DNA of 59,768 bases, from IMG/VR virus record IMGVR_UViG_3300020200_000031, positions 1 through 59,768 of that record, one strand, 5' to 3'. The position numbers and the translations under genes are program-made. A model generated the notes under the pieces. That model worked only from the letters and a program-made list of their open reading frames with translations, was not told the DNA's origin and did no database searches. Numbering within the stretch: position 1 is the stretch's first letter; every line of letters begins with the position of its first letter. Positions 1 through 59,768 of this stretch are shown piece after piece. The DNA comes from a virus.

Positions 1-72
1 GCGATAAGAACCGTCGTAGCCGCAAGAAGCAATGAGGATGCCAAGAGCCAGCCCAAGACTAAGCCGTTTCAT
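1..72 (-). CDS. Lipoprotein, partial (N-terminus only)
   Basis: Reading leftwards from an ATG at 72, the first 24 residues are a basic start (MKR), a hydrophobic stretch and a lipobox-like IASC, which is a textbook lipoprotein signal peptide cut before the cysteine. The gene runs off the window edge, so its function cannot be read. The start overlaps the end of the holin-like gene by 14 bases, suggesting coupled translation and a role in the same late or lysis block. A spanin-like partner of the holin is possible only if the host is diderm; a lipoprotein that blocks superinfection is another option. The signal peptide is clearly visible; the role is a guess. Confidence 0.6.
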   Translation of the reverse strand, partial: MKRLSLGLALGILIASCGYDGSYR

Positions 73-331
73 TCGCTTTTGCTTTCGGCGACTTTTTGTC
101 CACCTTGTTGAATACTTCGTTAATTTCGGAAGTAGTCAATCTCCCATCCTCAAGAAACGCCCTTGACAGCCCTTCGACCACTACCGCAACCCCCGCAATT
201 CCGGCCATGAATACGGCTTTAAGTACCGGAACGCCGGCAATTGTTCCTGCACCAATAATACCAAGACCAGATGCGGCGAAAGTAGCAAGAATTCTAAGAA
301 GGACATTCGCAAACAGGTCTTTGTTTTTCAT
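59..331 (-). CDS. Small membrane protein, holin-like
   Basis: This 90-residue protein has a short polar N-terminus, two hydrophobic segments (about residues 9-30 and 33-55, rich in Gly, Ala, Ile and Val) and a charged lysine-rich tail. Size and topology match class II phage holins, which form inner-membrane lesions that let the endolysin out. No endolysin gene is next to it in the window, although the downstream lipoprotein runs off the edge. A second, better holin candidate lies at 58,509-58,724, so one of the two may be an antiholin or an unrelated membrane protein. The membrane character is clear; the holin call is inferred. Confidence 0.5.
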   Translation of the reverse strand: MKNKDLFANVLLRILATFAASGLGIIGAGTIAGVPVLKAVFMAGIAGVAVVVEGLSRAFLEDGRLTTSEINEVFNKVDKKSPKAKANETA

Positions 332-356
332 CTAACCAGTATCCCATACAAAATAC

Positions 357-382
357 AGCGGCTCGGAACATGCCGAGCCGCT
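357..382 (-). terminator. Hairpin terminator after decoration-like gene
   Basis: A perfect 10-bp inverted repeat (AGCGGCTCGG / CCGAGCCGCT) with a 6-base loop lies between the decoration-like gene and the holin-like gene. In minus-strand orientation it is followed by GTATTTTGTA, a moderately U-rich tail, so it is probably an intrinsic terminator or attenuator for the transcript of the 455-967 gene. Confidence 0.65.
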
Positions 383-454
383 ATACCCTGGTGTTAATAG
401 ATAATTTTTAAGAGGCGGTGACCGAGCGTGAGCCCGAATCTTCGTCTAATTAAA

Positions 455-967
455 TCAGACAGTAGTGCCAGTCGCGGCGCCAGCAGTTGTGGTGCCATTC
501 TCCTGGTAGGTGTTCACGTTGGCTGCGGTAAGCACACCACCGTCGTGGCCACCACGGCGGAATGTGAGTGTGTATTCGTTGGAGCCATCGCCGTCCAGGT
601 TGTACTGGTCAACGACCAGGGTCACCATTAGGTTTGCACCTGCGGTGCCCGAGCCGACAGCAGAGACATCGACAGTAACGACTTCACCTGCAGCAAACGA
701 AGTGTAGGCTTCGGTCGCCGAAAGGCTGATTGCGGAGTCGCTCGAAGAGCCAGCGGCAATCTCGAACGAGCCCATAACGGTAGTACCCTTTTTGATGTCG
801 AGGGTGAGCGCCGAACCAGCGGGTGCGGTCGTGACAGCGCAAGCACCGCCAGCGATACGACCCTTAAACGGCATCACGAACTTTACTTCGGATGAGGCTG
901 AAAGCGTGCCAGGAATCTGGGCTGTCACGGTTGATGGATATGGATATGCGGTTGGCTGACTTGCCAT
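455..967 (-). CDS. Probable head decoration / virion surface protein
   Basis: This 170-residue protein is rich in Ala, Gly, Ser, Thr and Val with alternating hydrophobic residues, as in all-beta virion surface proteins. It has no catalytic motif, Cys or membrane segment. The start has an ideal Shine-Dalgarno (AGGAGG at 976-981, 8 bases upstream), much stronger than its neighbours', and the gene is followed by a hairpin terminator, so it looks like an independently and highly expressed monocistron, as expected for an abundant structural protein. Head decoration, head fibre or small tail fibre are all possible. No family was recognised with certainty. Confidence 0.45.
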   Translation of the reverse strand: MASQPTAYPYPSTVTAQIPGTLSASSEVKFVMPFKGRIAGGACAVTTAPAGSALTLDIKKGTTVMGSFEIAAGSSSDSAISLSATEAYTSFAAGEVVTVDVSAVGSGTAGANLMVTLVVDQYNLDGDGSNEYTLTFRRGGHDGGVLTAANVNTYQENGTTTAGAATGTTV

Positions 968-1040
968 GATGAATTCCTCCTATGGAATCGTTATTAAATA
1001 AAAGAGTAACATATGGCCAACATCTATATTGCAACTATTA
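968..1040 (-). promoter_or_regulatory. Leader and possible promoter of decoration-like gene
   Basis: The minus strand holds AGGAGG 8 bases before the ATG at 967. Further upstream is TTGCAA followed 15 bases later by TATGTT, a possible but poorly spaced -35/-10 pair. The Shine-Dalgarno is solid; the promoter is weak and only suggested by the flanking hairpins, which isolate this gene as its own unit. Confidence 0.35.
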
Positions 1041-1076
1041 TCACAACATCTCTGCACGTTTAAATTAACCAATAAA

Positions 1077-1104
1077 AATGGGCCAAAAAGGTCATTTTTT
1101 TTAT
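1077..1104. terminator. Bidirectional hairpin terminator
   Basis: AATGGGCC and GGTCATT form an imperfect stem around an AAAAA loop. It is flanked by a run of eight T on one side and by TTTTATT in the other orientation, so it could stop transcription in both directions. It overlaps the stop codon of the GP88-like gene, whose transcript it most likely ends. Confidence 0.55.
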
Positions 1105-1961
1105 TTATAAAGATTCTTGACAAAGCCTACGTTTGGCATATTTCGTGCTTTTCCCTTTGCTGCGAGGTCAACCCATACACCCTCTTCGTGATATCTATCG
1201 TCGCTCAAATCACCATCCACAACCGAAAACCCCAGAAACGAGTTCAAAACTTTTCCATTCTTTTTTCTGTTCGTAACCAGCGCCGCCGTTCCGCCCCTTG
1301 ACACAAATGACCGCACCTTGGCCAATTCCGACTTTTCGTTAACGCTGTATATGACCCTATATTTTTCACCGACTTTGCCATTTCCTTGCAAAATAGCCGG
1401 GTTCTTGCTGTAATCATAAATATAGACATTTGGCATTTTGGGGTGACCATTAGACAGGGTTGGAAGAATTGCATACCAACGTAAATCGCTGTTTACGTTC
1501 AAACGAACAAGCACCTCTTCATTTTCGTCGGCGTGTTTTTTTATTTCTAATCCCAAAATTCTTAAAAAATCTTCTGGATGTTTTGCAAGAAATTGAGTTT
1601 TTACGTTTCGGGCTTTTTGAACGCTTGAATATCTGCCGTTTCCATTATCTAGAACACAAACGCTTGTACAGTGACCGCGCCATGCACAAGTTTCGATGCC
1701 TGAAACGTTGGCGTGTTGAATTGTCAATCCGACTGTATAAATTTTTGATTTTTTGAGTTTATGCTGAACGTCGGGAAGAGTTAATAAATTAGCATAAGAG
1801 CCGAAACCATTATCGATTCGAAAGTTTTTCCATGACAACTTTGCGTCTTTGACACCAACACCGTCAACGCCGTCATTAAATGCTTTGTCAAGTTGCTCAC
1901 TCTTTGATTCCAGCAGGAATGAAAGAATTTGCTTTATTTCTCTTTTTTGAATTCCACCCAC
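1101..1961 (-). CDS. GP88-like phage protein
   Basis: This protein of about 286 residues resembles the GP88 family of actinobacteriophage proteins, whose biochemical role is not established. Visible features are a cysteine cluster CAWRGHCTSVC (about residues 93-103) followed by DNGNGR and RNVKTQFL, then a stretch with LVRLNVNSDLRW; such a Cys arrangement could bind metal. The start is a GTG at 1961 that overlaps the upstream nuclease gene by 28 bases; no nearby ATG is in frame. It ends in the bidirectional terminator. The family assignment rests on the remembered Cys pattern and layout and should be confirmed by a profile search. Confidence 0.55.
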   Translation of the reverse strand: MGGIQKREIKQILSFLLESKSEQLDKAFNDGVDGVGVKDAKLSWKNFRIDNGFGSYANLLTLPDVQHKLKKSKIYTVGLTIQHANVSGIETCAWRGHCTSVCVLDNGNGRYSSVQKARNVKTQFLAKHPEDFLRILGLEIKKHADENEEVLVRLNVNSDLRWYAILPTLSNGHPKMPNVYIYDYSKNPAILQGNGKVGEKYRVIYSVNEKSELAKVRSFVSRGGTAALVTNRKKNGKVLNSFLGFSVVDGDLSDDRYHEEGVWVDLAAKGKARNMPNVGFVKNLYK

Positions 1962-2338
1962 GTTTTATCACCAATCCCGAAATATTCACGGGCAAAACCG
2001 GCCTGAATTATGTCTGTGTTCAGGCAGGCGGTGGTGGGGTTTTCTATGTTTTCTGAAGAATAAATTTTGGCAAGGATTCTTCCGTACTTGTCATTCTTGT
2101 CGGGAATGGTATTCACAAACACCCACTGGTGGCGAGTGAGCCAATCACTGGTGAAAGACTTGGCCTTTAGGCCCAATTCTTTTTCGGCGAGGTCTTTTGT
2201 CCTTGATTCTGGAGTATTCACCCCGTAAAGGCGAACACGAATCTTGTGATGAATGTTGAATCCAAGGTCAATCATCAGGTCAATGGTGTCGCCGTCAACG
2301 ACGCCAAGACTTTTTGCGCTATACCAAAATCTTTGCAT
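1934..2338 (-). CDS. Staphylococcal-nuclease-fold (thermonuclease-like) protein
   Basis: At 134 residues this has the size of a single SNase domain, a Ca2+-dependent OB-fold nuclease that cleaves DNA or RNA. The hallmarks are in order: VVDGDTIDL (about 13-21), the arginine-containing RVRLYGVNTPE (34-44), and DKYGRILAKI (about 83-92), which correspond to the metal-binding Asp, catalytic Arg and Glu, and second conserved Arg of the family. There is no signal peptide, so it would act in the infected cell or from the virion. The ATG directly follows the stop of the upstream gene (TAAATG). Host DNA breakdown is a reasonable but unproven role. Confidence 0.8.
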   Translation of the reverse strand: MQRFWYSAKSLGVVDGDTIDLMIDLGFNIHHKIRVRLYGVNTPESRTKDLAEKELGLKAKSFTSDWLTRHQWVFVNTIPDKNDKYGRILAKIYSSENIENPTTACLNTDIIQAGFAREYFGIGDKTWVEFKKEK

Positions 2339-3358
2339 TTAATTATTCTTTTTCTTCTTTGCGTTTTCATAACGCTCGAGCATTCTTCTTCCCTTGGCCG
2401 CAAGTGCTGCCGCATCCCCGGCATTCTGTGGCACCGGTTCACCCCATGCCGCTGCTGAAAGTGCGAGCCTTGTCGGGCGACCCTTTTCGTCCTTCATTGG
2501 ACCGGATGGATTGGTGAAAAAACGCGTGAGGAATGAGCCCTTACGGCGCATCTTTTCTGGCGTGTCTGCGGCGCCCTTGACGCCCGGCTTTAAATTCGCG
2601 CCTTCTGTTTTTTTAAAATGGGCCCGACCGGCCGCGGTCAGACCACCCTTGGGGTCACGAAGTTTTTTTTTGACCGATTTGGTTTCTTCGTTAAAAAAGG
2701 CTGATTTTTGCTGGCCTTCAGGGACGCAGTTCGGCACCATTTTGCCCCTTTTACCCTTCTTCATACCCACCTGTACATACCCGTCCCAGCAGGGCGCAAC
2801 TTTCAATTCAATGTCTTCTGGCTCGCCATCCTTGAAAAGTCGGAAACGACGCCTCTTTTTTCTCCTTCTGTTTGTCAGGGCTCGTCTTGCAAAAGCGAAT
2901 CCGACGTCAAAAAGAACCTTGAGTTCTTCTGCGGACTCTTCATCCATATTCTCTCGGTAGAGGTCGTCGAATTTTTCGTCGCTCAAATCCTCGAGCAGTA
3001 CGAGGACTTTTGTTTCATTTATTCCGAGTTCTATCCCGTGCGATTCGTATTCGTCTTCAATTTCCGCCTGTTTATAACTTGCCGGCGCACAATCCCCTTT
3101 GCATTCAGGGCAAGCCTCCATGACCATTTCGCTGCTGGCCTTGCACATGAAACCGTCGCCTTTTGAGTCGGTCATCTCTTCTTCGGGCTTGTCTGTGCCC
3201 TTTTTAGGCTTGCCATCAAAATCAACACTGTGGGCGCCGTTGCCGGCAATCATTATTTTGCTCTCTATTTCGGCTTTGTCTGAAATATCGTCTATGACAG
3301 CCATCTTGAAGCCGTATTTGCCAACAAAATTTTCTAATTCGTCACAATTCGTAGTCAT
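2339..3358 (-). CDS. DUF6321-type C-terminal protein, possibly virion associated
   Basis: This 339-residue protein has three parts. The N-terminal half contains a CPECKGDC cysteine cluster (about 84-91). The middle has WDGYVQVGMKKG followed by VPNCVP (about 187-212), a motif often seen in phage prohead-protease-associated proteins. The basic C-terminus (about 230-335: DPKGGLTAAGRAHFKKTEG ... SFLTRFFTNPSGPM) closely resembles the DUF6321 domain found widely in large phages. Its function is not known; the basic tail and head-cluster position suggest DNA or capsid contact. Start and stop are joined to the upstream gene by an ATGA overlap. Confidence 0.6.
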   Translation of the reverse strand: MTTNCDELENFVGKYGFKMAVIDDISDKAEIESKIMIAGNGAHSVDFDGKPKKGTDKPEEEMTDSKGDGFMCKASSEMVMEACPECKGDCAPASYKQAEIEDEYESHGIELGINETKVLVLLEDLSDEKFDDLYRENMDEESAEELKVLFDVGFAFARRALTNRRRKKRRRFRLFKDGEPEDIELKVAPCWDGYVQVGMKKGKRGKMVPNCVPEGQQKSAFFNEETKSVKKKLRDPKGGLTAAGRAHFKKTEGANLKPGVKGAADTPEKMRRKGSFLTRFFTNPSGPMKDEKGRPTRLALSAAAWGEPVPQNAGDAAALAAKGRRMLERYENAKKKKNN

Positions 3359-3792
3359 GATAATCCGTACGCTTTTGTAATTTTGTCAAGTTTTTCTTTG
3401 TTTCGGTTGTAATAGTCCTCCAAACTGCCACGCGCCGTAGTTTTTTCGAGCGATTCTTGTATTTTGTCTTTATTTGCCAGCCATTCTTTAAGCCCATTTT
3501 CCATATCACTTGCGGAAAGCGGTTTAATTCCTAGTTTTTTATTTAAACGCTCAAGTTGGTCAACGATGAGCGGTTTTGGATTTTTTTTAAGCCATGTTTC
3601 CCACTGTAGTTTGGCTTGAATTTTTTTATCCTGTTCCGACATGCCCTCGATATTTTTCTTTATTTCGAGAATTGCCTCATGTTGGGCCTCATTCCAATAG
3701 TGCTGTTGCAGTAAATGGTGTTCGTTGGCATAGAAGGCATTAACTAATTCTTTTTTTTCTAAATCAGACAGACCCTCACCGATAAATTGCAT
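3355..3792 (-). CDS. Hypothetical charged coiled-coil protein
   Basis: This is about 145 residues, highly charged, and mostly predicted helix with heptad-like spacing (LLQQHYWNEAQHEAILEIKKN). No family was recognised. I start it at the ATG at 3792, one base after the stop of the upstream 46-residue gene; an earlier in-frame start at 3837 would overlap that gene. It ends with an ATGA overlap onto the DUF6321-type gene, so the two are probably translated together. Confidence 0.6.
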   Translation of the reverse strand: MQFIGEGLSDLEKKELVNAFYANEHHLLQQHYWNEAQHEAILEIKKNIEGMSEQDKKIQAKLQWETWLKKNPKPLIVDQLERLNKKLGIKPLSASDMENGLKEWLANKDKIQESLEKTTARGSLEDYYNRNKEKLDKITKAYGLS

Positions 3793-3793
3793 G

Positions 3794-3934
3794 TTATTTG
3801 CGTCCCTTTTTAAAAGAGTCTTTTGGCGCGACCCCAAAAAGTGTGCCCATCCATTTTTCCAAACTTTCGGGCTTGGCCTTTGTATTGAGGGCGTATCGTC
3901 CGAATTCGCTTTTAAAATTTGGATTTTTAAACAT
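3794..3934 (-). CDS. Small hypothetical protein (46 residues)
   Basis: This short open frame encodes 46 residues, rich in Lys and aromatic residues (MFKNPNFKSEFGRYALN at the start; FGVAPKDSFKKGRK at the end). It fits exactly between the 72-residue gene and the coiled-coil gene, with one base separating its stop from the next start, which supports it being real. No domain was recognised. Confidence 0.5.
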   Translation of the reverse strand: MFKNPNFKSEFGRYALNTKAKPESLEKWMGTLFGVAPKDSFKKGRK

Positions 3935-3957
3935 AAACAATGATACTCCGGTCGGTT

Positions 3958-4176
3958 TTAGTTCTCCAGCATCAAATCAGAAAACATCTGTTTCATCTCG
4001 TCAAGGTTTTCTTTTTGAGAATAATGAAAAGTCAACGCCAGAATCGCGTCGTCGCGATTTGCTTCGCCGTCGGATAAAAGTGTTGCCAGAAATTGGGCTT
4101 CTTTTAATTGTGCCGGGTCGGCATCAAGAAAAGAATCGCGCATCACGGCGCGTTCGGTAGGGGAAAGTTTTTGCAT
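3958..4176 (-). CDS. Small hypothetical helical protein (72 residues)
   Basis: This is an acidic helical protein of 72 residues beginning MQKLSPTERAVMRDSFL. It is the first gene after the capsid gene and its downstream hairpin. No clear Shine-Dalgarno precedes the ATG; a TATACT about 13 bases upstream could be a -10 box giving a very short leader. No family was recognised; a small head-completion or minor virion protein is possible from its position. Confidence 0.55.
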   Translation of the reverse strand: MQKLSPTERAVMRDSFLDADPAQLKEAQFLATLLSDGEANRDDAILALTFHYSQKENLDEMKQMFSDLMLEN

Positions 4177-4199
4177 AGTCGCAAGTGCGAGTATAAAGC

Positions 4200-4244
4200 A
4201 TTACCCCCACCATCACCGAACAGGTCGGCTTTGGTGGGGGTAAT
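4200..4244 (-). terminator. Strong hairpin after the capsid gene
   Basis: A perfect 12-bp stem (ATTACCCCCACC / GGTGGGGGTAAT) encloses a 21-base loop that can itself pair (CCGA / TCGG). It lies between the capsid stop codon and the next gene. In minus-strand orientation it is followed by GCTTTATACT, not a clean U tract, so it may be a partial terminator or an mRNA-protecting 3' structure that lets capsid message accumulate. Confidence 0.6.
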
Positions 4245-4266
4245 ACCTAATTTATATTAGCCTTTA

Positions 4267-5583
4267 TCAGGCTGGGGCACTGTCAAACGAGACACGTACA
4301 AACGACTCTGGACGCTTGACGGCTAGCGCAAGGCGCTGCTCGGCAAGAATCACAATGGCGTTGCGGATGAAAAAGTCCGCGTGTTGCTCGCTGATTCGGA
4401 TGTTTGCCTGTTCTCGGTCGTAGAGTTGTGCACCCTGACCGAATGAACCGACAAGGGCTGTACCCTCTGGCATTGCTACCGACTCGACCAATGGCGTTCT
4501 CCACACCTTTGGCTCGCCACCAAGGGCAACCGACGTGGCAATTCGATACTGCCCGTTGGCATCCTTGTCGAGTTCGATTTGTTCCCAGTCATTCGGGTGA
4601 ATTACGACGCCCGATGGTTCGTAGTAGGCAAGCAACGACAGGGTGAGCGCACGACGGATGGCATCCGCACGTGAGTCCTTCACTGCTGTGTTGGCGCCAG
4701 TTGCGCCCGACGACCAGTTGTAGGTCTGGATTCCTGGGGTCTTCAGCACGCCGAGAAGGTTCTCGCCAGTGCCGTCGCCCAACAGAATCTGCGCATCTTC
4801 TTGCAGACGCAGACCGTACATCAGTTCGTTGTCAATGATGCCACGTAGTTGCGGCTCATCAGCAAGAACGTTGCGGTGAGCGGCTTCCCAGTGGGCCATT
4901 GTCTTGACTGAAGTCTGCGCACCCTCGAAGGTCATGCTGGACTGCGGCTTGATGCCGAATTGATTGCCAACGCGCTCCGCAACCATCGCGGCGTTGTTAA
5001 CAAAGCCGGTCTGACGGAAGAACTCAATGACCGTTGAGGTCGTTGAGCGTGCCGGGAAGAGGTCACGGACTCTCTTCGTGCGTTTTGCGGGGACAATCAT
5101 CGGGTCACGCTGCACAGTACCGAACACTGCGTTGGCGTTGTTGCCCATAGTGCCGGTTGGAAGCGTGGTGTACACGTCCTTAACTTCGATGGTGCCGTGG
5201 TATTGGAACGGAGCGGCCATGTTGGCGCCGTTACGTCCGTTGCCCAACGACTTGAATTCTGGGGACTGAAGGAATGCTTCACCGATGCTGCGTGTTTCAA
5301 CTTGTGTGAACTGTTGGGCCTGAGCGGCGGCTACCTGAGCAACCGACTCTTTGGCTTGTGAGCCACCCCACGACTCGACTTCATTCATTGCTTCAAGGCC
5401 ACTGATGAGTGACTTGATTTCGCGAATATCGGCCATGTTTTTGTCAAACTGAGTCTTCTGGGCGGTGGAAACAACCACTACACCATCTTCGACGCGGAAT
5501 GAATCGGCAATTGCCTTATTGTCTGACATTTTGGAACGAAGTGCGTCCTGCAGTTCGTTCAGTCTTGATGTATCTTGCGACAT
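4267..5583 (-). CDS. Major capsid protein (HK97 fold)
   Basis: This 438-residue protein has the HK97-type layout. A charged helical N-terminal region (about 1-95, including KNMADIREIKSLISGLEAM) would be the delta/scaffolding arm. A capsid core follows with PMIVPAKRTKRVRDLFPARST (about 160-180, the segment after the E-loop), AHWEAAHRNVLADEPQLRGIIDNEL (spine helix), PSGVVIHPNDWEQIELDKDANGQY, and a C-terminal DFFIRNAIVILAEQRLALAVKRPESFVRV. It would assemble into the icosahedral shell and be trimmed by the prohead protease. It contains no R-G-L-x-S-S-T motif; the likely cut is somewhere near residues 95-115. It has a long structured leader upstream and a hairpin downstream, consistent with high expression. 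Confidence 0.93.
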   Translation of the reverse strand: MSQDTSRLNELQDALRSKMSDNKAIADSFRVEDGVVVVSTAQKTQFDKNMADIREIKSLISGLEAMNEVESWGGSQAKESVAQVAAAQAQQFTQVETRSIGEAFLQSPEFKSLGNGRNGANMAAPFQYHGTIEVKDVYTTLPTGTMGNNANAVFGTVQRDPMIVPAKRTKRVRDLFPARSTTSTVIEFFRQTGFVNNAAMVAERVGNQFGIKPQSSMTFEGAQTSVKTMAHWEAAHRNVLADEPQLRGIIDNELMYGLRLQEDAQILLGDGTGENLLGVLKTPGIQTYNWSSGATGANTAVKDSRADAIRRALTLSLLAYYEPSGVVIHPNDWEQIELDKDANGQYRIATSVALGGEPKVWRTPLVESVAMPEGTALVGSFGQGAQLYDREQANIRISEQHADFFIRNAIVILAEQRLALAVKRPESFVRVSFDSAPA

Positions 5584-5728
5584 TTTTTTACCTTTGTTGA
5601 GTATTGGATGTTAATTAATTTGCTCAGGTAAGCACCCAGCACTTATCCATCAACAATACTCATTATTTTGCGTTTGTAGTGTAACTAATCAATAAAACTT
5701 AACATAATAAAGTTTGTAAATAGTAATT
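5584..5728 (-). promoter_or_regulatory. Capsid gene leader with long hairpin and possible promoter
   Basis: This 145-base intergenic region precedes the capsid gene. Bases 5599-5661 can fold in the minus-strand RNA: GAGTATTG pairs with CAATACTC, GATG with CATC after a 2-base bulge, and an inner arm pairs TAAGTGC with GTGCTTA using wobble pairs. Upstream, TTGATT is followed about 17-19 bases later by AAAATAAT, a possible promoter. The ribosome site is AAAGGT, 7 bases before the ATG. It is the longest non-coding leader in the head block, which suggests the capsid gene has its own transcript. Confidence 0.5.
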
Positions 5729-8293
5729 TTACTTTTCTGGAAAATTACGCTTGAACCATGCAAGATTGGAATCGCCGCCCCTGCCACCCCCAGATTGCTC
5801 AGACCATTTTTTAAATGCGGGTTCATCTATCGCGCGGAAAACACCATTCTCTATTTTTGCAATAACCCTTGGTGCGGCGCCTGGCGGAATGTCCATGTCC
5901 CAGATGTACATATCTTGAATTTCGTTTCTATTTAGATGATTTGTCAACCAACCGTACATTTGTTGACCTTTAACCCTTATCAGGTCGACTGGCAATTGCC
6001 GTCCACCCTGAGCATTTCGAGCAGTCAAACGTTTTTCGGCTTTTTCATAGGGCAAAAACGGAATGTGAACAACTTTTTTGTAATTTGGGTCGGCCGTTGT
6101 TTTGTACTCGTAAAGACGATAACCCGTGCCTTCGGTGACGATATCCATTCCTTCATCAGCGGCGGCAGCAACAGTTTTTGTCGCACTTTTTGCTGATTCC
6201 CGATGAACGGAAACTGAACCCTTTCCGCCGTCATAACCAATGATTCCCTGTTTTATGAAATCGGGGTCTATATGAGCGGCTTCTGAGTTGGGTGGCATGA
6301 GCCCATTTTTGACTAGATGGTCAATAAGCGTTGATTTGCCAACGGCGCCCGGGCCAACGACATGATAATGAACCCGCGTGCCAGGTTTTTTATTTCTTCG
6401 GTCTTGGCGCACTCTTTCAAGAATAATTTGTCCCATTCTTTTTGCCCCAATGCCAACGAAGTTTTTAGTGTCTGGCATTGTTGATGACCTTAGTCCCCTA
6501 TTTTCTGGGCCATATTTTGAATAGAAGTTCAAAATGCGCTGCCATTCCACGTCGGTAAGGTCGCCATCCCTCTTGAATTTTTGGGCCAACGCATATGGAA
6601 CATTGAAACTTGGCTTCGAATTGGCCCAGTCGATGAAATGAATTTTTTGTCTTTCCGGCCACGTAGATGGGCTTGATTTGGCCATTTCGGACAGACTCAT
6701 GGAATTAGTGCTTGAGCGCAGCCCTCTAGCCGCATTCGTGTCGATATCGGGGGTCTTCGGGTCGACCGGGGTCGCCTTGTTTCCCGTGAACAGAAGATTT
6801 ATTTCTTCGTCCGACAAACCAAGTTTTTTTAATTTTGCAATGGAATTTTCAACCGTTTCTTTTCTCCGGTCTGCTTGACGAATAGGGTTTCCGCGTTCAT
6901 CGCGCTGAATCATTCCATCACCACGCTTCATTGGGTTTGCTGTTGAAGAAGACAAACCGCGAGAATCCAAATCCTGCTCGTTTCTTTCCAACGCCCTTCT
7001 CAGCAATTGACTTGCTCTTTGCTTGCTCACCTTCAATTCATCAGCAATATCTTGAATCTTTCCACCATTGGCTCGTATTTCCAAAATTCTGTTATCACGG
7101 TCATCAAGTTTGCCAACATTTCGGGTCTTGGGTTGGCTCGGCGTTTTGTCGGCAATCAACCACGCATCTCCAAAAATCAGCATGGGGTGAAGATTGAGTG
7201 CCGACATCACCAGTCTGTCGGCATCGAACGCATCGATTGATGCGTCTGGTTTGTGCATTGCGTCGATGACCTCCCTTGTCACCCCAAGAACTAATGCCTG
7301 TTCGTCTCGATTTTTGCGTAACCGCAATCTGTCAAAATTTAAAATTTCTTGCGCTTTTAATACCCCGCCCTTTTTAATTTTATTTGGGGTGAACCAGTTA
7401 TTTCTAACCGGAGATGCCCATCGTGGCTTACTCGTATCAATGCTGTCTGTCTCGCTGGCGAGACCACTTCTAATAGGGGCAACCATTTCTCTCCAGGTTC
7501 CATCAAAAATAATTCCGTCATTATCCATGTCGCGCCGTTTTTTGGGGTCTAAAACACCTTCGATTTTTTGTAGCGACCGACGCAATCCTCGGCTGGATAC
7601 ATTTGGTGTTACTGCGTGACCAATCGCCCTTCCGAGACCCTTGGTTCCATAAATTTCTTCAAAAAGAGATTTTTTACGCAATTTATTCTTGGAGGAATTT
7701 TGGAGTTCCCTACGAATAATTGTCCTAATCATTCGATTTTGAGATTCTCGTTGATTTCTTCTTCCCAAAAAAGTTGTTCCTGCAAGCCTGGCGTAATCGG
7801 TGTTATTGGTGCAGGGGAGCCATACTGTTCTTCCAGTCGCTGACGGCATTCTTCTAACGCCAATACACCCGAGCATCCTGCTACGTTTTCGTGCCGACTC
7901 TATGTCTACGAAAACATCCGGGTCATTATCCCGTGGCGATATGCCTGGGATATACGATTTGACGCCACCAGAATATATTGTTGAATTTATTGGTGCCGAA
8001 ACTATCCCGCCGCCCTCAAGCGTAGCAAAGCCGCCGAGCGGTTTGGTTTCTCTTAACTTTTCCCAGCCCTTTTTTTTATTTTTGCCCTTAGCGCGTCTTT
8101 TCAGATATCTTTCATTCATTTCTTGATATGCAGATTTTTTATCGGGTTCTGCGGCATTCGAAAGTCTTTCCAATTCCTCATGGGTTTCACACGGCATCCA
8201 TTTTCCGTCCATTTTGTGCGCACCGGAGCAGCCGACCCATTGTGCAACACGCAAAGCAAAAATCTTTGAATTTGTTTCAGGTTTTGCCGTCAT
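5729..8293 (-). CDS. Polyvalent-type protein with HTH and zeta-toxin-like kinase
   Basis: This 854-residue protein carries several modules. Residues 18-33 (GCSGAHKMDGKWMPC) and about 140-165 (GCIGVRRM ... WLPC) are two copies of a GC-x-G ... PC motif. Residues 248-270 are an EF-hand-like cassette (DMDNDGIIFDGTWREM). About 393-438 is a sigma-region-4-like helix-turn-helix (IQDIADELKVSKQRASQLL). Residues 640-800 resemble zeta-toxin/UDP-sugar-kinase P-loop proteins, with Walker A GPGAVGKST and DIVTEGTGYR. R-G-L-x-S-S-T motifs occur at residues 445, 523 and 599, and the related RSGLASET at 275, so HTH and kinase lie in separate segments. It is probably a virion-borne effector precursor; kinase activity is inferred. 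Confidence 0.7.
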   Translation of the reverse strand: MTAKPETNSKIFALRVAQWVGCSGAHKMDGKWMPCETHEELERLSNAAEPDKKSAYQEMNERYLKRRAKGKNKKKGWEKLRETKPLGGFATLEGGGIVSAPINSTIYSGGVKSYIPGISPRDNDPDVFVDIESARKRSRMLGCIGVRRMPSATGRTVWLPCTNNTDYARLAGTTFLGRRNQRESQNRMIRTIIRRELQNSSKNKLRKKSLFEEIYGTKGLGRAIGHAVTPNVSSRGLRRSLQKIEGVLDPKKRRDMDNDGIIFDGTWREMVAPIRSGLASETDSIDTSKPRWASPVRNNWFTPNKIKKGGVLKAQEILNFDRLRLRKNRDEQALVLGVTREVIDAMHKPDASIDAFDADRLVMSALNLHPMLIFGDAWLIADKTPSQPKTRNVGKLDDRDNRILEIRANGGKIQDIADELKVSKQRASQLLRRALERNEQDLDSRGLSSSTANPMKRGDGMIQRDERGNPIRQADRRKETVENSIAKLKKLGLSDEEINLLFTGNKATPVDPKTPDIDTNAARGLRSSTNSMSLSEMAKSSPSTWPERQKIHFIDWANSKPSFNVPYALAQKFKRDGDLTDVEWQRILNFYSKYGPENRGLRSSTMPDTKNFVGIGAKRMGQIILERVRQDRRNKKPGTRVHYHVVGPGAVGKSTLIDHLVKNGLMPPNSEAAHIDPDFIKQGIIGYDGGKGSVSVHRESAKSATKTVAAAADEGMDIVTEGTGYRLYEYKTTADPNYKKVVHIPFLPYEKAEKRLTARNAQGGRQLPVDLIRVKGQQMYGWLTNHLNRNEIQDMYIWDMDIPPGAAPRVIAKIENGVFRAIDEPAFKKWSEQSGGGRGGDSNLAWFKRNFPEK

Positions 8294-8301
8294 CGGCGAA
8301 C

Positions 8302-8700
8302 CTACTTTTTGTTGAATGCTTCGAGGGCGACCGCTTTAAGGGCAGCCAAACGTCGAGGGTAACGTTTTTGCATTAACCGCGCTTCTTCAAGGTCGTCTTT
8401 AAACTCCTCGTAAACACCCTTGAAGCATTTTCCCAAAAGGTCGCCACATTCATAAATATCACGGTCTCCCTTTTCTATGTTTATCCCGGAAACGGCGTCG
8501 CCCATTGCCTGCTGTAATTCCATTCCCCTTGTTGAAAGAGAAGGGAAACCCCAATCGGGATTCACACCATCAAAATCCATTGAGTCTCTACCATCGTCGA
8601 TTTCCGAAAACGGAGGATAGTTCATCAAAGCATTTAGTTCTCTTTCCTGCTGTTGCATTTTTCCTGCTGCTTTGTAGTAAGCATCATCTTGCATGGCCAT
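8302..8700 (-). CDS. Hypothetical protein between two giant proteins
   Basis: This 132-residue acidic protein has a helical N-terminus (KMQQQERELNALM), a middle PDWGFPSLSTRGMELQQAMG and a charged helical C-terminus (EEFKDDLEEARLMQKRYPRRL). No family was recognised. The ATG has a GAGGT ribosome site and the gene sits 8 bases after one giant gene and 8 bases before another, so all three are likely cotranscribed. It may be a chaperone or partner for the flanking giants, but nothing in the sequence proves that. Confidence 0.55.
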   Translation of the reverse strand: MAMQDDAYYKAAGKMQQQERELNALMNYPPFSEIDDGRDSMDFDGVNPDWGFPSLSTRGMELQQAMGDAVSGINIEKGDRDIYECGDLLGKCFKGVYEEFKDDLEEARLMQKRYPRRLAALKAVALEAFNKK

Positions 8701-8708
8701 TTTTTACC

Positions 8709-11700
8709 TCACCCGTATCGTTTAATAATGTCATCGCGGCGCGCTATAAGTGTATCTGCAAGGATTTTCGCACGAGCCGGGTCGCTGACTATTGATTGAA
8801 CTGTTTTTCTGATGTCGTCATCGGTAATAGTTCCAAGTTTCTGAGTCTGCTGTTTTAACAGATTTCGGTCCATGTTTGAAAAGTCTACATTTCCGCCCCT
8901 TTTCTGAAGCGAAGTCATTTCCGTTACAGAGTTTCCAAAAGCCACTGTGCCCCCACTCCCCTTTTTGGTGCCTTGTGCCCTGTAATCCAGCGAACCGCCA
9001 ACATCGAGACGAACAGCCCTGCCGTTATTGTCGATTTTAATGTTGTCGTTTAATGGTGCATCCCAGTTTGCCAACCATGCGTCTATTACGAAACCTTTTT
9101 GGGCCTCGGCTTTATCGCCCGCTATGTGTGGCATTCTTGTTTGAATCATTCTGGAAAGCATCACTGGTTCGCCATTGTTTGTTCCCATGTTCAGGTCGGC
9201 TGCGGGAATGCCGGCAAGGTCGTATAGTTTTCCGGCCAACACTTCAGTTTCCATGCGCTCTTGTGCTTGCGCAATGGTTTCTGAAGGTTTTTTTAGTTTG
9301 GTGTAGTACTTAGTGCCATTTGGGTCAGTCAACAAAATTGCTGGATTGGAGCCAGTGTTTTGTGGCGTGCCCTTCGACCAAGCGTCTGTATTAATGGCGC
9401 TTTTGGAAATACTTGGCGCCGTTTGGGGTGTCGGCGCGGGCGTCGTTGGCGTTGAATCGTCATCAGGGTCGGGTCTCCGTGTTGATGGTCTTCGTTTGCG
9501 TCCAACACTACGCCCTGGGGTGATAGTGGCATCTGTGCGACCTCGGTCTTCACGATTCGCCCATAGATGCCATACGGCACCAATTCGCGAGCCATCGGGT
9601 GCTTTGGCTAATCTCTCGGCCTCATCTCTTGTTACTGGAATGTGGTACACGGCAACTCCAGTTCGGTTATGAATTAAGAATGGGTTTCCGACCCCCTTGT
9701 TGGAATTGGTATCAAAGCCATCAATACCAATAATTGGTGCGAAATAACCCTCTTCTTTTTGCTTGGTAAATCTATGCAAATAATCGATTGCCCCAAGAAT
9801 TCGTTTTCTTTCATTTGATGTATCGCCGGGAATCTTGTCAAGTTCTTCGAGTCTTTCAATCAATTGGCTTACAATTTGACCGCTTCTTGACGTTTCATTG
9901 GCCAAATTTGGAATTGCTTTTCTGAACTCCACCGCCAATTCGCCCGCAGATGTTGCTGCGGCACTGTCTCTTCCGCCCATGGTTTTAGTTACGTTGACAA
10001 GTTGTGTCGTTAAATTAGCCATCTTGTCGCGTTCACGTATGAGGTCATTTCGAGTTACAATATCTGCGCTTGGCGGTATCAGTACAAGCATGGAGTGTTT
10101 GTCGGTAGGTTTGCCGCCATATTGCGTCCAATGGCCGGGATAAGCAAAATATTCACCCACACCAAAGGCCCTCATCCCCTGTCCTGGGATAAATCGTGCC
10201 GCCTCATTCGTCAAGAATTGCTCGACGAAGCCTTCGCTCTCGATTTGTTGGTGCCCGGTACCCCTTATCACGGGTTGCCAACCGGCAGCAATCAACCTGC
10301 GCACCTCATCTTCGTTGACCAATGTGGGAAGGTCGGAATAACCGTTGTTCTCCCAAAGGTCGGCCAACAGTTGGTCGAATGCCTTTTCTCTTGCCTCGTC
10401 ACTAAGGGTTTTTGTGTCCTTGAGTTCACCGTCCAACTTTGCCAAAACATCGACAAAACTTGGTTTGATTTTTATTTTGCCAGTATTGTCAATAGACACC
10501 GTTGAGGTCTCGGCCTTAATTCGACCTATATCTGCGGCCAATTCATCTGCGTCTCGTGTACGACGGAACTTAGACAACATTTTTCGCTTCATTGCACGAG
10601 TACGAAGGCGCGTTTGTTTTATTTTAAGAGCAGGGTCTTCGATGGTGAGGATACGACCCTTTCTAAACCCACCCTTTCGACGCTCCGCTCTTTGTCGCGC
10701 CCTGGCCGCACGTGCTGGGTTAACTCGTAGTAATCTTTTTCCGAGGGCCTGTTTTTTCTTTTTACCGGTTTCTTCAGGATTCAATTCACCCACGCTCGCG
10801 GCCCTTTCAAGACCGCCTGCTTGTTTGAAAATTGATGAATCTTGCCCAGGGTTTGAAAACTTTTTAGTTGCTGGGGTGCCTACTGCTTTGGAGATTTTTT
10901 TTCTTGTGCCGGTATGGAAATGTTCCAACAAAGAAAAATCATCATTTTCTTCCATGTTTAACATCGTGACTAAATCTTCAAGAAATCTTTGAATCCTACC
11001 CGACTCACTCAATTGTGGTCGCCCCAGTTTGTCGAGTACGTACTCGCCGGTTTCCGCATTTATTTGAAATTTGTTGACTTTGCCTGAAACGATGTTTTCG
11101 TCGAGCATTTGCATCATCTCTCGAGCGTCGTTTTTTGTTAGTGGGTCATCAAACGGCCTGACCTTCTGTCGTCCGCCGGTTCCCCAGGCGCGTTGTTTCA
11201 CGGCCCGCAAAGATTCTTTATCAAGACCCTCTTCGGTTGCTTTTTGCCACCATTTTTTGTATGGTCCTGTTTTAAGGTATTTGACTATTTCGGCTTTTTC
11301 GGCAGCAATTGCTTCTTTGGTTTTTGTTCGGTCTTCTTCGGACATGGATTCCCAAAGGACCCCATCACCGTCTTGTTTTTTTACACCGCCGTTTTTCAGA
11401 ATCTGACTGAAATATATATTTCTCCTGGGTTTGGGTTTTGATTTTTCTACTTCAGTTCTTGTTTCTGGAAGCGTTGTGGTTGACCCCAAGCCTCTTGGTC
11501 GACTGGCGCGTTCGGTTGTGGCTGTCGCAATTCGACTCGATGTTGGTTGGGTTACAGGGCGACGTCGTGGCGATGATGTAGATGAACTCAAACTACGCTG
11601 TTTTAGTGCCTCGTTTCTAAGGTCCATTATTGCGATGCGGTCATCTTCGTCATCAATGCGTGTTATATCGAGGTTGTCAACCATGTTCAAAATCGAATTA

Positions 11701-14021
11701 ATTTCGTCTTTTGATAATTTCTCGCCTCGTTTGAGTTTTGCAATGGCGTTAACTGCGTCATCGAGGTCACTGCCCAAATCTGGGTCATCTGTTTCGGACC
11801 TCAAGCCTCGCCCTGCTTTTTCCTCAGGTTTTGTGCGTTTGATGGTCTTTTGTGCTCTTTCCAATATTTTTTTAAATTCTTCACGTTGTTTTTTGTTTTC
11901 TTCAAGAATTTGAAGCGACTCGGAACCTATTGGCTTATTTGGGTCTGTAGATGAAGACAGGCCACGTCGTTTTTTGCCAGCCAGGGCCCGCCTCAGGAAA
12001 GAGGGGGTCGGTTTTTGTTTAGGCGAGGAAACATCCTCAATAAGTCTCTGTATTCGCCTGTCATTGTAAAAGAGGTCGTTGTTGTCCGCAACGTCGTTCA
12101 ATGATTCCAAAAGCGACGCCCGCTCTTTGTCCGAAAGGGGTTTATCGGCAGCGAATTTTTCCAGATTTCTCGCAAACTCAGGTTCGGCGGTGCCGCGCAT
12201 AGCGTCTCGCAATTCCTTGATGATGTTTTGGCGGTCATCATCGCCGGCAGATGAAGACATTCGTTTGACATCGTCAATTAACTCCGCCAACCTGTCATCG
12301 TTTTGGAACGTTTCGTTGTTCTCGGCCATGTCCTGAAGGGTTTCAAGTAGTTCAGATTGTTCGTCGCCAGAAACCGACATACCTTTGGCGATTTTTCGTA
12401 GGGCTCTTTGAAGTTCCGGTTCTTGCGCACCCTCGGCCATTTGGGTGATGTCATCAATCAGGCCACCGAATCGCGTGGCCCGTCCTCGACCGTCTAGGTA
12501 TTTTTGTCTATCTTTTGATGTTTCGCCCAATTTACCCAGAGCAGACGCAACGGTTGCCTCCAATGCGTTCACCCTGCTTGATTTGTTTCCGTCGGGGTCA
12601 AATGCGGCAATTACCTTTACGGGGTTGACATCCCGACCGGAGGCGACTCCGTTTATGTATTCGGATAAAGCATTGAGTACGTCGGACGGATACCTTTCGG
12701 TCTCGTCTTTCGCCAAATCGGAGGCCACGCCATCAACCAAGTTCTTTATCAACTTCTGTCTATTTTTGGGGTCTGCTTTCTTGAAATCATCCTGTTGCGA
12801 TAGTGCCGACAATTTTGCCGTCACCGTTGAAACCAGGTTGCCGGAATTCGACCAATCGGCGCCATCTGCTTCCCACGCCTTCCTAAGTCCACTGTCCCAG
12901 TCAGCACCGCCCGCGTTGACGGAATCCATGAAGCCAATAGCGTCTACAATGCTTTGCCTGGTGCTTGACTCCAGTCCGCGTGGTTTCTTTTTGTCAACAA
13001 ATGAGGTTCTTGAGCGGTTGGCATAATCTCGTTTTTCTAATTCCTCGATTTCTTTCTCGTCTCCGGGCGTTCTGATTCCATAGCCACCGCCACGATTTGG
13101 AAGATTCATTCCCCCATCACGACGGGCCGCGAATCTTGTTGGGTCTGGCATTTCCCGCCACGTGCCATCGAAAATCATTCCGTCGCCATCAACGTCTCTT
13201 CTTAAACGTGGGTCTAGAACACCAGAAATTACCCGTGTTGCCCTTGACAAAGTATGTCGGCGTCTTCCACCGGGCAATCCAGGCCTGCCCGACGGCACAA
13301 GTGCTCGACCGGTTCTTCCTATTGCGTAGCCCAAGCGACTCTTAACAAAAAAATCCACAATTTCTTTGGTGTTTTTACCAATTTCATCGCGTTTAACTAA
13401 CGGGAGATTTTGTTTTACAAGAATATCTTTATTGATTATTTTTACAATTTCTCCACCAAATTTACGTTCATGACCTTTTGACATTTTTTGCTGTATTGCA
13501 TAACGTTCCGCCATTTGAGATGCGCGATTGGGCTTAGGATTAAATTGTTTGGTTTCATAATTAAACGCTAATTCATTTGTCCGAACCCTGAATCCAATTT
13601 CGCTCCTTATTGCCGATTGCCGAAAATGTTTGGCCTTGTAAGAAATAGCAGTTTTTTTCTTGTTTTGTGATGAAGGAATTTTTTTATTGGTAACCGTAGG
13701 ATATTTGGAGATATTGGGATACCTGATTGATTTCACCAAAAGTTGACAATTGTTCTGTGTTGCCAAAGAACCATTGACGGCCGCAATGTCTAGGCTTCCA
13801 ATAATTATTTTCTTCATCATTCCGTCAGACAAATTTTTAAATTCACCTACAGAAATTCCGACCGGCAAATCAGACAGTCCCAGATTATTTTGATTGGCCC
13901 ATTCTGACCATTCCACACCTTTATCGCTCCAACCGTAAAATTGATTGGAATCATCAGACCTAACAACTATGCCAAAATTGATGCCTCGATGGACATTTTT
14001 AAGTATTGCGTATTTTTTCAT
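8709..14021 (-). CDS. Giant polyvalent protein with ART-like and HipA/PI3K-like kinase domains
   Basis: This 1770-residue protein has an EF-hand-like cassette (DVDGDGMIFDGTWREM) at about 270-292. A long, charged, repetitive middle follows. Near residues 1250-1300 are VIRGTGH and GVGEYFAYPGHWTQYG, resembling the active-site regions of ADP-ribosyltransferases. The C-terminal 230 residues (NWDAPLNDN near 1650; VRLDVGGSLDYRAQG near 1670) look like a HipA or phosphatidylinositol-kinase-like phosphotransferase. R-G-L-x-S-S-T motifs sit at residues 348, 686, 738, 809 and 843, so the ART and kinase domains would leave together as a fragment of about 920 residues. Catalytic activity is inferred from motifs only. 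Its start follows the upstream stop (TAATAATG), implying coupled translation. Confidence 0.65.
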   Translation of the reverse strand: MKKYAILKNVHRGINFGIVVRSDDSNQFYGWSDKGVEWSEWANQNNLGLSDLPVGISVGEFKNLSDGMMKKIIIGSLDIAAVNGSLATQNNCQLLVKSIRYPNISKYPTVTNKKIPSSQNKKKTAISYKAKHFRQSAIRSEIGFRVRTNELAFNYETKQFNPKPNRASQMAERYAIQQKMSKGHERKFGGEIVKIINKDILVKQNLPLVKRDEIGKNTKEIVDFFVKSRLGYAIGRTGRALVPSGRPGLPGGRRRHTLSRATRVISGVLDPRLRRDVDGDGMIFDGTWREMPDPTRFAARRDGGMNLPNRGGGYGIRTPGDEKEIEELEKRDYANRSRTSFVDKKKPRGLESSTRQSIVDAIGFMDSVNAGGADWDSGLRKAWEADGADWSNSGNLVSTVTAKLSALSQQDDFKKADPKNRQKLIKNLVDGVASDLAKDETERYPSDVLNALSEYINGVASGRDVNPVKVIAAFDPDGNKSSRVNALEATVASALGKLGETSKDRQKYLDGRGRATRFGGLIDDITQMAEGAQEPELQRALRKIAKGMSVSGDEQSELLETLQDMAENNETFQNDDRLAELIDDVKRMSSSAGDDDRQNIIKELRDAMRGTAEPEFARNLEKFAADKPLSDKERASLLESLNDVADNNDLFYNDRRIQRLIEDVSSPKQKPTPSFLRRALAGKKRRGLSSSTDPNKPIGSESLQILEENKKQREEFKKILERAQKTIKRTKPEEKAGRGLRSETDDPDLGSDLDDAVNAIAKLKRGEKLSKDEINSILNMVDNLDITRIDDEDDRIAIMDLRNEALKQRSLSSSTSSPRRRPVTQPTSSRIATATTERASRPRGLGSTTTLPETRTEVEKSKPKPRRNIYFSQILKNGGVKKQDGDGVLWESMSEEDRTKTKEAIAAEKAEIVKYLKTGPYKKWWQKATEEGLDKESLRAVKQRAWGTGGRQKVRPFDDPLTKNDAREMMQMLDENIVSGKVNKFQINAETGEYVLDKLGRPQLSESGRIQRFLEDLVTMLNMEENDDFSLLEHFHTGTRKKISKAVGTPATKKFSNPGQDSSIFKQAGGLERAASVGELNPEETGKKKKQALGKRLLRVNPARAARARQRAERRKGGFRKGRILTIEDPALKIKQTRLRTRAMKRKMLSKFRRTRDADELAADIGRIKAETSTVSIDNTGKIKIKPSFVDVLAKLDGELKDTKTLSDEAREKAFDQLLADLWENNGYSDLPTLVNEDEVRRLIAAGWQPVIRGTGHQQIESEGFVEQFLTNEAARFIPGQGMRAFGVGEYFAYPGHWTQYGGKPTDKHSMLVLIPPSADIVTRNDLIRERDKMANLTTQLVNVTKTMGGRDSAAATSAGELAVEFRKAIPNLANETSRSGQIVSQLIERLEELDKIPGDTSNERKRILGAIDYLHRFTKQKEEGYFAPIIGIDGFDTNSNKGVGNPFLIHNRTGVAVYHIPVTRDEAERLAKAPDGSRIGAVWHLWANREDRGRTDATITPGRSVGRKRRPSTRRPDPDDDSTPTTPAPTPQTAPSISKSAINTDAWSKGTPQNTGSNPAILLTDPNGTKYYTKLKKPSETIAQAQERMETEVLAGKLYDLAGIPAADLNMGTNNGEPVMLSRMIQTRMPHIAGDKAEAQKGFVIDAWLANWDAPLNDNIKIDNNGRAVRLDVGGSLDYRAQGTKKGSGGTVAFGNSVTEMTSLQKRGGNVDFSNMDRNLLKQQTQKLGTITDDDIRKTVQSIVSDPARAKILADTLIARRDDIIKRYG

Positions 14022-14023
14022 TA

Positions 14024-16087
14024 TTAACCGCTAACTACTTTGCTGATTGCTTCATTGCTCGCAATGAGTTGTTGTAATCTATTTTCATAGAGTTTTCCGA
14101 GAATATTTAAATGGATTTTTTCTCCAGAGGACAATCTGCTATCGTTGTAAAGTTTTGTTTTAAAATTATTAAAACTGAATTCCCTGGCGCGTTTAATAAG
14201 TGTAGCAATAAATTGCAAAGTCAGGCCGCGTTGGGTAGCGCGAAGTTTCTCGAAATACTGTTTGTAAAGTTGTAATTGAGAAACAGTAAGAAGTTTTTCG
14301 ATGTTCTCTTCGGTTCTTTGTGTAATTAAAATTTTTGACAACTCGATTAAGCCAGCGCCGTCATTTGACGTCGGAACAATTTTAATTTTGTTATTAATGT
14401 TCGCAATGTCGACAGAGCCAGGATTTCTATTTTGAACATCTGTTAACAGGTCGGAAACAAAAAGTCTTGCGGTTTCCTGCCAGGGTGCGTTGCGAAATGT
14501 CAGATTATCGTCAATTTTTCCACCACGTGAAACTATTGTTGAATCTTCTGTTAGGTATCGACGAGAGTCTCCCGCGCCAACAAACAACACATTTGGGGAT
14601 TTTAAACCTAGGTGTTGCTGTATTTCGGAAACAAATCTTTGGGAAAGGGCTTCAAATTTTTTGGGGTTTGATTTTTCAATATATTTGTCGCCATTTGGTA
14701 GGGAAACCATAGTTCGTGAGTCGGAAATTTTTTCGCGTTTTATGTTGTTTGCCTTTGCCATAGCCTGCTGCAAAATCTCGGGCGAAATTTCAACAAGAGA
14801 ACCGCCGCGTGTGATATGTGCAATGGCACTTGTCAGCGTCGTGATGTCGTCACCCAACGGAGCCGAGGATGGGCTAATTGGCGCTTTTTCCGTTGCTACT
14901 TCTTCAACGGCTTTTGGCACTGGTTTAACTTTTCGTTTACTAAAGGCCATTGTCGCCCATTTTTGGCGGCCGTCTTTTACAATTTCATTTGGATTTTTAA
15001 TCCCGACAAATTTTTCGGAATACTTTATTCCCTCGCCGGTTTCCATCGCAACCATTTTTAGACGAGCCGCAGGGTCTGAGGTGTTACTAGATTCGATTGC
15101 CGTGTTAACGGTTCGACCCAGTTTTCTTCTTTCCCCAATCGTAAGTGGACGAACTTTTTCCAGAGTTAGTTCATGGCCACCGGGGAGAACATACTTAAGA
15201 CGAATGATTCCGGTATTTGATAGTAAACCAAGTTCGTCTTTACCAATAAGGTCAGGGCTAAGCACGCTCATTATGTATGTTGCGCCCTCCATGTCCCTGC
15301 TGTCGGGAATTGTTCTTAAGACTGAGGCGGGTACGACCGGCTCCAAGACAAACCCGTCTTTACGAACCATGCGAGCCACTGATTGGTCAGTCGCACTAAG
15401 TGGCTTGACTAGTTTTTGAATTTCTGCCATTGCTTTTGCCGGATTGGCGAGCGAAACCCGCGGAATCTGTGGCGCCCTTGAAACGTCTGCCGAGAGCGGC
15501 ATTTGGCCCGCCCCAAGAGTCGTGCTGGCAATATTTCCCGATGGCATTTCTCTTGCGATTGTTCGACGAATCAATGAAATTGCGGCACCCAATGGCCCGG
15601 CAATAATGAACAACTTTTGTCCGCACGTTGAAAACTTATTATCCGTAAAACGTCCACCGTATTGAAAGCCCTCTGGGCATCGCGAGACACCGTCACCCGC
15701 GCCACGTCTCATGCCCGGAACGCCCGGAATGCCCGGAGTCAGCAACCTGGTCACCGATGAGCGGATTGGGCTTCGCACTATGCTCAGGTTTCCCGGAGTA
15801 AGAGTTGACCCGACCGCCTGAACTGCCTGAAGTACTGGATTGTTGCTACTTACAAGGCCGATTCGTTTAAATTCAAATTCGCGGTTTCGACCAGACCTTT
15901 TGATAAGGGCTTTATAGGAAATAAGTTGTGGGCTTGTCGCCCCAAAATTTTTCATAATCTGGGTTGGACTTTGGCCGTTGTTTATGAAGACGGTTCGAAT
16001 TTTTTTGATTTCCGTCGATGGGCAGCAAAGGCTCTTGTTTGTTAGTTGCTTGACTTCCGAAATTATAAATTTGTTTTTCATGGTCAT
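14024..16087 (-). CDS. Large phage protein with degenerate kinase-like C-terminus
   Basis: This protein of about 687 residues has a basic N-terminal region, then a two-cysteine motif (RCPEGF ... RFTDNKFSTC, about 133-154) that recurs in the 3206-residue giant, and a segment of hydrophobic and charged repeats. The C-terminal 230 residues (LPNGDKYIEKSNPKKF ... LFVSDLLTDVQNRNPGSVD) resemble the HipA/PI3K-like fold of its downstream neighbour but with weaker active-site matches, so it may be an inactive paralogue. Unlike the other giants it has no R-G-L-x-S-S-T motif. I chose the ATG at 16087, which makes an ATGA overlap with the upstream stop. Function unknown. Confidence 0.55.
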   Translation of the reverse strand: MTMKNKFIISEVKQLTNKSLCCPSTEIKKIRTVFINNGQSPTQIMKNFGATSPQLISYKALIKRSGRNREFEFKRIGLVSSNNPVLQAVQAVGSTLTPGNLSIVRSPIRSSVTRLLTPGIPGVPGMRRGAGDGVSRCPEGFQYGGRFTDNKFSTCGQKLFIIAGPLGAAISLIRRTIAREMPSGNIASTTLGAGQMPLSADVSRAPQIPRVSLANPAKAMAEIQKLVKPLSATDQSVARMVRKDGFVLEPVVPASVLRTIPDSRDMEGATYIMSVLSPDLIGKDELGLLSNTGIIRLKYVLPGGHELTLEKVRPLTIGERRKLGRTVNTAIESSNTSDPAARLKMVAMETGEGIKYSEKFVGIKNPNEIVKDGRQKWATMAFSKRKVKPVPKAVEEVATEKAPISPSSAPLGDDITTLTSAIAHITRGGSLVEISPEILQQAMAKANNIKREKISDSRTMVSLPNGDKYIEKSNPKKFEALSQRFVSEIQQHLGLKSPNVLFVGAGDSRRYLTEDSTIVSRGGKIDDNLTFRNAPWQETARLFVSDLLTDVQNRNPGSVDIANINNKIKIVPTSNDGAGLIELSKILITQRTEENIEKLLTVSQLQLYKQYFEKLRATQRGLTLQFIATLIKRAREFSFNNFKTKLYNDSRLSSGEKIHLNILGKLYENRLQQLIASNEAISKVVSG

Positions 16088-16743
16088 CCGCAACACTTTA
16101 CGCCAACGTAGGGGGTCACGACCGGCAACCCGAGATTGTCGGTACCCTCAATTTCCCAGTTGTTGTTGTCGTTCAAATACGAAACAAAATCTTTTTCAGC
16201 GTCGATAAATTCCTGCAAAACCTTCACGGCGTGTGTCATGTCGCCGGCGGTAACAATATTTAATTCTTCGCTTTTCTCGCGCCAAGAATCTTCCGAGAAA
16301 AATTCGTCCTTGTTTTGGGCGAATTCATCGCTTTTGCCAAGAGGTGTACCTTTCCCGACAGCCCGGGCAAGCCTTCCTGGCGCCCGAATGGCCCTGCTCA
16401 GTCTTTTGCCAAATTCAGCATTGGACCAATTTCTTTTCTTGAGTTTCCCCTTGCAATTCTTCATCCCCGGATGGTGGCAGCCCTCGTTGGGCCACAATCC
16501 GGTCGTTTCGTGGTGGAGCCACGCACAGATGTTGTTGAGTGGGTACAGTTCCGGATGGTTTGCCAAGATGATTCGGCACCTACGAAAACCCCCCGGTAGC
16601 CGCATGATAGGACGCCAATATCGCAGGAGCCTCTCGAGGTTGCCTCGTCTCGGCCCGTAACCGCGAAGGATGTCTCCCGTAATTCTTTCTTGCGGCAAAT
16701 CAAAAATGACATCTTGCGGCGCCTTGAAATAAAACTCATCCAT
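16084..16743 (-). CDS. Hypothetical Cys/His-containing phage protein
   Basis: This is about 219 residues when started at the ATG at 16743; an earlier in-frame start at 16809 would overlap the upstream gene by 74 bases. The middle has CRIILANHPEL, CAWLHHETTGLW and EGCHHPGMKNCKGK, a cluster of Cys and His that could hold a metal ion. The N-terminus is basic and aromatic (FYFKAPQDVIFDL) and the C-terminus has two Cys (VKCCG). No family was recognised. It overlaps both neighbours by a few bases, so it belongs to the same operon as the giants. Confidence 0.55.
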   Translation of the reverse strand: MDEFYFKAPQDVIFDLPQERITGDILRGYGPRRGNLERLLRYWRPIMRLPGGFRRCRIILANHPELYPLNNICAWLHHETTGLWPNEGCHHPGMKNCKGKLKKRNWSNAEFGKRLSRAIRAPGRLARAVGKGTPLGKSDEFAQNKDEFFSEDSWREKSEELNIVTAGDMTHAVKVLQEFIDAEKDFVSYLNDNNNWEIEGTDNLGLPVVTPYVGVKCCG

Positions 16744-17200
16744 CTTTGGATTTTTTCTTTCTTTTTCCCTTTTTAAATTTTTGTCCAGGGGCTTCAATCC
16801 AATTTGCAATCATTTTTTGAGACCATTGACCGGTATTTTTTGCAAGAACGAAATCCATCGCCCTGTTTTCGAATTCCAAAGACTTTGCCTGTCTTTGTAA
16901 AACATCCTTGACAATTATCGCACCGGTCAAAAGTTCTTCACGAATCGGCAAGGATTTACTTACAAAAACAGAATACCAGTGAATATTTGTTTTAGACTGA
17001 TGACCGTTCCATAGGTAATCATGGAATTTAGTATTAAGAATTTTTTGCATTTGGGGATGGCTGTCAACATATTCCCAAAAACCTTCCACACTTATATCTC
17101 CCACCTTGTTTTTAACAACACAATCGGCATCAGGACAAATTGAATCGACAATAAAATATATTTTATTACTATCAGATTTTCCCACAAGTATTGACTTCAT
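16736..17200 (-). CDS. Hypothetical protein with basic tail
   Basis: This 154-residue protein has a beta-rich N-terminus (KIYFIVDSICPDADCVV), a central tryptophan- and histidine-containing region, and a strongly basic C-terminus (KFKKGKRKKKSKDG) that could contact DNA. It starts with an ATGA overlap on the stop of the 3206-residue giant and overlaps the next gene by 8 bases, so it is translationally linked to both. No family was recognised. Confidence 0.55.
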   Translation of the reverse strand: MKSILVGKSDSNKIYFIVDSICPDADCVVKNKVGDISVEGFWEYVDSHPQMQKILNTKFHDYLWNGHQSKTNIHWYSVFVSKSLPIREELLTGAIIVKDVLQRQAKSLEFENRAMDFVLAKNTGQWSQKMIANWIEAPGQKFKKGKRKKKSKDG

Positions 17201-20200
17201 GCCCGTACAAACTCTTTGCGCTCATCTTGGTTTTGACTAATTCGTCGCGCGCGTCTACGGCCAATTTTATCAGATTTCTTATTTTTGGCCAATAATGGCA
17301 TTATTGCAAAAGCCAAAACAATTGGGTCTAAATCTTCTAGATTTATAGAATTCTTCACATTGGCAGATTTGATATTTAGCCCAAGTTTTTCAATTAAGGG
17401 TAAAAGAGTTTCTCGGGAAATTTCTGCCGGTAATTGCCAGTTATGTGGCATAACTTGCTCTATAGGCTTTCCGCTTACGTCATGTGTCCGGCTCATTCTG
17501 GCTCCCTCTGTCCTAATATCTGGCGCCCTGGAAAATAAAAACCAAGAAGCGAATGCCTCGGCCAATCCTTCTGTCGCTTTTGAGGCGGCATAACGAGTGG
17601 CCGCTATACGCTTCTCTATTTCCTCCGCCCGCAATGCTGAATGAAATATTTCGTCAGGGTCTCCACCCAGGTTTATCGTTTGACCCTTGCTGATTAAGCG
17701 TTTTAATAAATGTCCCATTAGCGACGGCATCCTTATTTTTGATGCGCTTTTATCTCTTACGCTGAAATCGAGTAAATGGCCGAATTCATGAATCATTGAA
17801 CCGTAGGCAATCCTTCCTGCGATTTGGCCAGTCAATTCTTCTAATTTATTTGGGTCATCATATGAGACATCATATTTTGGCAATCCCAATTTGCCAAACG
17901 CTACCGGTGTTGAACCCCCGGGGGCCAAAATTTGAACTTCCCCCCGCGCCCCAAAAGTCCCTCGACGGGGTTGATAGTGTTGACCCCAGTTCAGGGAAAC
18001 AATTTGTCTTGCGGCATCTTTAATTTCGGCGGCATTTATATCAATACGCGTTTTGTGTTTGTTGCCTTCTTTAAATCTTTGCGCTCTAAAAAATTTTACT
18101 CGAGGACCAAAGGTGCCAAAAACGCTGGTTGGTACAAAAATTTCACTGCGCCCTTCAATCCCACCATCTGTAATATTTACTGAAAAATTGTTGTCTTTTA
18201 GAAGTAGTTTCATTCCCGGTACATTCGAAAGTAGGTCATCTAGGGCCTGCACGGCTGCATAGCCCGCGAAATTGGTTGCCAACGGTCTTCCGTTTTTGTC
18301 TTTTTCTTTAAATAATGATTTAGACATCTCCACATCTATTCCATAGGTTTTTTTGAAATATTTTCGGACCTGTTTTGGCGAATAGCCAAATTTTTTCTTA
18401 AGATTTTCTGGCGCTTCAACCCTGGGAATGCCTAATTCGTCTCGTCCGTGTGGCAACTCAAGGGGTCCTTGGTCTAATTTTTCCGCGCTGCTTCTATCGC
18501 CAGGTTTGAAATTTTCCCCAAACCACGAATCTGTTGACGTGCTGCTTGCCAATCCCCTTGTACCGCTTGCCGATTTTTGCAATGATTTTTTTGGCTTTAG
18601 GTCATCAATTTCTTTGTTTGAAGCAACACTCATATTGTTGTCAGACAAAAGTTTTCTTATTGTTTCTGCCCCCGCCCAACCGATGACATCAACAAGTTCA
18701 TGCTCTTCCGATAAACCGCTGATTTTCATAGAATTCGGATACATGCCACGACTTTCCCAGTCAAGTCCTTCGTGATTCAAAAATGTAACTTTGGGTCGCT
18801 CTTCAGGACTTTCTGCAATCAGTTCCCGAATTCTTTGCCGTTCGCTTAGGCGTCCGATTAGACGTGCCCTGGCAGAAATTTCGTCGCGTAACTCTTTAAT
18901 CAATTTTTCGGAATATTGATTGTCCTTATTTTCAATAATTTTTTGCAATAGGCTAAGTTCTGATTTTGATAAATATTTTCCAAAAAAATCTTCTATGATT
19001 TTCTCATCAACTTTTCTGGTGTCGCGCTGACCGGGGTGTATCGCATCACCATCATTTTTCATATGTCGCCTTTGAAACTCAGGTTCAATACGGATTTCTT
19101 CTACGTCATTCATATCAAATCCGCCCGCCACTATTGCTTCGATGTAGAAGCGATAATCCTTATCAATGCTTGTGAGGTGTGCAAAATCGTTTGAAACACT
19201 TGCTTCTAAAAGATTTATAAATCTTTGTTGTTCAGAATCGGGAATATGCGCGTGCGTGGTTCGAAACCGGGCTAGGTATCTATTTAATATTGCCGCCTCG
19301 AGCAATTCGTCATCGGTTGCCGAACCATCGAGGCTGACGGGTGTTCGCATGCCACTAAAAGAATCACCAAAAGTCACCAACGAACGTTGTGCAGTTTCCG
19401 GTTTTAAGATTATTTCAGAGTGCCCATATTGCCTTGGAAGCGAATCGACAAGTTTCCCTTCAAAAGAATTTGGGTCGTCGATTCTCTTGTCGCCAACGCT
19501 GTCTTCGTCGCCAATAGCAATTATTTCGAGCAAATTTGGGACACTCTCTTCGATTTCTTTGATTTTTTCTGACTGTTGTTTCGCGCGGTTTTTTAGGTGT
19601 CTTTCATTAAATTTCTGTTCGTCAGGATGTTTCAAAAATCCGTGCGCGGGTCTAATCGTATTGCGCGCCTTTGAAGGGATACCCAAAAGTAATTCAATGT
19701 CTTTTCTGTCAGCGGATTCAGATGATGCCGTACTTTGTCCTCCGAACTGTCCTAATTGTCGGGGGTCATGTGTTGTCTTCCATTTTTTATCTTTTATAAA
19801 GCGGTATAATGGTGATTCGTCCGGTGAATCTCCTATCCCTTCATCTGAGATTCCGCGAATTCTAAATATTGGACGTTTATCTAATCCGTCTATATATTTT
19901 CTTACCGAATTAGCCGCAATCTTTTTAATTTCTTCTGGAGAATTGTTTCGAAGAAGTTCTAAAACTTCTGGGCTCACAGGCCTGCCGTAATTCCATTCCT
20001 CTACAATTTCGCCCGTTTTTGCTTTATCGATTGTCTTATTAATTACTTCATTGAATCGAACCTTCGCTTCTTCGTGACTCTCATATCTGGCATCATCCGG
20101 AGTAACAACACCGAAAGGGTTGTTTCTTTTTTCGACCCAATCTTTGCGTTTTTTTTGCTTCTCAGCCAATGCTTCCCCACTTGGTTTCCCAAATTTAATT

Positions 20201-23200
20201 CCCAAATACTCATAATCTCCTTTAATGCGTCGATTTTTTGGTGTTATTTCACTAGGAATAGACGTCACGTCTACCGTGGTCGTAGAAGACGCAAGACCAC
20301 CTCGACTAGATGTCGCAAGGTTTTGTGGGCCAGACGTTACAAGGTCTCGTGCAAAATCAACAACATTGTTCCTTTCGCGTTCGTTGAGGTTCCCGAAATC
20401 GATTTCGCCCATCCCACCCAAAAGGGCGCTGTTGCGAATCGCTTGCAAAACGTCTTTGGAGTAAGACTGACTCGTATCCGTACGTTTGGCCACCGGTTTT
20501 TTGGCGATACCAAAATATTCAGTAAACTCGTTGGCCAATCTAATGATTTGCGAGATAGGAGCGTCTACCACTCTTACATTCATTTCGTGATTATTGCCCA
20601 ATATGCCGTCCTTGAAATCAAGACCTAATTGGGCGGCCCACCTGTGGTGTCCATCAATTACGTAGCCATCTCGTGAAATAAATATTGGTTTTTCGCCGGG
20701 CTTAAATGTTCCAGCCTTAGCGCTGGCCATCATGCCCGCAACACCACGGCCCTGCATGTCTCTTTGTGTTGCTTTTAACTTGTCTGACTGGACATATTGA
20801 GGGTCCGATATTTCGAGTCCCCGTTCTTTCAAAAATTTAACAAATTCTGCGTTTGCATCGACTTCGTCTTTGGCCTTTCCTCCTTTGGCAAGTCGCTCGG
20901 CGTTTTGTTTTTCGAGCAGTTTTTCCGCAAGACTGCCCGCCCTGACTTTACCCTCTGCCTGAGGCATCAAATATCGAGGTATACCTTTGTTCCCCAAACA
21001 AAATGCGCTTACTCCCCGAACCGTGACCTGACACAAATCAAAAACGAAATTGTCCAACGTTTCTTTGTCTATCTGGCCTTCTGCAACCATTTTCTCCAAG
21101 GCAACAACCATCCTTGCAAAATCGTCAATTAATGTATGCGCCCCCTCAATGTCTGGCATGTCCACATCGTGACCATCAAGAAGCGCCATAACCGCATCTT
21201 CGACAGTGTCAACTTTAATCAACTGTCTTGGCGCCTGTGGGTGAATTTTTAATTCTCTTAAATAATCTTCCCAATCTTCGTCCACTATCATCAAAGCATC
21301 GGGTAATGGCACCCACCTCAAACCACCATCTGGCTCTTCGGAAACTATTCCCCTGGGTTCGATGTGCGTCGACGATGCAAGCCCTCTTTCGCTTTGGCGA
21401 AAAGTGGGATTGATTCGTTTGAGTTCTTCATCGACCATAGAAATGAAATTAATTTTATTTTTGGCTTTGTCTGAGGAATCGTTGTCCGGATGGTCAAAAG
21501 GAATAGGATTTTCACCTTTTTCAACTCTTATTTTTTGATATCGAAGCAGTGCTTCGTACGGTGTTGTTTTTTCGTTCGCGATGAGGTCTTCCGGAGTCAC
21601 GTCCGACCATTTCCCTGAAGAAATTTTATTTTCAACGTATTTTTGGGTCATTGATGTGTTGAAGGGTTCCACTTCATCAAGGTCGAAGAATCGCGGGTCA
21701 TCAATAATTACGTCTATCCCGTGTTTCGCCGATACATCATCTCGTTGCCGAGCAGCCGCAATCAGGTTCGTAAAACTTGTTCGTGGATTTATGCCAAGCA
21801 TGGATATTTCTGCAGGCGCCCAAATGTGGTCCCCGCGCAAATCGAATGATTCCGAAACGATTGACTCCACGTCAGACAAATCAAAACTGCCCAACGTAAG
21901 AGATTCGACATATCGCTTCCTTTGGTTGTAGAGGGCACTAGCAATGGTGTCTTTCCTGCCGGTTTTATTTTCAAACAGTACGGCTAGGGGTTGAAAAAAC
22001 ATCGCCGCCAGGGAGCCGTCTTCCGACAGCCTGGAAAGACGGGCGCCTGCTTCCAGTACATCGCCACCACCGGTATAGGTTTGGTCGCTGGCGGTGTCGC
22101 CGCTTACCGCAAGCGTTCTCTGTGCGACTTCTGGCCTTAAAACAATCGAATTTCTGCCGTACTGGTCGCCAACTTTTGAAGATTTGTTGCCGACGCCCGT
22201 TTGGGCTGCATCCCTCCCCTTTCGACCGACAGACGGTGCGTCGTGCTGTATTTCAACATCATCACCATAGATGGAGCGCAATCTTTGTATTCTTTCGCTG
22301 CTTGGCCCTTTTTGTAGGGCCTGCCCAGATGACGGCCTGAGCGACGTTGTTTTTGAGTCTGTATCTACCGGAAACCGCATCAACTGATTTTCGACAGTCC
22401 TTCTAATTGCGGGAACATCCAAACCCCTATTTGCGAACGGGTCTCCACCCTGTGTTTTTCTGCCCGAATGCACGGTTTCATATCTGCCATTCTCAATCAA
22501 TCCGCGCGTGTCCCCCATCATGACGATTGGCCGACTATCAAATGGGCTTTCAAAATTCGCCGCAGCATCTTTGACCGCTGAATTGTATTGTTCGGGCGTC
22601 ATCGACTGAATTTCTTGGATGAAATTGTCTATTTGGGAAACAAGTTCTTTGTCGCCCCTTTCTTCGGCCACGAGTCGCATAACCTCAAGCCTCAAACCAA
22701 AAGAATCCTTATTGTCAAAATCCCTCAATTCCCTCAAGATGTCCTGGTCCGACTTGCCTAAATCTTTTGCGTAACCTCGCACTGTTTGTTTCTGATAATC
22801 ATTTAATTTGGGAGCAATCTCTATGTTTTGAAGATATTCATGACTTCTTGGTGACAGTCTGGCGGTTTCGCGTTCGCCTATTACGCGCGGAAGTATTTCT
22901 CTTTCTTGTCTGTCCAAATCGACACCAATGTCTTCGGCCCTTGCGAGAATATCTACGTTTTTTTGACGGGTAAATTCGCCGTGTATCGCTTTATTGATTT
23001 CGTCAACCGTGCTGGAGGCTAAGCCGCGACTGCGCGGCAATTCTTTGTCAGGATTGTAAGTCCGAGGAATTTTTTCAAGTTCTAAAATCAAATCATCTGG
23101 TCTATTTGCTGCTCCGGCATCTCTGACTTTTCCGTAGGAAACGTTTTCAAATTCCCTGGTAGTTCCGTTACGGTAGGAAACTTTCAACGTTTGGGTCTGG

Positions 23201-26200
23201 GGGTCGTACTCGATTTTTTGCGCCAATTTTGATTTTCGCGGGTCGACCTCCATTGCCACCGCTGTTTGGGTTCTGTTTATGCGTGCCGCCTCTTGTCGTC
23301 TTTCAATTCTGTTTTCTGCGCGCTTAGCAATTATTCTTTGCGCAAGCGGGCGCGATTCGTTTGAACCCAAAGAATGAAACGTCTGGCGCAATTCGTTAAG
23401 TTGCGTTTCGGTGTTTCTTTGCGAAGTAACTTGGCCAACGATAACATTATTTTTTGTTTTGCCGATAATTTCAATTTCTCCGGGCGGCAAAATCAGAGCG
23501 CCTATTTCGCCTTTTTGTGTTCCGGGCGTATTATCGGGTAGACCAGTAGAGCCTTCTGGAACCAATATCATCATTCTTTGGCCTTGTTGCTCCGATGGTC
23601 GACTGGGCCCTGTGCCACCAATATCTTCAGCCGAATGAATAACCGCGGTAAAATGTTTATTGACAGCAATTTTTGTTCCCCGTTCGCCATCAAGCGTGTC
23701 AAAGGAATTTGATGGAAAATTTATTTCAGCAACGAAGTCGGTGGGCAGTTCAGATGAGTCAATTAAATCCATAAATGGAATAAATTGTTGTTCTATGGCA
23801 TTGACTACTTCTTCTGGCCTACCCTGTAGGGCCCGAGCCCATGTTGTTGGGTCGGATGTATTCCAAAGCGAATTTCGCCAGTTGGCTTCAAGAATTTGTT
23901 TTTGCTGACTCGTCGCATTTTCCAAAACCGATTCTCTGACTAGATTGTTTGTTCTTGATGCTTGACTCCTTGAAGCAAAACCCCTCAAGGCTTCTTTGAC
24001 GCGTGAAACCACGTCGGTTAAACTTTCTGGTATTTCCTCATCTAAACCAAAATCATCAACGGGCGAAAGTCTGTCAATGCCCGCATCAATCATTGCCCGA
24101 TTTTTTCTTTTTTGCCTAAAATCAGTAAGACGAAGTCTTTTTTTCACTTCAGCCTTGATTGTGTCCTTATTGATTGAGATAACGGGCTTGGCTGATGGAT
24201 TGGCTACGCCAAAATCAGGAGAAATGTCGCTATCATAATTTAGCGGACCAAGGAAAGCCTCTATTTCTGGTGTTTTTTGAATAAATCCAGACTCAATGCC
24301 TGCCGCTAGTTCGGCTTGCATTTCTGCGATGGTTGTTGCGCTTGAAATTTGAAAATTTAATTTTATTTCATTAAATTTGTCTAAATTGCTGGCTTGATAA
24401 ATTTCGGCCATTTCCTCGTAAACTCTTAACGCCACTTGGTATTTTGTTGACCCTCGGTCCATTGTTTTCATTTGTTGGTGCAACTGCATTAAGGGCAGGT
24501 ATAAATCTTCAACGCGTGAAATGTTTTTATCAGCAAACGAACTAAGAAAAGCGGCCCTATAATAATGTTGCATCGCATACCTTCCCCCGGCTTTTTTGCT
24601 TAGAAGGACCTGCATAATTTCAGGTAAATTGTCGATGGCGCCGGGCAGCCAGTCAGAATTACTTATAATTGACGCATAATCCCAATCTTGTCCAAATACG
24701 CTAAAATATTTTTCCTTTCCGCTAAGTAACTTTTCGGCAAGCAAAAGTATTTCTTTGTTTGTCATCGTCTCTTTTAAGCCAGGAATGGATTTCAAAAATC
24801 TTTCGATAAGCAAAAGTTGCCGACCGTGCGTTACTTCATGATTTATGATGTAAATTGCTTGACCTATTTCGCCCATACTTTTTTGGATGTACCGTTGGAT
24901 GAATGCATTTCCTTGCTCAACACTTTGTTCAAGTGCATCAAGGGACATCAATTCCTCGAAATACGCAGTTTTGGCTTTCGCTGCGCCAGCCCTATCTAAC
25001 GAAGATGAAATTGCCTGCAGTTTGGCAACTTCCGTGCCTGCTGTTTTTGTTGGCTCAAATAATGTGAAATCTTTAGACTCTGGGTCGAAATCATTTTGCA
25101 GCAAGGGCCTTAACGGATTCAGGGCAATATAAAAACCGCTGCCGTCGAGTTCGGCTGCATAGGCAACCGCATCACTTCCGCCTTGATTTTTGTCAAATGG
25201 CGAAAGAAATTCAATCCTTCTAAGGTTGTCCATCAACCTTGGATTTCGTCGTCGTTGGTTAAGTATTCCAATAAGATATCCCGCTTCCATTTTGCGTAGT
25301 TCGTCAAATTTTTTCTGAGCCTTAAAAATTATTTTTCCTTCTTCCGAACTGTCGCCAAAGGCCTCACTTACCGATTTCGCTCCGGTTAAAACCTCCATCA
25401 ATGCTTTTTGGAATTCTGCATGGTTGCCTCCGTATTTACTATTAACTAATTTGTCCAATTCGTCCGGACTTAATCCAAAATGATTTGGTTGAGTCATAAG
25501 TACTCTTAAAATAAGTTGTAATTGTTTTTCCCTATGTGCGGACATGGCTGTGTCAAAGTTGCGACCAATACCTTTTCCAAAATATTTACCTAGAGTTATG
25601 CCCCATCCACCGTGTTCTGGTGTTTTCAATAAAAGAAAAACTTTTGCTAAACCGTTTTGCACGGAGTCAGGGTCGTTTGGGTCAATCATTACTCCGAGTT
25701 CCGCGGCAAAATCCATAATTTCCTGCACATCCAAGTCGGCCTTGTCTCTAAATTGTTGGCGCTGAACAGCCTGTTTTATTAATTTTCGAATCTCTTCTTC
25801 GCTTTTTTCCGGAAAGGCTGCGCGAATTGCGGAACTAAATTCTTCTTCATACCTATCGGGGGTAATAGTTTTCGCACTGGCCCTAATTTCTTCTATATCC
25901 CTAATCAAGTCAGGGCTAAGCGGTGCCGGCGGTCTGACTATCGGACGGCCATCAGGGCCAAGTAATTCTCCAGTTGGCCCCATAATCGCCGAAGAAGCAA
26001 GGCCTCTCCTTACCCTTCCCATCACTTCTGGCGATGCCGTTATGACCTCGCCGGAATTTCCCCGCATGGTTGGGATTGCCTCGTTGATGCTCAGTACGTC
26101 TTGAAAAATTTCGTGGTTTACGTTTTGTATAATTTTCATCACTGCGCGCCCAATAAGGGGAGTAAAGTCAAAACAATTACTACCGATATCGTCTGTAAAT

Positions 26201-26817
26201 TGATTTGCCGCCGGCACTCCGGGTGGGCACCGCATTCTTCCACTAGCGTCAATTATGATTCCAATTGCCCTTGCCGCCGCCTGTCCCAAATTGCCCACTG
26301 TTCCGCCAATATTGGGGCCAAGGGCTTTGACGCTAAGTTGGCCGGTTCGTTTATTCATTTTTGCTGGGCGCGCGATTACCTGAGGTTCGGTTTGGGATTG
26401 GAGAAATTGTGTTACTTGTTGGTTATAGTTTTCGGCGTCTGTGGTTTTGGGTAAATCAAGCCAACCAATATTTGGCACGTCACCAAGCAATCCATCAAGA
26501 TTAAATCGTGGCTTTATCTCAAAATATTGATTTGGTTTTGCCTTCGCATTTGGGTCAAAACAATATGTGCCTAGGCGTGTAAGTTTGGATTCTTTTTTTC
26601 TTCTTTCTTTGTTGTCTGCCGCCGCATTGCGGTTTTTCCCGCCAGAACGCCCACCCATTGCCGCCTTGACTGCATAATTCGGCGAAAATGGATAGATGCT
26701 TGTGAAAATTTGCCCCTGGGCGAATTCTTGTACTCGTTGCTCAATCGACTTTGTTTGTATTGGTGCAAATTTTGTACTTGTTAAAAAACGAGACGCGACT
26801 ATTTTTTTTTGCCGCAT
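17197..26817 (-). CDS. 3206-residue polyvalent protein (two zincins, ParB-like, KTSC-like, ART-like modules)
   Basis: This is the largest gene in the window; I use the ATG at 26817, preceded by AAAGG. The order of modules is: a two-Cys motif (RCPPG ... FTDDIGSNC, about 195-215); an HExxH zincin motif HEVTH at 660-664; an ADP-ribosyltransferase-like region at about 1026-1130 (FPSNSF ... ALILPPGEIEIIG) that seems to lack the usual catalytic Glu; a KTSC-like segment at about 1195-1255; a first copy of a roughly 300-residue module (YGRNSIVLRPEVAQRT near 1550); a ParB-like domain with DGHHRWAA near 2055; a second copy of the module (YGHSEIILKPETAQRS near 2455); and a second zincin motif HEFGHLLDF at 3010. 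R-G-L-A-S-S-T-type motifs lie at residues 271, 1264, 1811, 2172 and 2754. Such mixtures are typical of polyvalent proteins injected with phage DNA. Confidence 0.8.
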   Translation of the reverse strand: MRQKKIVASRFLTSTKFAPIQTKSIEQRVQEFAQGQIFTSIYPFSPNYAVKAAMGGRSGGKNRNAAADNKERRKKESKLTRLGTYCFDPNAKAKPNQYFEIKPRFNLDGLLGDVPNIGWLDLPKTTDAENYNQQVTQFLQSQTEPQVIARPAKMNKRTGQLSVKALGPNIGGTVGNLGQAAARAIGIIIDASGRMRCPPGVPAANQFTDDIGSNCFDFTPLIGRAVMKIIQNVNHEIFQDVLSINEAIPTMRGNSGEVITASPEVMGRVRRGLASSAIMGPTGELLGPDGRPIVRPPAPLSPDLIRDIEEIRASAKTITPDRYEEEFSSAIRAAFPEKSEEEIRKLIKQAVQRQQFRDKADLDVQEIMDFAAELGVMIDPNDPDSVQNGLAKVFLLLKTPEHGGWGITLGKYFGKGIGRNFDTAMSAHREKQLQLILRVLMTQPNHFGLSPDELDKLVNSKYGGNHAEFQKALMEVLTGAKSVSEAFGDSSEEGKIIFKAQKKFDELRKMEAGYLIGILNQRRRNPRLMDNLRRIEFLSPFDKNQGGSDAVAYAAELDGSGFYIALNPLRPLLQNDFDPESKDFTLFEPTKTAGTEVAKLQAISSSLDRAGAAKAKTAYFEELMSLDALEQSVEQGNAFIQRYIQKSMGEIGQAIYIINHEVTHGRQLLLIERFLKSIPGLKETMTNKEILLLAEKLLSGKEKYFSVFGQDWDYASIISNSDWLPGAIDNLPEIMQVLLSKKAGGRYAMQHYYRAAFLSSFADKNISRVEDLYLPLMQLHQQMKTMDRGSTKYQVALRVYEEMAEIYQASNLDKFNEIKLNFQISSATTIAEMQAELAAGIESGFIQKTPEIEAFLGPLNYDSDISPDFGVANPSAKPVISINKDTIKAEVKKRLRLTDFRQKRKNRAMIDAGIDRLSPVDDFGLDEEIPESLTDVVSRVKEALRGFASRSQASRTNNLVRESVLENATSQQKQILEANWRNSLWNTSDPTTWARALQGRPEEVVNAIEQQFIPFMDLIDSSELPTDFVAEINFPSNSFDTLDGERGTKIAVNKHFTAVIHSAEDIGGTGPSRPSEQQGQRMMILVPEGSTGLPDNTPGTQKGEIGALILPPGEIEIIGKTKNNVIVGQVTSQRNTETQLNELRQTFHSLGSNESRPLAQRIIAKRAENRIERRQEAARINRTQTAVAMEVDPRKSKLAQKIEYDPQTQTLKVSYRNGTTREFENVSYGKVRDAGAANRPDDLILELEKIPRTYNPDKELPRSRGLASSTVDEINKAIHGEFTRQKNVDILARAEDIGVDLDRQEREILPRVIGERETARLSPRSHEYLQNIEIAPKLNDYQKQTVRGYAKDLGKSDQDILRELRDFDNKDSFGLRLEVMRLVAEERGDKELVSQIDNFIQEIQSMTPEQYNSAVKDAAANFESPFDSRPIVMMGDTRGLIENGRYETVHSGRKTQGGDPFANRGLDVPAIRRTVENQLMRFPVDTDSKTTSLRPSSGQALQKGPSSERIQRLRSIYGDDVEIQHDAPSVGRKGRDAAQTGVGNKSSKVGDQYGRNSIVLRPEVAQRTLAVSGDTASDQTYTGGGDVLEAGARLSRLSEDGSLAAMFFQPLAVLFENKTGRKDTIASALYNQRKRYVESLTLGSFDLSDVESIVSESFDLRGDHIWAPAEISMLGINPRTSFTNLIAAARQRDDVSAKHGIDVIIDDPRFFDLDEVEPFNTSMTQKYVENKISSGKWSDVTPEDLIANEKTTPYEALLRYQKIRVEKGENPIPFDHPDNDSSDKAKNKINFISMVDEELKRINPTFRQSERGLASSTHIEPRGIVSEEPDGGLRWVPLPDALMIVDEDWEDYLRELKIHPQAPRQLIKVDTVEDAVMALLDGHDVDMPDIEGAHTLIDDFARMVVALEKMVAEGQIDKETLDNFVFDLCQVTVRGVSAFCLGNKGIPRYLMPQAEGKVRAGSLAEKLLEKQNAERLAKGGKAKDEVDANAEFVKFLKERGLEISDPQYVQSDKLKATQRDMQGRGVAGMMASAKAGTFKPGEKPIFISRDGYVIDGHHRWAAQLGLDFKDGILGNNHEMNVRVVDAPISQIIRLANEFTEYFGIAKKPVAKRTDTSQSYSKDVLQAIRNSALLGGMGEIDFGNLNERERNNVVDFARDLVTSGPQNLATSSRGGLASSTTTVDVTSIPSEITPKNRRIKGDYEYLGIKFGKPSGEALAEKQKKRKDWVEKRNNPFGVVTPDDARYESHEEAKVRFNEVINKTIDKAKTGEIVEEWNYGRPVSPEVLELLRNNSPEEIKKIAANSVRKYIDGLDKRPIFRIRGISDEGIGDSPDESPLYRFIKDKKWKTTHDPRQLGQFGGQSTASSESADRKDIELLLGIPSKARNTIRPAHGFLKHPDEQKFNERHLKNRAKQQSEKIKEIEESVPNLLEIIAIGDEDSVGDKRIDDPNSFEGKLVDSLPRQYGHSEIILKPETAQRSLVTFGDSFSGMRTPVSLDGSATDDELLEAAILNRYLARFRTTHAHIPDSEQQRFINLLEASVSNDFAHLTSIDKDYRFYIEAIVAGGFDMNDVEEIRIEPEFQRRHMKNDGDAIHPGQRDTRKVDEKIIEDFFGKYLSKSELSLLQKIIENKDNQYSEKLIKELRDEISARARLIGRLSERQRIRELIAESPEERPKVTFLNHEGLDWESRGMYPNSMKISGLSEEHELVDVIGWAGAETIRKLLSDNNMSVASNKEIDDLKPKKSLQKSASGTRGLASSTSTDSWFGENFKPGDRSSAEKLDQGPLELPHGRDELGIPRVEAPENLKKKFGYSPKQVRKYFKKTYGIDVEMSKSLFKEKDKNGRPLATNFAGYAAVQALDDLLSNVPGMKLLLKDNNFSVNITDGGIEGRSEIFVPTSVFGTFGPRVKFFRAQRFKEGNKHKTRIDINAAEIKDAARQIVSLNWGQHYQPRRGTFGARGEVQILAPGGSTPVAFGKLGLPKYDVSYDDPNKLEELTGQIAGRIAYGSMIHEFGHLLDFSVRDKSASKIRMPSLMGHLLKRLISKGQTINLGGDPDEIFHSALRAEEIEKRIAATRYAASKATEGLAEAFASWFLFSRAPDIRTEGARMSRTHDVSGKPIEQVMPHNWQLPAEISRETLLPLIEKLGLNIKSANVKNSINLEDLDPIVLAFAIMPLLAKNKKSDKIGRRRARRISQNQDERKEFVRA

Positions 26818-26849
26818 TCTGGGCACCTTTTCTTAACTAAAAAACACAA

Positions 26850-28229
26850 TTATTGTTTTTTGTTTTGCTCCTCGGCAATTTCTGAATTGAGCAATTCAAA
26901 CTCCAACAATTGAGACATGAAATTATCGTCAATGCTGGGTGTGTTTGTTTCTTCTGCTGATTTGCCGCCCGCCACCCAGTTTGCGGGAATCATTGACTCG
27001 GCATTAAGGGCCCTGGCGCGTTTCATGATATGAATTTTCGCAGCGCCCTTATTCTTCGCTCTTCCAAATGCCTGTATCGCATTTTGCAAATCTTCTTTGT
27101 TTGCAATCGGGTAAGACCCGTCAGGAAGCGCGGTTCCCGATTCGGCCATCTTGGAACGTTCGTCATCAGTGAATGCCCGCTTTAGGGCAATCTCCGCTGC
27201 TTCCGCCTCAATATCTTGGGCGTCTTCTTCGTCGTATTTATCATAACCAAGCACTTCGCCGTCAAGCGAAACGAATACGTCGTAAGACTTGCCGTCAAGA
27301 CCATCAATTTCGACCGCATATGAGTCGTAACCTTCAAAAACGTCAGGTTCGACTGCAACCACATGTCCCTGAATTGACTTGGTTGCAATCTCCGCTGCGT
27401 CATTAAAGTCAATGAGCATCATGTCGTCAACAAGAGATTTTTGTTCAAATGCATTGTTGTCAAGTTTGTGCCAACCAAGCACTTCGGCTGTCGTGCCGTC
27501 AATAAACACTTCAATGGGTCTTCCATCTTTTGCTTCGACGTCAACGACAAACATATCAGCCTCTGCCGAATAGCCTGAATCCAGAACTTTGCCGTCAAAC
27601 ATTTCTTCCGCAATTCCTTCAACGTGAAGCAAACCGGGCATACCTTTCTCGGAAACACAACCACCTACGCAGTCGTCACAAATTGGTTGGCCGCCCGGAT
27701 ATACCTTTCGGTCAATTCCGCAAAGATAGCCCCTGGCGCCAACATCTGCTGTTTTGTAGCCCATGGTCCTTAAACGACGAGATTTCATTTGCTCCATTTC
27801 GTCGTCTTCTTCCTCGTCCTCATCTTCGTCTTCGTCCGTGACGTCTGTAGGCTCCCCTTCGGGCGCCTCTTCGTCTTCTGCTACTTCCTCTTGGCCTTCT
27901 TCCTCGTCTTCCTCTTCGTCCTCATCTTCGTCCACGGACGGCTCTGAAGCCTTCATTTTTATCTTCTTTTTCTTTGCTCTCCCATACATTTTCTTTTCGT
28001 CGCCCTCGTTCTCTTCGTCATCCTCGGCAACAACAACTTCGTCCTGTTCACTTATTTCCTCTTCGTCTTCCATCGGCACGGCTTTCATCATCATCGGCAT
28101 TGCACCACATTTTGCGCATACCTTTGCCTCCGGCACATAACCGCAGCCCGCAACGTCGGCGCCCTTAGCGCACTTCAGAATCGAACCATCAGCATCCAAT
28201 TTGACGACTGTGTTCTTGTCATAATCCAT
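26850..28229 (-). CDS. Acidic scaffold-like protein with DUF6582-type C-terminus
   Basis: This 459-residue protein lies between the protease fusion and the 3206-residue giant, where a scaffold is expected. It has an N-terminal Cys motif (CAKCG), a very acidic stretch of Glu/Asp runs at about 50-150, a second Cys group (CDDCVGGC), two PepSY-like repeats (about 215-260 and 295-335, each with EVLGW or EVLGY after a beta pair), and a C-terminal LPDGSYPIANKEDLQNAI ... KRARAL segment that matches the DUF6582 domain often found next to phage prohead proteases. A good AAGGAG site precedes the ATG. Internal scaffolding is the best guess; the acidic tract would suit electrostatic capsid assembly. Confidence 0.6.
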   Translation of the reverse strand: MDYDKNTVVKLDADGSILKCAKGADVAGCGYVPEAKVCAKCGAMPMMMKAVPMEDEEEISEQDEVVVAEDDEENEGDEKKMYGRAKKKKIKMKASEPSVDEDEDEEEDEEEGQEEVAEDEEAPEGEPTDVTDEDEDEDEEEDDEMEQMKSRRLRTMGYKTADVGARGYLCGIDRKVYPGGQPICDDCVGGCVSEKGMPGLLHVEGIAEEMFDGKVLDSGYSAEADMFVVDVEAKDGRPIEVFIDGTTAEVLGWHKLDNNAFEQKSLVDDMMLIDFNDAAEIATKSIQGHVVAVEPDVFEGYDSYAVEIDGLDGKSYDVFVSLDGEVLGYDKYDEEDAQDIEAEAAEIALKRAFTDDERSKMAESGTALPDGSYPIANKEDLQNAIQAFGRAKNKGAAKIHIMKRARALNAESMIPANWVAGGKSAEETNTPSIDDNFMSQLLEFELLNSEIAEEQNKKQ

Positions 28230-28312
28230 GTTTAGGCTCCTTATTGCGGTACGAGATGACCATAGCAGGTGCTAAGTCAGCCCGTTGTATAAAAATTCGT
28301 TTTCAAAATTAT

Positions 28313-28340
28313 ACTTCACAGACTGATTTTGCCGTGAAGT
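28313..28340 (-). terminator. Hairpin after protease polyprotein gene
   Basis: ACTTCAC and GTGAAGT form a perfect 7-bp stem around a 14-base loop, between the stop of the protease fusion gene at 28360 and the start of the acidic protein gene. In minus orientation it is followed by ATAATTTTG. This is a weak terminator or an mRNA-processing structure that could set relative levels of protease and scaffold. Confidence 0.4.
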
Positions 28341-28359
28341 AATGGGATTTTTCCAATTT

Positions 28360-31300
28360 TCAAACATCGTCAACCGGTTTTGTAGTTTTGTCGACAAAGG
28401 TAGACATTGCTGCTGACGCAATTTTTTCAAGTAATTCAGCAAATATTTCTGCCCTACTTCCAACTCCGCCACCCTTCCCTGCGGTTTTTTGTCTATCAAT
28501 TATTTCCATTACGGCGTCAAGAATTTGGTCAGCCTCGTCTGCTGAAATTTTGATTGAGCCCACATTTGTTCTTTTTGAGTTCGGCCGAAATGCGGCGGCT
28601 TCGTATTTTTTAATTTTTTCCTGAAGTATTGTCAAGCCTTTTTGAGTCAATTTTGAATCGGCTTCCCGAATCTCTTTGCCCAAGGAATCATCTATCTTTT
28701 TCCACCAAGTCGATTCATTAATAATTTCAGTTCTTGGCCGCTTTGTGGGGGTGGTTGAAGATGAAAGACCCCTACCGCCTTGTTTTTTGAATCTGTTTGT
28801 TTTTTGGAAACGACGGGCCTTGTTTATTGAATTATTAATCGTGGTGCTGCTAGGAAGGCCGCGGTCATCATAATCATCGTCGTCGCCGCCAAAGCGACTA
28901 TCAAGATTGTCTTCATCACGACCAACATCAAATTCATCAGGGTCGTCATCGTCTTGTTCAAGACGGCCCGACCTATCAAGTCGCCTACCCGACGCTCCGG
29001 CGCCGCTAATCATGTCTTCTTCCCCCAGGTCTTCTTGAGTATCGCTGCGCCGTTCTCCACCAAAATCGTCAAGAAGTTCTCGAATCTGGAACAAATAGTT
29101 ATGCACACCCTCTTCTGCCTTGTTAAATTTGCCTTTTCTGACGTCGTCATTTTTTAGTTTTGCAATTTCACGCAAACCCTCATCCAATTCATCAAGGGCT
29201 TCTTTGACCGACTCTGGGTTAGGGCGGTTGTTGTCGCCGCCATCGTCCGGAAAAGCCAACGCCATAACCCTGTCTATAAGGTCGATTGAGGCGGTCTCAA
29301 AATCGCTTCCCACCTGTTCTTTATCTTTGTTGGCCCTGCGTTGTTTGAAGAATTCCTCAAATGTGCTCCTGTACGCCGTCAACTTTTCTTCTAGTTCGCT
29401 ATTCCCCGATTTTCGAGGGCTTGTTTTGGGCGCGGGTTTTTTCTCTTCGGGCTTCGGGGTGTCCGGTTTAGCCGGTCTTTGATTTGACACCTGCGGTCTT
29501 GGGCGTCTTTCGCTCTCTATCTCGCGAAGACCTTTTCCCGATTCTCTTCTGAGACTTTCGTCTAACAAATAGTCATCAAATCTTTCGAGGAAGGCCTGCC
29601 ATTTTACGGCCCTATTTCGTTTCTTTAGGGCTTCATGATTTTTTACGAACCAGGCATATTGAGCATCGAAATCCATTTTGTCAAAATCTTCTGGGAATAT
29701 TCCTATATCTATGTAGGGTTTAAGTAAATTCTGACCTTTGTGGATGTAACTAATTTTTTTTCTACTGCTTTGCATTGGGTCCGGTTCAATGTGGAATGGT
29801 GGATTTTCCAGATTCTTGGGATAACCTGTGGATTTTTCCTTTTCGGCAGCCTTTTGCCCGGCACGTGTGTCTACGCCCCTCTTAATTCTTCGTTGGCCAA
29901 CAATTTCCTTGTCGCCAAGTTTTGTTTTGGGGCCAATTCGTATTTTTTTAGTAGGCGAAGCGGGTGCTTTTGATTTGTTTTTGCGTTCGAACTGGCCTGT
30001 TTTTACCAATTCATCCAAAATTCCAAATGCTGTGTGGCCTTTTTCATTATTTGCTTTTAAGTCAGCCACGCCGCCAAGTTCTTTAAATTCTTCACTAATT
30101 TGAGGCCATATTTCTTTGAATTTTGCCAACATTTCTGTATCTATTTTTGGCAAAAGAGTAGCATCATCAAAACGTGATGCCTCTTTTATTTCTTTAGCAA
30201 ATTGTTCAACAATTGTTGGTGGCGATGTAGAATTTTTAAGAAAATTATCAAACATTCTTACTAATCTGTTCTTCGATTTTCTAGGAATAAAAAATAGCAC
30301 AACTTCTCGGGGTGGTTTTTGTTCTGCCCATGCTTTCCACCACGTTTTGCCCCATTTCTCTTTAGGAAATGACTCTTTTTTAGGCTTATATCTATAAATT
30401 GGGTGGGGGAGGGGGGGGTTGTGGGTGGGAGATTTTGGAACTTCTGTATCTGAACTTAAACCTCGGTCGAAAACCCTTGTTGGGGCTGGCATTTCTCGCC
30501 ACGTCCCATCAAAAATTATGCCATCGTTGTCAACATCGCGGCGTTTTCGGGGGTCTAGTTCCCCTGTAATTTTAGCGAGCGCGGCCCTGCCGCGCCGAAC
30601 TTTTCCCCCACCACCCGGCACCAGCCTGCGACCAATTCGCCCTATTAAATTTTTGGTTGCAGTACCAATTGCTTCATGAGCATCATCATTAAGTGGGGAC
30701 ACCAATAAAATTCCGTCCTCGGTTACAACGGTTTCAATTCGGTGAAAATCAAAAAGAGGGTCAAGTGCTTGTTTTGTTTCAAAAGCGCTTTCGGGAGCAC
30801 ATGGAATAAGCCATGCATCTTCTTCGGTTTTTACACTAATCATATTTTGTAGAGAATTGGTGATTTCTAAAAGTTGCTGCGTTATTTCTTTTTGTTCCTG
30901 CTCCACAAGTTTTTTATTAAAAATGATGTCTAGGTCTATTTCCGATTTTGAAGAATCAAAAAACCCACTTTGGGTGTTTGAGTCACCATATTTAACGGGG
31001 ATAAGTGGCGTGCTGGGTATATACGGTTTTCTTTGAACGTTTGGAAAATTTGGAATTCGCTGCCCGGGTCTCATGCCTGGATTTGTGGTTGGCATTCCGG
31101 GCATTGGTCTCTCAATTACAACTGGGGAAGTAACCTGCTCAGGCTTGCCAAACATCCATTGATTTCCGTCAAAATGATAGGCAAGCCTAAAAATTCCTTT
31201 TCCAGGTTTTACAAAAAGAACAAAACTTTCCGTCGCTTTCATAACCTTGATTGGTCCACCGGTTCGAGAAGTTAGTTCTTGCTGGAGAGCCAAGATACGG

Positions 31301-31920
31301 TCATTATTGGCCGGCTGAGCAATCCCTTGGGCGAATGGGTCATTTGGTGTCTTGGGTTCTTCAATGGCTACTGCGGTGATGCCGCCCATTGGATACATGT
31401 GAACTTTTTCTTCTTCGCCTTTTACCGAGATTGTTCCGGTTAATTGATTGGCGCCATGCAAAACCGGACTTAACTCGTAAAGTTCCACCTCCCTAAGAAC
31501 ATTTGCTTGCCTACTGTTGTCAAAAATGGCATCAAGTGTTTTATATCCAATAGACCATTCTTGTTCTTCGCCAAAAAATGCAACGTTTGTAAATGCCTCT
31601 TTACCTTTTTCTGAATTCAAATTAAATTGAATTTTTGCGTACAGGCCGCCGATTCCGGCAATTTTCATTTTTTCTGGAAGACGTGGGTCGTTTGATGGAA
31701 CCTCGTAAATTTCCAATACTTTGCCAATTGGGTCATTCCAGTTATGGCCCCAAACCACACGCGGTTTTCTGCGTGTAAGGCTCTTTTGAAAAGCCCCCGC
31801 AACAACGATGTCGCCAACGCTGTCTTTGTTGCCGATTCCGGCCACAAAACATTCAACAATCCCCTGAGCCTCGTCTATGTTGAATTGCCCGTTATTTGAC
31901 TTAAATTGTATGTCTTGCAT
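28360..31920 (-). CDS. Prohead protease (U35 type) fused to a long polyprotein tail
   Basis: I start this at the ATG at 31920 (AAAGGA 6 bases upstream), giving 1186 residues against about 200 for ordinary prohead proteases. Residues 1-180 are an HK97-type maturation protease: WGHNW with the catalytic His59, EWSIGYK with Ser123, and ELYELSPVLHGANQLT. The tail contains the EF-hand-like cassette (DVDNDGIIFDGTWREM, about 454-477) and R-G-L-x-S-S-T-type motifs at residues 486, 1020 and 1050, with an Asp-rich stretch before the second. The protease should cut scaffold and capsid arm during head maturation. The shared motifs suggest it may also cut itself and the other giants. It lies directly after the portal gene, the standard position. 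Confidence 0.85.
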   Translation of the reverse strand: MQDIQFKSNNGQFNIDEAQGIVECFVAGIGNKDSVGDIVVAGAFQKSLTRRKPRVVWGHNWNDPIGKVLEIYEVPSNDPRLPEKMKIAGIGGLYAKIQFNLNSEKGKEAFTNVAFFGEEQEWSIGYKTLDAIFDNSRQANVLREVELYELSPVLHGANQLTGTISVKGEEEKVHMYPMGGITAVAIEEPKTPNDPFAQGIAQPANNDRILALQQELTSRTGGPIKVMKATESFVLFVKPGKGIFRLAYHFDGNQWMFGKPEQVTSPVVIERPMPGMPTTNPGMRPGQRIPNFPNVQRKPYIPSTPLIPVKYGDSNTQSGFFDSSKSEIDLDIIFNKKLVEQEQKEITQQLLEITNSLQNMISVKTEEDAWLIPCAPESAFETKQALDPLFDFHRIETVVTEDGILLVSPLNDDAHEAIGTATKNLIGRIGRRLVPGGGGKVRRGRAALAKITGELDPRKRRDVDNDGIIFDGTWREMPAPTRVFDRGLSSDTEVPKSPTHNPPLPHPIYRYKPKKESFPKEKWGKTWWKAWAEQKPPREVVLFFIPRKSKNRLVRMFDNFLKNSTSPPTIVEQFAKEIKEASRFDDATLLPKIDTEMLAKFKEIWPQISEEFKELGGVADLKANNEKGHTAFGILDELVKTGQFERKNKSKAPASPTKKIRIGPKTKLGDKEIVGQRRIKRGVDTRAGQKAAEKEKSTGYPKNLENPPFHIEPDPMQSSRKKISYIHKGQNLLKPYIDIGIFPEDFDKMDFDAQYAWFVKNHEALKKRNRAVKWQAFLERFDDYLLDESLRRESGKGLREIESERRPRPQVSNQRPAKPDTPKPEEKKPAPKTSPRKSGNSELEEKLTAYRSTFEEFFKQRRANKDKEQVGSDFETASIDLIDRVMALAFPDDGGDNNRPNPESVKEALDELDEGLREIAKLKNDDVRKGKFNKAEEGVHNYLFQIRELLDDFGGERRSDTQEDLGEEDMISGAGASGRRLDRSGRLEQDDDDPDEFDVGRDEDNLDSRFGGDDDDYDDRGLPSSTTINNSINKARRFQKTNRFKKQGGRGLSSSTTPTKRPRTEIINESTWWKKIDDSLGKEIREADSKLTQKGLTILQEKIKKYEAAAFRPNSKRTNVGSIKISADEADQILDAVMEIIDRQKTAGKGGGVGSRAEIFAELLEKIASAAMSTFVDKTTKPVDDV

Positions 31921-32011
31921 CCGCATTCCTTTGCGACTTAGCAATGATAAACGAATTTAGTCTCTATCCATTGAAGGTATTTCTGTAATTAATTTTTAAC
32001 AAATACAGAAA

Positions 32012-34033
32012 TTAATTTGCAAAACCCCAGGCAATTCGCGCTTGTTCTATAGAAACCTCATTGACGGTCTTGGCAAGAATATTTGAAAATATGGCCACAC
32101 ATTTTGCGCGGAAATCGATATTTCTCTTGTCGGCATCCTTGGTATGCAGGCTCGATATGTAGGCAGAATTTAAGCCTTCATACAACATTTCGTTTACTTG
32201 TTTAAATTTTTCAATTTGTGTATCGAGTTGGGCAACAATGTCGATTTTATTTAGGGATTTTTCTGAAAATTCCAATCCATCGTAAATAATTGTCGACAAA
32301 ACAGGACGAATATCCTCGTCAAATTGTTTGTTCCAAACATCGGAATTGAAAATACTTTCCACGACAAATCCGTTGCTTGCTATTGCCCGCTTTGATTTGA
32401 TGCCACCTAGTTTTTCCAGAGTAACTCGCTGCTGGCGTTCAACCAATCTTTCAAAAGCCCTGTTCAAAATTGCAGCCCATCGCTGTAGGGACACGTTGTC
32501 TTCTTTTGTTTCGATGAAACCTAGGGGCTCAATAGACGCCTGTTGCTGTGGGGCAAGTGCCGCGTTTTGTACGCCCGCATCAGCCGGAGGCGGAGTCGGC
32601 TCGGGTGGCAATTGGGGCTGGCTGGCGGCGGCCAATGAGCCCGCCATTGTGTTTGGGTCAAGCGGGCTGGGAATATTGCCTTGGGCATCAGGCATTCCCG
32701 GAACGGCTGGTTGTCCTTCGGCGCCCGGAGCGGGCATTCCCGGCATTCCCGGCATTCCCGGCATTCCCGGCATTCCGGCTTGGGGCTGTTGTTCCATTTT
32801 CTTTTCGGTGTTTGCGATTGGAGTCAGATTTGGATTCATCAACAAAGAGTCAGCAAGGTCACTTTCTACCTTTTTGCGACTTGTCAACTCCCTATATTCG
32901 TTGGTGCTAATTAATCCCATTTGAACTTCATCCATGAAGTAACGAGAACGCTCTTGTTTATACAAAATCAATATGGGAACGCTCGAAACATCAAAATCAA
33001 CGTAATTGACTTCGTCTAGTTCGTCAAACCCTCGAGCCAACAAATCGAGGTGAGGCAACATGGTTTCATTCCAGAACACACGGTGTTCTTCTGCTGCGTT
33101 TGCAAAAGTCCTGCCCGAGGCATTCCCAATGACTGATTCTGGAACCCCAAACGCTGCGAGAATTTCTTCTTTTTGAATTTGTCGCATTTGCACGTAGGCC
33201 GCGTCGCGCGGATTTGCGGACGTATCGACATAATCAACACCCTCGTCGGAAGAAATTACCGTCGTATAACCGGCCCTCCCTATATTTCCGCGAAATCTAT
33301 TCCTCAACTCATCCTTGTCGTCGTCGTTAATTTCTCCTTTAACAACCAAAATGCCGCCGGGTCGGCCATCGTTTATCAAATAATTTCTGTTATAAACTTT
33401 TGCCAAATTTTCGATTTCAATTGCGATGCCCGCAGACTCCATTGGCGTAAGAGATAGGTATGGGTCAAGCGGGTGGGGGCGACGAATCCATAGCACGTCG
33501 TCTTTTTTCATTATGATTTTGTTACCGTTTGGCAAATCGACCTCGTATCCAGCAACGAATGTTTTTTCGTGAGGAATCGGTGCGGTGAATTGCGGCGGCA
33601 GAAGGTTTAGTCCAATCAGGCGACCGTCACGACCTTTTATTTTTTCGATAAATGCGCCACGTGAACTCATCAATAATTGGGACGAAAGTCTGTACCTAAA
33701 GATAAATGCATTTTCGGCGTCATTGGATTTTGTGTTAAAAATTTCGATTAAGGGCGAACGCAATGCCCGGCGCCCAGTCAAAATTTGACCATCTCTCGAA
33801 TTATCTTTGCGAAGAATAATTGAGAGCCTCGCCTGGTTGCCGGCGATGGCGTCGATGCAACGCTGTACCCACGTAATTTTTTGGAACCCTTCGCGATACG
33901 CGCGCTCGATATCCCACATGTCGTGGTAGGGCCTGCCCAAACGACCCGGGTCCATGTTGACCGGCAGGCCAGGGCCCAAAGACTTTATGCCTTGATTCCC
34001 AAGGGATTTATTGTTTGACGAGTTCCAGGCCAT
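32012..34033 (-). CDS. Portal protein
   Basis: This 673-residue protein is a phage portal of the HK97/SPP1-like superfamily, the dodecameric ring for DNA entry and exit. Supporting features are WVQRCIDAIAGNQARL near residue 53, the stem/wing region with DVLWIRRPHPLDPYLSLTP, YLINDGRPGGILVV, and the conserved EEILAAFGVPESVIGNAS near 290. It is longer than usual: after about residue 400 there is a Pro/Gly/Met repeat (PGMPGMPGMPG) and a low-complexity Ala/Pro/Gln region, then a helical C-terminal domain. It neighbours the protease fusion as expected, but TerL lies on the opposite strand. No clear Shine-Dalgarno precedes its ATG. Confidence 0.92.
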   Translation of the reverse strand: MAWNSSNNKSLGNQGIKSLGPGLPVNMDPGRLGRPYHDMWDIERAYREGFQKITWVQRCIDAIAGNQARLSIILRKDNSRDGQILTGRRALRSPLIEIFNTKSNDAENAFIFRYRLSSQLLMSSRGAFIEKIKGRDGRLIGLNLLPPQFTAPIPHEKTFVAGYEVDLPNGNKIIMKKDDVLWIRRPHPLDPYLSLTPMESAGIAIEIENLAKVYNRNYLINDGRPGGILVVKGEINDDDKDELRNRFRGNIGRAGYTTVISSDEGVDYVDTSANPRDAAYVQMRQIQKEEILAAFGVPESVIGNASGRTFANAAEEHRVFWNETMLPHLDLLARGFDELDEVNYVDFDVSSVPILILYKQERSRYFMDEVQMGLISTNEYRELTSRKKVESDLADSLLMNPNLTPIANTEKKMEQQPQAGMPGMPGMPGMPGMPAPGAEGQPAVPGMPDAQGNIPSPLDPNTMAGSLAAASQPQLPPEPTPPPADAGVQNAALAPQQQASIEPLGFIETKEDNVSLQRWAAILNRAFERLVERQQRVTLEKLGGIKSKRAIASNGFVVESIFNSDVWNKQFDEDIRPVLSTIIYDGLEFSEKSLNKIDIVAQLDTQIEKFKQVNEMLYEGLNSAYISSLHTKDADKRNIDFRAKCVAIFSNILAKTVNEVSIEQARIAWGFAN
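32733..32777 (-). repeat. Five tandem 9-bp repeats in the portal gene
   Basis: Four perfect copies and one near-perfect copy of GGCATTCCC (plus-strand reading) encode the Gly-Met-Pro repeat of the portal linker. Such short in-frame repeats vary easily in copy number by replication slippage without breaking the frame. Confidence 0.9.
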
Positions 34034-34040
34034 TTAAAAA

Positions 34041-34220
34041 TTACTCAGCGCCCAATAGATATCCGAAAAGACCACAACCAACTCCTGCAATAATAAAGCC
34101 GACAGGCGGCGCTATGAGAAAGCCTCCTATTGCAGTAAATAGTATAAATGACGCCATTAGCATGTGAGCGAACGTCACTCGGTTTGCCTTTAATTTGAGC
34201 AACGCAATAATTTTTTTCAT
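34041..34220 (-). CDS. Small two-helix membrane protein (59 residues)
   Basis: This short open frame encodes 59 residues with a lysine-rich start (MKKIIALLKLKANR), then two hydrophobic segments (about 17-35 and 38-57, containing APPVGFIIAGVGCG). It lies between the portal gene and the divergent terminase gene, ending 7 bases before the portal ATG. It has no good Shine-Dalgarno. It could be a holin-like or superinfection-related membrane protein; no family was recognised. Its reality rests on the clean frame, the membrane pattern and the lack of any other gene in this 240-base space. Confidence 0.55.
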   Translation of the reverse strand: MKKIIALLKLKANRVTFAHMLMASFILFTAIGGFLIAPPVGFIIAGVGCGLFGYLLGAE

Positions 34221-34274
34221 GCTGTAGTAAACTAGCGCACTTGTTGGGCTACGATTGAATACAGTGGTTTTTAA

Positions 34275-35579
34275 ATGAGTGACTGGAAAAAAATACTAGA
34301 ATATCTCGAGCCAAAACCCCCTCAATTTTGTCCTGAAGAACCGTCAATAAATCAAAGAGTTTTTTTAAGGACATATTCAATTGAGGCGTTATTTGGTGGT
34401 GCGGCGGGCGGCGGTAAATCATCCGCCCTGCTTATGGCCGCCCTTCAATATGTTGACGTGCCGGGGTATTCAGCGATTTTGTTTAGGAAAACATTCGCTG
34501 ACTTAGCCCTTCCTGGCGCTCTTATGGACAGGTTCAGGTCTTGGGTTGGGCTGCATGATAATGTCCACTGGAATAACAACAGTTTTATCGCCACGTTCCC
34601 GTCTGGGGCCCGGATTGCTTTTGGCTACCTAAATAATTCAAACGACTATTTAAGGTATAAGGGCTCCGAATACCAATTTATAGGCATGGATGAAGTGACC
34701 GAAATAAGGGAAAACGATTATCGATATTTGTTTTCGCGTCTTCGTCGCCCGCCTAGCGGACCCCTTTCGGAGGTGCCACTTAGGATGAGGTGCGCCTCGA
34801 ACCCGGCCCCAAACTGGGTGCGTCAGCGTTTCATAGTTGAAGGAAAGGAAAAAGGCAGAATATTTGTTCCTTCACGCCTTACCGACAACCCGGGAATTGA
34901 TGCCGAGTCCTATCGGCAGGCCCTAGCGGCGTTAGACCCTGTTGAGCGTAAGCGCCTTGAAGAAGGCGATTGGTGGTCAACCACCCTTGGAACCATGTTC
35001 GACAGAACTTCTGTCGTCATTATAGATAATGACGAAATTCCCGTAGGAACCTCAGCATCTCGGGTCGTTAGGTTTTGGGACCTGGCGGCAACCGAACCCA
35101 ACCAATCGACGCCTGACCCCGACTGGACGGTTGGCACCCTGATGATGTTTGACCAGGGTGTTGCCTATGTTTTGGACGTCAGGAAAAAGCGAATTAAGTC
35201 TGACAAAGTAGAGCAATTTGTTGCCCAAACGGCCTATGAAGACGGTGCTGCCGTGGCAATTCGAATGGAACAGGAGCCTGGCTCGTCAGGCAAGGCGATT
35301 ATTGACCAGTTTGCCAGATACGTTTTGCCGGGTTTTGATTTTGGCGCGAATAGGTCTACGGGCGACAAAATTACCAGAGCAAGGCCATTTGCTGCCGCCT
35401 TGGCCAATGGGAATGTGAGGGTAATACGTGGCCCATGGCTTAATGATTGGTTGGACGAATTTTCTGCTTTTCCAGAAGCCTGTCCACATGACGACCAGGT
35501 CGACTCGGCAACGGGCGCTTTTAATTATTTAACCGGCCTCGGGTTGCCACAAAGGAGAAAAGTCAGTATCGTTGTATAG
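34275..35579 (+). CDS. terL: Terminase large subunit
   Basis: This 434-residue protein is the packaging motor ATPase and nuclease. Walker A is GGAAGGGKS (42-49-ish), Walker B is FIGMDEVTE (about 136-144) with the catalytic Glu, followed by a motif-III-like LRMRCASNP. The RNase-H-fold nuclease has acidic residues in FWDLAAT (about 266), the MEQEPGSSGKA segment and HDDQVDSATGAF near 406. It is a normal full length. No Shine-Dalgarno is visible before the ATG. No small terminase subunit was recognised; the 35,622-36,131 gene is not an obvious one. It starts the plus-strand block, divergent from the portal. Confidence 0.95.
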   Translation: MSDWKKILEYLEPKPPQFCPEEPSINQRVFLRTYSIEALFGGAAGGGKSSALLMAALQYVDVPGYSAILFRKTFADLALPGALMDRFRSWVGLHDNVHWNNNSFIATFPSGARIAFGYLNNSNDYLRYKGSEYQFIGMDEVTEIRENDYRYLFSRLRRPPSGPLSEVPLRMRCASNPAPNWVRQRFIVEGKEKGRIFVPSRLTDNPGIDAESYRQALAALDPVERKRLEEGDWWSTTLGTMFDRTSVVIIDNDEIPVGTSASRVVRFWDLAATEPNQSTPDPDWTVGTLMMFDQGVAYVLDVRKKRIKSDKVEQFVAQTAYEDGAAVAIRMEQEPGSSGKAIIDQFARYVLPGFDFGANRSTGDKITRARPFAAALANGNVRVIRGPWLNDWLDEFSAFPEACPHDDQVDSATGAFNYLTGLGLPQRRKVSIVV

Positions 35580-35621
35580 CGACAGTCATTATCTATCTAA
35601 TTACTATCAAGGGGTTATTAA

Positions 35622-36131
35622 ATGGAAAAGTTTGATGTTTCAATTTTGGAACAAATTTTGCAGTATCTGCATGGGGCGGATACTTTGCTTTCAAAATACC
35701 TAGAAACATCGTCAGACCCAAATGAGGCCGCAGAAATCTTGATTCAACTCAATATTATCAAGCGAGATATGGCCATGGTCTACGATTCGTTTTCCGGAGG
35801 GGTTGCAAGGTTGATGGGGAATCTTGGCTCTATTGAAACAGCGTCTGGCGCTATCGTTGAAAAAAAGAGCGGCGTAGACCGAAAAAAATGGATGCACGCA
35901 GAACTTGCTTCAGCGGTTGCTCAACGTCTTTCGGAAATGTCTATTGACATGGATACTGGTGAAAGAATTATGACGGCAGAAGAAATGGTTCAAAAGTTGC
36001 TTGATTACGCTGCGGTTTCGTATTGGAGGGTTGGTAAATTGGGCGAACTCGGAATTAACCCTGATATTTATTGTGAGCAAGGCGAACATAAAACAAATAT
36101 TATTGTCAGATTAGGAGATAAAAACAAATGA
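35622..36131 (+). CDS. Hypothetical helical protein upstream of Rad52-like gene
   Basis: This 169-residue mostly helical protein (MEKFDVSILEQILQYLHG at the start) has a clear ribosome site (AAGGGG). No family was recognised. It ends with an ATGA overlap onto the Rad52-like gene, so the two are co-translated, and a recombination or replication accessory role is a fair guess. A small terminase role cannot be excluded from position alone, but no DNA-binding helix-turn-helix was seen. Confidence 0.55.
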   Translation: MEKFDVSILEQILQYLHGADTLLSKYLETSSDPNEAAEILIQLNIIKRDMAMVYDSFSGGVARLMGNLGSIETASGAIVEKKSGVDRKKWMHAELASAVAQRLSEMSIDMDTGERIMTAEEMVQKLLDYAAVSYWRVGKLGELGINPDIYCEQGEHKTNIIVRLGDKNK

Positions 36132-36784
36132 GTGATATATATGGGCGGTTATCAGAACCATTTCCACAAGAAATGGAAAAATCAATTAATAAAGGTGGGG
36201 TAAATTTAACCTATATTCCTGTTAGCGAAGTCATCAATCGCTTGAACAAAGTGCTTGGTGTTGATAAATGGTCATTTAGAATTTTGCTTTGTCAGCGCGA
36301 TGAGACGGACCCAGAATTCGTCGTAGCGCACGTACGTATCGATTGGTCCCCAGAGGATAGTTTGGGCGTTTCGCGCGATGGTTTTGGGGGCCAAAAGATT
36401 AAGCGGAACAAACAGGGTGGAATTGTTGACCTTGGCGATGAATTTAAAGGTGCAATTTCTGACGCCCTCAAAAAAGCCGCCCAGTCTTTTGGTGTTGGTC
36501 TTTACCTTGCCCGCACCGAAGACGCAATTGAAATTGAGCAAGTGATAGAGGCAACGAATACCCCCTTGTCAGAACATGAACAAAAGTGGGAAAATTTCAA
36601 GGGAATGTCAAGGTCACTAAACAAAACACAAAAAGACAAACTTTCATCGGCTTGGCTCAAAACCTACGGAAACAAACCAAAACCAATGTCGGCATCTGAT
36701 GTGGACAGCGAAGCGCTCGATTTTCTTTTAGCCGAAGCGGTTGCTGCTTCGTTTGGGGCCACAATTGTTTCCGAATCAGAATAA
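36128..36784 (+). CDS. Rad52/22-type single-strand annealing protein
   Basis: This 218-residue protein matches the Rad52 family. Its N-terminal half has FPQEMEKSINKGGVNLTYIP, VINRLNKVLGVDKWSF, a beta sheet with VVAHVRIDW, then GDEFKGAISDALKKAAQSFGVGLYL, the typical Rad52-family helix with Ala-Lys-Phe-Gly. Members anneal single-stranded DNA and promote recombination, often beside an exonuclease, as here. The C-terminal third is helical and probably binds a partner. An AGGAG site precedes the ATG. Confidence 0.85.
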   Translation: MSDIYGRLSEPFPQEMEKSINKGGVNLTYIPVSEVINRLNKVLGVDKWSFRILLCQRDETDPEFVVAHVRIDWSPEDSLGVSRDGFGGQKIKRNKQGGIVDLGDEFKGAISDALKKAAQSFGVGLYLARTEDAIEIEQVIEATNTPLSEHEQKWENFKGMSRSLNKTQKDKLSSAWLKTYGNKPKPMSASDVDSEALDFLLAEAVAASFGATIVSESE

Positions 36785-37547
36785 CGAACTAAATCCTCCG
36801 ACACATTTGTCGCCAAGTTCATTGGCAACATTTGAGCAATGTCCCCTTAAATTTAAGTTCAGTAAAATAGATTTAATTCCAGACAGGCCTGGAATAGAGG
36901 CCGTCTTGGGTAATTTTGTACACGATGTGCTGGAAGATTTATACAAACTCGAACCAACAAAAAGAACAAAGGCATTTGCGCGTGATTTGGCGCGCAAAAT
37001 TTTTTATGACAAATATTCGGAGTTGGCTTTTTCATTGCTTCATAGAGAGTCTTCTATTAAACAATTTCGATGGCAGGCCTGGTTTTGTATAGATAATTTA
37101 TGGAAAATTGAAGACCCAACACAAATAAATCCAATTGGTTTGGAAACAGAGTTAAATCACACCCTTGGGGGTGTGGCGCTTAAGGGTTTTGTTGACAGGC
37201 ATATTCAAAATAGTTCAAATGAAATAATTATTTCGGATTATAAAACCGGCAAAACACCACAAGCCCATTGGGTCTTTGACAAGTTTGAACAATTGCGAAT
37301 TTACGCGGCGATAATGCAGGAAACACAACTTTTCCCAGTTACAAAACTTGAACTTATATATTTAAAGGATGGCGTTAGATTTACGGAACAAATAACCCAA
37401 GAATTGCTCCAAGCAACCATCGAAAGAATTATAAGAATAAAAATATCAATCGATGAAAAGTGTAAAAATAATTCTTTTGAACCGATAAAATCTAAGTTGT
37501 GTGATTGGTGTTCTTATAAAAAAATTTGTCCTGCTTGGAGTAAATAA
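36765..37547 (+). CDS. RecB/Cas4-type PD-(D/E)XK nuclease with Fe-S cysteines
   Basis: This protein of about 260 residues has the RecB-nuclease layout: LSPSSLATFEQCPLKFKFS near the start with the first Cys, GNFVHDVLEDLY, ALKGFVDRHI with a metal-binding Asp, IISDYKTGK (the D-x-K core), FEQLRIYA, and a C-terminal CDWCSYKKICPAW. The four cysteines suggest an iron-sulphur cluster as in Cas4 and AddB. It probably resects DNA ends for the Rad52-like protein encoded just upstream. No ATG is available at the start: TTG codons at 36741, 36765 and 36807 are candidates. I chose 36765, overlapping the Rad52-like gene by 20 bases. Confidence 0.82.
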   Translation: MFPNQNNELNPPTHLSPSSLATFEQCPLKFKFSKIDLIPDRPGIEAVLGNFVHDVLEDLYKLEPTKRTKAFARDLARKIFYDKYSELAFSLLHRESSIKQFRWQAWFCIDNLWKIEDPTQINPIGLETELNHTLGGVALKGFVDRHIQNSSNEIIISDYKTGKTPQAHWVFDKFEQLRIYAAIMQETQLFPVTKLELIYLKDGVRFTEQITQELLQATIERIIRIKISIDEKCKNNSFEPIKSKLCDWCSYKKICPAWSK

Positions 37548-37550
37548 TTT

Positions 37551-38069
37551 ATGTCCTATATATCCGATGATGAGTTTGCACGCTTGGTTTCAGAAGATGT
37601 CAAAAATAAAATTTCCAGTCGTCAAAAAGAAATTCTTTTAAATCCATCTTTTCGTAGTCGATGGCAACGCGCCCTGTTGATGCTTATTGAAAATGTAAAT
37701 AATCAATTGGAAGATATTAGTATTGACCGCGAAGCGGACAGACGACGTTATCGCGCAATGGGTAATGATGGCACCGTTTTGCTCCAGGAATCAGAAATAG
37801 CATATTCCACGCGCAGTATGAAAATAGAGCGTTTTAAGTTTCACATCAATAGAAGACTTGATGATGTTGTTAAACTTATAGAAAACGATTCTTTGGCTAA
37901 TTCGCAATCGGACCCAAATAAAGATGCTGATTTGTTTAAAAAAGCAATTATCAAGCATCGTTCACTTTATGAAAAATTTGATATTGAGCCAACTGACACA
38001 GATTTGGCGTTATGGCGCGTACTGGACAATCAATGGACGTTTGAAGGGTTAGATGAAGGCAATGTCTAG
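37551..38069 (+). CDS. Hypothetical helical protein
   Basis: This 172-residue, charged, largely helical protein begins MSYISDDEFARLVSEDV and contains RWQRALLMLIENVNNQLEDI. No family was recognised. It sits 3 bases after the RecB-like nuclease gene, and its stop TAG shares one base with the GTG of the HNH gene. It is likely an accessory factor of the recombination block, but its own sequence says little. Confidence 0.55.
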   Translation: MSYISDDEFARLVSEDVKNKISSRQKEILLNPSFRSRWQRALLMLIENVNNQLEDISIDREADRRRYRAMGNDGTVLLQESEIAYSTRSMKIERFKFHINRRLDDVVKLIENDSLANSQSDPNKDADLFKKAIIKHRSLYEKFDIEPTDTDLALWRVLDNQWTFEGLDEGNV

Positions 38070-38383
38070 TGCGTTTTCGTAGCAAGAAAAAGGAGGCGGA
38101 ATACAAATTGCGCCAACCGCTTGTCGCAAAAATGTTGGGGCAATATCCCTATTGTCAAGCCTGTGGCGTTTTTGCCGAATATGATGGCAAAATTGTTTAT
38201 CAAAAAAATCCGTCTCAAGATATACACGAATTAGTTAGGCGGTCCCAGGGTGGCTCAATTTTAGATGAAACAAATTTATTGGCCGTATGTAGAAAATGTC
38301 ATGACCGAATAGGCAAATACCCGCAACTTGCCTTTGATTTAGGGCTATCAAAACATCATTGGGACAATAAATCGAACGACTAA
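38069..38383 (+). CDS. HNH endonuclease
   Basis: This 104-residue protein has the HNH signature: YCQACG (first zinc knuckle), DIHELVRRSQGG with the catalytic His, TNLLAVCRKCHDRIG with the central Asn, second knuckle and final His. It is a metal-dependent nick- or break-making enzyme. Size and free-standing form fit small phage HNH proteins that work with terminase or in DNA processing; a homing endonuclease is less likely because no intron was seen. It uses a GTG start that overlaps the upstream stop. Confidence 0.85.
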   Translation: MRFRSKKKEAEYKLRQPLVAKMLGQYPYCQACGVFAEYDGKIVYQKNPSQDIHELVRRSQGGSILDETNLLAVCRKCHDRIGKYPQLAFDLGLSKHHWDNKSND

Positions 38384-38393
38384 TCTATTCGCC

Positions 38394-38957
38394 ATGGACG
38401 GTTATGGCGATGCTAAAAGCCTTATATTTATGGGCCTCGATTTATCTTTAACTTCTACTGGGGTTAGTGTCGGCGGCAAAACGTTTTCAATTAAATCAAA
38501 ACTTAGGGGCATACAAAGATTAGTTGAAATATCGGAACAGGTTATTGAGTCCGCAAAAAAGACGAATCCGGCGATAGTAATTCTTGAGGGCTACTCTTAT
38601 GGTTCAAAATTTTCGCGGGCTCACGCTTTGGGGGAATTGGGTGGGGCCGTAAAGGTTGGTCTCCATTTGGCTGGTTTTAGGATTGTCGAGGTGCCACCCA
38701 AATGTAGGGCTAAATTTGCCACCGGGAACGGTAATGCAAGCAAAAATGACGTTATGGCTTTTATGGCCTTAAATTTCCCTGGGTTGTTTGCAAAAACCTG
38801 TGGCGATGACGAATATGATGCATGGGTGCTTGAGCAAATGGGGTATGCCCAAATAGGCGAGTGTTCGTTTCGGTGGTCAAATAGTCAATTGCTTGGCCTA
38901 AAAAGAGTAGATTGGTCACCACTATATGAAGCCCTAGGGGGGAAAATTGATGGGTAG
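38394..38957 (+). CDS. RuvC-type Holliday junction resolvase
   Basis: This 187-residue protein has the RNase-H-fold layout of RuvC: GLDLSLTSTG with the first catalytic Asp (16), IVILEGYSYG with the Glu (near 64), and DDEYDAWVLEQMG near 138-147 giving the last acidic residues. Phage resolvases cut branched recombination or replication intermediates so that the DNA can be packaged. It lies among the Rad52, RecB-type and HNH genes, consistent with that role. Confidence 0.85.
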   Translation: MDGYGDAKSLIFMGLDLSLTSTGVSVGGKTFSIKSKLRGIQRLVEISEQVIESAKKTNPAIVILEGYSYGSKFSRAHALGELGGAVKVGLHLAGFRIVEVPPKCRAKFATGNGNASKNDVMAFMALNFPGLFAKTCGDDEYDAWVLEQMGYAQIGECSFRWSNSQLLGLKRVDWSPLYEALGGKIDG

Positions 38958-39288
38958 GTCAAAACCGATAAGCCAAGTTGAAATCGAGCAAGAATTGTTG
39001 CGAATGATGGACATGTTGGAACAAGAAACCGAGGCATTTGAAAAACTTGCAGAAGATTCTGCAAAGAAAGAAGCGCTATTTAAAGCAAATTGGGCCAAAG
39101 AATATCTTTCTGCAAAAGGTTCAATCAAAGAACGCGAGGCTTGGGCTGATTACAAAATGGCTGATTTAAATTATGATTACAAAATTTCAGAGGCTTTGGT
39201 AAAATCGAAGCGAGAAAAATTATTATCCCTTCGAACATCAATGGATTCTTTGCGAACCCTTAATGCAAACGTCAGGGTACAGGTGTGA
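38950..39288 (+). CDS. Hypothetical coiled-coil protein
   Basis: This 112-residue protein is nearly all helix with heptad spacing (MDMLEQETEAFEKLAEDSAKK ... is the core, about 20-60). I start at the ATG at 38950, since the slightly earlier TTG is less likely. It overlaps the resolvase gene by 8 bases and its own stop overlaps the GTG of the ParB-like gene. No family was recognised; its size and shape resemble small coiled-coil accessory proteins. Confidence 0.55.
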   Translation: MGRSKPISQVEIEQELLRMMDMLEQETEAFEKLAEDSAKKEALFKANWAKEYLSAKGSIKEREAWADYKMADLNYDYKISEALVKSKREKLLSLRTSMDSLRTLNANVRVQV

Positions 39289-40079
39289 ACAACATTCACT
39301 CTTCCCTAAAATCTATGGCTTTTCCGCTTAGTCAACTTACGTACCTTGAAAACAACCCGAGAAAAGGAAACGTTGAAGCAATAATCGCATCATATGCGGA
39401 ATTTGGGCAAATAAAACCAATAGTGGCGAAATTGAACGAGGACGGAAGCGCAACGATAATTGCCGGCAACCATCAAGTTATGGCGGCAAAGCAACTTGGC
39501 TGGGATGAAATAGCCGTTGTATTTTTAGACGCTGACGATAAACGTGCAATTGCTTTTGCGCTTGCCGATAATCGCACCATGGAGTTGGGGTACACCGATA
39601 GCGACATGTTGCAAAAACTTCTCACTGAAGTTTCCACAGATTACGGCGAACTTTGGGCCGGCTTGGGTTGGGATGAATTTGAAATAGCAGCCATGGATGA
39701 GCGCGCGATAATTAAGGCGCACGACGAACTGACGCAATCAAAATACATTCCTCCAGTTATTGTGACCGACATGGAAGACGAACAAAGCGAAATAGATAAG
39801 CAAATTTTATCTTTGGGCCAAACCGACAATGATGGCGAAAATAAATTGATAGCCCCCAAAGATATAAGTCATAATGAGGTTGCCATACGTGGTTCGGGTG
39901 TTGCCATTCCCGGGTCTCAGCCACAAGCAATAGTGTCCGTTCAACTGGTTTTTGATTCGCCAGAACAGCAACGTCGTTGGTACGACTTTGTTCGATGGTT
40001 GCGGAATGACCCCGGAATTGATGGCGCCACAACCGCCGAGCGATTAATAAATTTTATTGACTCATATACAAACGCATGA
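39285..40079 (+). CDS. ParB/Srx-like protein (first of pair)
   Basis: This 264-residue protein has an N-terminal ParB-like domain (about 10-100): LTYLENNPRKGNVEAI, the I-x-x-GNH motif IIAGNHQVMAAKQLGW, and a following DADDKRAIAFALADNRT. The family includes nucleases, CTPases and transcription factors. In IbrB-type members the domain pairs with a PAPS-reductase-like partner, as here. The C-terminal half (about 170-264) ends in a segment like QRRWYDFVRWLR. Start is GTG with AGG upstream. The stop forms an ATGA overlap with the next gene. Confidence 0.8.
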   Translation: MNNIHSSLKSMAFPLSQLTYLENNPRKGNVEAIIASYAEFGQIKPIVAKLNEDGSATIIAGNHQVMAAKQLGWDEIAVVFLDADDKRAIAFALADNRTMELGYTDSDMLQKLLTEVSTDYGELWAGLGWDEFEIAAMDERAIIKAHDELTQSKYIPPVIVTDMEDEQSEIDKQILSLGQTDNDGENKLIAPKDISHNEVAIRGSGVAIPGSQPQAIVSVQLVFDSPEQQRRWYDFVRWLRNDPGIDGATTAERLINFIDSYTNA

Positions 40080-41224
40080 CCAGGCAGCGTCTATTTTTGG
40101 ATATTAATTGTGTCGACGCAGCCCGACAACGGATTCGCCATGTTTATGACACCTTTGATACGGTTTGTGTTCAGTTTTCTGGCGGCAAAGATTCGACCGC
40201 CGTATTGCTTTTGGCAAAAGAACTACACGAAGAACGCGGGTTGGGTCCGGTTCGAACCATTTTCAGAGACGAAGAAATGGTGAGTCCGCTCGTAATTAAT
40301 TATGTCAATTACGTCCGGCAGTTGCCCTGGGTTGAAATGGAATGGTATTGCATGCCCCAGGGTTCGGAAGTTTGGGTCCTTGGTAAGCGTGAATCAATTA
40401 TTATGTGGAGCGAAATAAGAAGAAAAGAAGGACGTCTTTGTCGTGAAATACCGCCTTGGGCAATAACTGCCGAACATTTTGGATTGCCGCCAGGTAAACC
40501 ACCACCGGAAATTGTTGACTATTACACAATGCAGGGCAAACAGGGAAATACTGCATTTATAACCGGCGTGCGGGCATCGGAATCGATGCTTCGTTATAGG
40601 TCTTTGGTGCAAAAATTGCATGAAAATTATATTGTCACTCCATATAAGTCAAAAAAGGGAATTCCCTTAAAGTTTGCAAAAATAATTTACGATTGGCAAA
40701 CTGCTGACGTATTTAAATACATTATTGAAGAACACAATTTTAAATATTGCGAATATTACGACCGCGCTGCCCTAACGGGCAGCAATACCAGGGTGGGCAT
40801 TCCCCTGCATGGAATCGCAATTCGTAGAATTGGTGATGTCGTTAGGACCGAGCCGGAATTTTATGATGAATTAGTAAGGTGTTTTCCAGAAATTGATGCT
40901 CAGCGTCTATATTGGGCGGTTTACGATTACGACAAATTAATTCGCCAATATGCCGATAAGGGTTTTGACGGCGCAAAAAAATTCATTAGGGATTTTATGA
41001 TGAACGAAACCAAGGCTTTGAGGGCAAAAGCGTTTGTTGCCGAATTTAGGCGCAAACATTTAATTGACCCGCGGTCCTACACGATTTATTCCCTTATTTA
41101 TCAAATGTTTATGGGCGCAATGGCTCATAGTGTTGCGGTGTCGCCGATAGGGCCAAAAACAAAATCCCATACGGTAAGGTCAATTTCTGAAATTGATAGC
41201 ATGGAGTTGAACGATGGAAATTAA
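40076..41224 (+). CDS. PAPS-reductase-like PP-loop protein (IbrA/DUF3440 type)
   Basis: This 382-residue protein has the ATP-pyrophosphatase PP-loop FSGGKDSTA (34-42) near its start, followed by FRDEEMVSP and a GVRASESMLRYRS motif. Its C-terminal part is much longer than in metabolic PAPS reductases and lacks their usual C-terminal ECGxH motif, which suggests an IbrA- or DndC-like enzyme that activates or modifies a substrate with ATP, not sulphate assimilation. It is flanked by two ParB-like genes, each overlapping it, so the three probably act as one unit. Nucleic-acid modification, regulation or defence are possible, but none is shown. Confidence 0.8.
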   Translation: MTRQRLFLDINCVDAARQRIRHVYDTFDTVCVQFSGGKDSTAVLLLAKELHEERGLGPVRTIFRDEEMVSPLVINYVNYVRQLPWVEMEWYCMPQGSEVWVLGKRESIIMWSEIRRKEGRLCREIPPWAITAEHFGLPPGKPPPEIVDYYTMQGKQGNTAFITGVRASESMLRYRSLVQKLHENYIVTPYKSKKGIPLKFAKIIYDWQTADVFKYIIEEHNFKYCEYYDRAALTGSNTRVGIPLHGIAIRRIGDVVRTEPEFYDELVRCFPEIDAQRLYWAVYDYDKLIRQYADKGFDGAKKFIRDFMMNETKALRAKAFVAEFRRKHLIDPRSYTIYSLIYQMFMGAMAHSVAVSPIGPKTKSHTVRSISEIDSMELNDGN

Positions 41225-41756
41225 ATACATTCCAATTGAAGATTTAAAAATTGGAGATTGGCATGCAAATTATATTCTTAAACCTGAATTAAAAGTTCTT
41301 GCCTCTTCTATTGGTAATTTGGGTTTTGTTTCCCCATTAATAGTAATGAAGCGTGACAATTCAATTATCGATGGATATTACCGTTGGATGATTGTTAAAG
41401 AAAACAAAGAATTGAGTAAAAAACATCCAACGATTCCATGCGTTATCGTCGATTGCGATTCGCTTGAAGCGAGCATGTTGCATCTTCGAATCAATAGGTC
41501 TAGGGGTCAATTGGTCGCACACTTAGTTTCTGGGGTAATAAAAAAATTAGTCAGAAGCAAAAAATATAATGAAAAAGATTTGCAACAACTATTGTCAATG
41601 TCCGATGATGAACTCGACGTTCTTCTTGACGGAACAATAATTAAACGAATCAAAATTTCTGAACATAAATATTCACGTGCCTGGGTTCCAATCGAAGCCC
41701 CCAAAAACGCTTTGGAAAACTTTGTTCCCGAGAAACCGCCGAATGCTGATAGGTAA
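41214..41756 (+). CDS. ParB-like protein (second of pair)
   Basis: This 180-residue protein is a compact ParB-like domain: YIPIEDLKIGDWHANYILKP, LASSIGNLGFVSPLIVM, SIIDGYYRWMIVKEN and LRINRSRGQLVAH. It differs from the ParB-like neighbour in size and in lacking a C-terminal domain, so the two are not recent copies. Its ATG lies inside the end of the PAPS-reductase-like gene (11-base overlap), which implies translational coupling. It is the last gene of the DNA-processing block. Confidence 0.75.
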   Translation: MEIKYIPIEDLKIGDWHANYILKPELKVLASSIGNLGFVSPLIVMKRDNSIIDGYYRWMIVKENKELSKKHPTIPCVIVDCDSLEASMLHLRINRSRGQLVAHLVSGVIKKLVRSKKYNEKDLQQLLSMSDDELDVLLDGTIIKRIKISEHKYSRAWVPIEAPKNALENFVPEKPPNADR

Positions 41757-41789
41757 ATTAATTTGGCTTGACTAATGCTAATATTTTAA

Positions 41790-41818
41790 GTGTCGCATCC
41801 CGATATATTTTGCGACAC
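41790..41818. terminator. Hairpin between replication block and tail block
   Basis: GTGTCGCA and TGCGACAC form a perfect 8-bp stem with a 13-base loop. No clean U tract follows, so it may be a weak or Rho-assisted terminator, or a structured leader for the next gene. A TTGACT lies 17 bases before it, but no well-placed -10 was found. Confidence 0.4.
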
Positions 41819-41840
41819 CCATTGACGTTTGGAGTTCAAA

Positions 41841-41975
41841 ATGCCCAATGTTGAAATTGGAGGCGGCGAAGGCGGTGCGGCAGGCAGAATACGGCGCGCT
41901 GCATCACGTGCGGTTGAGGCTGCGCAAAGGATTGGTCGCGGACTTATCGACCGATTTAGGGGCCGTCGTCGCTAA
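41841..41975 (+). CDS. Small arginine-rich protein (44 residues)
   Basis: This short frame encodes 44 residues: an acidic/glycine start (MPNVEIGGGEGGAAG), then an amphipathic basic helix with 12 Arg and few other polar residues, ending RFRGRRR. GGAG sits 6 bases before the ATG. It could bind DNA or RNA, or a membrane, and resembles short basic segments that precede cassettes in the giants. No family was recognised. Confidence 0.55.
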   Translation: MPNVEIGGGEGGAAGRIRRAASRAVEAAQRIGRGLIDRFRGRRR

Positions 41976-42004
41976 ATCGCAATCGAACTTGAGAGGTTAG
42001 TAAA

Positions 42005-42877
42005 ATGTTAGTAACACTGGCCAACCTCACCACATATATGGATATCAGCCTATCCCTGCGTCAGCAAGATGCTGCAGAAATAATTCTTCAGGGCCTGCAG
42101 AGCGAGATGGAAACATATCTTGGCAGACCGGTAGAAATCACTGACTTTACAGAAGAAGCCCATATTTTGGAATCAAACCATGTCAATGTACCAATGGGTT
42201 CATATTTTTACAATCAGGGCCTAGGTTTGGGCGATTCTGACCCAAATGGAATTATTACCTACGCTGCACCGCCAAGCACGATTTATCTAAGAAATACGCC
42301 CATTGTCTCGGTTTCAAAAGTCGAGATGGATGGCCCAACACTGCACAACAAAATTCTTGGCGAGGCACAGAAGAGGACCGCAACAATAACCGGTGCCACG
42401 GTTGCTTCTGGAACCGCGACCTATACGGCAGCAAATCATGGCTTCACCCTGGGACAAACGGTAACGATAACTGGAGTCACGCCTATCGCGTACAACATCA
42501 ATGCCAAAATAATCACCGCCGTAACAACAAACACCTTTGCAATTGCGAATTCGGGTGTAACTGGAAACTATGTGTCGGGTGGAAGCGCCACCGCGAATGG
42601 AAGCGACTACACCGTTAGAAGATATGGTCTGGATATTTATGCCGGATTTGCCAACGACATTATTAAGGTCACATATCGAGGCGGACTTGATGGCGACAAC
42701 ATCAAGATGTTTAAACTTATGATTTTGCGGGCTGCGACACGCGAAATGCAAAACATGCACGACGATGTAGTGGGCGTAAAGGACTTGAATCCTCGTGGCG
42801 TGTCAACCATGGAAACAGGTTTTCTTGAAAGCGAATTAAATCAACTCAAGAATTATTCTCGACGCAGGATTAGTTAA
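42005..42877 (+). CDS. Head-tail connector protein with inserted beta domain
   Basis: This 290-residue protein resembles head-tail connectors of the HK97 gp6 / SPP1 gp15 type: the N-terminal helices (QDAAEIILQGLQSEMETYLGR) and a C-terminal helix after FANDIIKVTYRGGLDGD ... MFKLMILRAATREM. Between them at about 122-200 is an inserted beta-rich domain, ITGATVASGTATYTAAN followed by FTLGQTVTITGV, similar to one in the baseplate J-like protein in this window. Such inserts are common on virion surfaces. It opens the neck and tail gene block. Confidence 0.72.
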   Translation: MLVTLANLTTYMDISLSLRQQDAAEIILQGLQSEMETYLGRPVEITDFTEEAHILESNHVNVPMGSYFYNQGLGLGDSDPNGIITYAAPPSTIYLRNTPIVSVSKVEMDGPTLHNKILGEAQKRTATITGATVASGTATYTAANHGFTLGQTVTITGVTPIAYNINAKIITAVTTNTFAIANSGVTGNYVSGGSATANGSDYTVRRYGLDIYAGFANDIIKVTYRGGLDGDNIKMFKLMILRAATREMQNMHDDVVGVKDLNPRGVSTMETGFLESELNQLKNYSRRRIS

Positions 42878-42878
42878 A

Positions 42879-43346
42879 ATGGGTTCCGAATTAGACGTCA
42901 AAATTAAGATTAAAGTAAGAAATCTTGACAATGTTAAAGATAATTTAAAAAATATTAAAAGACGGATGAAGGACTTACGGCCTGTTTGGCCGAGGGCACA
43001 CGCAAGCCTTAAAGATTACATGATAGAAAACTTTACGGCGCAGGGCTTACCATCGGGTGGGTGGAGGCCATTAGACGCAGAGTATGGTGCTTGGAAAATG
43101 AGACATTATCCTGGGGCGCCGATTCTTGTGAAGGGTGGCGGATTGTTTGCAAAAATATTGCAAGGTCCAGATTTGGATGGTAGGCCGTCGGGTGCAAGTT
43201 TTGTATTTAGTGGAGAAGTTGCCAAGTTTCATCAATACGGAACAACAAAAATGCCGGCAAGAAAAATTTTGTTTTCACCCGAAGTTTGGGAAAAACAAGT
43301 TGCCCAGATGATTGAAGAATATATTGTTGATGGCAAGGTTGGATAA
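42879..43346 (+). CDS. Tail completion / virion morphogenesis protein
   Basis: This 155-residue protein resembles phage gp10-like or Mu G-like completion proteins: an N-terminal helix, SLKDYMIENFTAQGLPSGGW with the conserved aromatic, GGGLFAKI, and FHQYGTTKMPARKILF, the H-x-x-G ... P-A-R motif typical of this family. It should sit at the head-tail joint and close the neck. It follows the connector directly. Confidence 0.75.
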   Translation: MGSELDVKIKIKVRNLDNVKDNLKNIKRRMKDLRPVWPRAHASLKDYMIENFTAQGLPSGGWRPLDAEYGAWKMRHYPGAPILVKGGGLFAKILQGPDLDGRPSGASFVFSGEVAKFHQYGTTKMPARKILFSPEVWEKQVAQMIEEYIVDGKVG

Positions 43347-43354
43347 TTTTTTTT

Positions 43355-43993
43355 ATGGAAATAGGCCATTTGATGCATGGGGCGCATTTTGCGAAAAACT
43401 ATGTTTCTACGTATTTGCAAACTGATTTACCAATCAGAATAAATCGATATCGAAATGGCTGGAATATTTCCAGCACCGAATTACCAACACCTGCTAAATT
43501 TTTTTCCCATGAACCGCTTGCGCTTGATATGTGGCCGACAATTATCACCGTTGTCATTTCAACTACCGGATTTGAAAGAATGGGCTTTGATGGCCCCAAT
43601 CCCCTTTATCGAGTCAATTACGCGATGCGCACATATGTTTGGTGCAGGGCAGTTGGACCCGAAGAAGCCACCATTGCTCGAGACCGTTTAACGTCGGTCG
43701 TGCGGTCGGCATTGCTTGATTATCCGTGCTTACAGGCGGTTGACCCGCGCCAATCTTTTCAGGTAATGATAGACGAGAATTCTATGCGCGAAGAATTTTC
43801 GGAAATCACCCTTTTGAAAGGCGACAGGGTTTTGTGTGGTGGTTATGTCGGCTACACCCTCGGAATCAATGAAGTTGTTACCCGTCAAGACATTGGAGCA
43901 ATTTCTGAAATTGAATTCGCAATTTCGCAGCAGGGCATTACGGACCAAAATCTTTCTGCAAGCACATGGACAAACACCTATTCCGTTGAGTAG
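43355..43993 (+). CDS. Probable tail terminator / neck protein
   Basis: This 212-residue protein has a beta-rich core (WPTIITVVISTTGFERMG, RVNYAMRTYVWCRAVGPEEA) and sits between the completion protein and the sheath, where the tail terminator usually lies. The sequence fits that fold but no signature is decisive. It has no Shine-Dalgarno and starts 8 bases after the upstream stop. Confidence 0.55.
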   Translation: MEIGHLMHGAHFAKNYVSTYLQTDLPIRINRYRNGWNISSTELPTPAKFFSHEPLALDMWPTIITVVISTTGFERMGFDGPNPLYRVNYAMRTYVWCRAVGPEEATIARDRLTSVVRSALLDYPCLQAVDPRQSFQVMIDENSMREEFSEITLLKGDRVLCGGYVGYTLGINEVVTRQDIGAISEIEFAISQQGITDQNLSASTWTNTYSVE

Positions 43994-44036
43994 TTGTTTA
44001 TGAAGTACAATTTATATCAAATTCCCAGGGAGTGAC

Positions 44037-44348
44037 ATGACTCGTTTATTCAAAAAAATTTACAACAACGATTTTTCCTCGATTGAGGGTCCAGCGCTTA
44101 TCATCAAGAACCTAACTTTGGGCCATTTCGAGGTTGATGAGGCCGGACGCAGTCTTGAAAGTTTGGGTACTGCTGCTGTCGACTTGGATAGCAAAATTTG
44201 TTTAGCCGGAATTCAGGCTGGTCAATTGGAAAAAATTAAAGAAATTTCGACCAAAAATTCAAAACCTAAAACCAAGAGCGTTTTTACTTCCGACGAGGAA
44301 GTAATCTCGACAGTTGCATCACCGGAACCGAAAGATTCTGTACAATAG
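44037..44348 (+). CDS. Small hypothetical tail-block protein
   Basis: This 103-residue protein has an N-terminal beta region (SSIEGPALIIKNLTLGHFEV) and a Lys/Ser-rich, probably disordered tail. It lies just before the sheath gene with a GGGAG site. A TACAAT about 26 bases upstream could be a -10 box without a good -35. No family was recognised; a minor neck or sheath-associated protein is possible from position. Confidence 0.5.
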   Translation: MTRLFKKIYNNDFSSIEGPALIIKNLTLGHFEVDEAGRSLESLGTAAVDLDSKICLAGIQAGQLEKIKEISTKNSKPKTKSVFTSDEEVISTVASPEPKDSVQ

Positions 44349-44390
44349 AACAACTAAGCAAGAAGATTTCTTAATAGTAAGGATGGTGTC

Positions 44391-45854
44391 ATGCCAGGCG
44401 TAAGTATACAAACAGGGGTCAGGGTCGGACCAAATGCGGCGACTTCGGTCGAGACGTCTCAGATTTTTATTGTCGGCAAGACAGAGCGTGGGCCAATCAG
44501 CACCGCCAAACTGGTAACCAGCCTTGAAGAATACAAGGCAATTTATGGCGGGTATGTCTCTTATTCGTTTACCCAGCCGGTCATTGAATCTTTCTTTGAA
44601 GAGGGCGGCACAAGGGCCTGGATTTGCCGAGTATGTGGTGCTTCCCCAACAACTGGAACGCTTGCATTGCTTGGCGCTGCCTCTGCTGCATCTTTTTCCG
44701 TAACTGCCAATGGACCTGGCGCTTGGAGTTCCGGAATTAAGGTTCAAATAATCAATCCCGGCACCGGTGGTGGCGACTTTATCGTCAAAATTTTTGACAA
44801 TGATGTGCTGAAGTTTTCAACCGGCAACTGCACGACGGTTCTTCAGGCGGTTGGACGCATAAATTCCAGTCCTGTCGCTTCCAAAATTGTCACTGCTGCG
44901 GCCACGGGAACAGCGTTGCCAGTGAACCTTGCAGCAACCGCTCTTTCGGCGGGCGATGACAATGAAGAAGTGGTGGCCAATGCCGACTATGTAAGTAACT
45001 TGACAAACTTCCTTGAATCGTATGGCACCGGAGTTGTTATGTGTGCAGAGACCGAAAACACAACGGTCCAAACTGGACTTGCAACCCATGCAAATGCATT
45101 TAATAGACTTGCTTTCATTAATTCATCGGTTTCCGATAGCACGGCCAATGCACAGGCAGACGGTTATGCGCTTGCTGCGGCAGGTTCAAACACTGAACAC
45201 GTTGCTTATTTTTACCCGTGGGTTTACGTACCAACCTCGGTGCCTGGCGTCAACCGCGCCATCCCACCGGTGGGCTACGCCGCCGGAAAACGCGCAGTTG
45301 CCCACGCACAGATTGGGGCTCACAAACCTGGCGCCGGCTTAATTTCAATTGCACAATTCGTCAATGGCGTAGTGGCTGATGTCGATAAAGCAACTGGTGA
45401 CGCTCTTGATGAGGCCTATGTAAACGCGATTCGTATAATCAACAACACAATTCGAATTTATGGCGCGCGCTCGTGTTCTTCAGACACGGGCAACTTCCGC
45501 TATATCACGGCGCAAGACGTTGTCAACCAGGTCGTGGTCGAGGCAAATCGTTCGCTTGAAGACTTGCTGTTCAGTGTAATTGACGGCCGCAACACCGTGT
45601 TTGCTGCCGTCGAAGCCAAACTGTTCGGGATTCTCGAGCCGCTCCGTTTAAATGGTGCGTTGTTCGAGGCCTTCGACAACAATGGCAAACGAATCGACTT
45701 TGGTTACACAGTCAAGTGCGATGCCTCGCTCAATCCGACAAGTCAACTTGCAGATGGATTGATTAAGGCAAGAGTTGGTCTTCGCGTCTCGGGTGTAGGC
45801 GACAAAATTGAAGTTGAAATCATCAAGTCGAACCTAGTTAAGTCGGTTGTTTAA
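44391..45854 (+). CDS. Contractile tail sheath protein
   Basis: This 487-residue protein is a tail sheath subunit. It starts with the typical MPGVSIQTGVRV, has IVGKTERGPISTAKLVTSLEEYKAIYG and FFEEGGTRAWICRVCG, a variable central domain, then AHVAYFYPWVYV-like residues, VPPVGYAAG and a C-terminal DLLFSVIDGRNTVFAAVEAKLFG. Sheath subunits stack around the tube and contract to drive it through the envelope. This gene makes the virus a myovirus type. Confidence 0.93.
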   Translation: MPGVSIQTGVRVGPNAATSVETSQIFIVGKTERGPISTAKLVTSLEEYKAIYGGYVSYSFTQPVIESFFEEGGTRAWICRVCGASPTTGTLALLGAASAASFSVTANGPGAWSSGIKVQIINPGTGGGDFIVKIFDNDVLKFSTGNCTTVLQAVGRINSSPVASKIVTAAATGTALPVNLAATALSAGDDNEEVVANADYVSNLTNFLESYGTGVVMCAETENTTVQTGLATHANAFNRLAFINSSVSDSTANAQADGYALAAAGSNTEHVAYFYPWVYVPTSVPGVNRAIPPVGYAAGKRAVAHAQIGAHKPGAGLISIAQFVNGVVADVDKATGDALDEAYVNAIRIINNTIRIYGARSCSSDTGNFRYITAQDVVNQVVVEANRSLEDLLFSVIDGRNTVFAAVEAKLFGILEPLRLNGALFEAFDNNGKRIDFGYTVKCDASLNPTSQLADGLIKARVGLRVSGVGDKIEVEIIKSNLVKSVV

Positions 45855-45872
45855 TAAACGGAGGAATAAATT

Positions 45873-46346
45873 ATGGCTAAAGTATCACAAAGACAAGTTC
45901 TCGCAAATATTCGCCCACACAGTGGGCAGAGTTTGGCGGACTTGCCCAAGTTTGAAACTTTTTTGTTTGCCCAAGTAGCGGGCGGTGAAATCACCGCTGC
46001 TGTAGAAAAAATCTATGAGGGTGGAAAGTCATCTCCGACGGTTCTTTGCGCTCCGTTTGATATTGGTGACATTACTTTAACCGCCCACTATGACGACGAC
46101 AGGGTTCCTTCTGACCTCAATACTGGTCTGGCTGCAAAAGTAGCAAAGTTGCGCGAATATGTGGGCAAGGCCTATTACGACATCACGGTCGAAACTTATG
46201 ACTGCGACCTTAAAAAGATGGGTCTGGATAGAGTCTATTCCAAGGCGTTGCTTGTTGGTCTGACTGAACCAGATGGCGACTCGTCTTCGGGCGCACCATC
46301 AACCTTTGCCCTGACTTTCTCGATATCGACTGTCGCCAGCAAGTAA
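45873..46346 (+). CDS. Tail tube protein
   Basis: This 157-residue protein follows the sheath gene with an ideal site (GGAGG). It is beta-rich with AGGEITAAVEKIYEGGKSSP and DIGDITLTAHYDDDRVPSDL, a pattern seen in tail tube proteins of contractile phages. Size and position match. It would form the inner tube through which DNA passes. Confidence 0.85.
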   Translation: MAKVSQRQVLANIRPHSGQSLADLPKFETFLFAQVAGGEITAAVEKIYEGGKSSPTVLCAPFDIGDITLTAHYDDDRVPSDLNTGLAAKVAKLREYVGKAYYDITVETYDCDLKKMGLDRVYSKALLVGLTEPDGDSSSGAPSTFALTFSISTVASK

Positions 46347-46401
46347 ATTTTAATAATAATTTACACTTAATTGGCCTATATGGTGTGCTAGGTTGTGCGC
46401 C

Positions 46402-46938
46402 ATGAGCAACAGTGAACTTTACACAACACCAGAAGACCCCAAAAAGCCAGTTAAACCAGCAGAAAAATTGAACAAAAAAGATGAGCCAACTCTTCTTGCG
46501 CAATTAACCGCCGCGGTGAAAAAGAAAGTAGAACGTCCCCAAGTTCTACTTATTATTCCCGAACGCCCGAATATCAAACTGATTATCAGCCCAAACATTA
46601 CGCAAAATCAACTTCGTAACTGGCGTAAACTTTCTGGCGAAGACAGCAAAAATGGCATGGATGCGCTTAAATTTTCCTGCTTGGTGGTCGGCAGTACGAC
46701 CGTGGGCATGATGTTTAACGACGAAGAGGTCAGGGATGCCGACGGTGTCGAATTGACCTTTGCGTCCGATTTGATTATGCAAATGACAGATACGACTCGT
46801 CCTCAGCCGGATTGTATCCGTGCGTTTTTCGGCGTTGACCCGCACATCGAATCCGCAGCCGTCAAAATCCTTGAGGCGGCCGGATATGCGGATACTGTTG
46901 ACACAGAGGACCCTACGAAGGAGTCTTCGACGATTTAG
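46402..46938 (+). CDS. Tail assembly chaperone, short form (gpG-like)
   Basis: This 178-residue protein lies between the tube and tape measure genes, where tail assembly chaperones are found. I start at the ATG at 46402; the earlier TTG at 46393 is less likely. The N-terminus is Lys/Pro-rich and disordered, the rest a small alpha/beta domain. Near its stop the ribosome can shift to the -1 frame to make a longer form, see 46902-47102. The short and long forms usually coat the tape measure and recruit tube protein. Confidence 0.8.
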   Translation: MSNSELYTTPEDPKKPVKPAEKLNKKDEPTLLAQLTAAVKKKVERPQVLLIIPERPNIKLIISPNITQNQLRNWRKLSGEDSKNGMDALKFSCLVVGSTTVGMMFNDEEVRDADGVELTFASDLIMQMTDTTRPQPDCIRAFFGVDPHIESAAVKILEAAGYADTVDTEDPTKESSTI

Positions 46939-47102
46939 TCGAAGATTCCTTAATCATAAACGCCGCTCGTCTTGGTGAATTGTGGGGCACAAACCCACTG
47001 ACTTTATTGGATTGTTCTCCTGATGAATGGATGATACTGATGGCATGTGCTAAAGTTGTATCTGACGACCGCGAGCGAGAACGGCGCGAAACGGAGAAGT
47101 AG
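46902..47102 (+). CDS. Frameshift extension of tail assembly chaperone (gpGT-like)
   Basis: In the -1 frame relative to the short form there is an open segment of 66 codons bounded by a stop at 46899-46901 and ending TAG at 47100-47102. It encodes EGVFDDLVEDSLIINAARL, LWGTNPLTLLDCSPDEW and a charged tail with REREREET-like residues, the helical T-domain pattern of these chaperones (Trp, Pro, then aromatic-rich helix). It has no usable start of its own, so it should be made only by frameshifting within bases 46902-46938, giving a fusion of about 230 residues. Confidence 0.8.
   Translation, partial: HRGPYEGVFDDLVEDSLIINAARLGELWGTNPLTLLDCSPDEWMILMACAKVVSDDRERERRETEK
46908..46951 (+). promoter_or_regulatory. 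Programmed -1 frameshift signal
   Basis: A CCCT (46911-46914, the Pro codon CCT read in frame 0) can re-pair as CCC in the -1 frame. Three bases later comes a 14-bp stem (AAGGAGTCTTCGAC, 46918-46931, with GTCGAAGATTCCTT, 46938-46951, one wobble pair) and a 6-base loop, which includes the frame-0 stop. The slip site is not a classic X-XXY-YYZ heptamer and the spacer is short, so the exact slip codon is uncertain, but the stem is strong and well placed. Confidence 0.65.
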
Positions 47103-47164
47103 CACTCCACTCTGCCCGAGTCACATAAAGGGACTTTTTGTTCCTTATAAGGACTTAGGAAAAA

Positions 47165-50100
47165 ATGCCTGATACACGCGCAGTAATACGCATAGACACA
47201 AAAGATGACGGTGGTCCCAGAAAGTCAACCGAACGTGTCGATGAACTTGGCGACCACGCGACTAAAACTGCTGCCAGACTTAAAATATTGGGCAGCGCCG
47301 CAAATAGTACGTCCAAAAAACTTCTCGGGCTTGCATCGTCTGCAACTGCTGCTGGCGCCGCTTTAGAAACCGTTAATAAAAAAAGCCAAATTTTAACTCG
47401 CGTAATGTATGCCGGCACCAAAATGCTCCGCATGTGGGGCAGCGTACTACAAAAATTCATAACGGGGGGTTTGAAACTTGCAACGATTGCTTTGGGCGCA
47501 TTGTCGGTTTCGTTTGTTGGAATCCACGCTCTTTTTGTGACGGGCAGATTTTTGGTGAAATCGTACCACGTAGCCCTACAGGGTCTTGCCGCCGGCGCCG
47601 CGGGAGCGGCCGTAGCGATTGGCCTGGCATCATCGGCAATTCGTGAGCAACAGGCGGCAATGTTTGCGTATACAGGGAGAAACAACAAGGAATTTGGCAA
47701 AGGATTAAACCAAGTGAGGGTCAATATGCGAGGCCTTCAAATGGATGCTCAACTTGCCGGGATTGGCGTTGAAACCCTGAATAAGGCATACGCAGAAATT
47801 GCAAAAACAAAAACCGGATATTTGGCCAGCAGTAAAAGTTTGTTGAAGGATTTGTCAGATTTTGCATCAGCCGGACAACCGCTTGAAGAAGGAATGGTCA
47901 AAGCAGCAAAAGTTGTTGCGGCAATTCAGGACCCCAAAAAAGGTGTTGGCTCTATCAAGGCGGCATTCAAAGAACTTGGTCCAGCCGCAGAAGAAGCATT
48001 AAAGAAAGCGGCCAAAGAAGGAATTAACACCAAAAAAGAATTTATAGAAGCCATGAAAAGCGGCAAACTGTCTGCCCTCGGTGGTGTCACGGGCCAAATG
48101 GACGCGGTCAACAACACCATCATCGGACAACTTAAAAAATATTTTAATTTAATTCGCGGCCAATTTGCTGATTTTGGTCAACAATTTTTGCCTGAAGCAA
48201 AAGTTGGTCTAGAAAGAATTTACAGAATTATCACCCGCACTATGCAAATGTCATCGGGCGCGCTGGTCGGATGGGAAAAACGAGGCGGTTTCGTCGATGC
48301 GATAGTCAACGCTACGCAAAAAGTTTCGGATTTCTACCTGCGCCTCATTCGAGATTATTTACCAAAATCCGAAGGAATGTTTAACCGACTTGGTCAATGG
48401 TGGAGTAATTTTAAGGAGGGCTGGAACGACATACTCCGACAACTGAGACCATTCATTGACGGCGCTCGAATAATTGAAAAAATGTTTGGTAACGCCTGGA
48501 GACCCATCTGGGCCGAAATCACTGATGCTTCGCGTGAATTCAACAGAATGCTTCAATTCAACAGGCAACAGTTTGAAAAATTGGGCTCAACAATCGGGGA
48601 ATCGGTGGCAGAATTGCTAACGATTCTCAGGGTTTTTCAGAGGGTTATTCAAGAAAACCTTCCGTTTATTAACAACATGATTCGTGGCCTGAAGGTGATA
48701 GCAGAACAATTCACACGAGTTTTCAAATTCATGGAAGGTCTTCCGTTTTTTGGCGGCCAACTTGGAAGCCAGGGCGCCACGGCATTGATGCTCGCTATGG
48801 CTCGTGGAATGAAAACCGCGAGAGGAACTGTTGTTGACGAAAAAAAATTGACTCAAACAATGAATGTTCAAGCAAGACAGGTTACCATATGGGGTACCGC
48901 ACAGGGTGCTTATCAAGGATTCAAATTGGGTTCAAATCCGGCGATTGCTAGCGCAACTGGGGGTTTTGGGCCCTTGGTTGGTGCGGTTACGGGTGGGGCT
49001 ATGAAAGGTGGTTGGCTGGGCCCAGGGGCCCAAAACCTGTGGGAAAAAAATTATCCGCTGCTCAGAACTGCAAACGCCTTGACTGGTGGTCCAGACAGGG
49101 TCGGCGGCGCTTCGGGCGCACTTGGCCTGAGTGCATCAACAAGCAGTCTTGCTAGCGCCGCCACTTCTATGGGCAGTGCACTTAGTTCTTCGACTGGTGG
49201 CCTTAATAGTTTTACTAGTGCCCTAAGCAATGCGACCCGTGCCGTTACCGGTCGTGGGATGCCAACGGGCACAACCCCCTGGGCACCACCAACAGGCCCT
49301 AGTAGCCCAGGTGCTGGTTACGTGCCATTTAGTATTCCGGGCGGTACTAGTTCTCCTTTTACGCCCCCCCCATCAAGTAGCGGTAAGGGATTGCTCGGTA
49401 AGTGGTTCATGCATGGACCACCAATGTTTGAAGGGCGTGGAAAAGTTAAAGCAGGCAAAGGTAGTAGGTACGGCATATCTAGACACTTTAGTGCGCTAAG
49501 TCGAGGGACCGGAAGAATTATGAGTGTCTCCAACCAAATAAAAGCAGACCGAGATGAGCGCGGTTCGAAATTCAAGATGGACGGCATGATTGGTGCGTTC
49601 TTGCTGCAGCAGAGTTTGTCAAAACTTTCAAACAGGGTGGGGGACGAAGATATTAAGGGGGGCCTTGGTCTTGCATCCGCGATGGCTTTGTTTAGTCCAA
49701 AATTGGCGGCCGGAATCGCTGGCGGCACGTTCGCTGTTAAAAGCGGCAACATGGGTCTAGCGATAGGTGGTGGCGCGCTCGCAGGCGCTCAGATTGGCAA
49801 ATCGTTTGGCCCGATGGGCACAGCATTGGGTATGGCAATCGGAACAATCACCGGTGCCATCATGGCGCCAATCAACGCCCTCAAGGCAAAAAGAAAAGAA
49901 GCAGGCGCGATGGTTGATTCGTTCTTCGCCAACTCGTTCGGAAAATTTTTGGTGAATATGTCGTTGATTGAGAATGCGGCCAGAAATTCGGGCGCAAAAG
50001 AAACAACAATAACAAATCAAATGAAAAAACAAACCGACCAGTACAAAATGTTTGCCGAACTTTCCAAGAAAGGCGCTCTGTTGGGTGGCAAAAAAGCAAG

Positions 50101-52006
50101 TAGGCAGAGTTTTGTTGAGTCAGTGACAATGGGCGCCGGCGTAGGTACGGGTGTAGGAATGGCCGCCGGTACCGGCTTAGGTATAGCGACATCCGGACTG
50201 ACAGGCGGGATAAGTATCCCTGCCGGCATGGCGGGTGGCCTTCTTTTGGGTGGCCTTCTTGGGGGCGTAGCAGGGGGAATAGGTTGGGGAGTACAAAAGG
50301 GTGTTGATTTTTTTGGGGGCGCTTCAGCGGAAGACAAACGCAATAGGAAGATAAGGCAATCTACGGTTAAAGAAATTTATGCGGCGGGCGGAATGAGTAC
50401 TGCACAATTCGAACGCTTGACCAGCAAACACAAAAGGAGATTTGCTGGAGACCAAGAAGTTGATGATGACCTACAAGCACTCTTTCTTGACAAATTCTTT
50501 AAAAAAAGTGAAGCAATGGCACTTGCTAGCGAAAATGCAGAGAAGACAGTAAATGCTCGCCTTAAGTTGATGGAGCAAATGACAGGCAAGTCATCAATGG
50601 AATTGGTGAGCCTTGCCCAAACTATGGGTGTCAACTTGGCAGATTCCACGCAGGATTTCAATGACCAACTAAAACAACTTGGGGTGACGGTTGTCAAAAC
50701 GGCTGGACAAATTAATCAGGCGGTTAGCGAATTAGCGACAAATGCCTTTGCCAAAGCATTTGACACCACAATCAGGCAAGAAAAAGCGCCTTTAATTCTT
50801 GATGAAGCAATCAAAAATTTTAGGCAGGATTTCAACCAGCGTGGCGCCAACGCGACAGTAACAGCAGAAGACGCGCAATCAGTTTTTTCTACCTATTTAG
50901 AACAACTTACCAACGCATATGGCGGCGATTCTGTTAAAGCGTTTTTTGAACTTGAACGTCAAATAGGAACCGCGGGCGGTCTCGCATTCCGGGAAATCAA
51001 TCCGGCAACAGGCAAAAAAAATCCTCTTGGTGGTTTGGGCAATTTATTTTTCCAAGGCATGTCTGGTCAGGCAATAAATGAGGCCATGGGGAGCACTCGC
51101 AGCGGTTTAATGGGCACAATGTTGCCGCAACTAGGCGCAATATTGGCCCAGGGCCAAAGAAGCCTTGGGCAAGGCGGAATCAAAGCAGTCGAAAACAAAT
51201 TTAAAACCTTGAGTCTGGATGAGCAAGAAAGATTTTTTACCGCCATCAGGGATAACAATATTGGAAGTAGGCCTGAAGATTTCTTCGCGCGCTTTGGTAT
51301 GACTGGCTCTGAGTTTCAATTGCAAGAAATAAGCGAAACATCCGCTGCGTTCGCAATGGCAAAAGACAATGCGGAAAAAGAAAAAGTATTGCTTGAGGCT
51401 GAAAGAGAAGTCGTTGAAGGTATGGCGAAATTTTTCGGTCCTGCTTCAGAGAACCCAGAATGGTGGAGCAAAGACGCCTTGAGAGACCTCTTCATAGAAG
51501 CAGGCATAATAAAGGAGGAGCCGGATACGAGTACTCCTCGCGGGGGGAGATTCGGCGACACGACAGGCTCAAGGTTGTCGAGAACGCTTGCACGCCACAG
51601 CGCAATAAACGACATGGTTGCCGGCCGCCGCTCAATCACGTCAGCATTCAGAACGCACAATTTAGGCTCCATAAATTCCGACCACGTAACTGGTCGCGCA
51701 TATGATTTGGTCGGAAATCAACTTGGAATGTACAAAACGATTGTCGAAAGGCAAGGCGGTTTTGCAGAGTTCCATGGTGGTTCAACAAACCGACATTTGC
51801 ATGTCGTTCCGGGCCCTGGCGGACCAATGGGCGACACGGTTTCCCCATACACCAGACCCATGCAACGCCCAGTTATCCCCGCAACGGTCAGTCGTGGGGA
51901 TATATCCGTGAACCTAAACGTAAACGGCATTGGCATCAAAGAAGCCATTCCCCAAATTAAAGCCGAATTAGAACGCGCGCTTTACGAATATCAGAATAGG
52001 TCGTAA
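47165..52006 (+). CDS. Tape measure protein with C-terminal M15-type peptidase
   Basis: This 1613-residue protein sets tail length. It has long helical and Gly/Ala-rich hydrophobic regions (about 95-160 and 820-1060), a low-complexity Ser/Gly/Pro stretch (about 655-760), and coiled-coil parts. The last ~140 residues resemble a D-Ala-D-Ala carboxypeptidase/VanY (M15) domain: SDHVTGRAYD near 1505 (the S-x-H-x-x-G-x-A-x-D zinc motif) and RHLHV near 1543. This suggests it cuts cell-wall peptides at DNA entry. A GG-rich ribosome site precedes the ATG, with a small hairpin (AAGGGAC / GTTCCTT) just upstream. Confidence 0.88.
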   Translation: MPDTRAVIRIDTKDDGGPRKSTERVDELGDHATKTAARLKILGSAANSTSKKLLGLASSATAAGAALETVNKKSQILTRVMYAGTKMLRMWGSVLQKFITGGLKLATIALGALSVSFVGIHALFVTGRFLVKSYHVALQGLAAGAAGAAVAIGLASSAIREQQAAMFAYTGRNNKEFGKGLNQVRVNMRGLQMDAQLAGIGVETLNKAYAEIAKTKTGYLASSKSLLKDLSDFASAGQPLEEGMVKAAKVVAAIQDPKKGVGSIKAAFKELGPAAEEALKKAAKEGINTKKEFIEAMKSGKLSALGGVTGQMDAVNNTIIGQLKKYFNLIRGQFADFGQQFLPEAKVGLERIYRIITRTMQMSSGALVGWEKRGGFVDAIVNATQKVSDFYLRLIRDYLPKSEGMFNRLGQWWSNFKEGWNDILRQLRPFIDGARIIEKMFGNAWRPIWAEITDASREFNRMLQFNRQQFEKLGSTIGESVAELLTILRVFQRVIQENLPFINNMIRGLKVIAEQFTRVFKFMEGLPFFGGQLGSQGATALMLAMARGMKTARGTVVDEKKLTQTMNVQARQVTIWGTAQGAYQGFKLGSNPAIASATGGFGPLVGAVTGGAMKGGWLGPGAQNLWEKNYPLLRTANALTGGPDRVGGASGALGLSASTSSLASAATSMGSALSSSTGGLNSFTSALSNATRAVTGRGMPTGTTPWAPPTGPSSPGAGYVPFSIPGGTSSPFTPPPSSSGKGLLGKWFMHGPPMFEGRGKVKAGKGSRYGISRHFSALSRGTGRIMSVSNQIKADRDERGSKFKMDGMIGAFLLQQSLSKLSNRVGDEDIKGGLGLASAMALFSPKLAAGIAGGTFAVKSGNMGLAIGGGALAGAQIGKSFGPMGTALGMAIGTITGAIMAPINALKAKRKEAGAMVDSFFANSFGKFLVNMSLIENAARNSGAKETTITNQMKKQTDQYKMFAELSKKGALLGGKKASRQSFVESVTMGAGVGTGVGMAAGTGLGIATSGLTGGISIPAGMAGGLLLGGLLGGVAGGIGWGVQKGVDFFGGASAEDKRNRKIRQSTVKEIYAAGGMSTAQFERLTSKHKRRFAGDQEVDDDLQALFLDKFFKKSEAMALASENAEKTVNARLKLMEQMTGKSSMELVSLAQTMGVNLADSTQDFNDQLKQLGVTVVKTAGQINQAVSELATNAFAKAFDTTIRQEKAPLILDEAIKNFRQDFNQRGANATVTAEDAQSVFSTYLEQLTNAYGGDSVKAFFELERQIGTAGGLAFREINPATGKKNPLGGLGNLFFQGMSGQAINEAMGSTRSGLMGTMLPQLGAILAQGQRSLGQGGIKAVENKFKTLSLDEQERFFTAIRDNNIGSRPEDFFARFGMTGSEFQLQEISETSAAFAMAKDNAEKEKVLLEAEREVVEGMAKFFGPASENPEWWSKDALRDLFIEAGIIKEEPDTSTPRGGRFGDTTGSRLSRTLARHSAINDMVAGRRSITSAFRTHNLGSINSDHVTGRAYDLVGNQLGMYKTIVERQGGFAEFHGGSTNRHLHVVPGPGGPMGDTVSPYTRPMQRPVIPATVSRGDISVNLNVNGIGIKEAIPQIKAELERALYEYQNRS

Positions 52007-52009
52007 TTT

Positions 52010-53887
52010 ATGCCAAGTGACCCCCATGGCGCTTATTCGTTAAAAGCCTCGTATGCCAATGTGGGCGTTGCGAGAATAATAACTATTCCCAAAACCAGCG
52101 ATTCTGATTCTACTTTTATTTATCGAGAATCAGATTTTATCTTAACGAATTTGCTTCCCAATTTACAATCCGTATATGGCATAAATCCTGTAATTTTTCG
52201 AAAATGGGATATAACTAATGCACGCAACTGGGTGATAGTTGGGAACGATTATTACCTTGTAAAGATGCACGATAAAACGCCCTCTGCTTCTTTGGTCACA
52301 TCTATTGGCAATAAAAACGAGATTTCTTTGTATTGTGGGACGGACAGCGCCCCAGGGCCAAAAACATTTATTGCCGGACACTCAATTCCTCGAGTTCAGG
52401 GGTATATCTCAGGACGGTGGGCTTCTCGGGAATCAGCAAATAGAAATGTTAGCGGCCAAAACATAAACGGCAACGAAATACCCGAGGTAGCAAGAAGACA
52501 TCAAATTCCTGATTTTTCTCCGGGTGACGTTTCTGCAAATTCTGCACTAGTCGTAACCAACGATGACAGCACGGTTCTCGAGGCCAATGCATCAAAAGAA
52601 GAAGTTGCAAACGCTTGGCAACTATGGCTCAATATGGGCAAAACTCATGGTTTTGACTCTGCAATTACGGAAAAAACACAATTATATTTTCAAAATTCTA
52701 GAGGGCAAGGCGAAGGTTTTGTTAGAACGAAAATCACTACGTTTGCACAATTGAAAGCGATTTTTCCTAGATATTTTCAATTTGACAAACAACTTGAAGC
52801 CGAATCTTTTGAGGCTCTTGCCGGCAATAGTTGGATAAATAAATATTACGTCGATGGAAGGTGGTGGGACGTTGAAAGGGGATACATCGGTCTTTGGGAA
52901 ATATTTGCACGAAGAGGTTTATCCGAAGCGGCTATTAAAAGAGAATTATTAGATGGTGGATACACAGAAGAGCAAATAAACGCGATACGTGCAGTTAAGG
53001 GTGTTACCGCAGCACAGTTGACAGGTTCGGATTCCGGGTCTGGTGGGTCTGGTGGTTCCGGTGGTTCTAAGGGTTCTGGTGGCGCAAAAACTGGCGATAA
53101 TCAAACATGGACCGGGCCCGAGGGTTATCAATCAGGGCTAATCCAACAAATAACTATTCAGCGCAGTAGAAATATTTTCCTCACCTCTGACGAAATTCTT
53201 ACTGCTATTGGTAATGACCAACGAGCGCTTAGTGAGCGAAACAGAACCGCAAGACCAATTATGTATCAAGTTTATCTTGACGGCTCGACGGACGCGGTAT
53301 CAGGACAGCCCCTAATTAATCAATACATATTTGATTTGGCCCCAAATGAAATTAATTATTCAAATTTTGGCGGCGAATGGGTTTCTATCGAACGAATTGG
53401 TGGCTTCCCGTATATTGACTGGAAAAATTTTAAATTATTGCAAATTTCCATTCAATTCACGATTGCCGTGAACTTCGGGAATACGAACACGGGAGACGGA
53501 TTGCAAATTTCGGCTATGGAACAGATTAAAAAATTGCAAAGAATGGCTCAAACGCCCTTTCCGGTAATGTTTTATCGTTTTGACGAATTGCTTACAAATC
53601 AATTTAGATATGACGACTCGGGCACGCCAAGGGGAATTCAATTTATAATTCAAGACTTGTCAATTAGCGCAACCCAACGTAATGAAAACATGGAAATTAC
53701 TCGGGCTACGGCAAATCTCACCTTGCAAGAAATTCCAATTGAGCGGACGAATTTAATCGGTATGCCGCGTTTGGTTCATAAAAAAATCAAACCAGATGAA
53801 CCGGTCCCATTCACTGACCCAGAATATGGTCTCACAAGTGCCAATTTGACAAGTCCACCCGACCGAACAGTTACATATAGGAACTAG
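52010..53887 (+). CDS. Baseplate/tail protein with Gly-Ser linker
   Basis: This 625-residue protein lies between tape measure and hub. The N-terminal ~170 residues are beta-rich; a middle helical segment follows; a Gly/Ser linker (about 340-362, SGSGGSGGSGGSKGSGG) separates the C-terminal domain. That domain (about 380-580, MYQVYLDGS ... FDLAPNEINYSNFGGEWVSI) resembles tail proteins that bind the sheath or tube end, such as the XkdP / LysM-associated group, but no LysM was identified. It is probably a baseplate or tail-tip structural protein. Confidence 0.6.
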   Translation: MPSDPHGAYSLKASYANVGVARIITIPKTSDSDSTFIYRESDFILTNLLPNLQSVYGINPVIFRKWDITNARNWVIVGNDYYLVKMHDKTPSASLVTSIGNKNEISLYCGTDSAPGPKTFIAGHSIPRVQGYISGRWASRESANRNVSGQNINGNEIPEVARRHQIPDFSPGDVSANSALVVTNDDSTVLEANASKEEVANAWQLWLNMGKTHGFDSAITEKTQLYFQNSRGQGEGFVRTKITTFAQLKAIFPRYFQFDKQLEAESFEALAGNSWINKYYVDGRWWDVERGYIGLWEIFARRGLSEAAIKRELLDGGYTEEQINAIRAVKGVTAAQLTGSDSGSGGSGGSGGSKGSGGAKTGDNQTWTGPEGYQSGLIQQITIQRSRNIFLTSDEILTAIGNDQRALSERNRTARPIMYQVYLDGSTDAVSGQPLINQYIFDLAPNEINYSNFGGEWVSIERIGGFPYIDWKNFKLLQISIQFTIAVNFGNTNTGDGLQISAMEQIKKLQRMAQTPFPVMFYRFDELLTNQFRYDDSGTPRGIQFIIQDLSISATQRNENMEITRATANLTLQEIPIERTNLIGMPRLVHKKIKPDEPVPFTDPEYGLTSANLTSPPDRTVTYRN

Positions 53888-53889
53888 GA

Positions 53890-55128
53890 ATGAGCAACGT
53901 ATCTTTTGCTGATATTGAGGGCGGCGGTGGCGGAAATAATAGTGGCGGCATTGTAAAAACCCAAGGTTCGCAACGTCAAATTCCAATCGTGTTTTTTTAT
54001 ACACGCTCAAATAAGCCGAGCATCGATTTTGTTTCAAAACTTTCGGAAAACATTCTTGACATAAGCGTTAATTATTCGATTTCTGCCTCAACTGCCATAA
54101 CTTTTTCCGTGCTTGACCCGGGGTTGGAAATAACAAAAAGAAATTACTTTCAGCCCGGTCAACCGTTCATATATCGAAGTCACAATACAAAACGTTTGCG
54201 AGACCTGAACAACTACTCGCAAATTGCAATAGATGATTATGTGGGATACATAATGGAAATTGCAGACGTCACGATAGAACAATCGCAGGGTAATTCGCCA
54301 ATTGTGAGGGTGCAGGGGTATACGAGAGCAATTCAACAAATGAAACGCGACAGACAGCCTGGAGTTATAAAAGGGTCAAATCACCAATTTGTTATTAACG
54401 CGGCCAAAAAATATGGGCTCGGTGCTGTTGTTCAGCCGACCTCCAAGGACAAAAATATTACGTCGGCCGATGGTGAAAAGGTGGCCGATTCATTGTGGGA
54501 TGTCCTAACAAGATTGGCTAGCGAATCAAAAGATGAAAACAAAAATCCCTACACTATTTTTGAGTCTGACGGCACATTATATTTTGGCACCCAACAATGG
54601 CTTCTTTACAAATGGGGCCACGACTCTTATCCACATACTCAATTTAACAAAAAACTTAAAAAGGATGTTACGACAACTCGGTACGTTAGTTATTTGCACT
54701 ATCCGCCAAGAAAAATAAACGGAGTACCAGATAATCGTTTCGTTTTAAACCAGATGCCCACCATGCACAAGGCGGAAAATGACCCGCTGGAGGGTGATGG
54801 TAGTTGTATTGTTGAAAGACTAAATGGAACCCGATTAAGACCAGGTATGACGGTAAATGTCGGAGAAATTCCTTGGCACACCGACGATTTTTTAATTACA
54901 TCTGTTGACTACCAAGAAATGGTTACTGACCCGGTAAACATCAGTTTTGCTACGCCGCCAATACAGGAAAAGAAAATTAAACAAATAGAAGTTGGTACAA
55001 TTTATCCAGGCTCTATTGAATGGGCAACTGTTGAGGCATTTGCGGCAGTAATCCCTGGGTCGTATTACGGGTCGTCTCACAACCGGTGGCGAAGGGGCGG
55101 TTTCGGAGGAGTGTCTGAAATAGAATGA
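53890..55128 (+). CDS. Baseplate hub protein (gpD / XkdQ-like)
   Basis: This 412-residue protein resembles the tail hub family of late-control-D type: an N-terminal beta domain (ILDISVNYSISASTAITFSVLDPG), DYVGYIMEIADVTIEQSQG, a central GYTRAIQQMKRDRQPGVIKG, and VIRPGMTVNVGEIPWHTDDFLITSVDYQ. The hub carries the spike and joins the tube. It follows the previous gene by 2 bases and overlaps the spike gene by 4, in keeping with its role. Confidence 0.8.
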   Translation: MSNVSFADIEGGGGGNNSGGIVKTQGSQRQIPIVFFYTRSNKPSIDFVSKLSENILDISVNYSISASTAITFSVLDPGLEITKRNYFQPGQPFIYRSHNTKRLRDLNNYSQIAIDDYVGYIMEIADVTIEQSQGNSPIVRVQGYTRAIQQMKRDRQPGVIKGSNHQFVINAAKKYGLGAVVQPTSKDKNITSADGEKVADSLWDVLTRLASESKDENKNPYTIFESDGTLYFGTQQWLLYKWGHDSYPHTQFNKKLKKDVTTTRYVSYLHYPPRKINGVPDNRFVLNQMPTMHKAENDPLEGDGSCIVERLNGTRLRPGMTVNVGEIPWHTDDFLITSVDYQEMVTDPVNISFATPPIQEKKIKQIEVGTIYPGSIEWATVEAFAAVIPGSYYGSSHNRWRRGGFGGVSEIE

Positions 55129-55514
55129 AACAAAGCGGAAACATCAACAGGGCGAAGGCTTCGTCTCATCCTCTTGTGGCGGGTGGGGTTTATATTGGAG
55201 TTATTAAAGCATTTGTCGATAATCGTGCTACGGTGCGGGTTCAACAATTGGGTTGCGTATTTAAAGATGTTGAATTTTTGAATAGTTCGACACGAAATAT
55301 TTTGGCCAAAAACGACCGGGTATTGTGTACCTTCATTGACCAGGAAACAAATGAATTATTCATTATTGGCCCATTTAATAAAAAACTAGACACCTTCACT
55401 GGAAAAGATAAATTTAATGCCTTAATTGATGCTATGCAAACAGAAATTAACGCTCTACGGGCCGCCGCTGGTCTTGGTAATTCAAACCTTAACTCGTTAA
55501 AACAGGTTGATTGA
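55125..55514 (+). CDS. Baseplate spike/assembly protein V-like (OB fold)
   Basis: This 129-residue protein has the OB-fold pattern of phage baseplate assembly V and gp5 N-terminal domains: GGVYIGVIKAFVDNRATVRVQQLG, then LAKNDRVLCTFIDQETNELFIIGPF. It should bind the hub and carry the membrane-piercing tip. No C-terminal beta-helix spike is fused, so a separate tip protein may exist outside the recognised set. Start is the ATGA overlap with the hub gene. Confidence 0.72.
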   Translation: MKQSGNINRAKASSHPLVAGGVYIGVIKAFVDNRATVRVQQLGCVFKDVEFLNSSTRNILAKNDRVLCTFIDQETNELFIIGPFNKKLDTFTGKDKFNALIDAMQTEINALRAAAGLGNSNLNSLKQVD

Positions 55515-55516
55515 CC

Positions 55517-55813
55517 ATGGATATTTTAAAATTTCCATTTAGTTTTTCTACCAAACGTGAGTTCTCTAAACTTAAAGAAGGAACGGATGATTATATTCGT
55601 CAAATGATAAGTGTCTGTATTTTAACGGAACCATTTATTTTGCCGTTAACGCCTGATTTTGGCGTTGCCGACCCTACGTTTTCAACACTGTCTCCAGCAA
55701 CTCTTATGTTGAACGTTTCCAAATACATACCTGAAGTTTCTTTAATATCCGTAGATTCGAGTTTAAACGAAGAAACTGGAACGGTCAGTGTAAAATTCTT
55801 ATACAACAGGTAA
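55517..55813 (+). CDS. Baseplate wedge protein gp25-like
   Basis: This 98-residue protein matches the gp25 / GPW family: DYIRQMISVCILTEPFILPLTPDFGVADPTF, the conserved I-R ... L-T ... P-x-F-G pattern, followed by alternating strands. It is a core of the baseplate wedge that nucleates the sheath. I use the ATG at 55517, just after the upstream stop. Confidence 0.85.
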   Translation: MDILKFPFSFSTKREFSKLKEGTDDYIRQMISVCILTEPFILPLTPDFGVADPTFSTLSPATLMLNVSKYIPEVSLISVDSSLNEETGTVSVKFLYNR

Positions 55814-55817
55814 AGAC

Positions 55818-57260
55818 ATGAGCGCAGATTTTCTTCCATACATAAATTTACGACCTTTGGACATTACCCCTGCCCAGATTTATTTGGATTCAATTGAGGT
55901 TGCCAGAACTGTATTTCCAAATTTTGATTTGCGGCCGGGGACAATTGAAGACGCAATGTTTCAAGCATTTGCCTACATGTCGGCATTAAATATTGGCGCA
56001 ATTAACAGGCTCCCCGACTCCCTGATGCTGGGAATTGGCAAAATGTTGGGCACCCCTTACGCCGATGGCACACGGGCGACGATGGATGTCCAATTTACGG
56101 CCAATTCCAACGATGGGGCAACAATTCCAATAGGAACAATGGTTGCCTATACGCCGATATCGGATACTGGCGAATTGAACGCTTCTTATGTTTTTGAAAC
56201 AAACGAAATTCATACAATTAATGCGAACAACCCCGGGGATGCCCTTCCAACTGGCACGGTTGCTTGCACGGTAAGGGATTTGGGTGTTATGCCCTCAATT
56301 CCTACGGGGACTATTTTAACCCTACTTTCATTTTCGCAAGAACTTTATTCTGCCACCTCTGCGGGCAATTTTGTTCAGGGACAGAACGCTGAAACAATCG
56401 ATGAATTTTTGATTCGCTCAACAGCAAACCTTGCATCAATGTCTTCGGCTCTAGCGACGGCGACCCAATTGAAAAATTACATTCTTGTTTCAAATCCGGC
56501 GCTGGTCAGCCGCTGTAAGGTTTATGACCTAACTGACCCAGATGGAGATTTGCTTCTGGCAGATGGAGATGTGGCTGGCAAGATTGCGGTTTTTGCATAT
56601 GGGCCAAAACGAAATCTTACAGATGCTGAAAAAACAACAATTAAAAACGACATACAGGACAAGAGTGTCGCTGGGTTGGAGATTGGAATCAAAAATCCTT
56701 TCTTGTTGAATTTTAGAATAGTTGCGACATTAAGTTATTATTCAAATCTCGATAGCACTACCGTATCGGAATTGGTAAAACAAAACCTTTTAACGAATTT
56801 TTCTCCTGAAACCTCACAAGCATCTGAAGAAAAATTACGTTACAACACCGTATTGAGAGCGATACATGCACTCCCATCTGTTTATAGTGTTGATTCTTTG
56901 GCAATTACTACTCAATATTCGGGGATGACAATAACCGGCGCCGCAAAATCAGGAAATAATGTCGTTTATACATCAAATAATCACTTGTTTTCGATTGGCG
57001 ACCTGGTGGCGGTAACTGCCATAACTCCAGGAACGCTGAACACGACGACTCCGACTGCCGTTATTGCAAGAACAGCAAATACGTTTACTTTGGTCAATGC
57101 TGGTGCTTCTGGTACTTATAACTCCGGGGGTACAAGTACGGGTTCTTCGCCATACTGGGGCAACGTTTCGGGTTCTGATATTGACTATTCTTATAAAGGA
57201 AGTTTGTTAAATCTACAACCAGAAAAAATTTCACTTACTCTTAATTCGATTGAATTCTAA
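55818..57260 (+). CDS. Baseplate J-like protein
   Basis: This 480-residue protein has the baseplate-J layout: an N-terminal wedge helix region (FDLRPGTIEDAMFQAFAYMSALN), then GTMVAYTPIS and QNAETIDEFLIRSTANLASM, and a long core with SNPALVSRCKVYDLTDPDGD. At about 369-447 there is an inserted beta-rich domain (MTITGAAKSGNNVVYTSNN ... NTFTLVNAGASGTYN) much like the insert of the head-tail connector in this window. J proteins form the wedge periphery and attach fibres. Confidence 0.85.
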   Translation: MSADFLPYINLRPLDITPAQIYLDSIEVARTVFPNFDLRPGTIEDAMFQAFAYMSALNIGAINRLPDSLMLGIGKMLGTPYADGTRATMDVQFTANSNDGATIPIGTMVAYTPISDTGELNASYVFETNEIHTINANNPGDALPTGTVACTVRDLGVMPSIPTGTILTLLSFSQELYSATSAGNFVQGQNAETIDEFLIRSTANLASMSSALATATQLKNYILVSNPALVSRCKVYDLTDPDGDLLLADGDVAGKIAVFAYGPKRNLTDAEKTTIKNDIQDKSVAGLEIGIKNPFLLNFRIVATLSYYSNLDSTTVSELVKQNLLTNFSPETSQASEEKLRYNTVLRAIHALPSVYSVDSLAITTQYSGMTITGAAKSGNNVVYTSNNHLFSIGDLVAVTAITPGTLNTTTPTAVIARTANTFTLVNAGASGTYNSGGTSTGSSPYWGNVSGSDIDYSYKGSLLNLQPEKISLTLNSIEF

Positions 57261-57262
57261 TT

Positions 57263-58474
57263 GTGGATATCTTTAATCCCACTCGCAACGTGATTGTTGG
57301 CAACGATTCTCTACAAGCGCAAACGCTTGACGGTTTATTTTTAAATCCGGAAACATACACCCATAATTGGACTATTTCAAATGCAATCTTGACTGTCGAT
57401 TCGGCAGTAACAGTCCATCCACTTAATTATTCGTTCAAAATACAGCCATTGAATGAGGCTTCCACAATTTCAATTTCTTTAAATGGCATTATTCCTCCGG
57501 ATAACGACATCAATGGTAGCGAAGCGCAATTTCATTGTCAATTTTATTCACCACATGAATTGACTGTCGAAGCAAAAATTACGAATGTTGCTGCGAATAC
57601 TTTCAAAACAAATTCACAAAATCTTATTGCGGAAAAATGGGAAGCGGTTTTTACGCCAGTAATTTCTGTTGGATTAATAAATGTAAATGTAGACAATATT
57701 GAGTTTGATGTACGACTGGATATATCAAATCATGGCGGTCAAATATTTTACTTGTCGATGCCAATTTTGATGAATGAACTTGGTTTCACCAAAAATACTT
57801 TTGTTGCGAATTTGAGAAAATTCGTGCCGACATTCATATGGGATAAAGACAAAATTCAAGAATACCCAAATTATCCATTTGCTAAATTTTTACATGTGTT
57901 GACTTATTATGGCTCAGTATCGGCGCTTCTTTACACGAAGTTTTACGAATATCTGAACAATGAAATTTCTCTTCAAAATCAAAACGCGGCATTTCGGTTC
58001 AGTCAACTCACCAATCCGGAGTATATTGATTCGGAATACATCAATTGGTTAACACAATTTAATGGCACACCAATCTACAAAACCATTACCAGCGCAACAA
58101 GTACAGAAGTAATTAGTAATGTTGACGAATCGCTTACGTGGCAACTCATTAACGGCTATTTTGGAAGAAATGCTGGGACATTGTTTGCTATTAAAGAATG
58201 TGCTCAACAGGTGCTTACGGGCAATAAGGTTGTATACGTTTTTCCAGGCGGCAGTTTTTTTCAAATCAATATTTACACCTTATTGGCAGAAACTCCGGGT
58301 GTTTTAAATGCGGGTGATTCGTCGCCAGAAGTTCTTGCTTTGGTGGCAAAAACCAAGCCGATGGGTTTTGAACTAAATCATGCATCATATGCTGTTTTGC
58401 CACTTATTCTTGATGACTCAACCTACGGACTATTGGGCGGGCCTACCGCCCCATCAGCGCCAGGGCTTGGTTAA
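57263..58474 (+). CDS. Tail protein I-like baseplate protein
   Basis: This 403-residue protein has two parts. Residues 1-190 are an all-beta domain typical of fibre attachment or carbohydrate-binding modules. The rest (about 205-330) resembles P2 gpI-type proteins: FLHVLTYYGSVSALLYTKFYEYL, PEYIDSEYINWLTQFNG and INGYFGRNAGTLFAIKECAQQVLTG. Start is GTG, 2 bases after the J-like stop, which also fits the usual J-I order. It would connect baseplate and fibres. Confidence 0.72.
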   Translation: MDIFNPTRNVIVGNDSLQAQTLDGLFLNPETYTHNWTISNAILTVDSAVTVHPLNYSFKIQPLNEASTISISLNGIIPPDNDINGSEAQFHCQFYSPHELTVEAKITNVAANTFKTNSQNLIAEKWEAVFTPVISVGLINVNVDNIEFDVRLDISNHGGQIFYLSMPILMNELGFTKNTFVANLRKFVPTFIWDKDKIQEYPNYPFAKFLHVLTYYGSVSALLYTKFYEYLNNEISLQNQNAAFRFSQLTNPEYIDSEYINWLTQFNGTPIYKTITSATSTEVISNVDESLTWQLINGYFGRNAGTLFAIKECAQQVLTGNKVVYVFPGGSFFQINIYTLLAETPGVLNAGDSSPEVLALVAKTKPMGFELNHASYAVLPLILDDSTYGLLGGPTAPSAPGLG

Positions 58475-58508
58475 GTGGTAAACTTAGAATTCGAAAGTGG
58501 GAGGAAAA

Positions 58509-58724
58509 ATGAGTACAGCATTTATTAAGCAAATAGTTGAACAGGCAGTAAAAACTTTCATAACCGCATATCTCGGTGCATGGGTTGCTGCAGGCTCAAA
58601 TTTTGATGCACTAACCGATACAAATAACCTCAAAATTGGTGTTACCGCGGTAGCGGCGTCAATTGCAATGAGCATGGGCTTAAAGAAAGTTGGCTCAAAT
58701 AAGGACTCTGTTTCGGTGCTTTGA
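58509..58724 (+). CDS. Holin (r1t-type-like)
   Basis: This 71-residue protein starts at the ATG at 58509, which has a strong GGAGG site. It has FIKQIVEQAVKTFITAYLGAWVAAG and a second hydrophobic stretch IGVTAVAASIAMSMGL, followed by a Lys-rich tail. Length and pattern resemble r1t holins found in phages of Gram-positive and actinobacterial hosts. It would make membrane holes to release an endolysin, which is not present in the window unless the tape-measure peptidase or an off-window gene serves. Confidence 0.72.
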   Translation: MSTAFIKQIVEQAVKTFITAYLGAWVAAGSNFDALTDTNNLKIGVTAVAASIAMSMGLKKVGSNKDSVSVL

Positions 58725-58752
58725 CCCGAAACTGTCCTTATGGACAGGGGTT

Positions 58753-58785
58753 CCTAATCTACAATCTTTTAGGTCTTTGATTAGG
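58753..58785 (+). promoter_or_regulatory. Hairpin that can mask a ribosome site
   Basis: CCTAATC (58753-58759) and GATTAGG (58779-58785) form a perfect 7-bp stem. The 3' arm covers the first bases of the AGGAG ribosome site of the GTG-starting gene at 58797, so folding could lower its translation. A smaller hairpin (CTGTCC / GGACAG, 58732-58747) lies just upstream. Confidence 0.4.
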
Positions 58786-58796
58786 AGAACACGTCT

Positions 58797-59192
58797 GTGA
58801 TTGCTGGGGTTTATAACATAATTATTGAACAAGGCTCCACCTTTTTCCGCCAACTTACCATCGAACAGCCGGACCTGGACGCCGACCCCACGGGGGAAAC
58901 TTTCATAAATTACAACCTGGCGGGCCATACCGCGCGGATGCATATAAGACGAACCGTAGAGAGTACAACGCCAATAATTACCCTAACAACGGAAAACGGC
59001 CGGATAGCAATAAACCCGTATGTCGCGGACACACCTACGAGAAACAACGAAATCTTTCTTACCGTTTCCGCCGCTGACACGGCTTTACTTGAAACAAGCG
59101 GTGTTTACGATTTAGAAATAGTCAGTTCGGGCGATGTGGTCTCTAAGGTAATACGTGGGGACGTCACCCTGATACCCGAAGTCACCAGATAA
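58797..59192 (+). CDS. Putative fibre/baseplate-associated protein
   Basis: This 131-residue protein is beta-rich: MIAGVYNIIIEQGSTFFRQLTIEQPD at the start, then NYNLAGHTARMHIRRTVEST. This layout is common in phage proteins placed between baseplate and fibre genes, and resembles upper-baseplate or adaptor proteins. Start is GTG behind AGGAG. The function is inferred from position and shape. Confidence 0.55.
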   Translation: MIAGVYNIIIEQGSTFFRQLTIEQPDLDADPTGETFINYNLAGHTARMHIRRTVESTTPIITLTTENGRIAINPYVADTPTRNNEIFLTVSAADTALLETSGVYDLEIVSSGDVVSKVIRGDVTLIPEVTR

Positions 59193-59229
59193 GGGCAAAA
59201 CCAACCTGGCCGTCTTCCGTCGCCAAGAT

Positions 59230-59251
59230 GGAGGAAATGTATAATTAGGGC
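59230..59251 (+). promoter_or_regulatory. TATAAT box directly before a start codon, with mini-ORF
   Basis: A perfect TATAAT (59240-59245) ends 6 bases before the ATG at 59252, the spacing expected if transcription began at or near the A of that ATG (leaderless message). The same bases also contain a GGAGG site and a three-codon frame ATG-TAT-AAT-TAG, so a tiny leader ORF is the competing reading. No convincing -35 was found. Confidence 0.4.
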
Positions 59252-59527
59252 ATGGTCGTGCCTAATCAAGTAATTGTAAATCAAGATGCTCCGAATTTAG
59301 TCAGGGTCAGGGCATCGTCGGGTTCGGCCAACACCAGACGCCACGAGCATACACAGTCAGTGGCGTCCACGAATTGGGTGATTAGCCATACTCTTGGCGG
59401 GAAACCATCGGTAACTATTGTCGATTCTGCAGATACGCACGTTGTCGGTGATGTAACATATAACAGCACGACTCAAATTACGGTTAGTTTTTCAGCGGCG
59501 TTTTCGGGTAAGGCTTATTTGACATAA
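59252..59527 (+). CDS. Short tail-fibre-type protein
   Basis: This 91-residue protein contains THSVASTNWVISHTLG-like residues and KPSVTIVDSADTHVVGDVTY, the W-x-I-x-H-x-L-G ... P-x-V pattern common in small phage fibre tip or adaptor modules. It lies before the fibre start at 59,537. It may be a short fibre or a collar part. Confidence 0.6.
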   Translation: MVVPNQVIVNQDAPNLVRVRASSGSANTRRHEHTQSVASTNWVISHTLGGKPSVTIVDSADTHVVGDVTYNSTTQITVSFSAAFSGKAYLT

Positions 59528-59536
59528 GGAAGTAAA

Positions 59537-59768
59537 ATGGCACAAAAGTTTCTCACAAATCTAAACCTCAACCAGAATGAACTTATTAATGCCACCTTCC
59601 AAAAGGTTGGGGCGGACCCGGGTTCCGCTTTTGAGGGTCAGTTAATTTACAACACGACCACCCGCACAATCAAGGTCTATGCGAATGGTGCGTGGCGCTC
59701 ACTACCGCACAGCATAGTTTCTGGTGGCGGCCTTGGCATTGCCGAGGCCCTAACGGTCTCCGAATCCA
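59537..59768 (+). CDS. Tail fibre-like protein, partial (N-terminus)
   Basis: The frame is open from the ATG at 59537 (AAGGAAG upstream) to the window end, 77 residues so far. It begins MAQKFLTNLNLNQNELINAT and continues with GQLIYNTTTRTIKVYANGAW, a pattern typical of the N-terminus of phage fibre proteins that attach to the baseplate. The receptor-binding part is outside the window. Confidence 0.7.
   Translation, partial: MAQKFLTNLNLNQNELINATFQKVGADPGSAFEGQLIYNTTTRTIKVYANGAWRSLPHSIVSGGGLGIAEALTVSES

What the first reader, a model, noticed from the sequence alone, without database searches (positions are those of the whole stretch)
8709..10300. ART-like and HipA/PI3K-like domains at the end of the 1770-residue protein
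VIRGTGH and GVGEYFAYPG resemble the NAD-binding core of ADP-ribosyltransferases, and NWDAPLNDN with VRLDVGGSLDYRAQG resembles the catalytic and metal loops of HipA or PI3K-like kinases. All five R-G-L motifs lie upstream of them, so they would be released as one two-enzyme fragment. The neighbouring 687-residue protein has a weaker copy of the kinase-like part without any R-G-L motif.
Basis: partly seen in the sequence, partly recalled or inferred. Interest (0 to 1): 0.55.

Follow-up and report, generated by a model that had tools for sequence, protein, structure and literature searches.

The report
Phage head polyprotein with kinase tail
A phage seems to pack a giant protein into its head that is probably cut at repeated short sites, freeing a C-terminal piece that carries a protein-kinase fold and, less certainly, an ADP-ribosylating enzyme to act on the host bacterium.

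Summary
Residues 1544-1770 are a kinase fold: AlphaFold2 pLDDT 94, best match the HipA-like kinase CtkA (Z 16.5, 211 of 240 residues), catalytic residues kept across 63 sequences. The ART half is unproven: Pfam and the fold searches showed no ART, and the model's core is poor; R-G and G-x-G-E-Y are invariant in the family. More distant kinase relatives often carry true ART domains on the same chain. The five R-(G/S)-L-x-S-x-T motifs lie upstream of one conserved block ('mid' domain, ART-like domain, kinase). In 15 orthologous sequences 0 of 83 such sites fall inside or after that block (31.7 expected). Each phage lineage uses its own version of the motif across several head-operon proteins, with unconstrained codons; 12 of 14 relatives' S78 prohead proteases bear their lineage's version, as the window's does. 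Best reading: a head-packaged polyvalent polyprotein whose ~928-residue C-terminal piece is freed during head maturation and injected. Cutting, packaging and activities are inferred. The 690-aa neighbour resembles only the kinase N-lobe and lacks conserved active-site residues. New variant of a known kind.

The parts
8709..14021 (-). 1770-aa head-operon polyprotein
   Evidence: ORF; lies between S78 protease and major capsid genes
8712..11492 (-). predicted released C-terminal fragment, about residues 844-1770 (mid + ART-like + kinase)
   Evidence: last motif at residue 843; 0 of 83 sites at or after the start of this block in 15 orthologous sequences; exact cut position inferred
10509..11375 (-). 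conserved 'mid' domain, residues 883-1171, function unknown
   Evidence: own HMM matches 16 of 16 orthologous sequences
9552..10334 (-). ART-like domain, residues ~1230-1490
   Evidence: invariant R-G-x-G, R-F-x-P-G-x-G, G-x-G-E-Y, G-x-D, H-N-R columns in 11 sequences; fold search inconclusive
10251..10271 (-). VIRGTGH (Arg1253 = candidate strand-1 Arg; role recalled)
10134..10163 (-). GVGEYFAYPG (candidate G-x-G-x-Y strand of an ART; role recalled)
9393..9551 (-). Pro/basic-rich linker between ART-like and kinase domains, no motif copy
8712..9392 (-). HipA/CtkA-like kinase domain, residues 1544-1770
   Evidence: AlphaFold2 pLDDT 94.3, pTM 0.91; CtkA Z 16.5; 508 of 525 candidate viral stretches encode relatives
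9297..9299 (-). Lys1575 (ATP-binding Lys by analogy)
   Evidence: at least 90% conserved in 63 sequences
9243..9245 (-). Glu1593 (helix-C Glu by analogy)
   Evidence: at least 90% conserved in 63 sequences
9060..9062 (-). Asp1654 (catalytic Asp by analogy)
   Evidence: at least 90% conserved in 63 sequences
9042..9044 (-). Asn1660 (metal-binding Asn by analogy)
   Evidence: invariant in 63 sequences
9003..9005 (-). Asp1673 (metal-binding Asp of DVGG by analogy)
   Evidence: invariant in 63 sequences
12960..12980 (-). candidate cleavage site RGLESST (348)
11946..11966 (-). candidate cleavage site RGLSSST (686)
11790..11810 (-). candidate cleavage site RGLRSET (738)
11577..11597 (-). candidate cleavage site RSLSSST (809)
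11475..11495 (-). candidate cleavage site RGLGSTT (843), last before the enzyme block
28360..31944 (-). 1194-aa protein: S78 prohead protease (residues 28-172) with extension bearing RGLSSDT, RGLPSST, RGLSSST
   Evidence: PF04586 E 3e-10, phrog_80
17197..26826 (-). 3209-aa companion polyprotein with RGLASS(T/A)/GGLASST sites
5729..8293 (-). 854-aa companion: two DUF3721 stretches, HTH, Zeta-toxin-like kinase (629-772), sites at 276, 445, 523, 599
14024..16096 (-). 690-aa neighbour; C-terminal part (14027-14809) distantly like the kinase N-lobe
   Evidence: hhalign prob 86.5%, E 4.6e-6, 57 columns; active-site positions vary
4267..5583 (-). major capsid protein (HK97-type)
   Evidence: PF05065 E 9.7e-42
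32012..34033 (-). portal protein
   Evidence: PF04860 E 5e-50

Best explanation
The 1770-aa protein is a head-packaged polyvalent polyprotein. It is made with the capsid proteins and enters the prohead. It is cut at its R-G-L-x-S-S-T-type linker sites, most likely by the phage's own S78 prohead protease, so that a C-terminal piece of about 928 residues (mid domain + ART-like domain + HipA/CtkA-like kinase) stays as one unit. That piece leaves the head with the DNA, phosphorylates host proteins and, if the ART-like domain is active, ADP-ribosylates them, to favour takeover. Shown here: the kinase fold (predicted) and its conserved catalytic residues, position between portal/protease and capsid genes, the pattern of motif placement, and the conserved block. 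Inferred: cutting, which protease cuts, packaging, injection, both activities and the targets.
For: Kinase model pLDDT 94.3; CtkA Z 16.5 over 211 residues, CotH 14.2, HipT 11.1, HipA 10.8; catalytic residues conserved in 63 sequences. Portal, S78 protease and capsid genes flank the polyproteins; kinase relatives in Forza, Phendrix and DSL-LC01 also sit between portal and capsid genes. On the same chain as the kinase: PF03496 ART in 2 of 6 kinase-bearing proteins (L005, Dolphis gp117) and in 10 of 27 (two proteins are in both calls), PF01129 ART in 3 of 27, MuF head domain in 4 of 27. Motif: 0 of 83 sites within or after the mid/ART/kinase block, 31.7 expected; at least one motif form enriched over shuffles in each of 18 records, differing by lineage; the orthologous last site carries the local form in most lineages; 12 of 14 relatives' complete S78 protease frames carry their own lineage's form, 1-8 copies against 0.01-0.10 expected; codon choice at the sites is near background, so the constraint is on amino acids.
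Against: No direct proof of cleavage, packaging or injection. In the capsid protein TRSIGEAF, its probable maturation region, is the same in the window, L001, L003, L004, L012, L013 and L016, whose linker motifs differ, so one protease with co-evolving specificity is not shown. Two of 14 protease frames (G008 and the 508-aa frame of G013) lack their lineage's motif. Motif forms are not exclusive: GLRS, for instance, occurs 3-4 times in several lineages with another main form, and I chose the forms after seeing the sequences. ART not supported by Pfam or folds. Four of 6 kinase-bearing proteins hit no ART at E up to 0.01. In Dolphis, ST4 and phiT5282EW the kinase gene is not beside annotated head genes in the stretches read. 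The 15 sequences are related (L018-L021 nearly one lineage), so the 83 sites are not independent.
Confidence: 0.62

Rival explanations
1. Only the kinase is an enzyme; the 'ART-like' region is a non-catalytic, partly helical domain whose R-G and G-x-G-E-Y motifs mimic an ART.
For: No ART family in Pfam for any of 14 members at E up to 1; no ART among the 50 rows shown in either PDB look, best VIA Z 6.5 over helices; no usable profile link to R-S-E ARTs of relatives; a strand-5 catalytic acid is not apparent (H-N-R instead).
Against: Motif order and invariance; the domain also occurs as the last domain of kinase-less orthologues (L133, L134, L137, L138), as an effector would; ARTs accompany the kinase in relatives.
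Confidence: 0.35
2. The repeated R-G-L-x-S-S-T element is a docking or spacer motif (for scaffold, portal or partner proteins), not a cleavage site.
For: The capsid region TRSIGEAF does not change with it; no cut product is known.
Against: Sites stay out of domains and are carried by the protease itself in the window and in 12 of 14 relatives; variation by lineage in many copies at once fits a protease site, though a docking groove could do the same.
Confidence: 0.25
3. Cutting is done by the zincin-like HExxH segments of the 3209-aa protein, as proposed for other polyvalent proteins, not by S78.
For: HEVTH at 663 and HEFGH at 3013 of the 3209-aa protein; precedent in PMC5512222 section 8.
Against: Only motif strings were seen; Pfam reported no metallopeptidase for it at E up to 5. 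The motif is also in the S78 proteins.
Confidence: 0.15
4. The kinase acts late inside the producing cell (for example superinfection immunity), as suggested for HipA-like kinases of gut phages, and is not injected.
For: Position among head genes; PMC8008677 argues this for a kinase between portal and capsid genes (passages).
Against: Fusion to MuF head domains and ARTs in relatives and the processing-like motifs fit packaging better.
Confidence: 0.12

Closest known systems
Polyvalent proteins of phages and conjugative elements (Iyer et al. 2017, PMC5512222; abstract, sections 8-10 and passages read)
   Same: Very large multidomain protein, disparate enzyme domains, head-gene context, ARTs and kinases among the reported parts, processing proposed
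   Different: The reported kinases are truncated Ser/Thr/Tyr kinases said to lack the C-terminal subdomain, and the ARTs are of an H-Y-D type; here the kinase is HipA/CtkA-like and the ART-like domain starts with Arg; lineage-specific linker motifs are not described in the sections and passages read
CtkA (HipA-like kinase of Helicobacter pylori) and HipA/HipT kinases
   Same: Fold; Lys/Glu/Asp/Asn/Asp set (by analogy)
   Different: 9-16% identity in the aligned rows; part of a phage polyprotein; below Pfam cut-offs
HipA-family kinases between portal and capsid genes of 'Gratiaviridae' (PMC8008677; passages read)
   Same: HipA-like kinase in the same genomic slot
   Different: No ART, fused polyprotein or linker motif told in the passages read; late role proposed there
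Protease-processed head and ejected proteins of SPN3US (PMC10052503; passages read)
   Same: Prohead protease cuts head proteins, some several times
   Different: Mostly N-terminal propeptides removed; here one chain would be cut between many modules
Phage T4 Alt (as told in PMC5512222)
   Same: Head-packaged, injected host-modifying ART
   Different: R-S-E ART; no kinase or linker-motif polyprotein told there

Membership tests
HipA/CtkA-like protein kinase | Bilobal HipA/CtkA-like kinase fold | tested here: met
   predicted model, Z 16.5 to CtkA, 14.2 CotH, 10.8 HipA
HipA/CtkA-like protein kinase | Lys, Glu, catalytic Asp, Asn, metal Asp | tested here: met
   1575, 1593, 1654, 1660, 1673, conserved in 63 sequences; roles assigned by analogy (recalled)
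HipA/CtkA-like protein kinase | Pfam HipA_C above cut-off | tested here: not met
   Window domain has no HipA hit; 13 of 63 sequences hit HipA_C, best E 0.0014
HipA/CtkA-like protein kinase | Protein kinase activity | not testable with these tools
   needs assay
ADP-ribosyltransferase superfamily | ART fold | tested here: inconclusive
   Model mean pLDDT 69, core worse; no ART in the listed PDB rows, one ART-labelled viral row at E 0.5
ADP-ribosyltransferase superfamily | Profile match to a known ART family | tested here: not met
   0 of 14 members in Pfam at E up to 1; hhalign to R-S-E ARTs prob 0.1%
ADP-ribosyltransferase superfamily | Active-site triad (R-S-E or H-Y-E/D) | tested here: inconclusive
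   Invariant R-G and G-x-G-E-Y; no clear strand-5 acid
Polyvalent protein | Several unrelated effector domains in one large polypeptide of a head operon | tested here: met
   second enzyme ART-like only
Polyvalent protein | Delivered into the host with the DNA | not testable with these tools
   needs virion proteomics or infection
Prohead-protease substrate | Cleavage at a defined motif during head maturation | not testable with these tools
   motif distribution only

The most novel reading that the evidence does not exclude
A whole injectable toolkit is made as a few polyproteins and cut at about 17 sites by one prohead protease into many effectors, and the cleavage site is rewritten in concert across the copies, the protease's own included, in each phage lineage: a cleaved phage polyprotein logic like that of RNA viruses, with a joint ART-kinase warhead.
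Probability: 0.45. Interest if true: 0.78.

Novelty: new variant of a known kind. Interest (0 to 1): 0.55.

Why it matters
If right, dsDNA phages deliver sets of host-modifying enzymes by cutting polyproteins in the head, and the linker motif becomes a tool to read effector boundaries directly from sequence. The kinase domain is common (508 of 525 candidate stretches in one viral scan). In the 19 GenBank phage records hit by tblastn the matched genes are called hypothetical or ADP-ribosyltransferase, in no listed row a kinase. It thus offers a testable class of possibly injected phage kinases, often paired with ARTs.

Tried and rejected
ART fold: the AlphaFold2 model of residues 1170-1540 was good only in a helical insert; Foldseek PDB gave no E below 0.001 and no ART in 50 rows, VIA-align none in 50 rows, BFVD best E 0.011 to an unnamed protein, with an ART-PolyVal-like protein at rank 4, E 0.5, too weak to use. 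This absence does not exclude an ART.

ART relatives: a single-sequence viral scan found none; alignment scans found 14 of 105 and 21 of 68 candidate stretches; genome contigs 0 of 135; tblastn in phages one hit at E 4. Profile comparisons with the Phendrix ART-like region and R-S-E ARTs failed.

DNA-level repeat homogenisation as cause of the motif: rejected, because codons at the 11 full R-G-L-x-S-(S/T)-T sites are about as diverse as background.

A capsid cut site that changes with the motif: not seen among near lineages. A resemblance of TR/SIGEAF to the HK97 capsid cut is recalled only.

Protease check: a first look scanned one strand of cut loci and found a motif in few; it was mended by fetching whole regions and reading both strands: 12 of 14. 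Only the confidence of the best explanation was changed for this (0.60 to 0.62). One search also read only the + strand of relatives' loci, so some protease copies are missing from its counts.

Literature: searches listed no paper whose title or abstract start describes this motif behaviour; I did not read beyond the passages and sections named. PMC9503650 and PMC7824862 were seen as passages only.

Dropped before counts: one search kept 62 relatives after removing more than 90% alike ones, short matches, loci L006-L011 and L088 onward; searches count 15 of the 16 sequences (L027 left out); the helical-module boundaries were cut by hand between sites, so its 6 of 83 (39.0 expected) is partly circular; one search leaves the modules out. 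Overlapping motif forms are counted twice in places (L143, L152).

Full report
What is there. The window is an IMG/VR virus record of 59,768 bases. On its minus strand, in order of transcription, lie a portal protein (32012-34033), a 1194-aa S78 prohead protease with a long extension, then 459-, 3209-, 154-, 241-, 690-, 1770-, 132- and 854-aa proteins, and the HK97-type capsid protein (4267-5583). In the rows listed, the nearest capsid relatives are in Brevibacterium phage Cantare (46%) and Gordonia phages (44-45%; 12 of 977 records shown) and the nearest protease relatives in Gordonia phages (39-43%; 8 of 285 shown). An actinobacterial host is likely but inferred.

The observation. The four quoted strings are at the stated place. 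The five upstream motifs are four R-G-L and one R-S-L. In the window G-L-x-S-x-T occurs 16 times against 0.2 by shuffling. The sites, leaving out RGIVSEE, are 17 in four proteins: 3 in the protease, 5 in the 3209-, 5 in the 1770- and 4 in the 854-aa protein.

The kinase. A viral scan with the profile gave 508 relatives among 525 candidate stretches, 80 kept. From 63 sequences AlphaFold2 gave pLDDT 94.3 and pTM 0.91. Foldseek put RIO2 (E 1.2e-5) first, then CtkA (3.5e-5, TM 0.60), PI4K and VPS34; VIA-align put CtkA first (Z 16.5, 3.7 A, 211 residues), then CotH 14.2, HipT 11.1, LepB 10.8, HipA 10.8. Pfam HipA_C is hit weakly by 13 of 63 members, HipA_2 by 4. Asp1647, Asn1660 and Asp1673 are invariant; Lys1575, Glu1593 and Asp1654 are 90% or more conserved. 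So 'HipA- or PI3K-like' was a good call, CtkA being nearest.

The ART-like half. The family has invariant R-G-x-G, R-F-x-P-G-x-G, G-x-G-E-Y, G-x-D and H-N-R columns in 11 sequences. More distant ones keep R-G-x-G, R-F-x-P and G-x-G-E-Y. Neither Pfam, PDB sequences nor folds support an ART. The model was poor where it mattered. I hold the ART assignment at about 60%. The domain is separable: of 21 contigs, the kinase is seen in the same protein for 17 and not in L133, L134, L137 and L138, whose proteins end soon after the ART-like domain (L133 and L137 look like one virus).

Kinase and ART keep company. In L005 one chain holds MuF, two kinase copies and a PF03496 ART; Dolphis gp117 holds the kinase and PF03496; four other kinase-bearing proteins scanned with them (L009, L010, L034, L058) hit no family at E up to 0.01. 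Of 27 kinase-bearing proteins (L034 and L058 again among them), 10 hit PF03496, 3 PF01129, 4 MuF, 7 WGR and 2 NUDIX; the overlap between the two ART models is not told.

One fragment. In 15 orthologous sequences (window included) the mid domain, ART-like domain and (in 12) kinase follow each other with no linker motif inside or after them: 0 of 83 sites, 31.7 expected. The last site lies 19-48 residues before mid in 13 of 15 (101 and 99 in L133 and L134, where the mid HMM match starts late). The C-terminal piece, counted from the first residue of the last site, measures 867-978 residues with the kinase and 572-611 without. Upstream are repeated ~70-residue modules with sites near their ends.

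Concerted motif. Each lineage has its own main form: R-G-L-x-S-S-T here, G-L-x-S-x-T in G001/G002, (T/S)-L-R-S-x-G or L-R-S-S-G in G003/G005/G006, R-G-A-x-S in G004, L-T-S-G in G008, G-L-x-S-x-R in G009-G012, G-M-S-S in G013, G-L-R-S in G016, (S)-G-L-R-S in G017, G-M-R-S in L133/L134/L138 (18 records; forms picked). The forms are not exclusive; GLRS in particular recurs in several lineages. At the last, orthologous site most lineages show their own form, for example RGLGSTT, RGTTLRSSG, RGARSAS, RGMRSR. Codon identity among copies is near background. The S78 protease frames of 12 of 14 relatives carry their lineage's form. This is what a shared protease specificity, with self-processing, would produce. 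Against it, the capsid stretch TRSIGEAF does not vary with the motif among seven near relatives, the window included, and two protease frames lack the motif.

The 690-aa neighbour. Profile comparison gives 15% probability with 5 sequences and 86.5% (E 4.6e-6) with 9, over 57 N-lobe columns. The Lys and metal-Asp positions, placed by eye, are not kept, so it may be a degenerate kinase or unrelated.

Mechanism. By analogy with injected head proteins (T4 Alt; SPN3US, PMC10052503 passages) and polyvalent proteins (PMC5512222), the polyprotein is packaged, cut, and its C-terminal kinase/ART-like piece injected. PMC8008677 (passages) proposed a late role for a HipA-like kinase in the same slot; fusions to MuF and ARTs favour injection here.

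Verdict. A new variant of a known kind (polyvalent, head-packaged effectors), with a firm kinase fold, a probable but unproven ART, and a striking processing-like motif system.

Noticed in passing
24826-24840 and 17776-17790: HEVTH and HEFGH zincin-like motifs at residues 663 and 3013 of the 3209-aa protein; may be metallopeptidases of polyvalent type.
   Followed up: partly
20641-20655: DGHHR at residue 2058 of the 3209-aa protein, as in Forza gp78 and Phendrix gp66; region 1990-2122 matches phrog_2859, E 1.6e-13. Possibly ParB-like.
   Followed up: partly
5729-8293: 854-aa protein: two DUF3721 stretches, sigma70-r4-like HTH and a Zeta-toxin-like kinase, with R-G-L sites at 445, 523 and 599 between HTH and Zeta domains: another likely effector set.
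   Followed up: partly
12021-12467 (1770-aa residues 519-667) and L002 protein residues 1243-1430: Tandem ~70-residue modules with linker sites near their ends, up to five per protein; phrog_30463 matches residues 598-679 weakly, E 0.0017.
   Followed up: partly
1770-aa residue 267 and 854-aa residue 246: Shared segment GVLDP..RRD.D.DG.IFDGTWREM upstream of the first motif site; the 1194-aa protein has a BLAST-similar stretch at 434-494. Could be a packaging tag.
   Followed up: no
L005 8076-9677: Two kinase domains in tandem in one MuF-kinase-kinase-ART protein; the second reads GNTEVGGYGEN where the first has NWDVVGLGYDN, and may be inactive.
   Followed up: no
L102 (G004): The protease frame of this record is reported with one in-frame TAG; error or readthrough not examined.
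   Followed up: no
window 5583-28360: About 23 kb of polyprotein genes lie between the protease and capsid genes, while in Gordonia phage Chidiebere the two tblastn matches lie about 1 kb apart.
   Followed up: no
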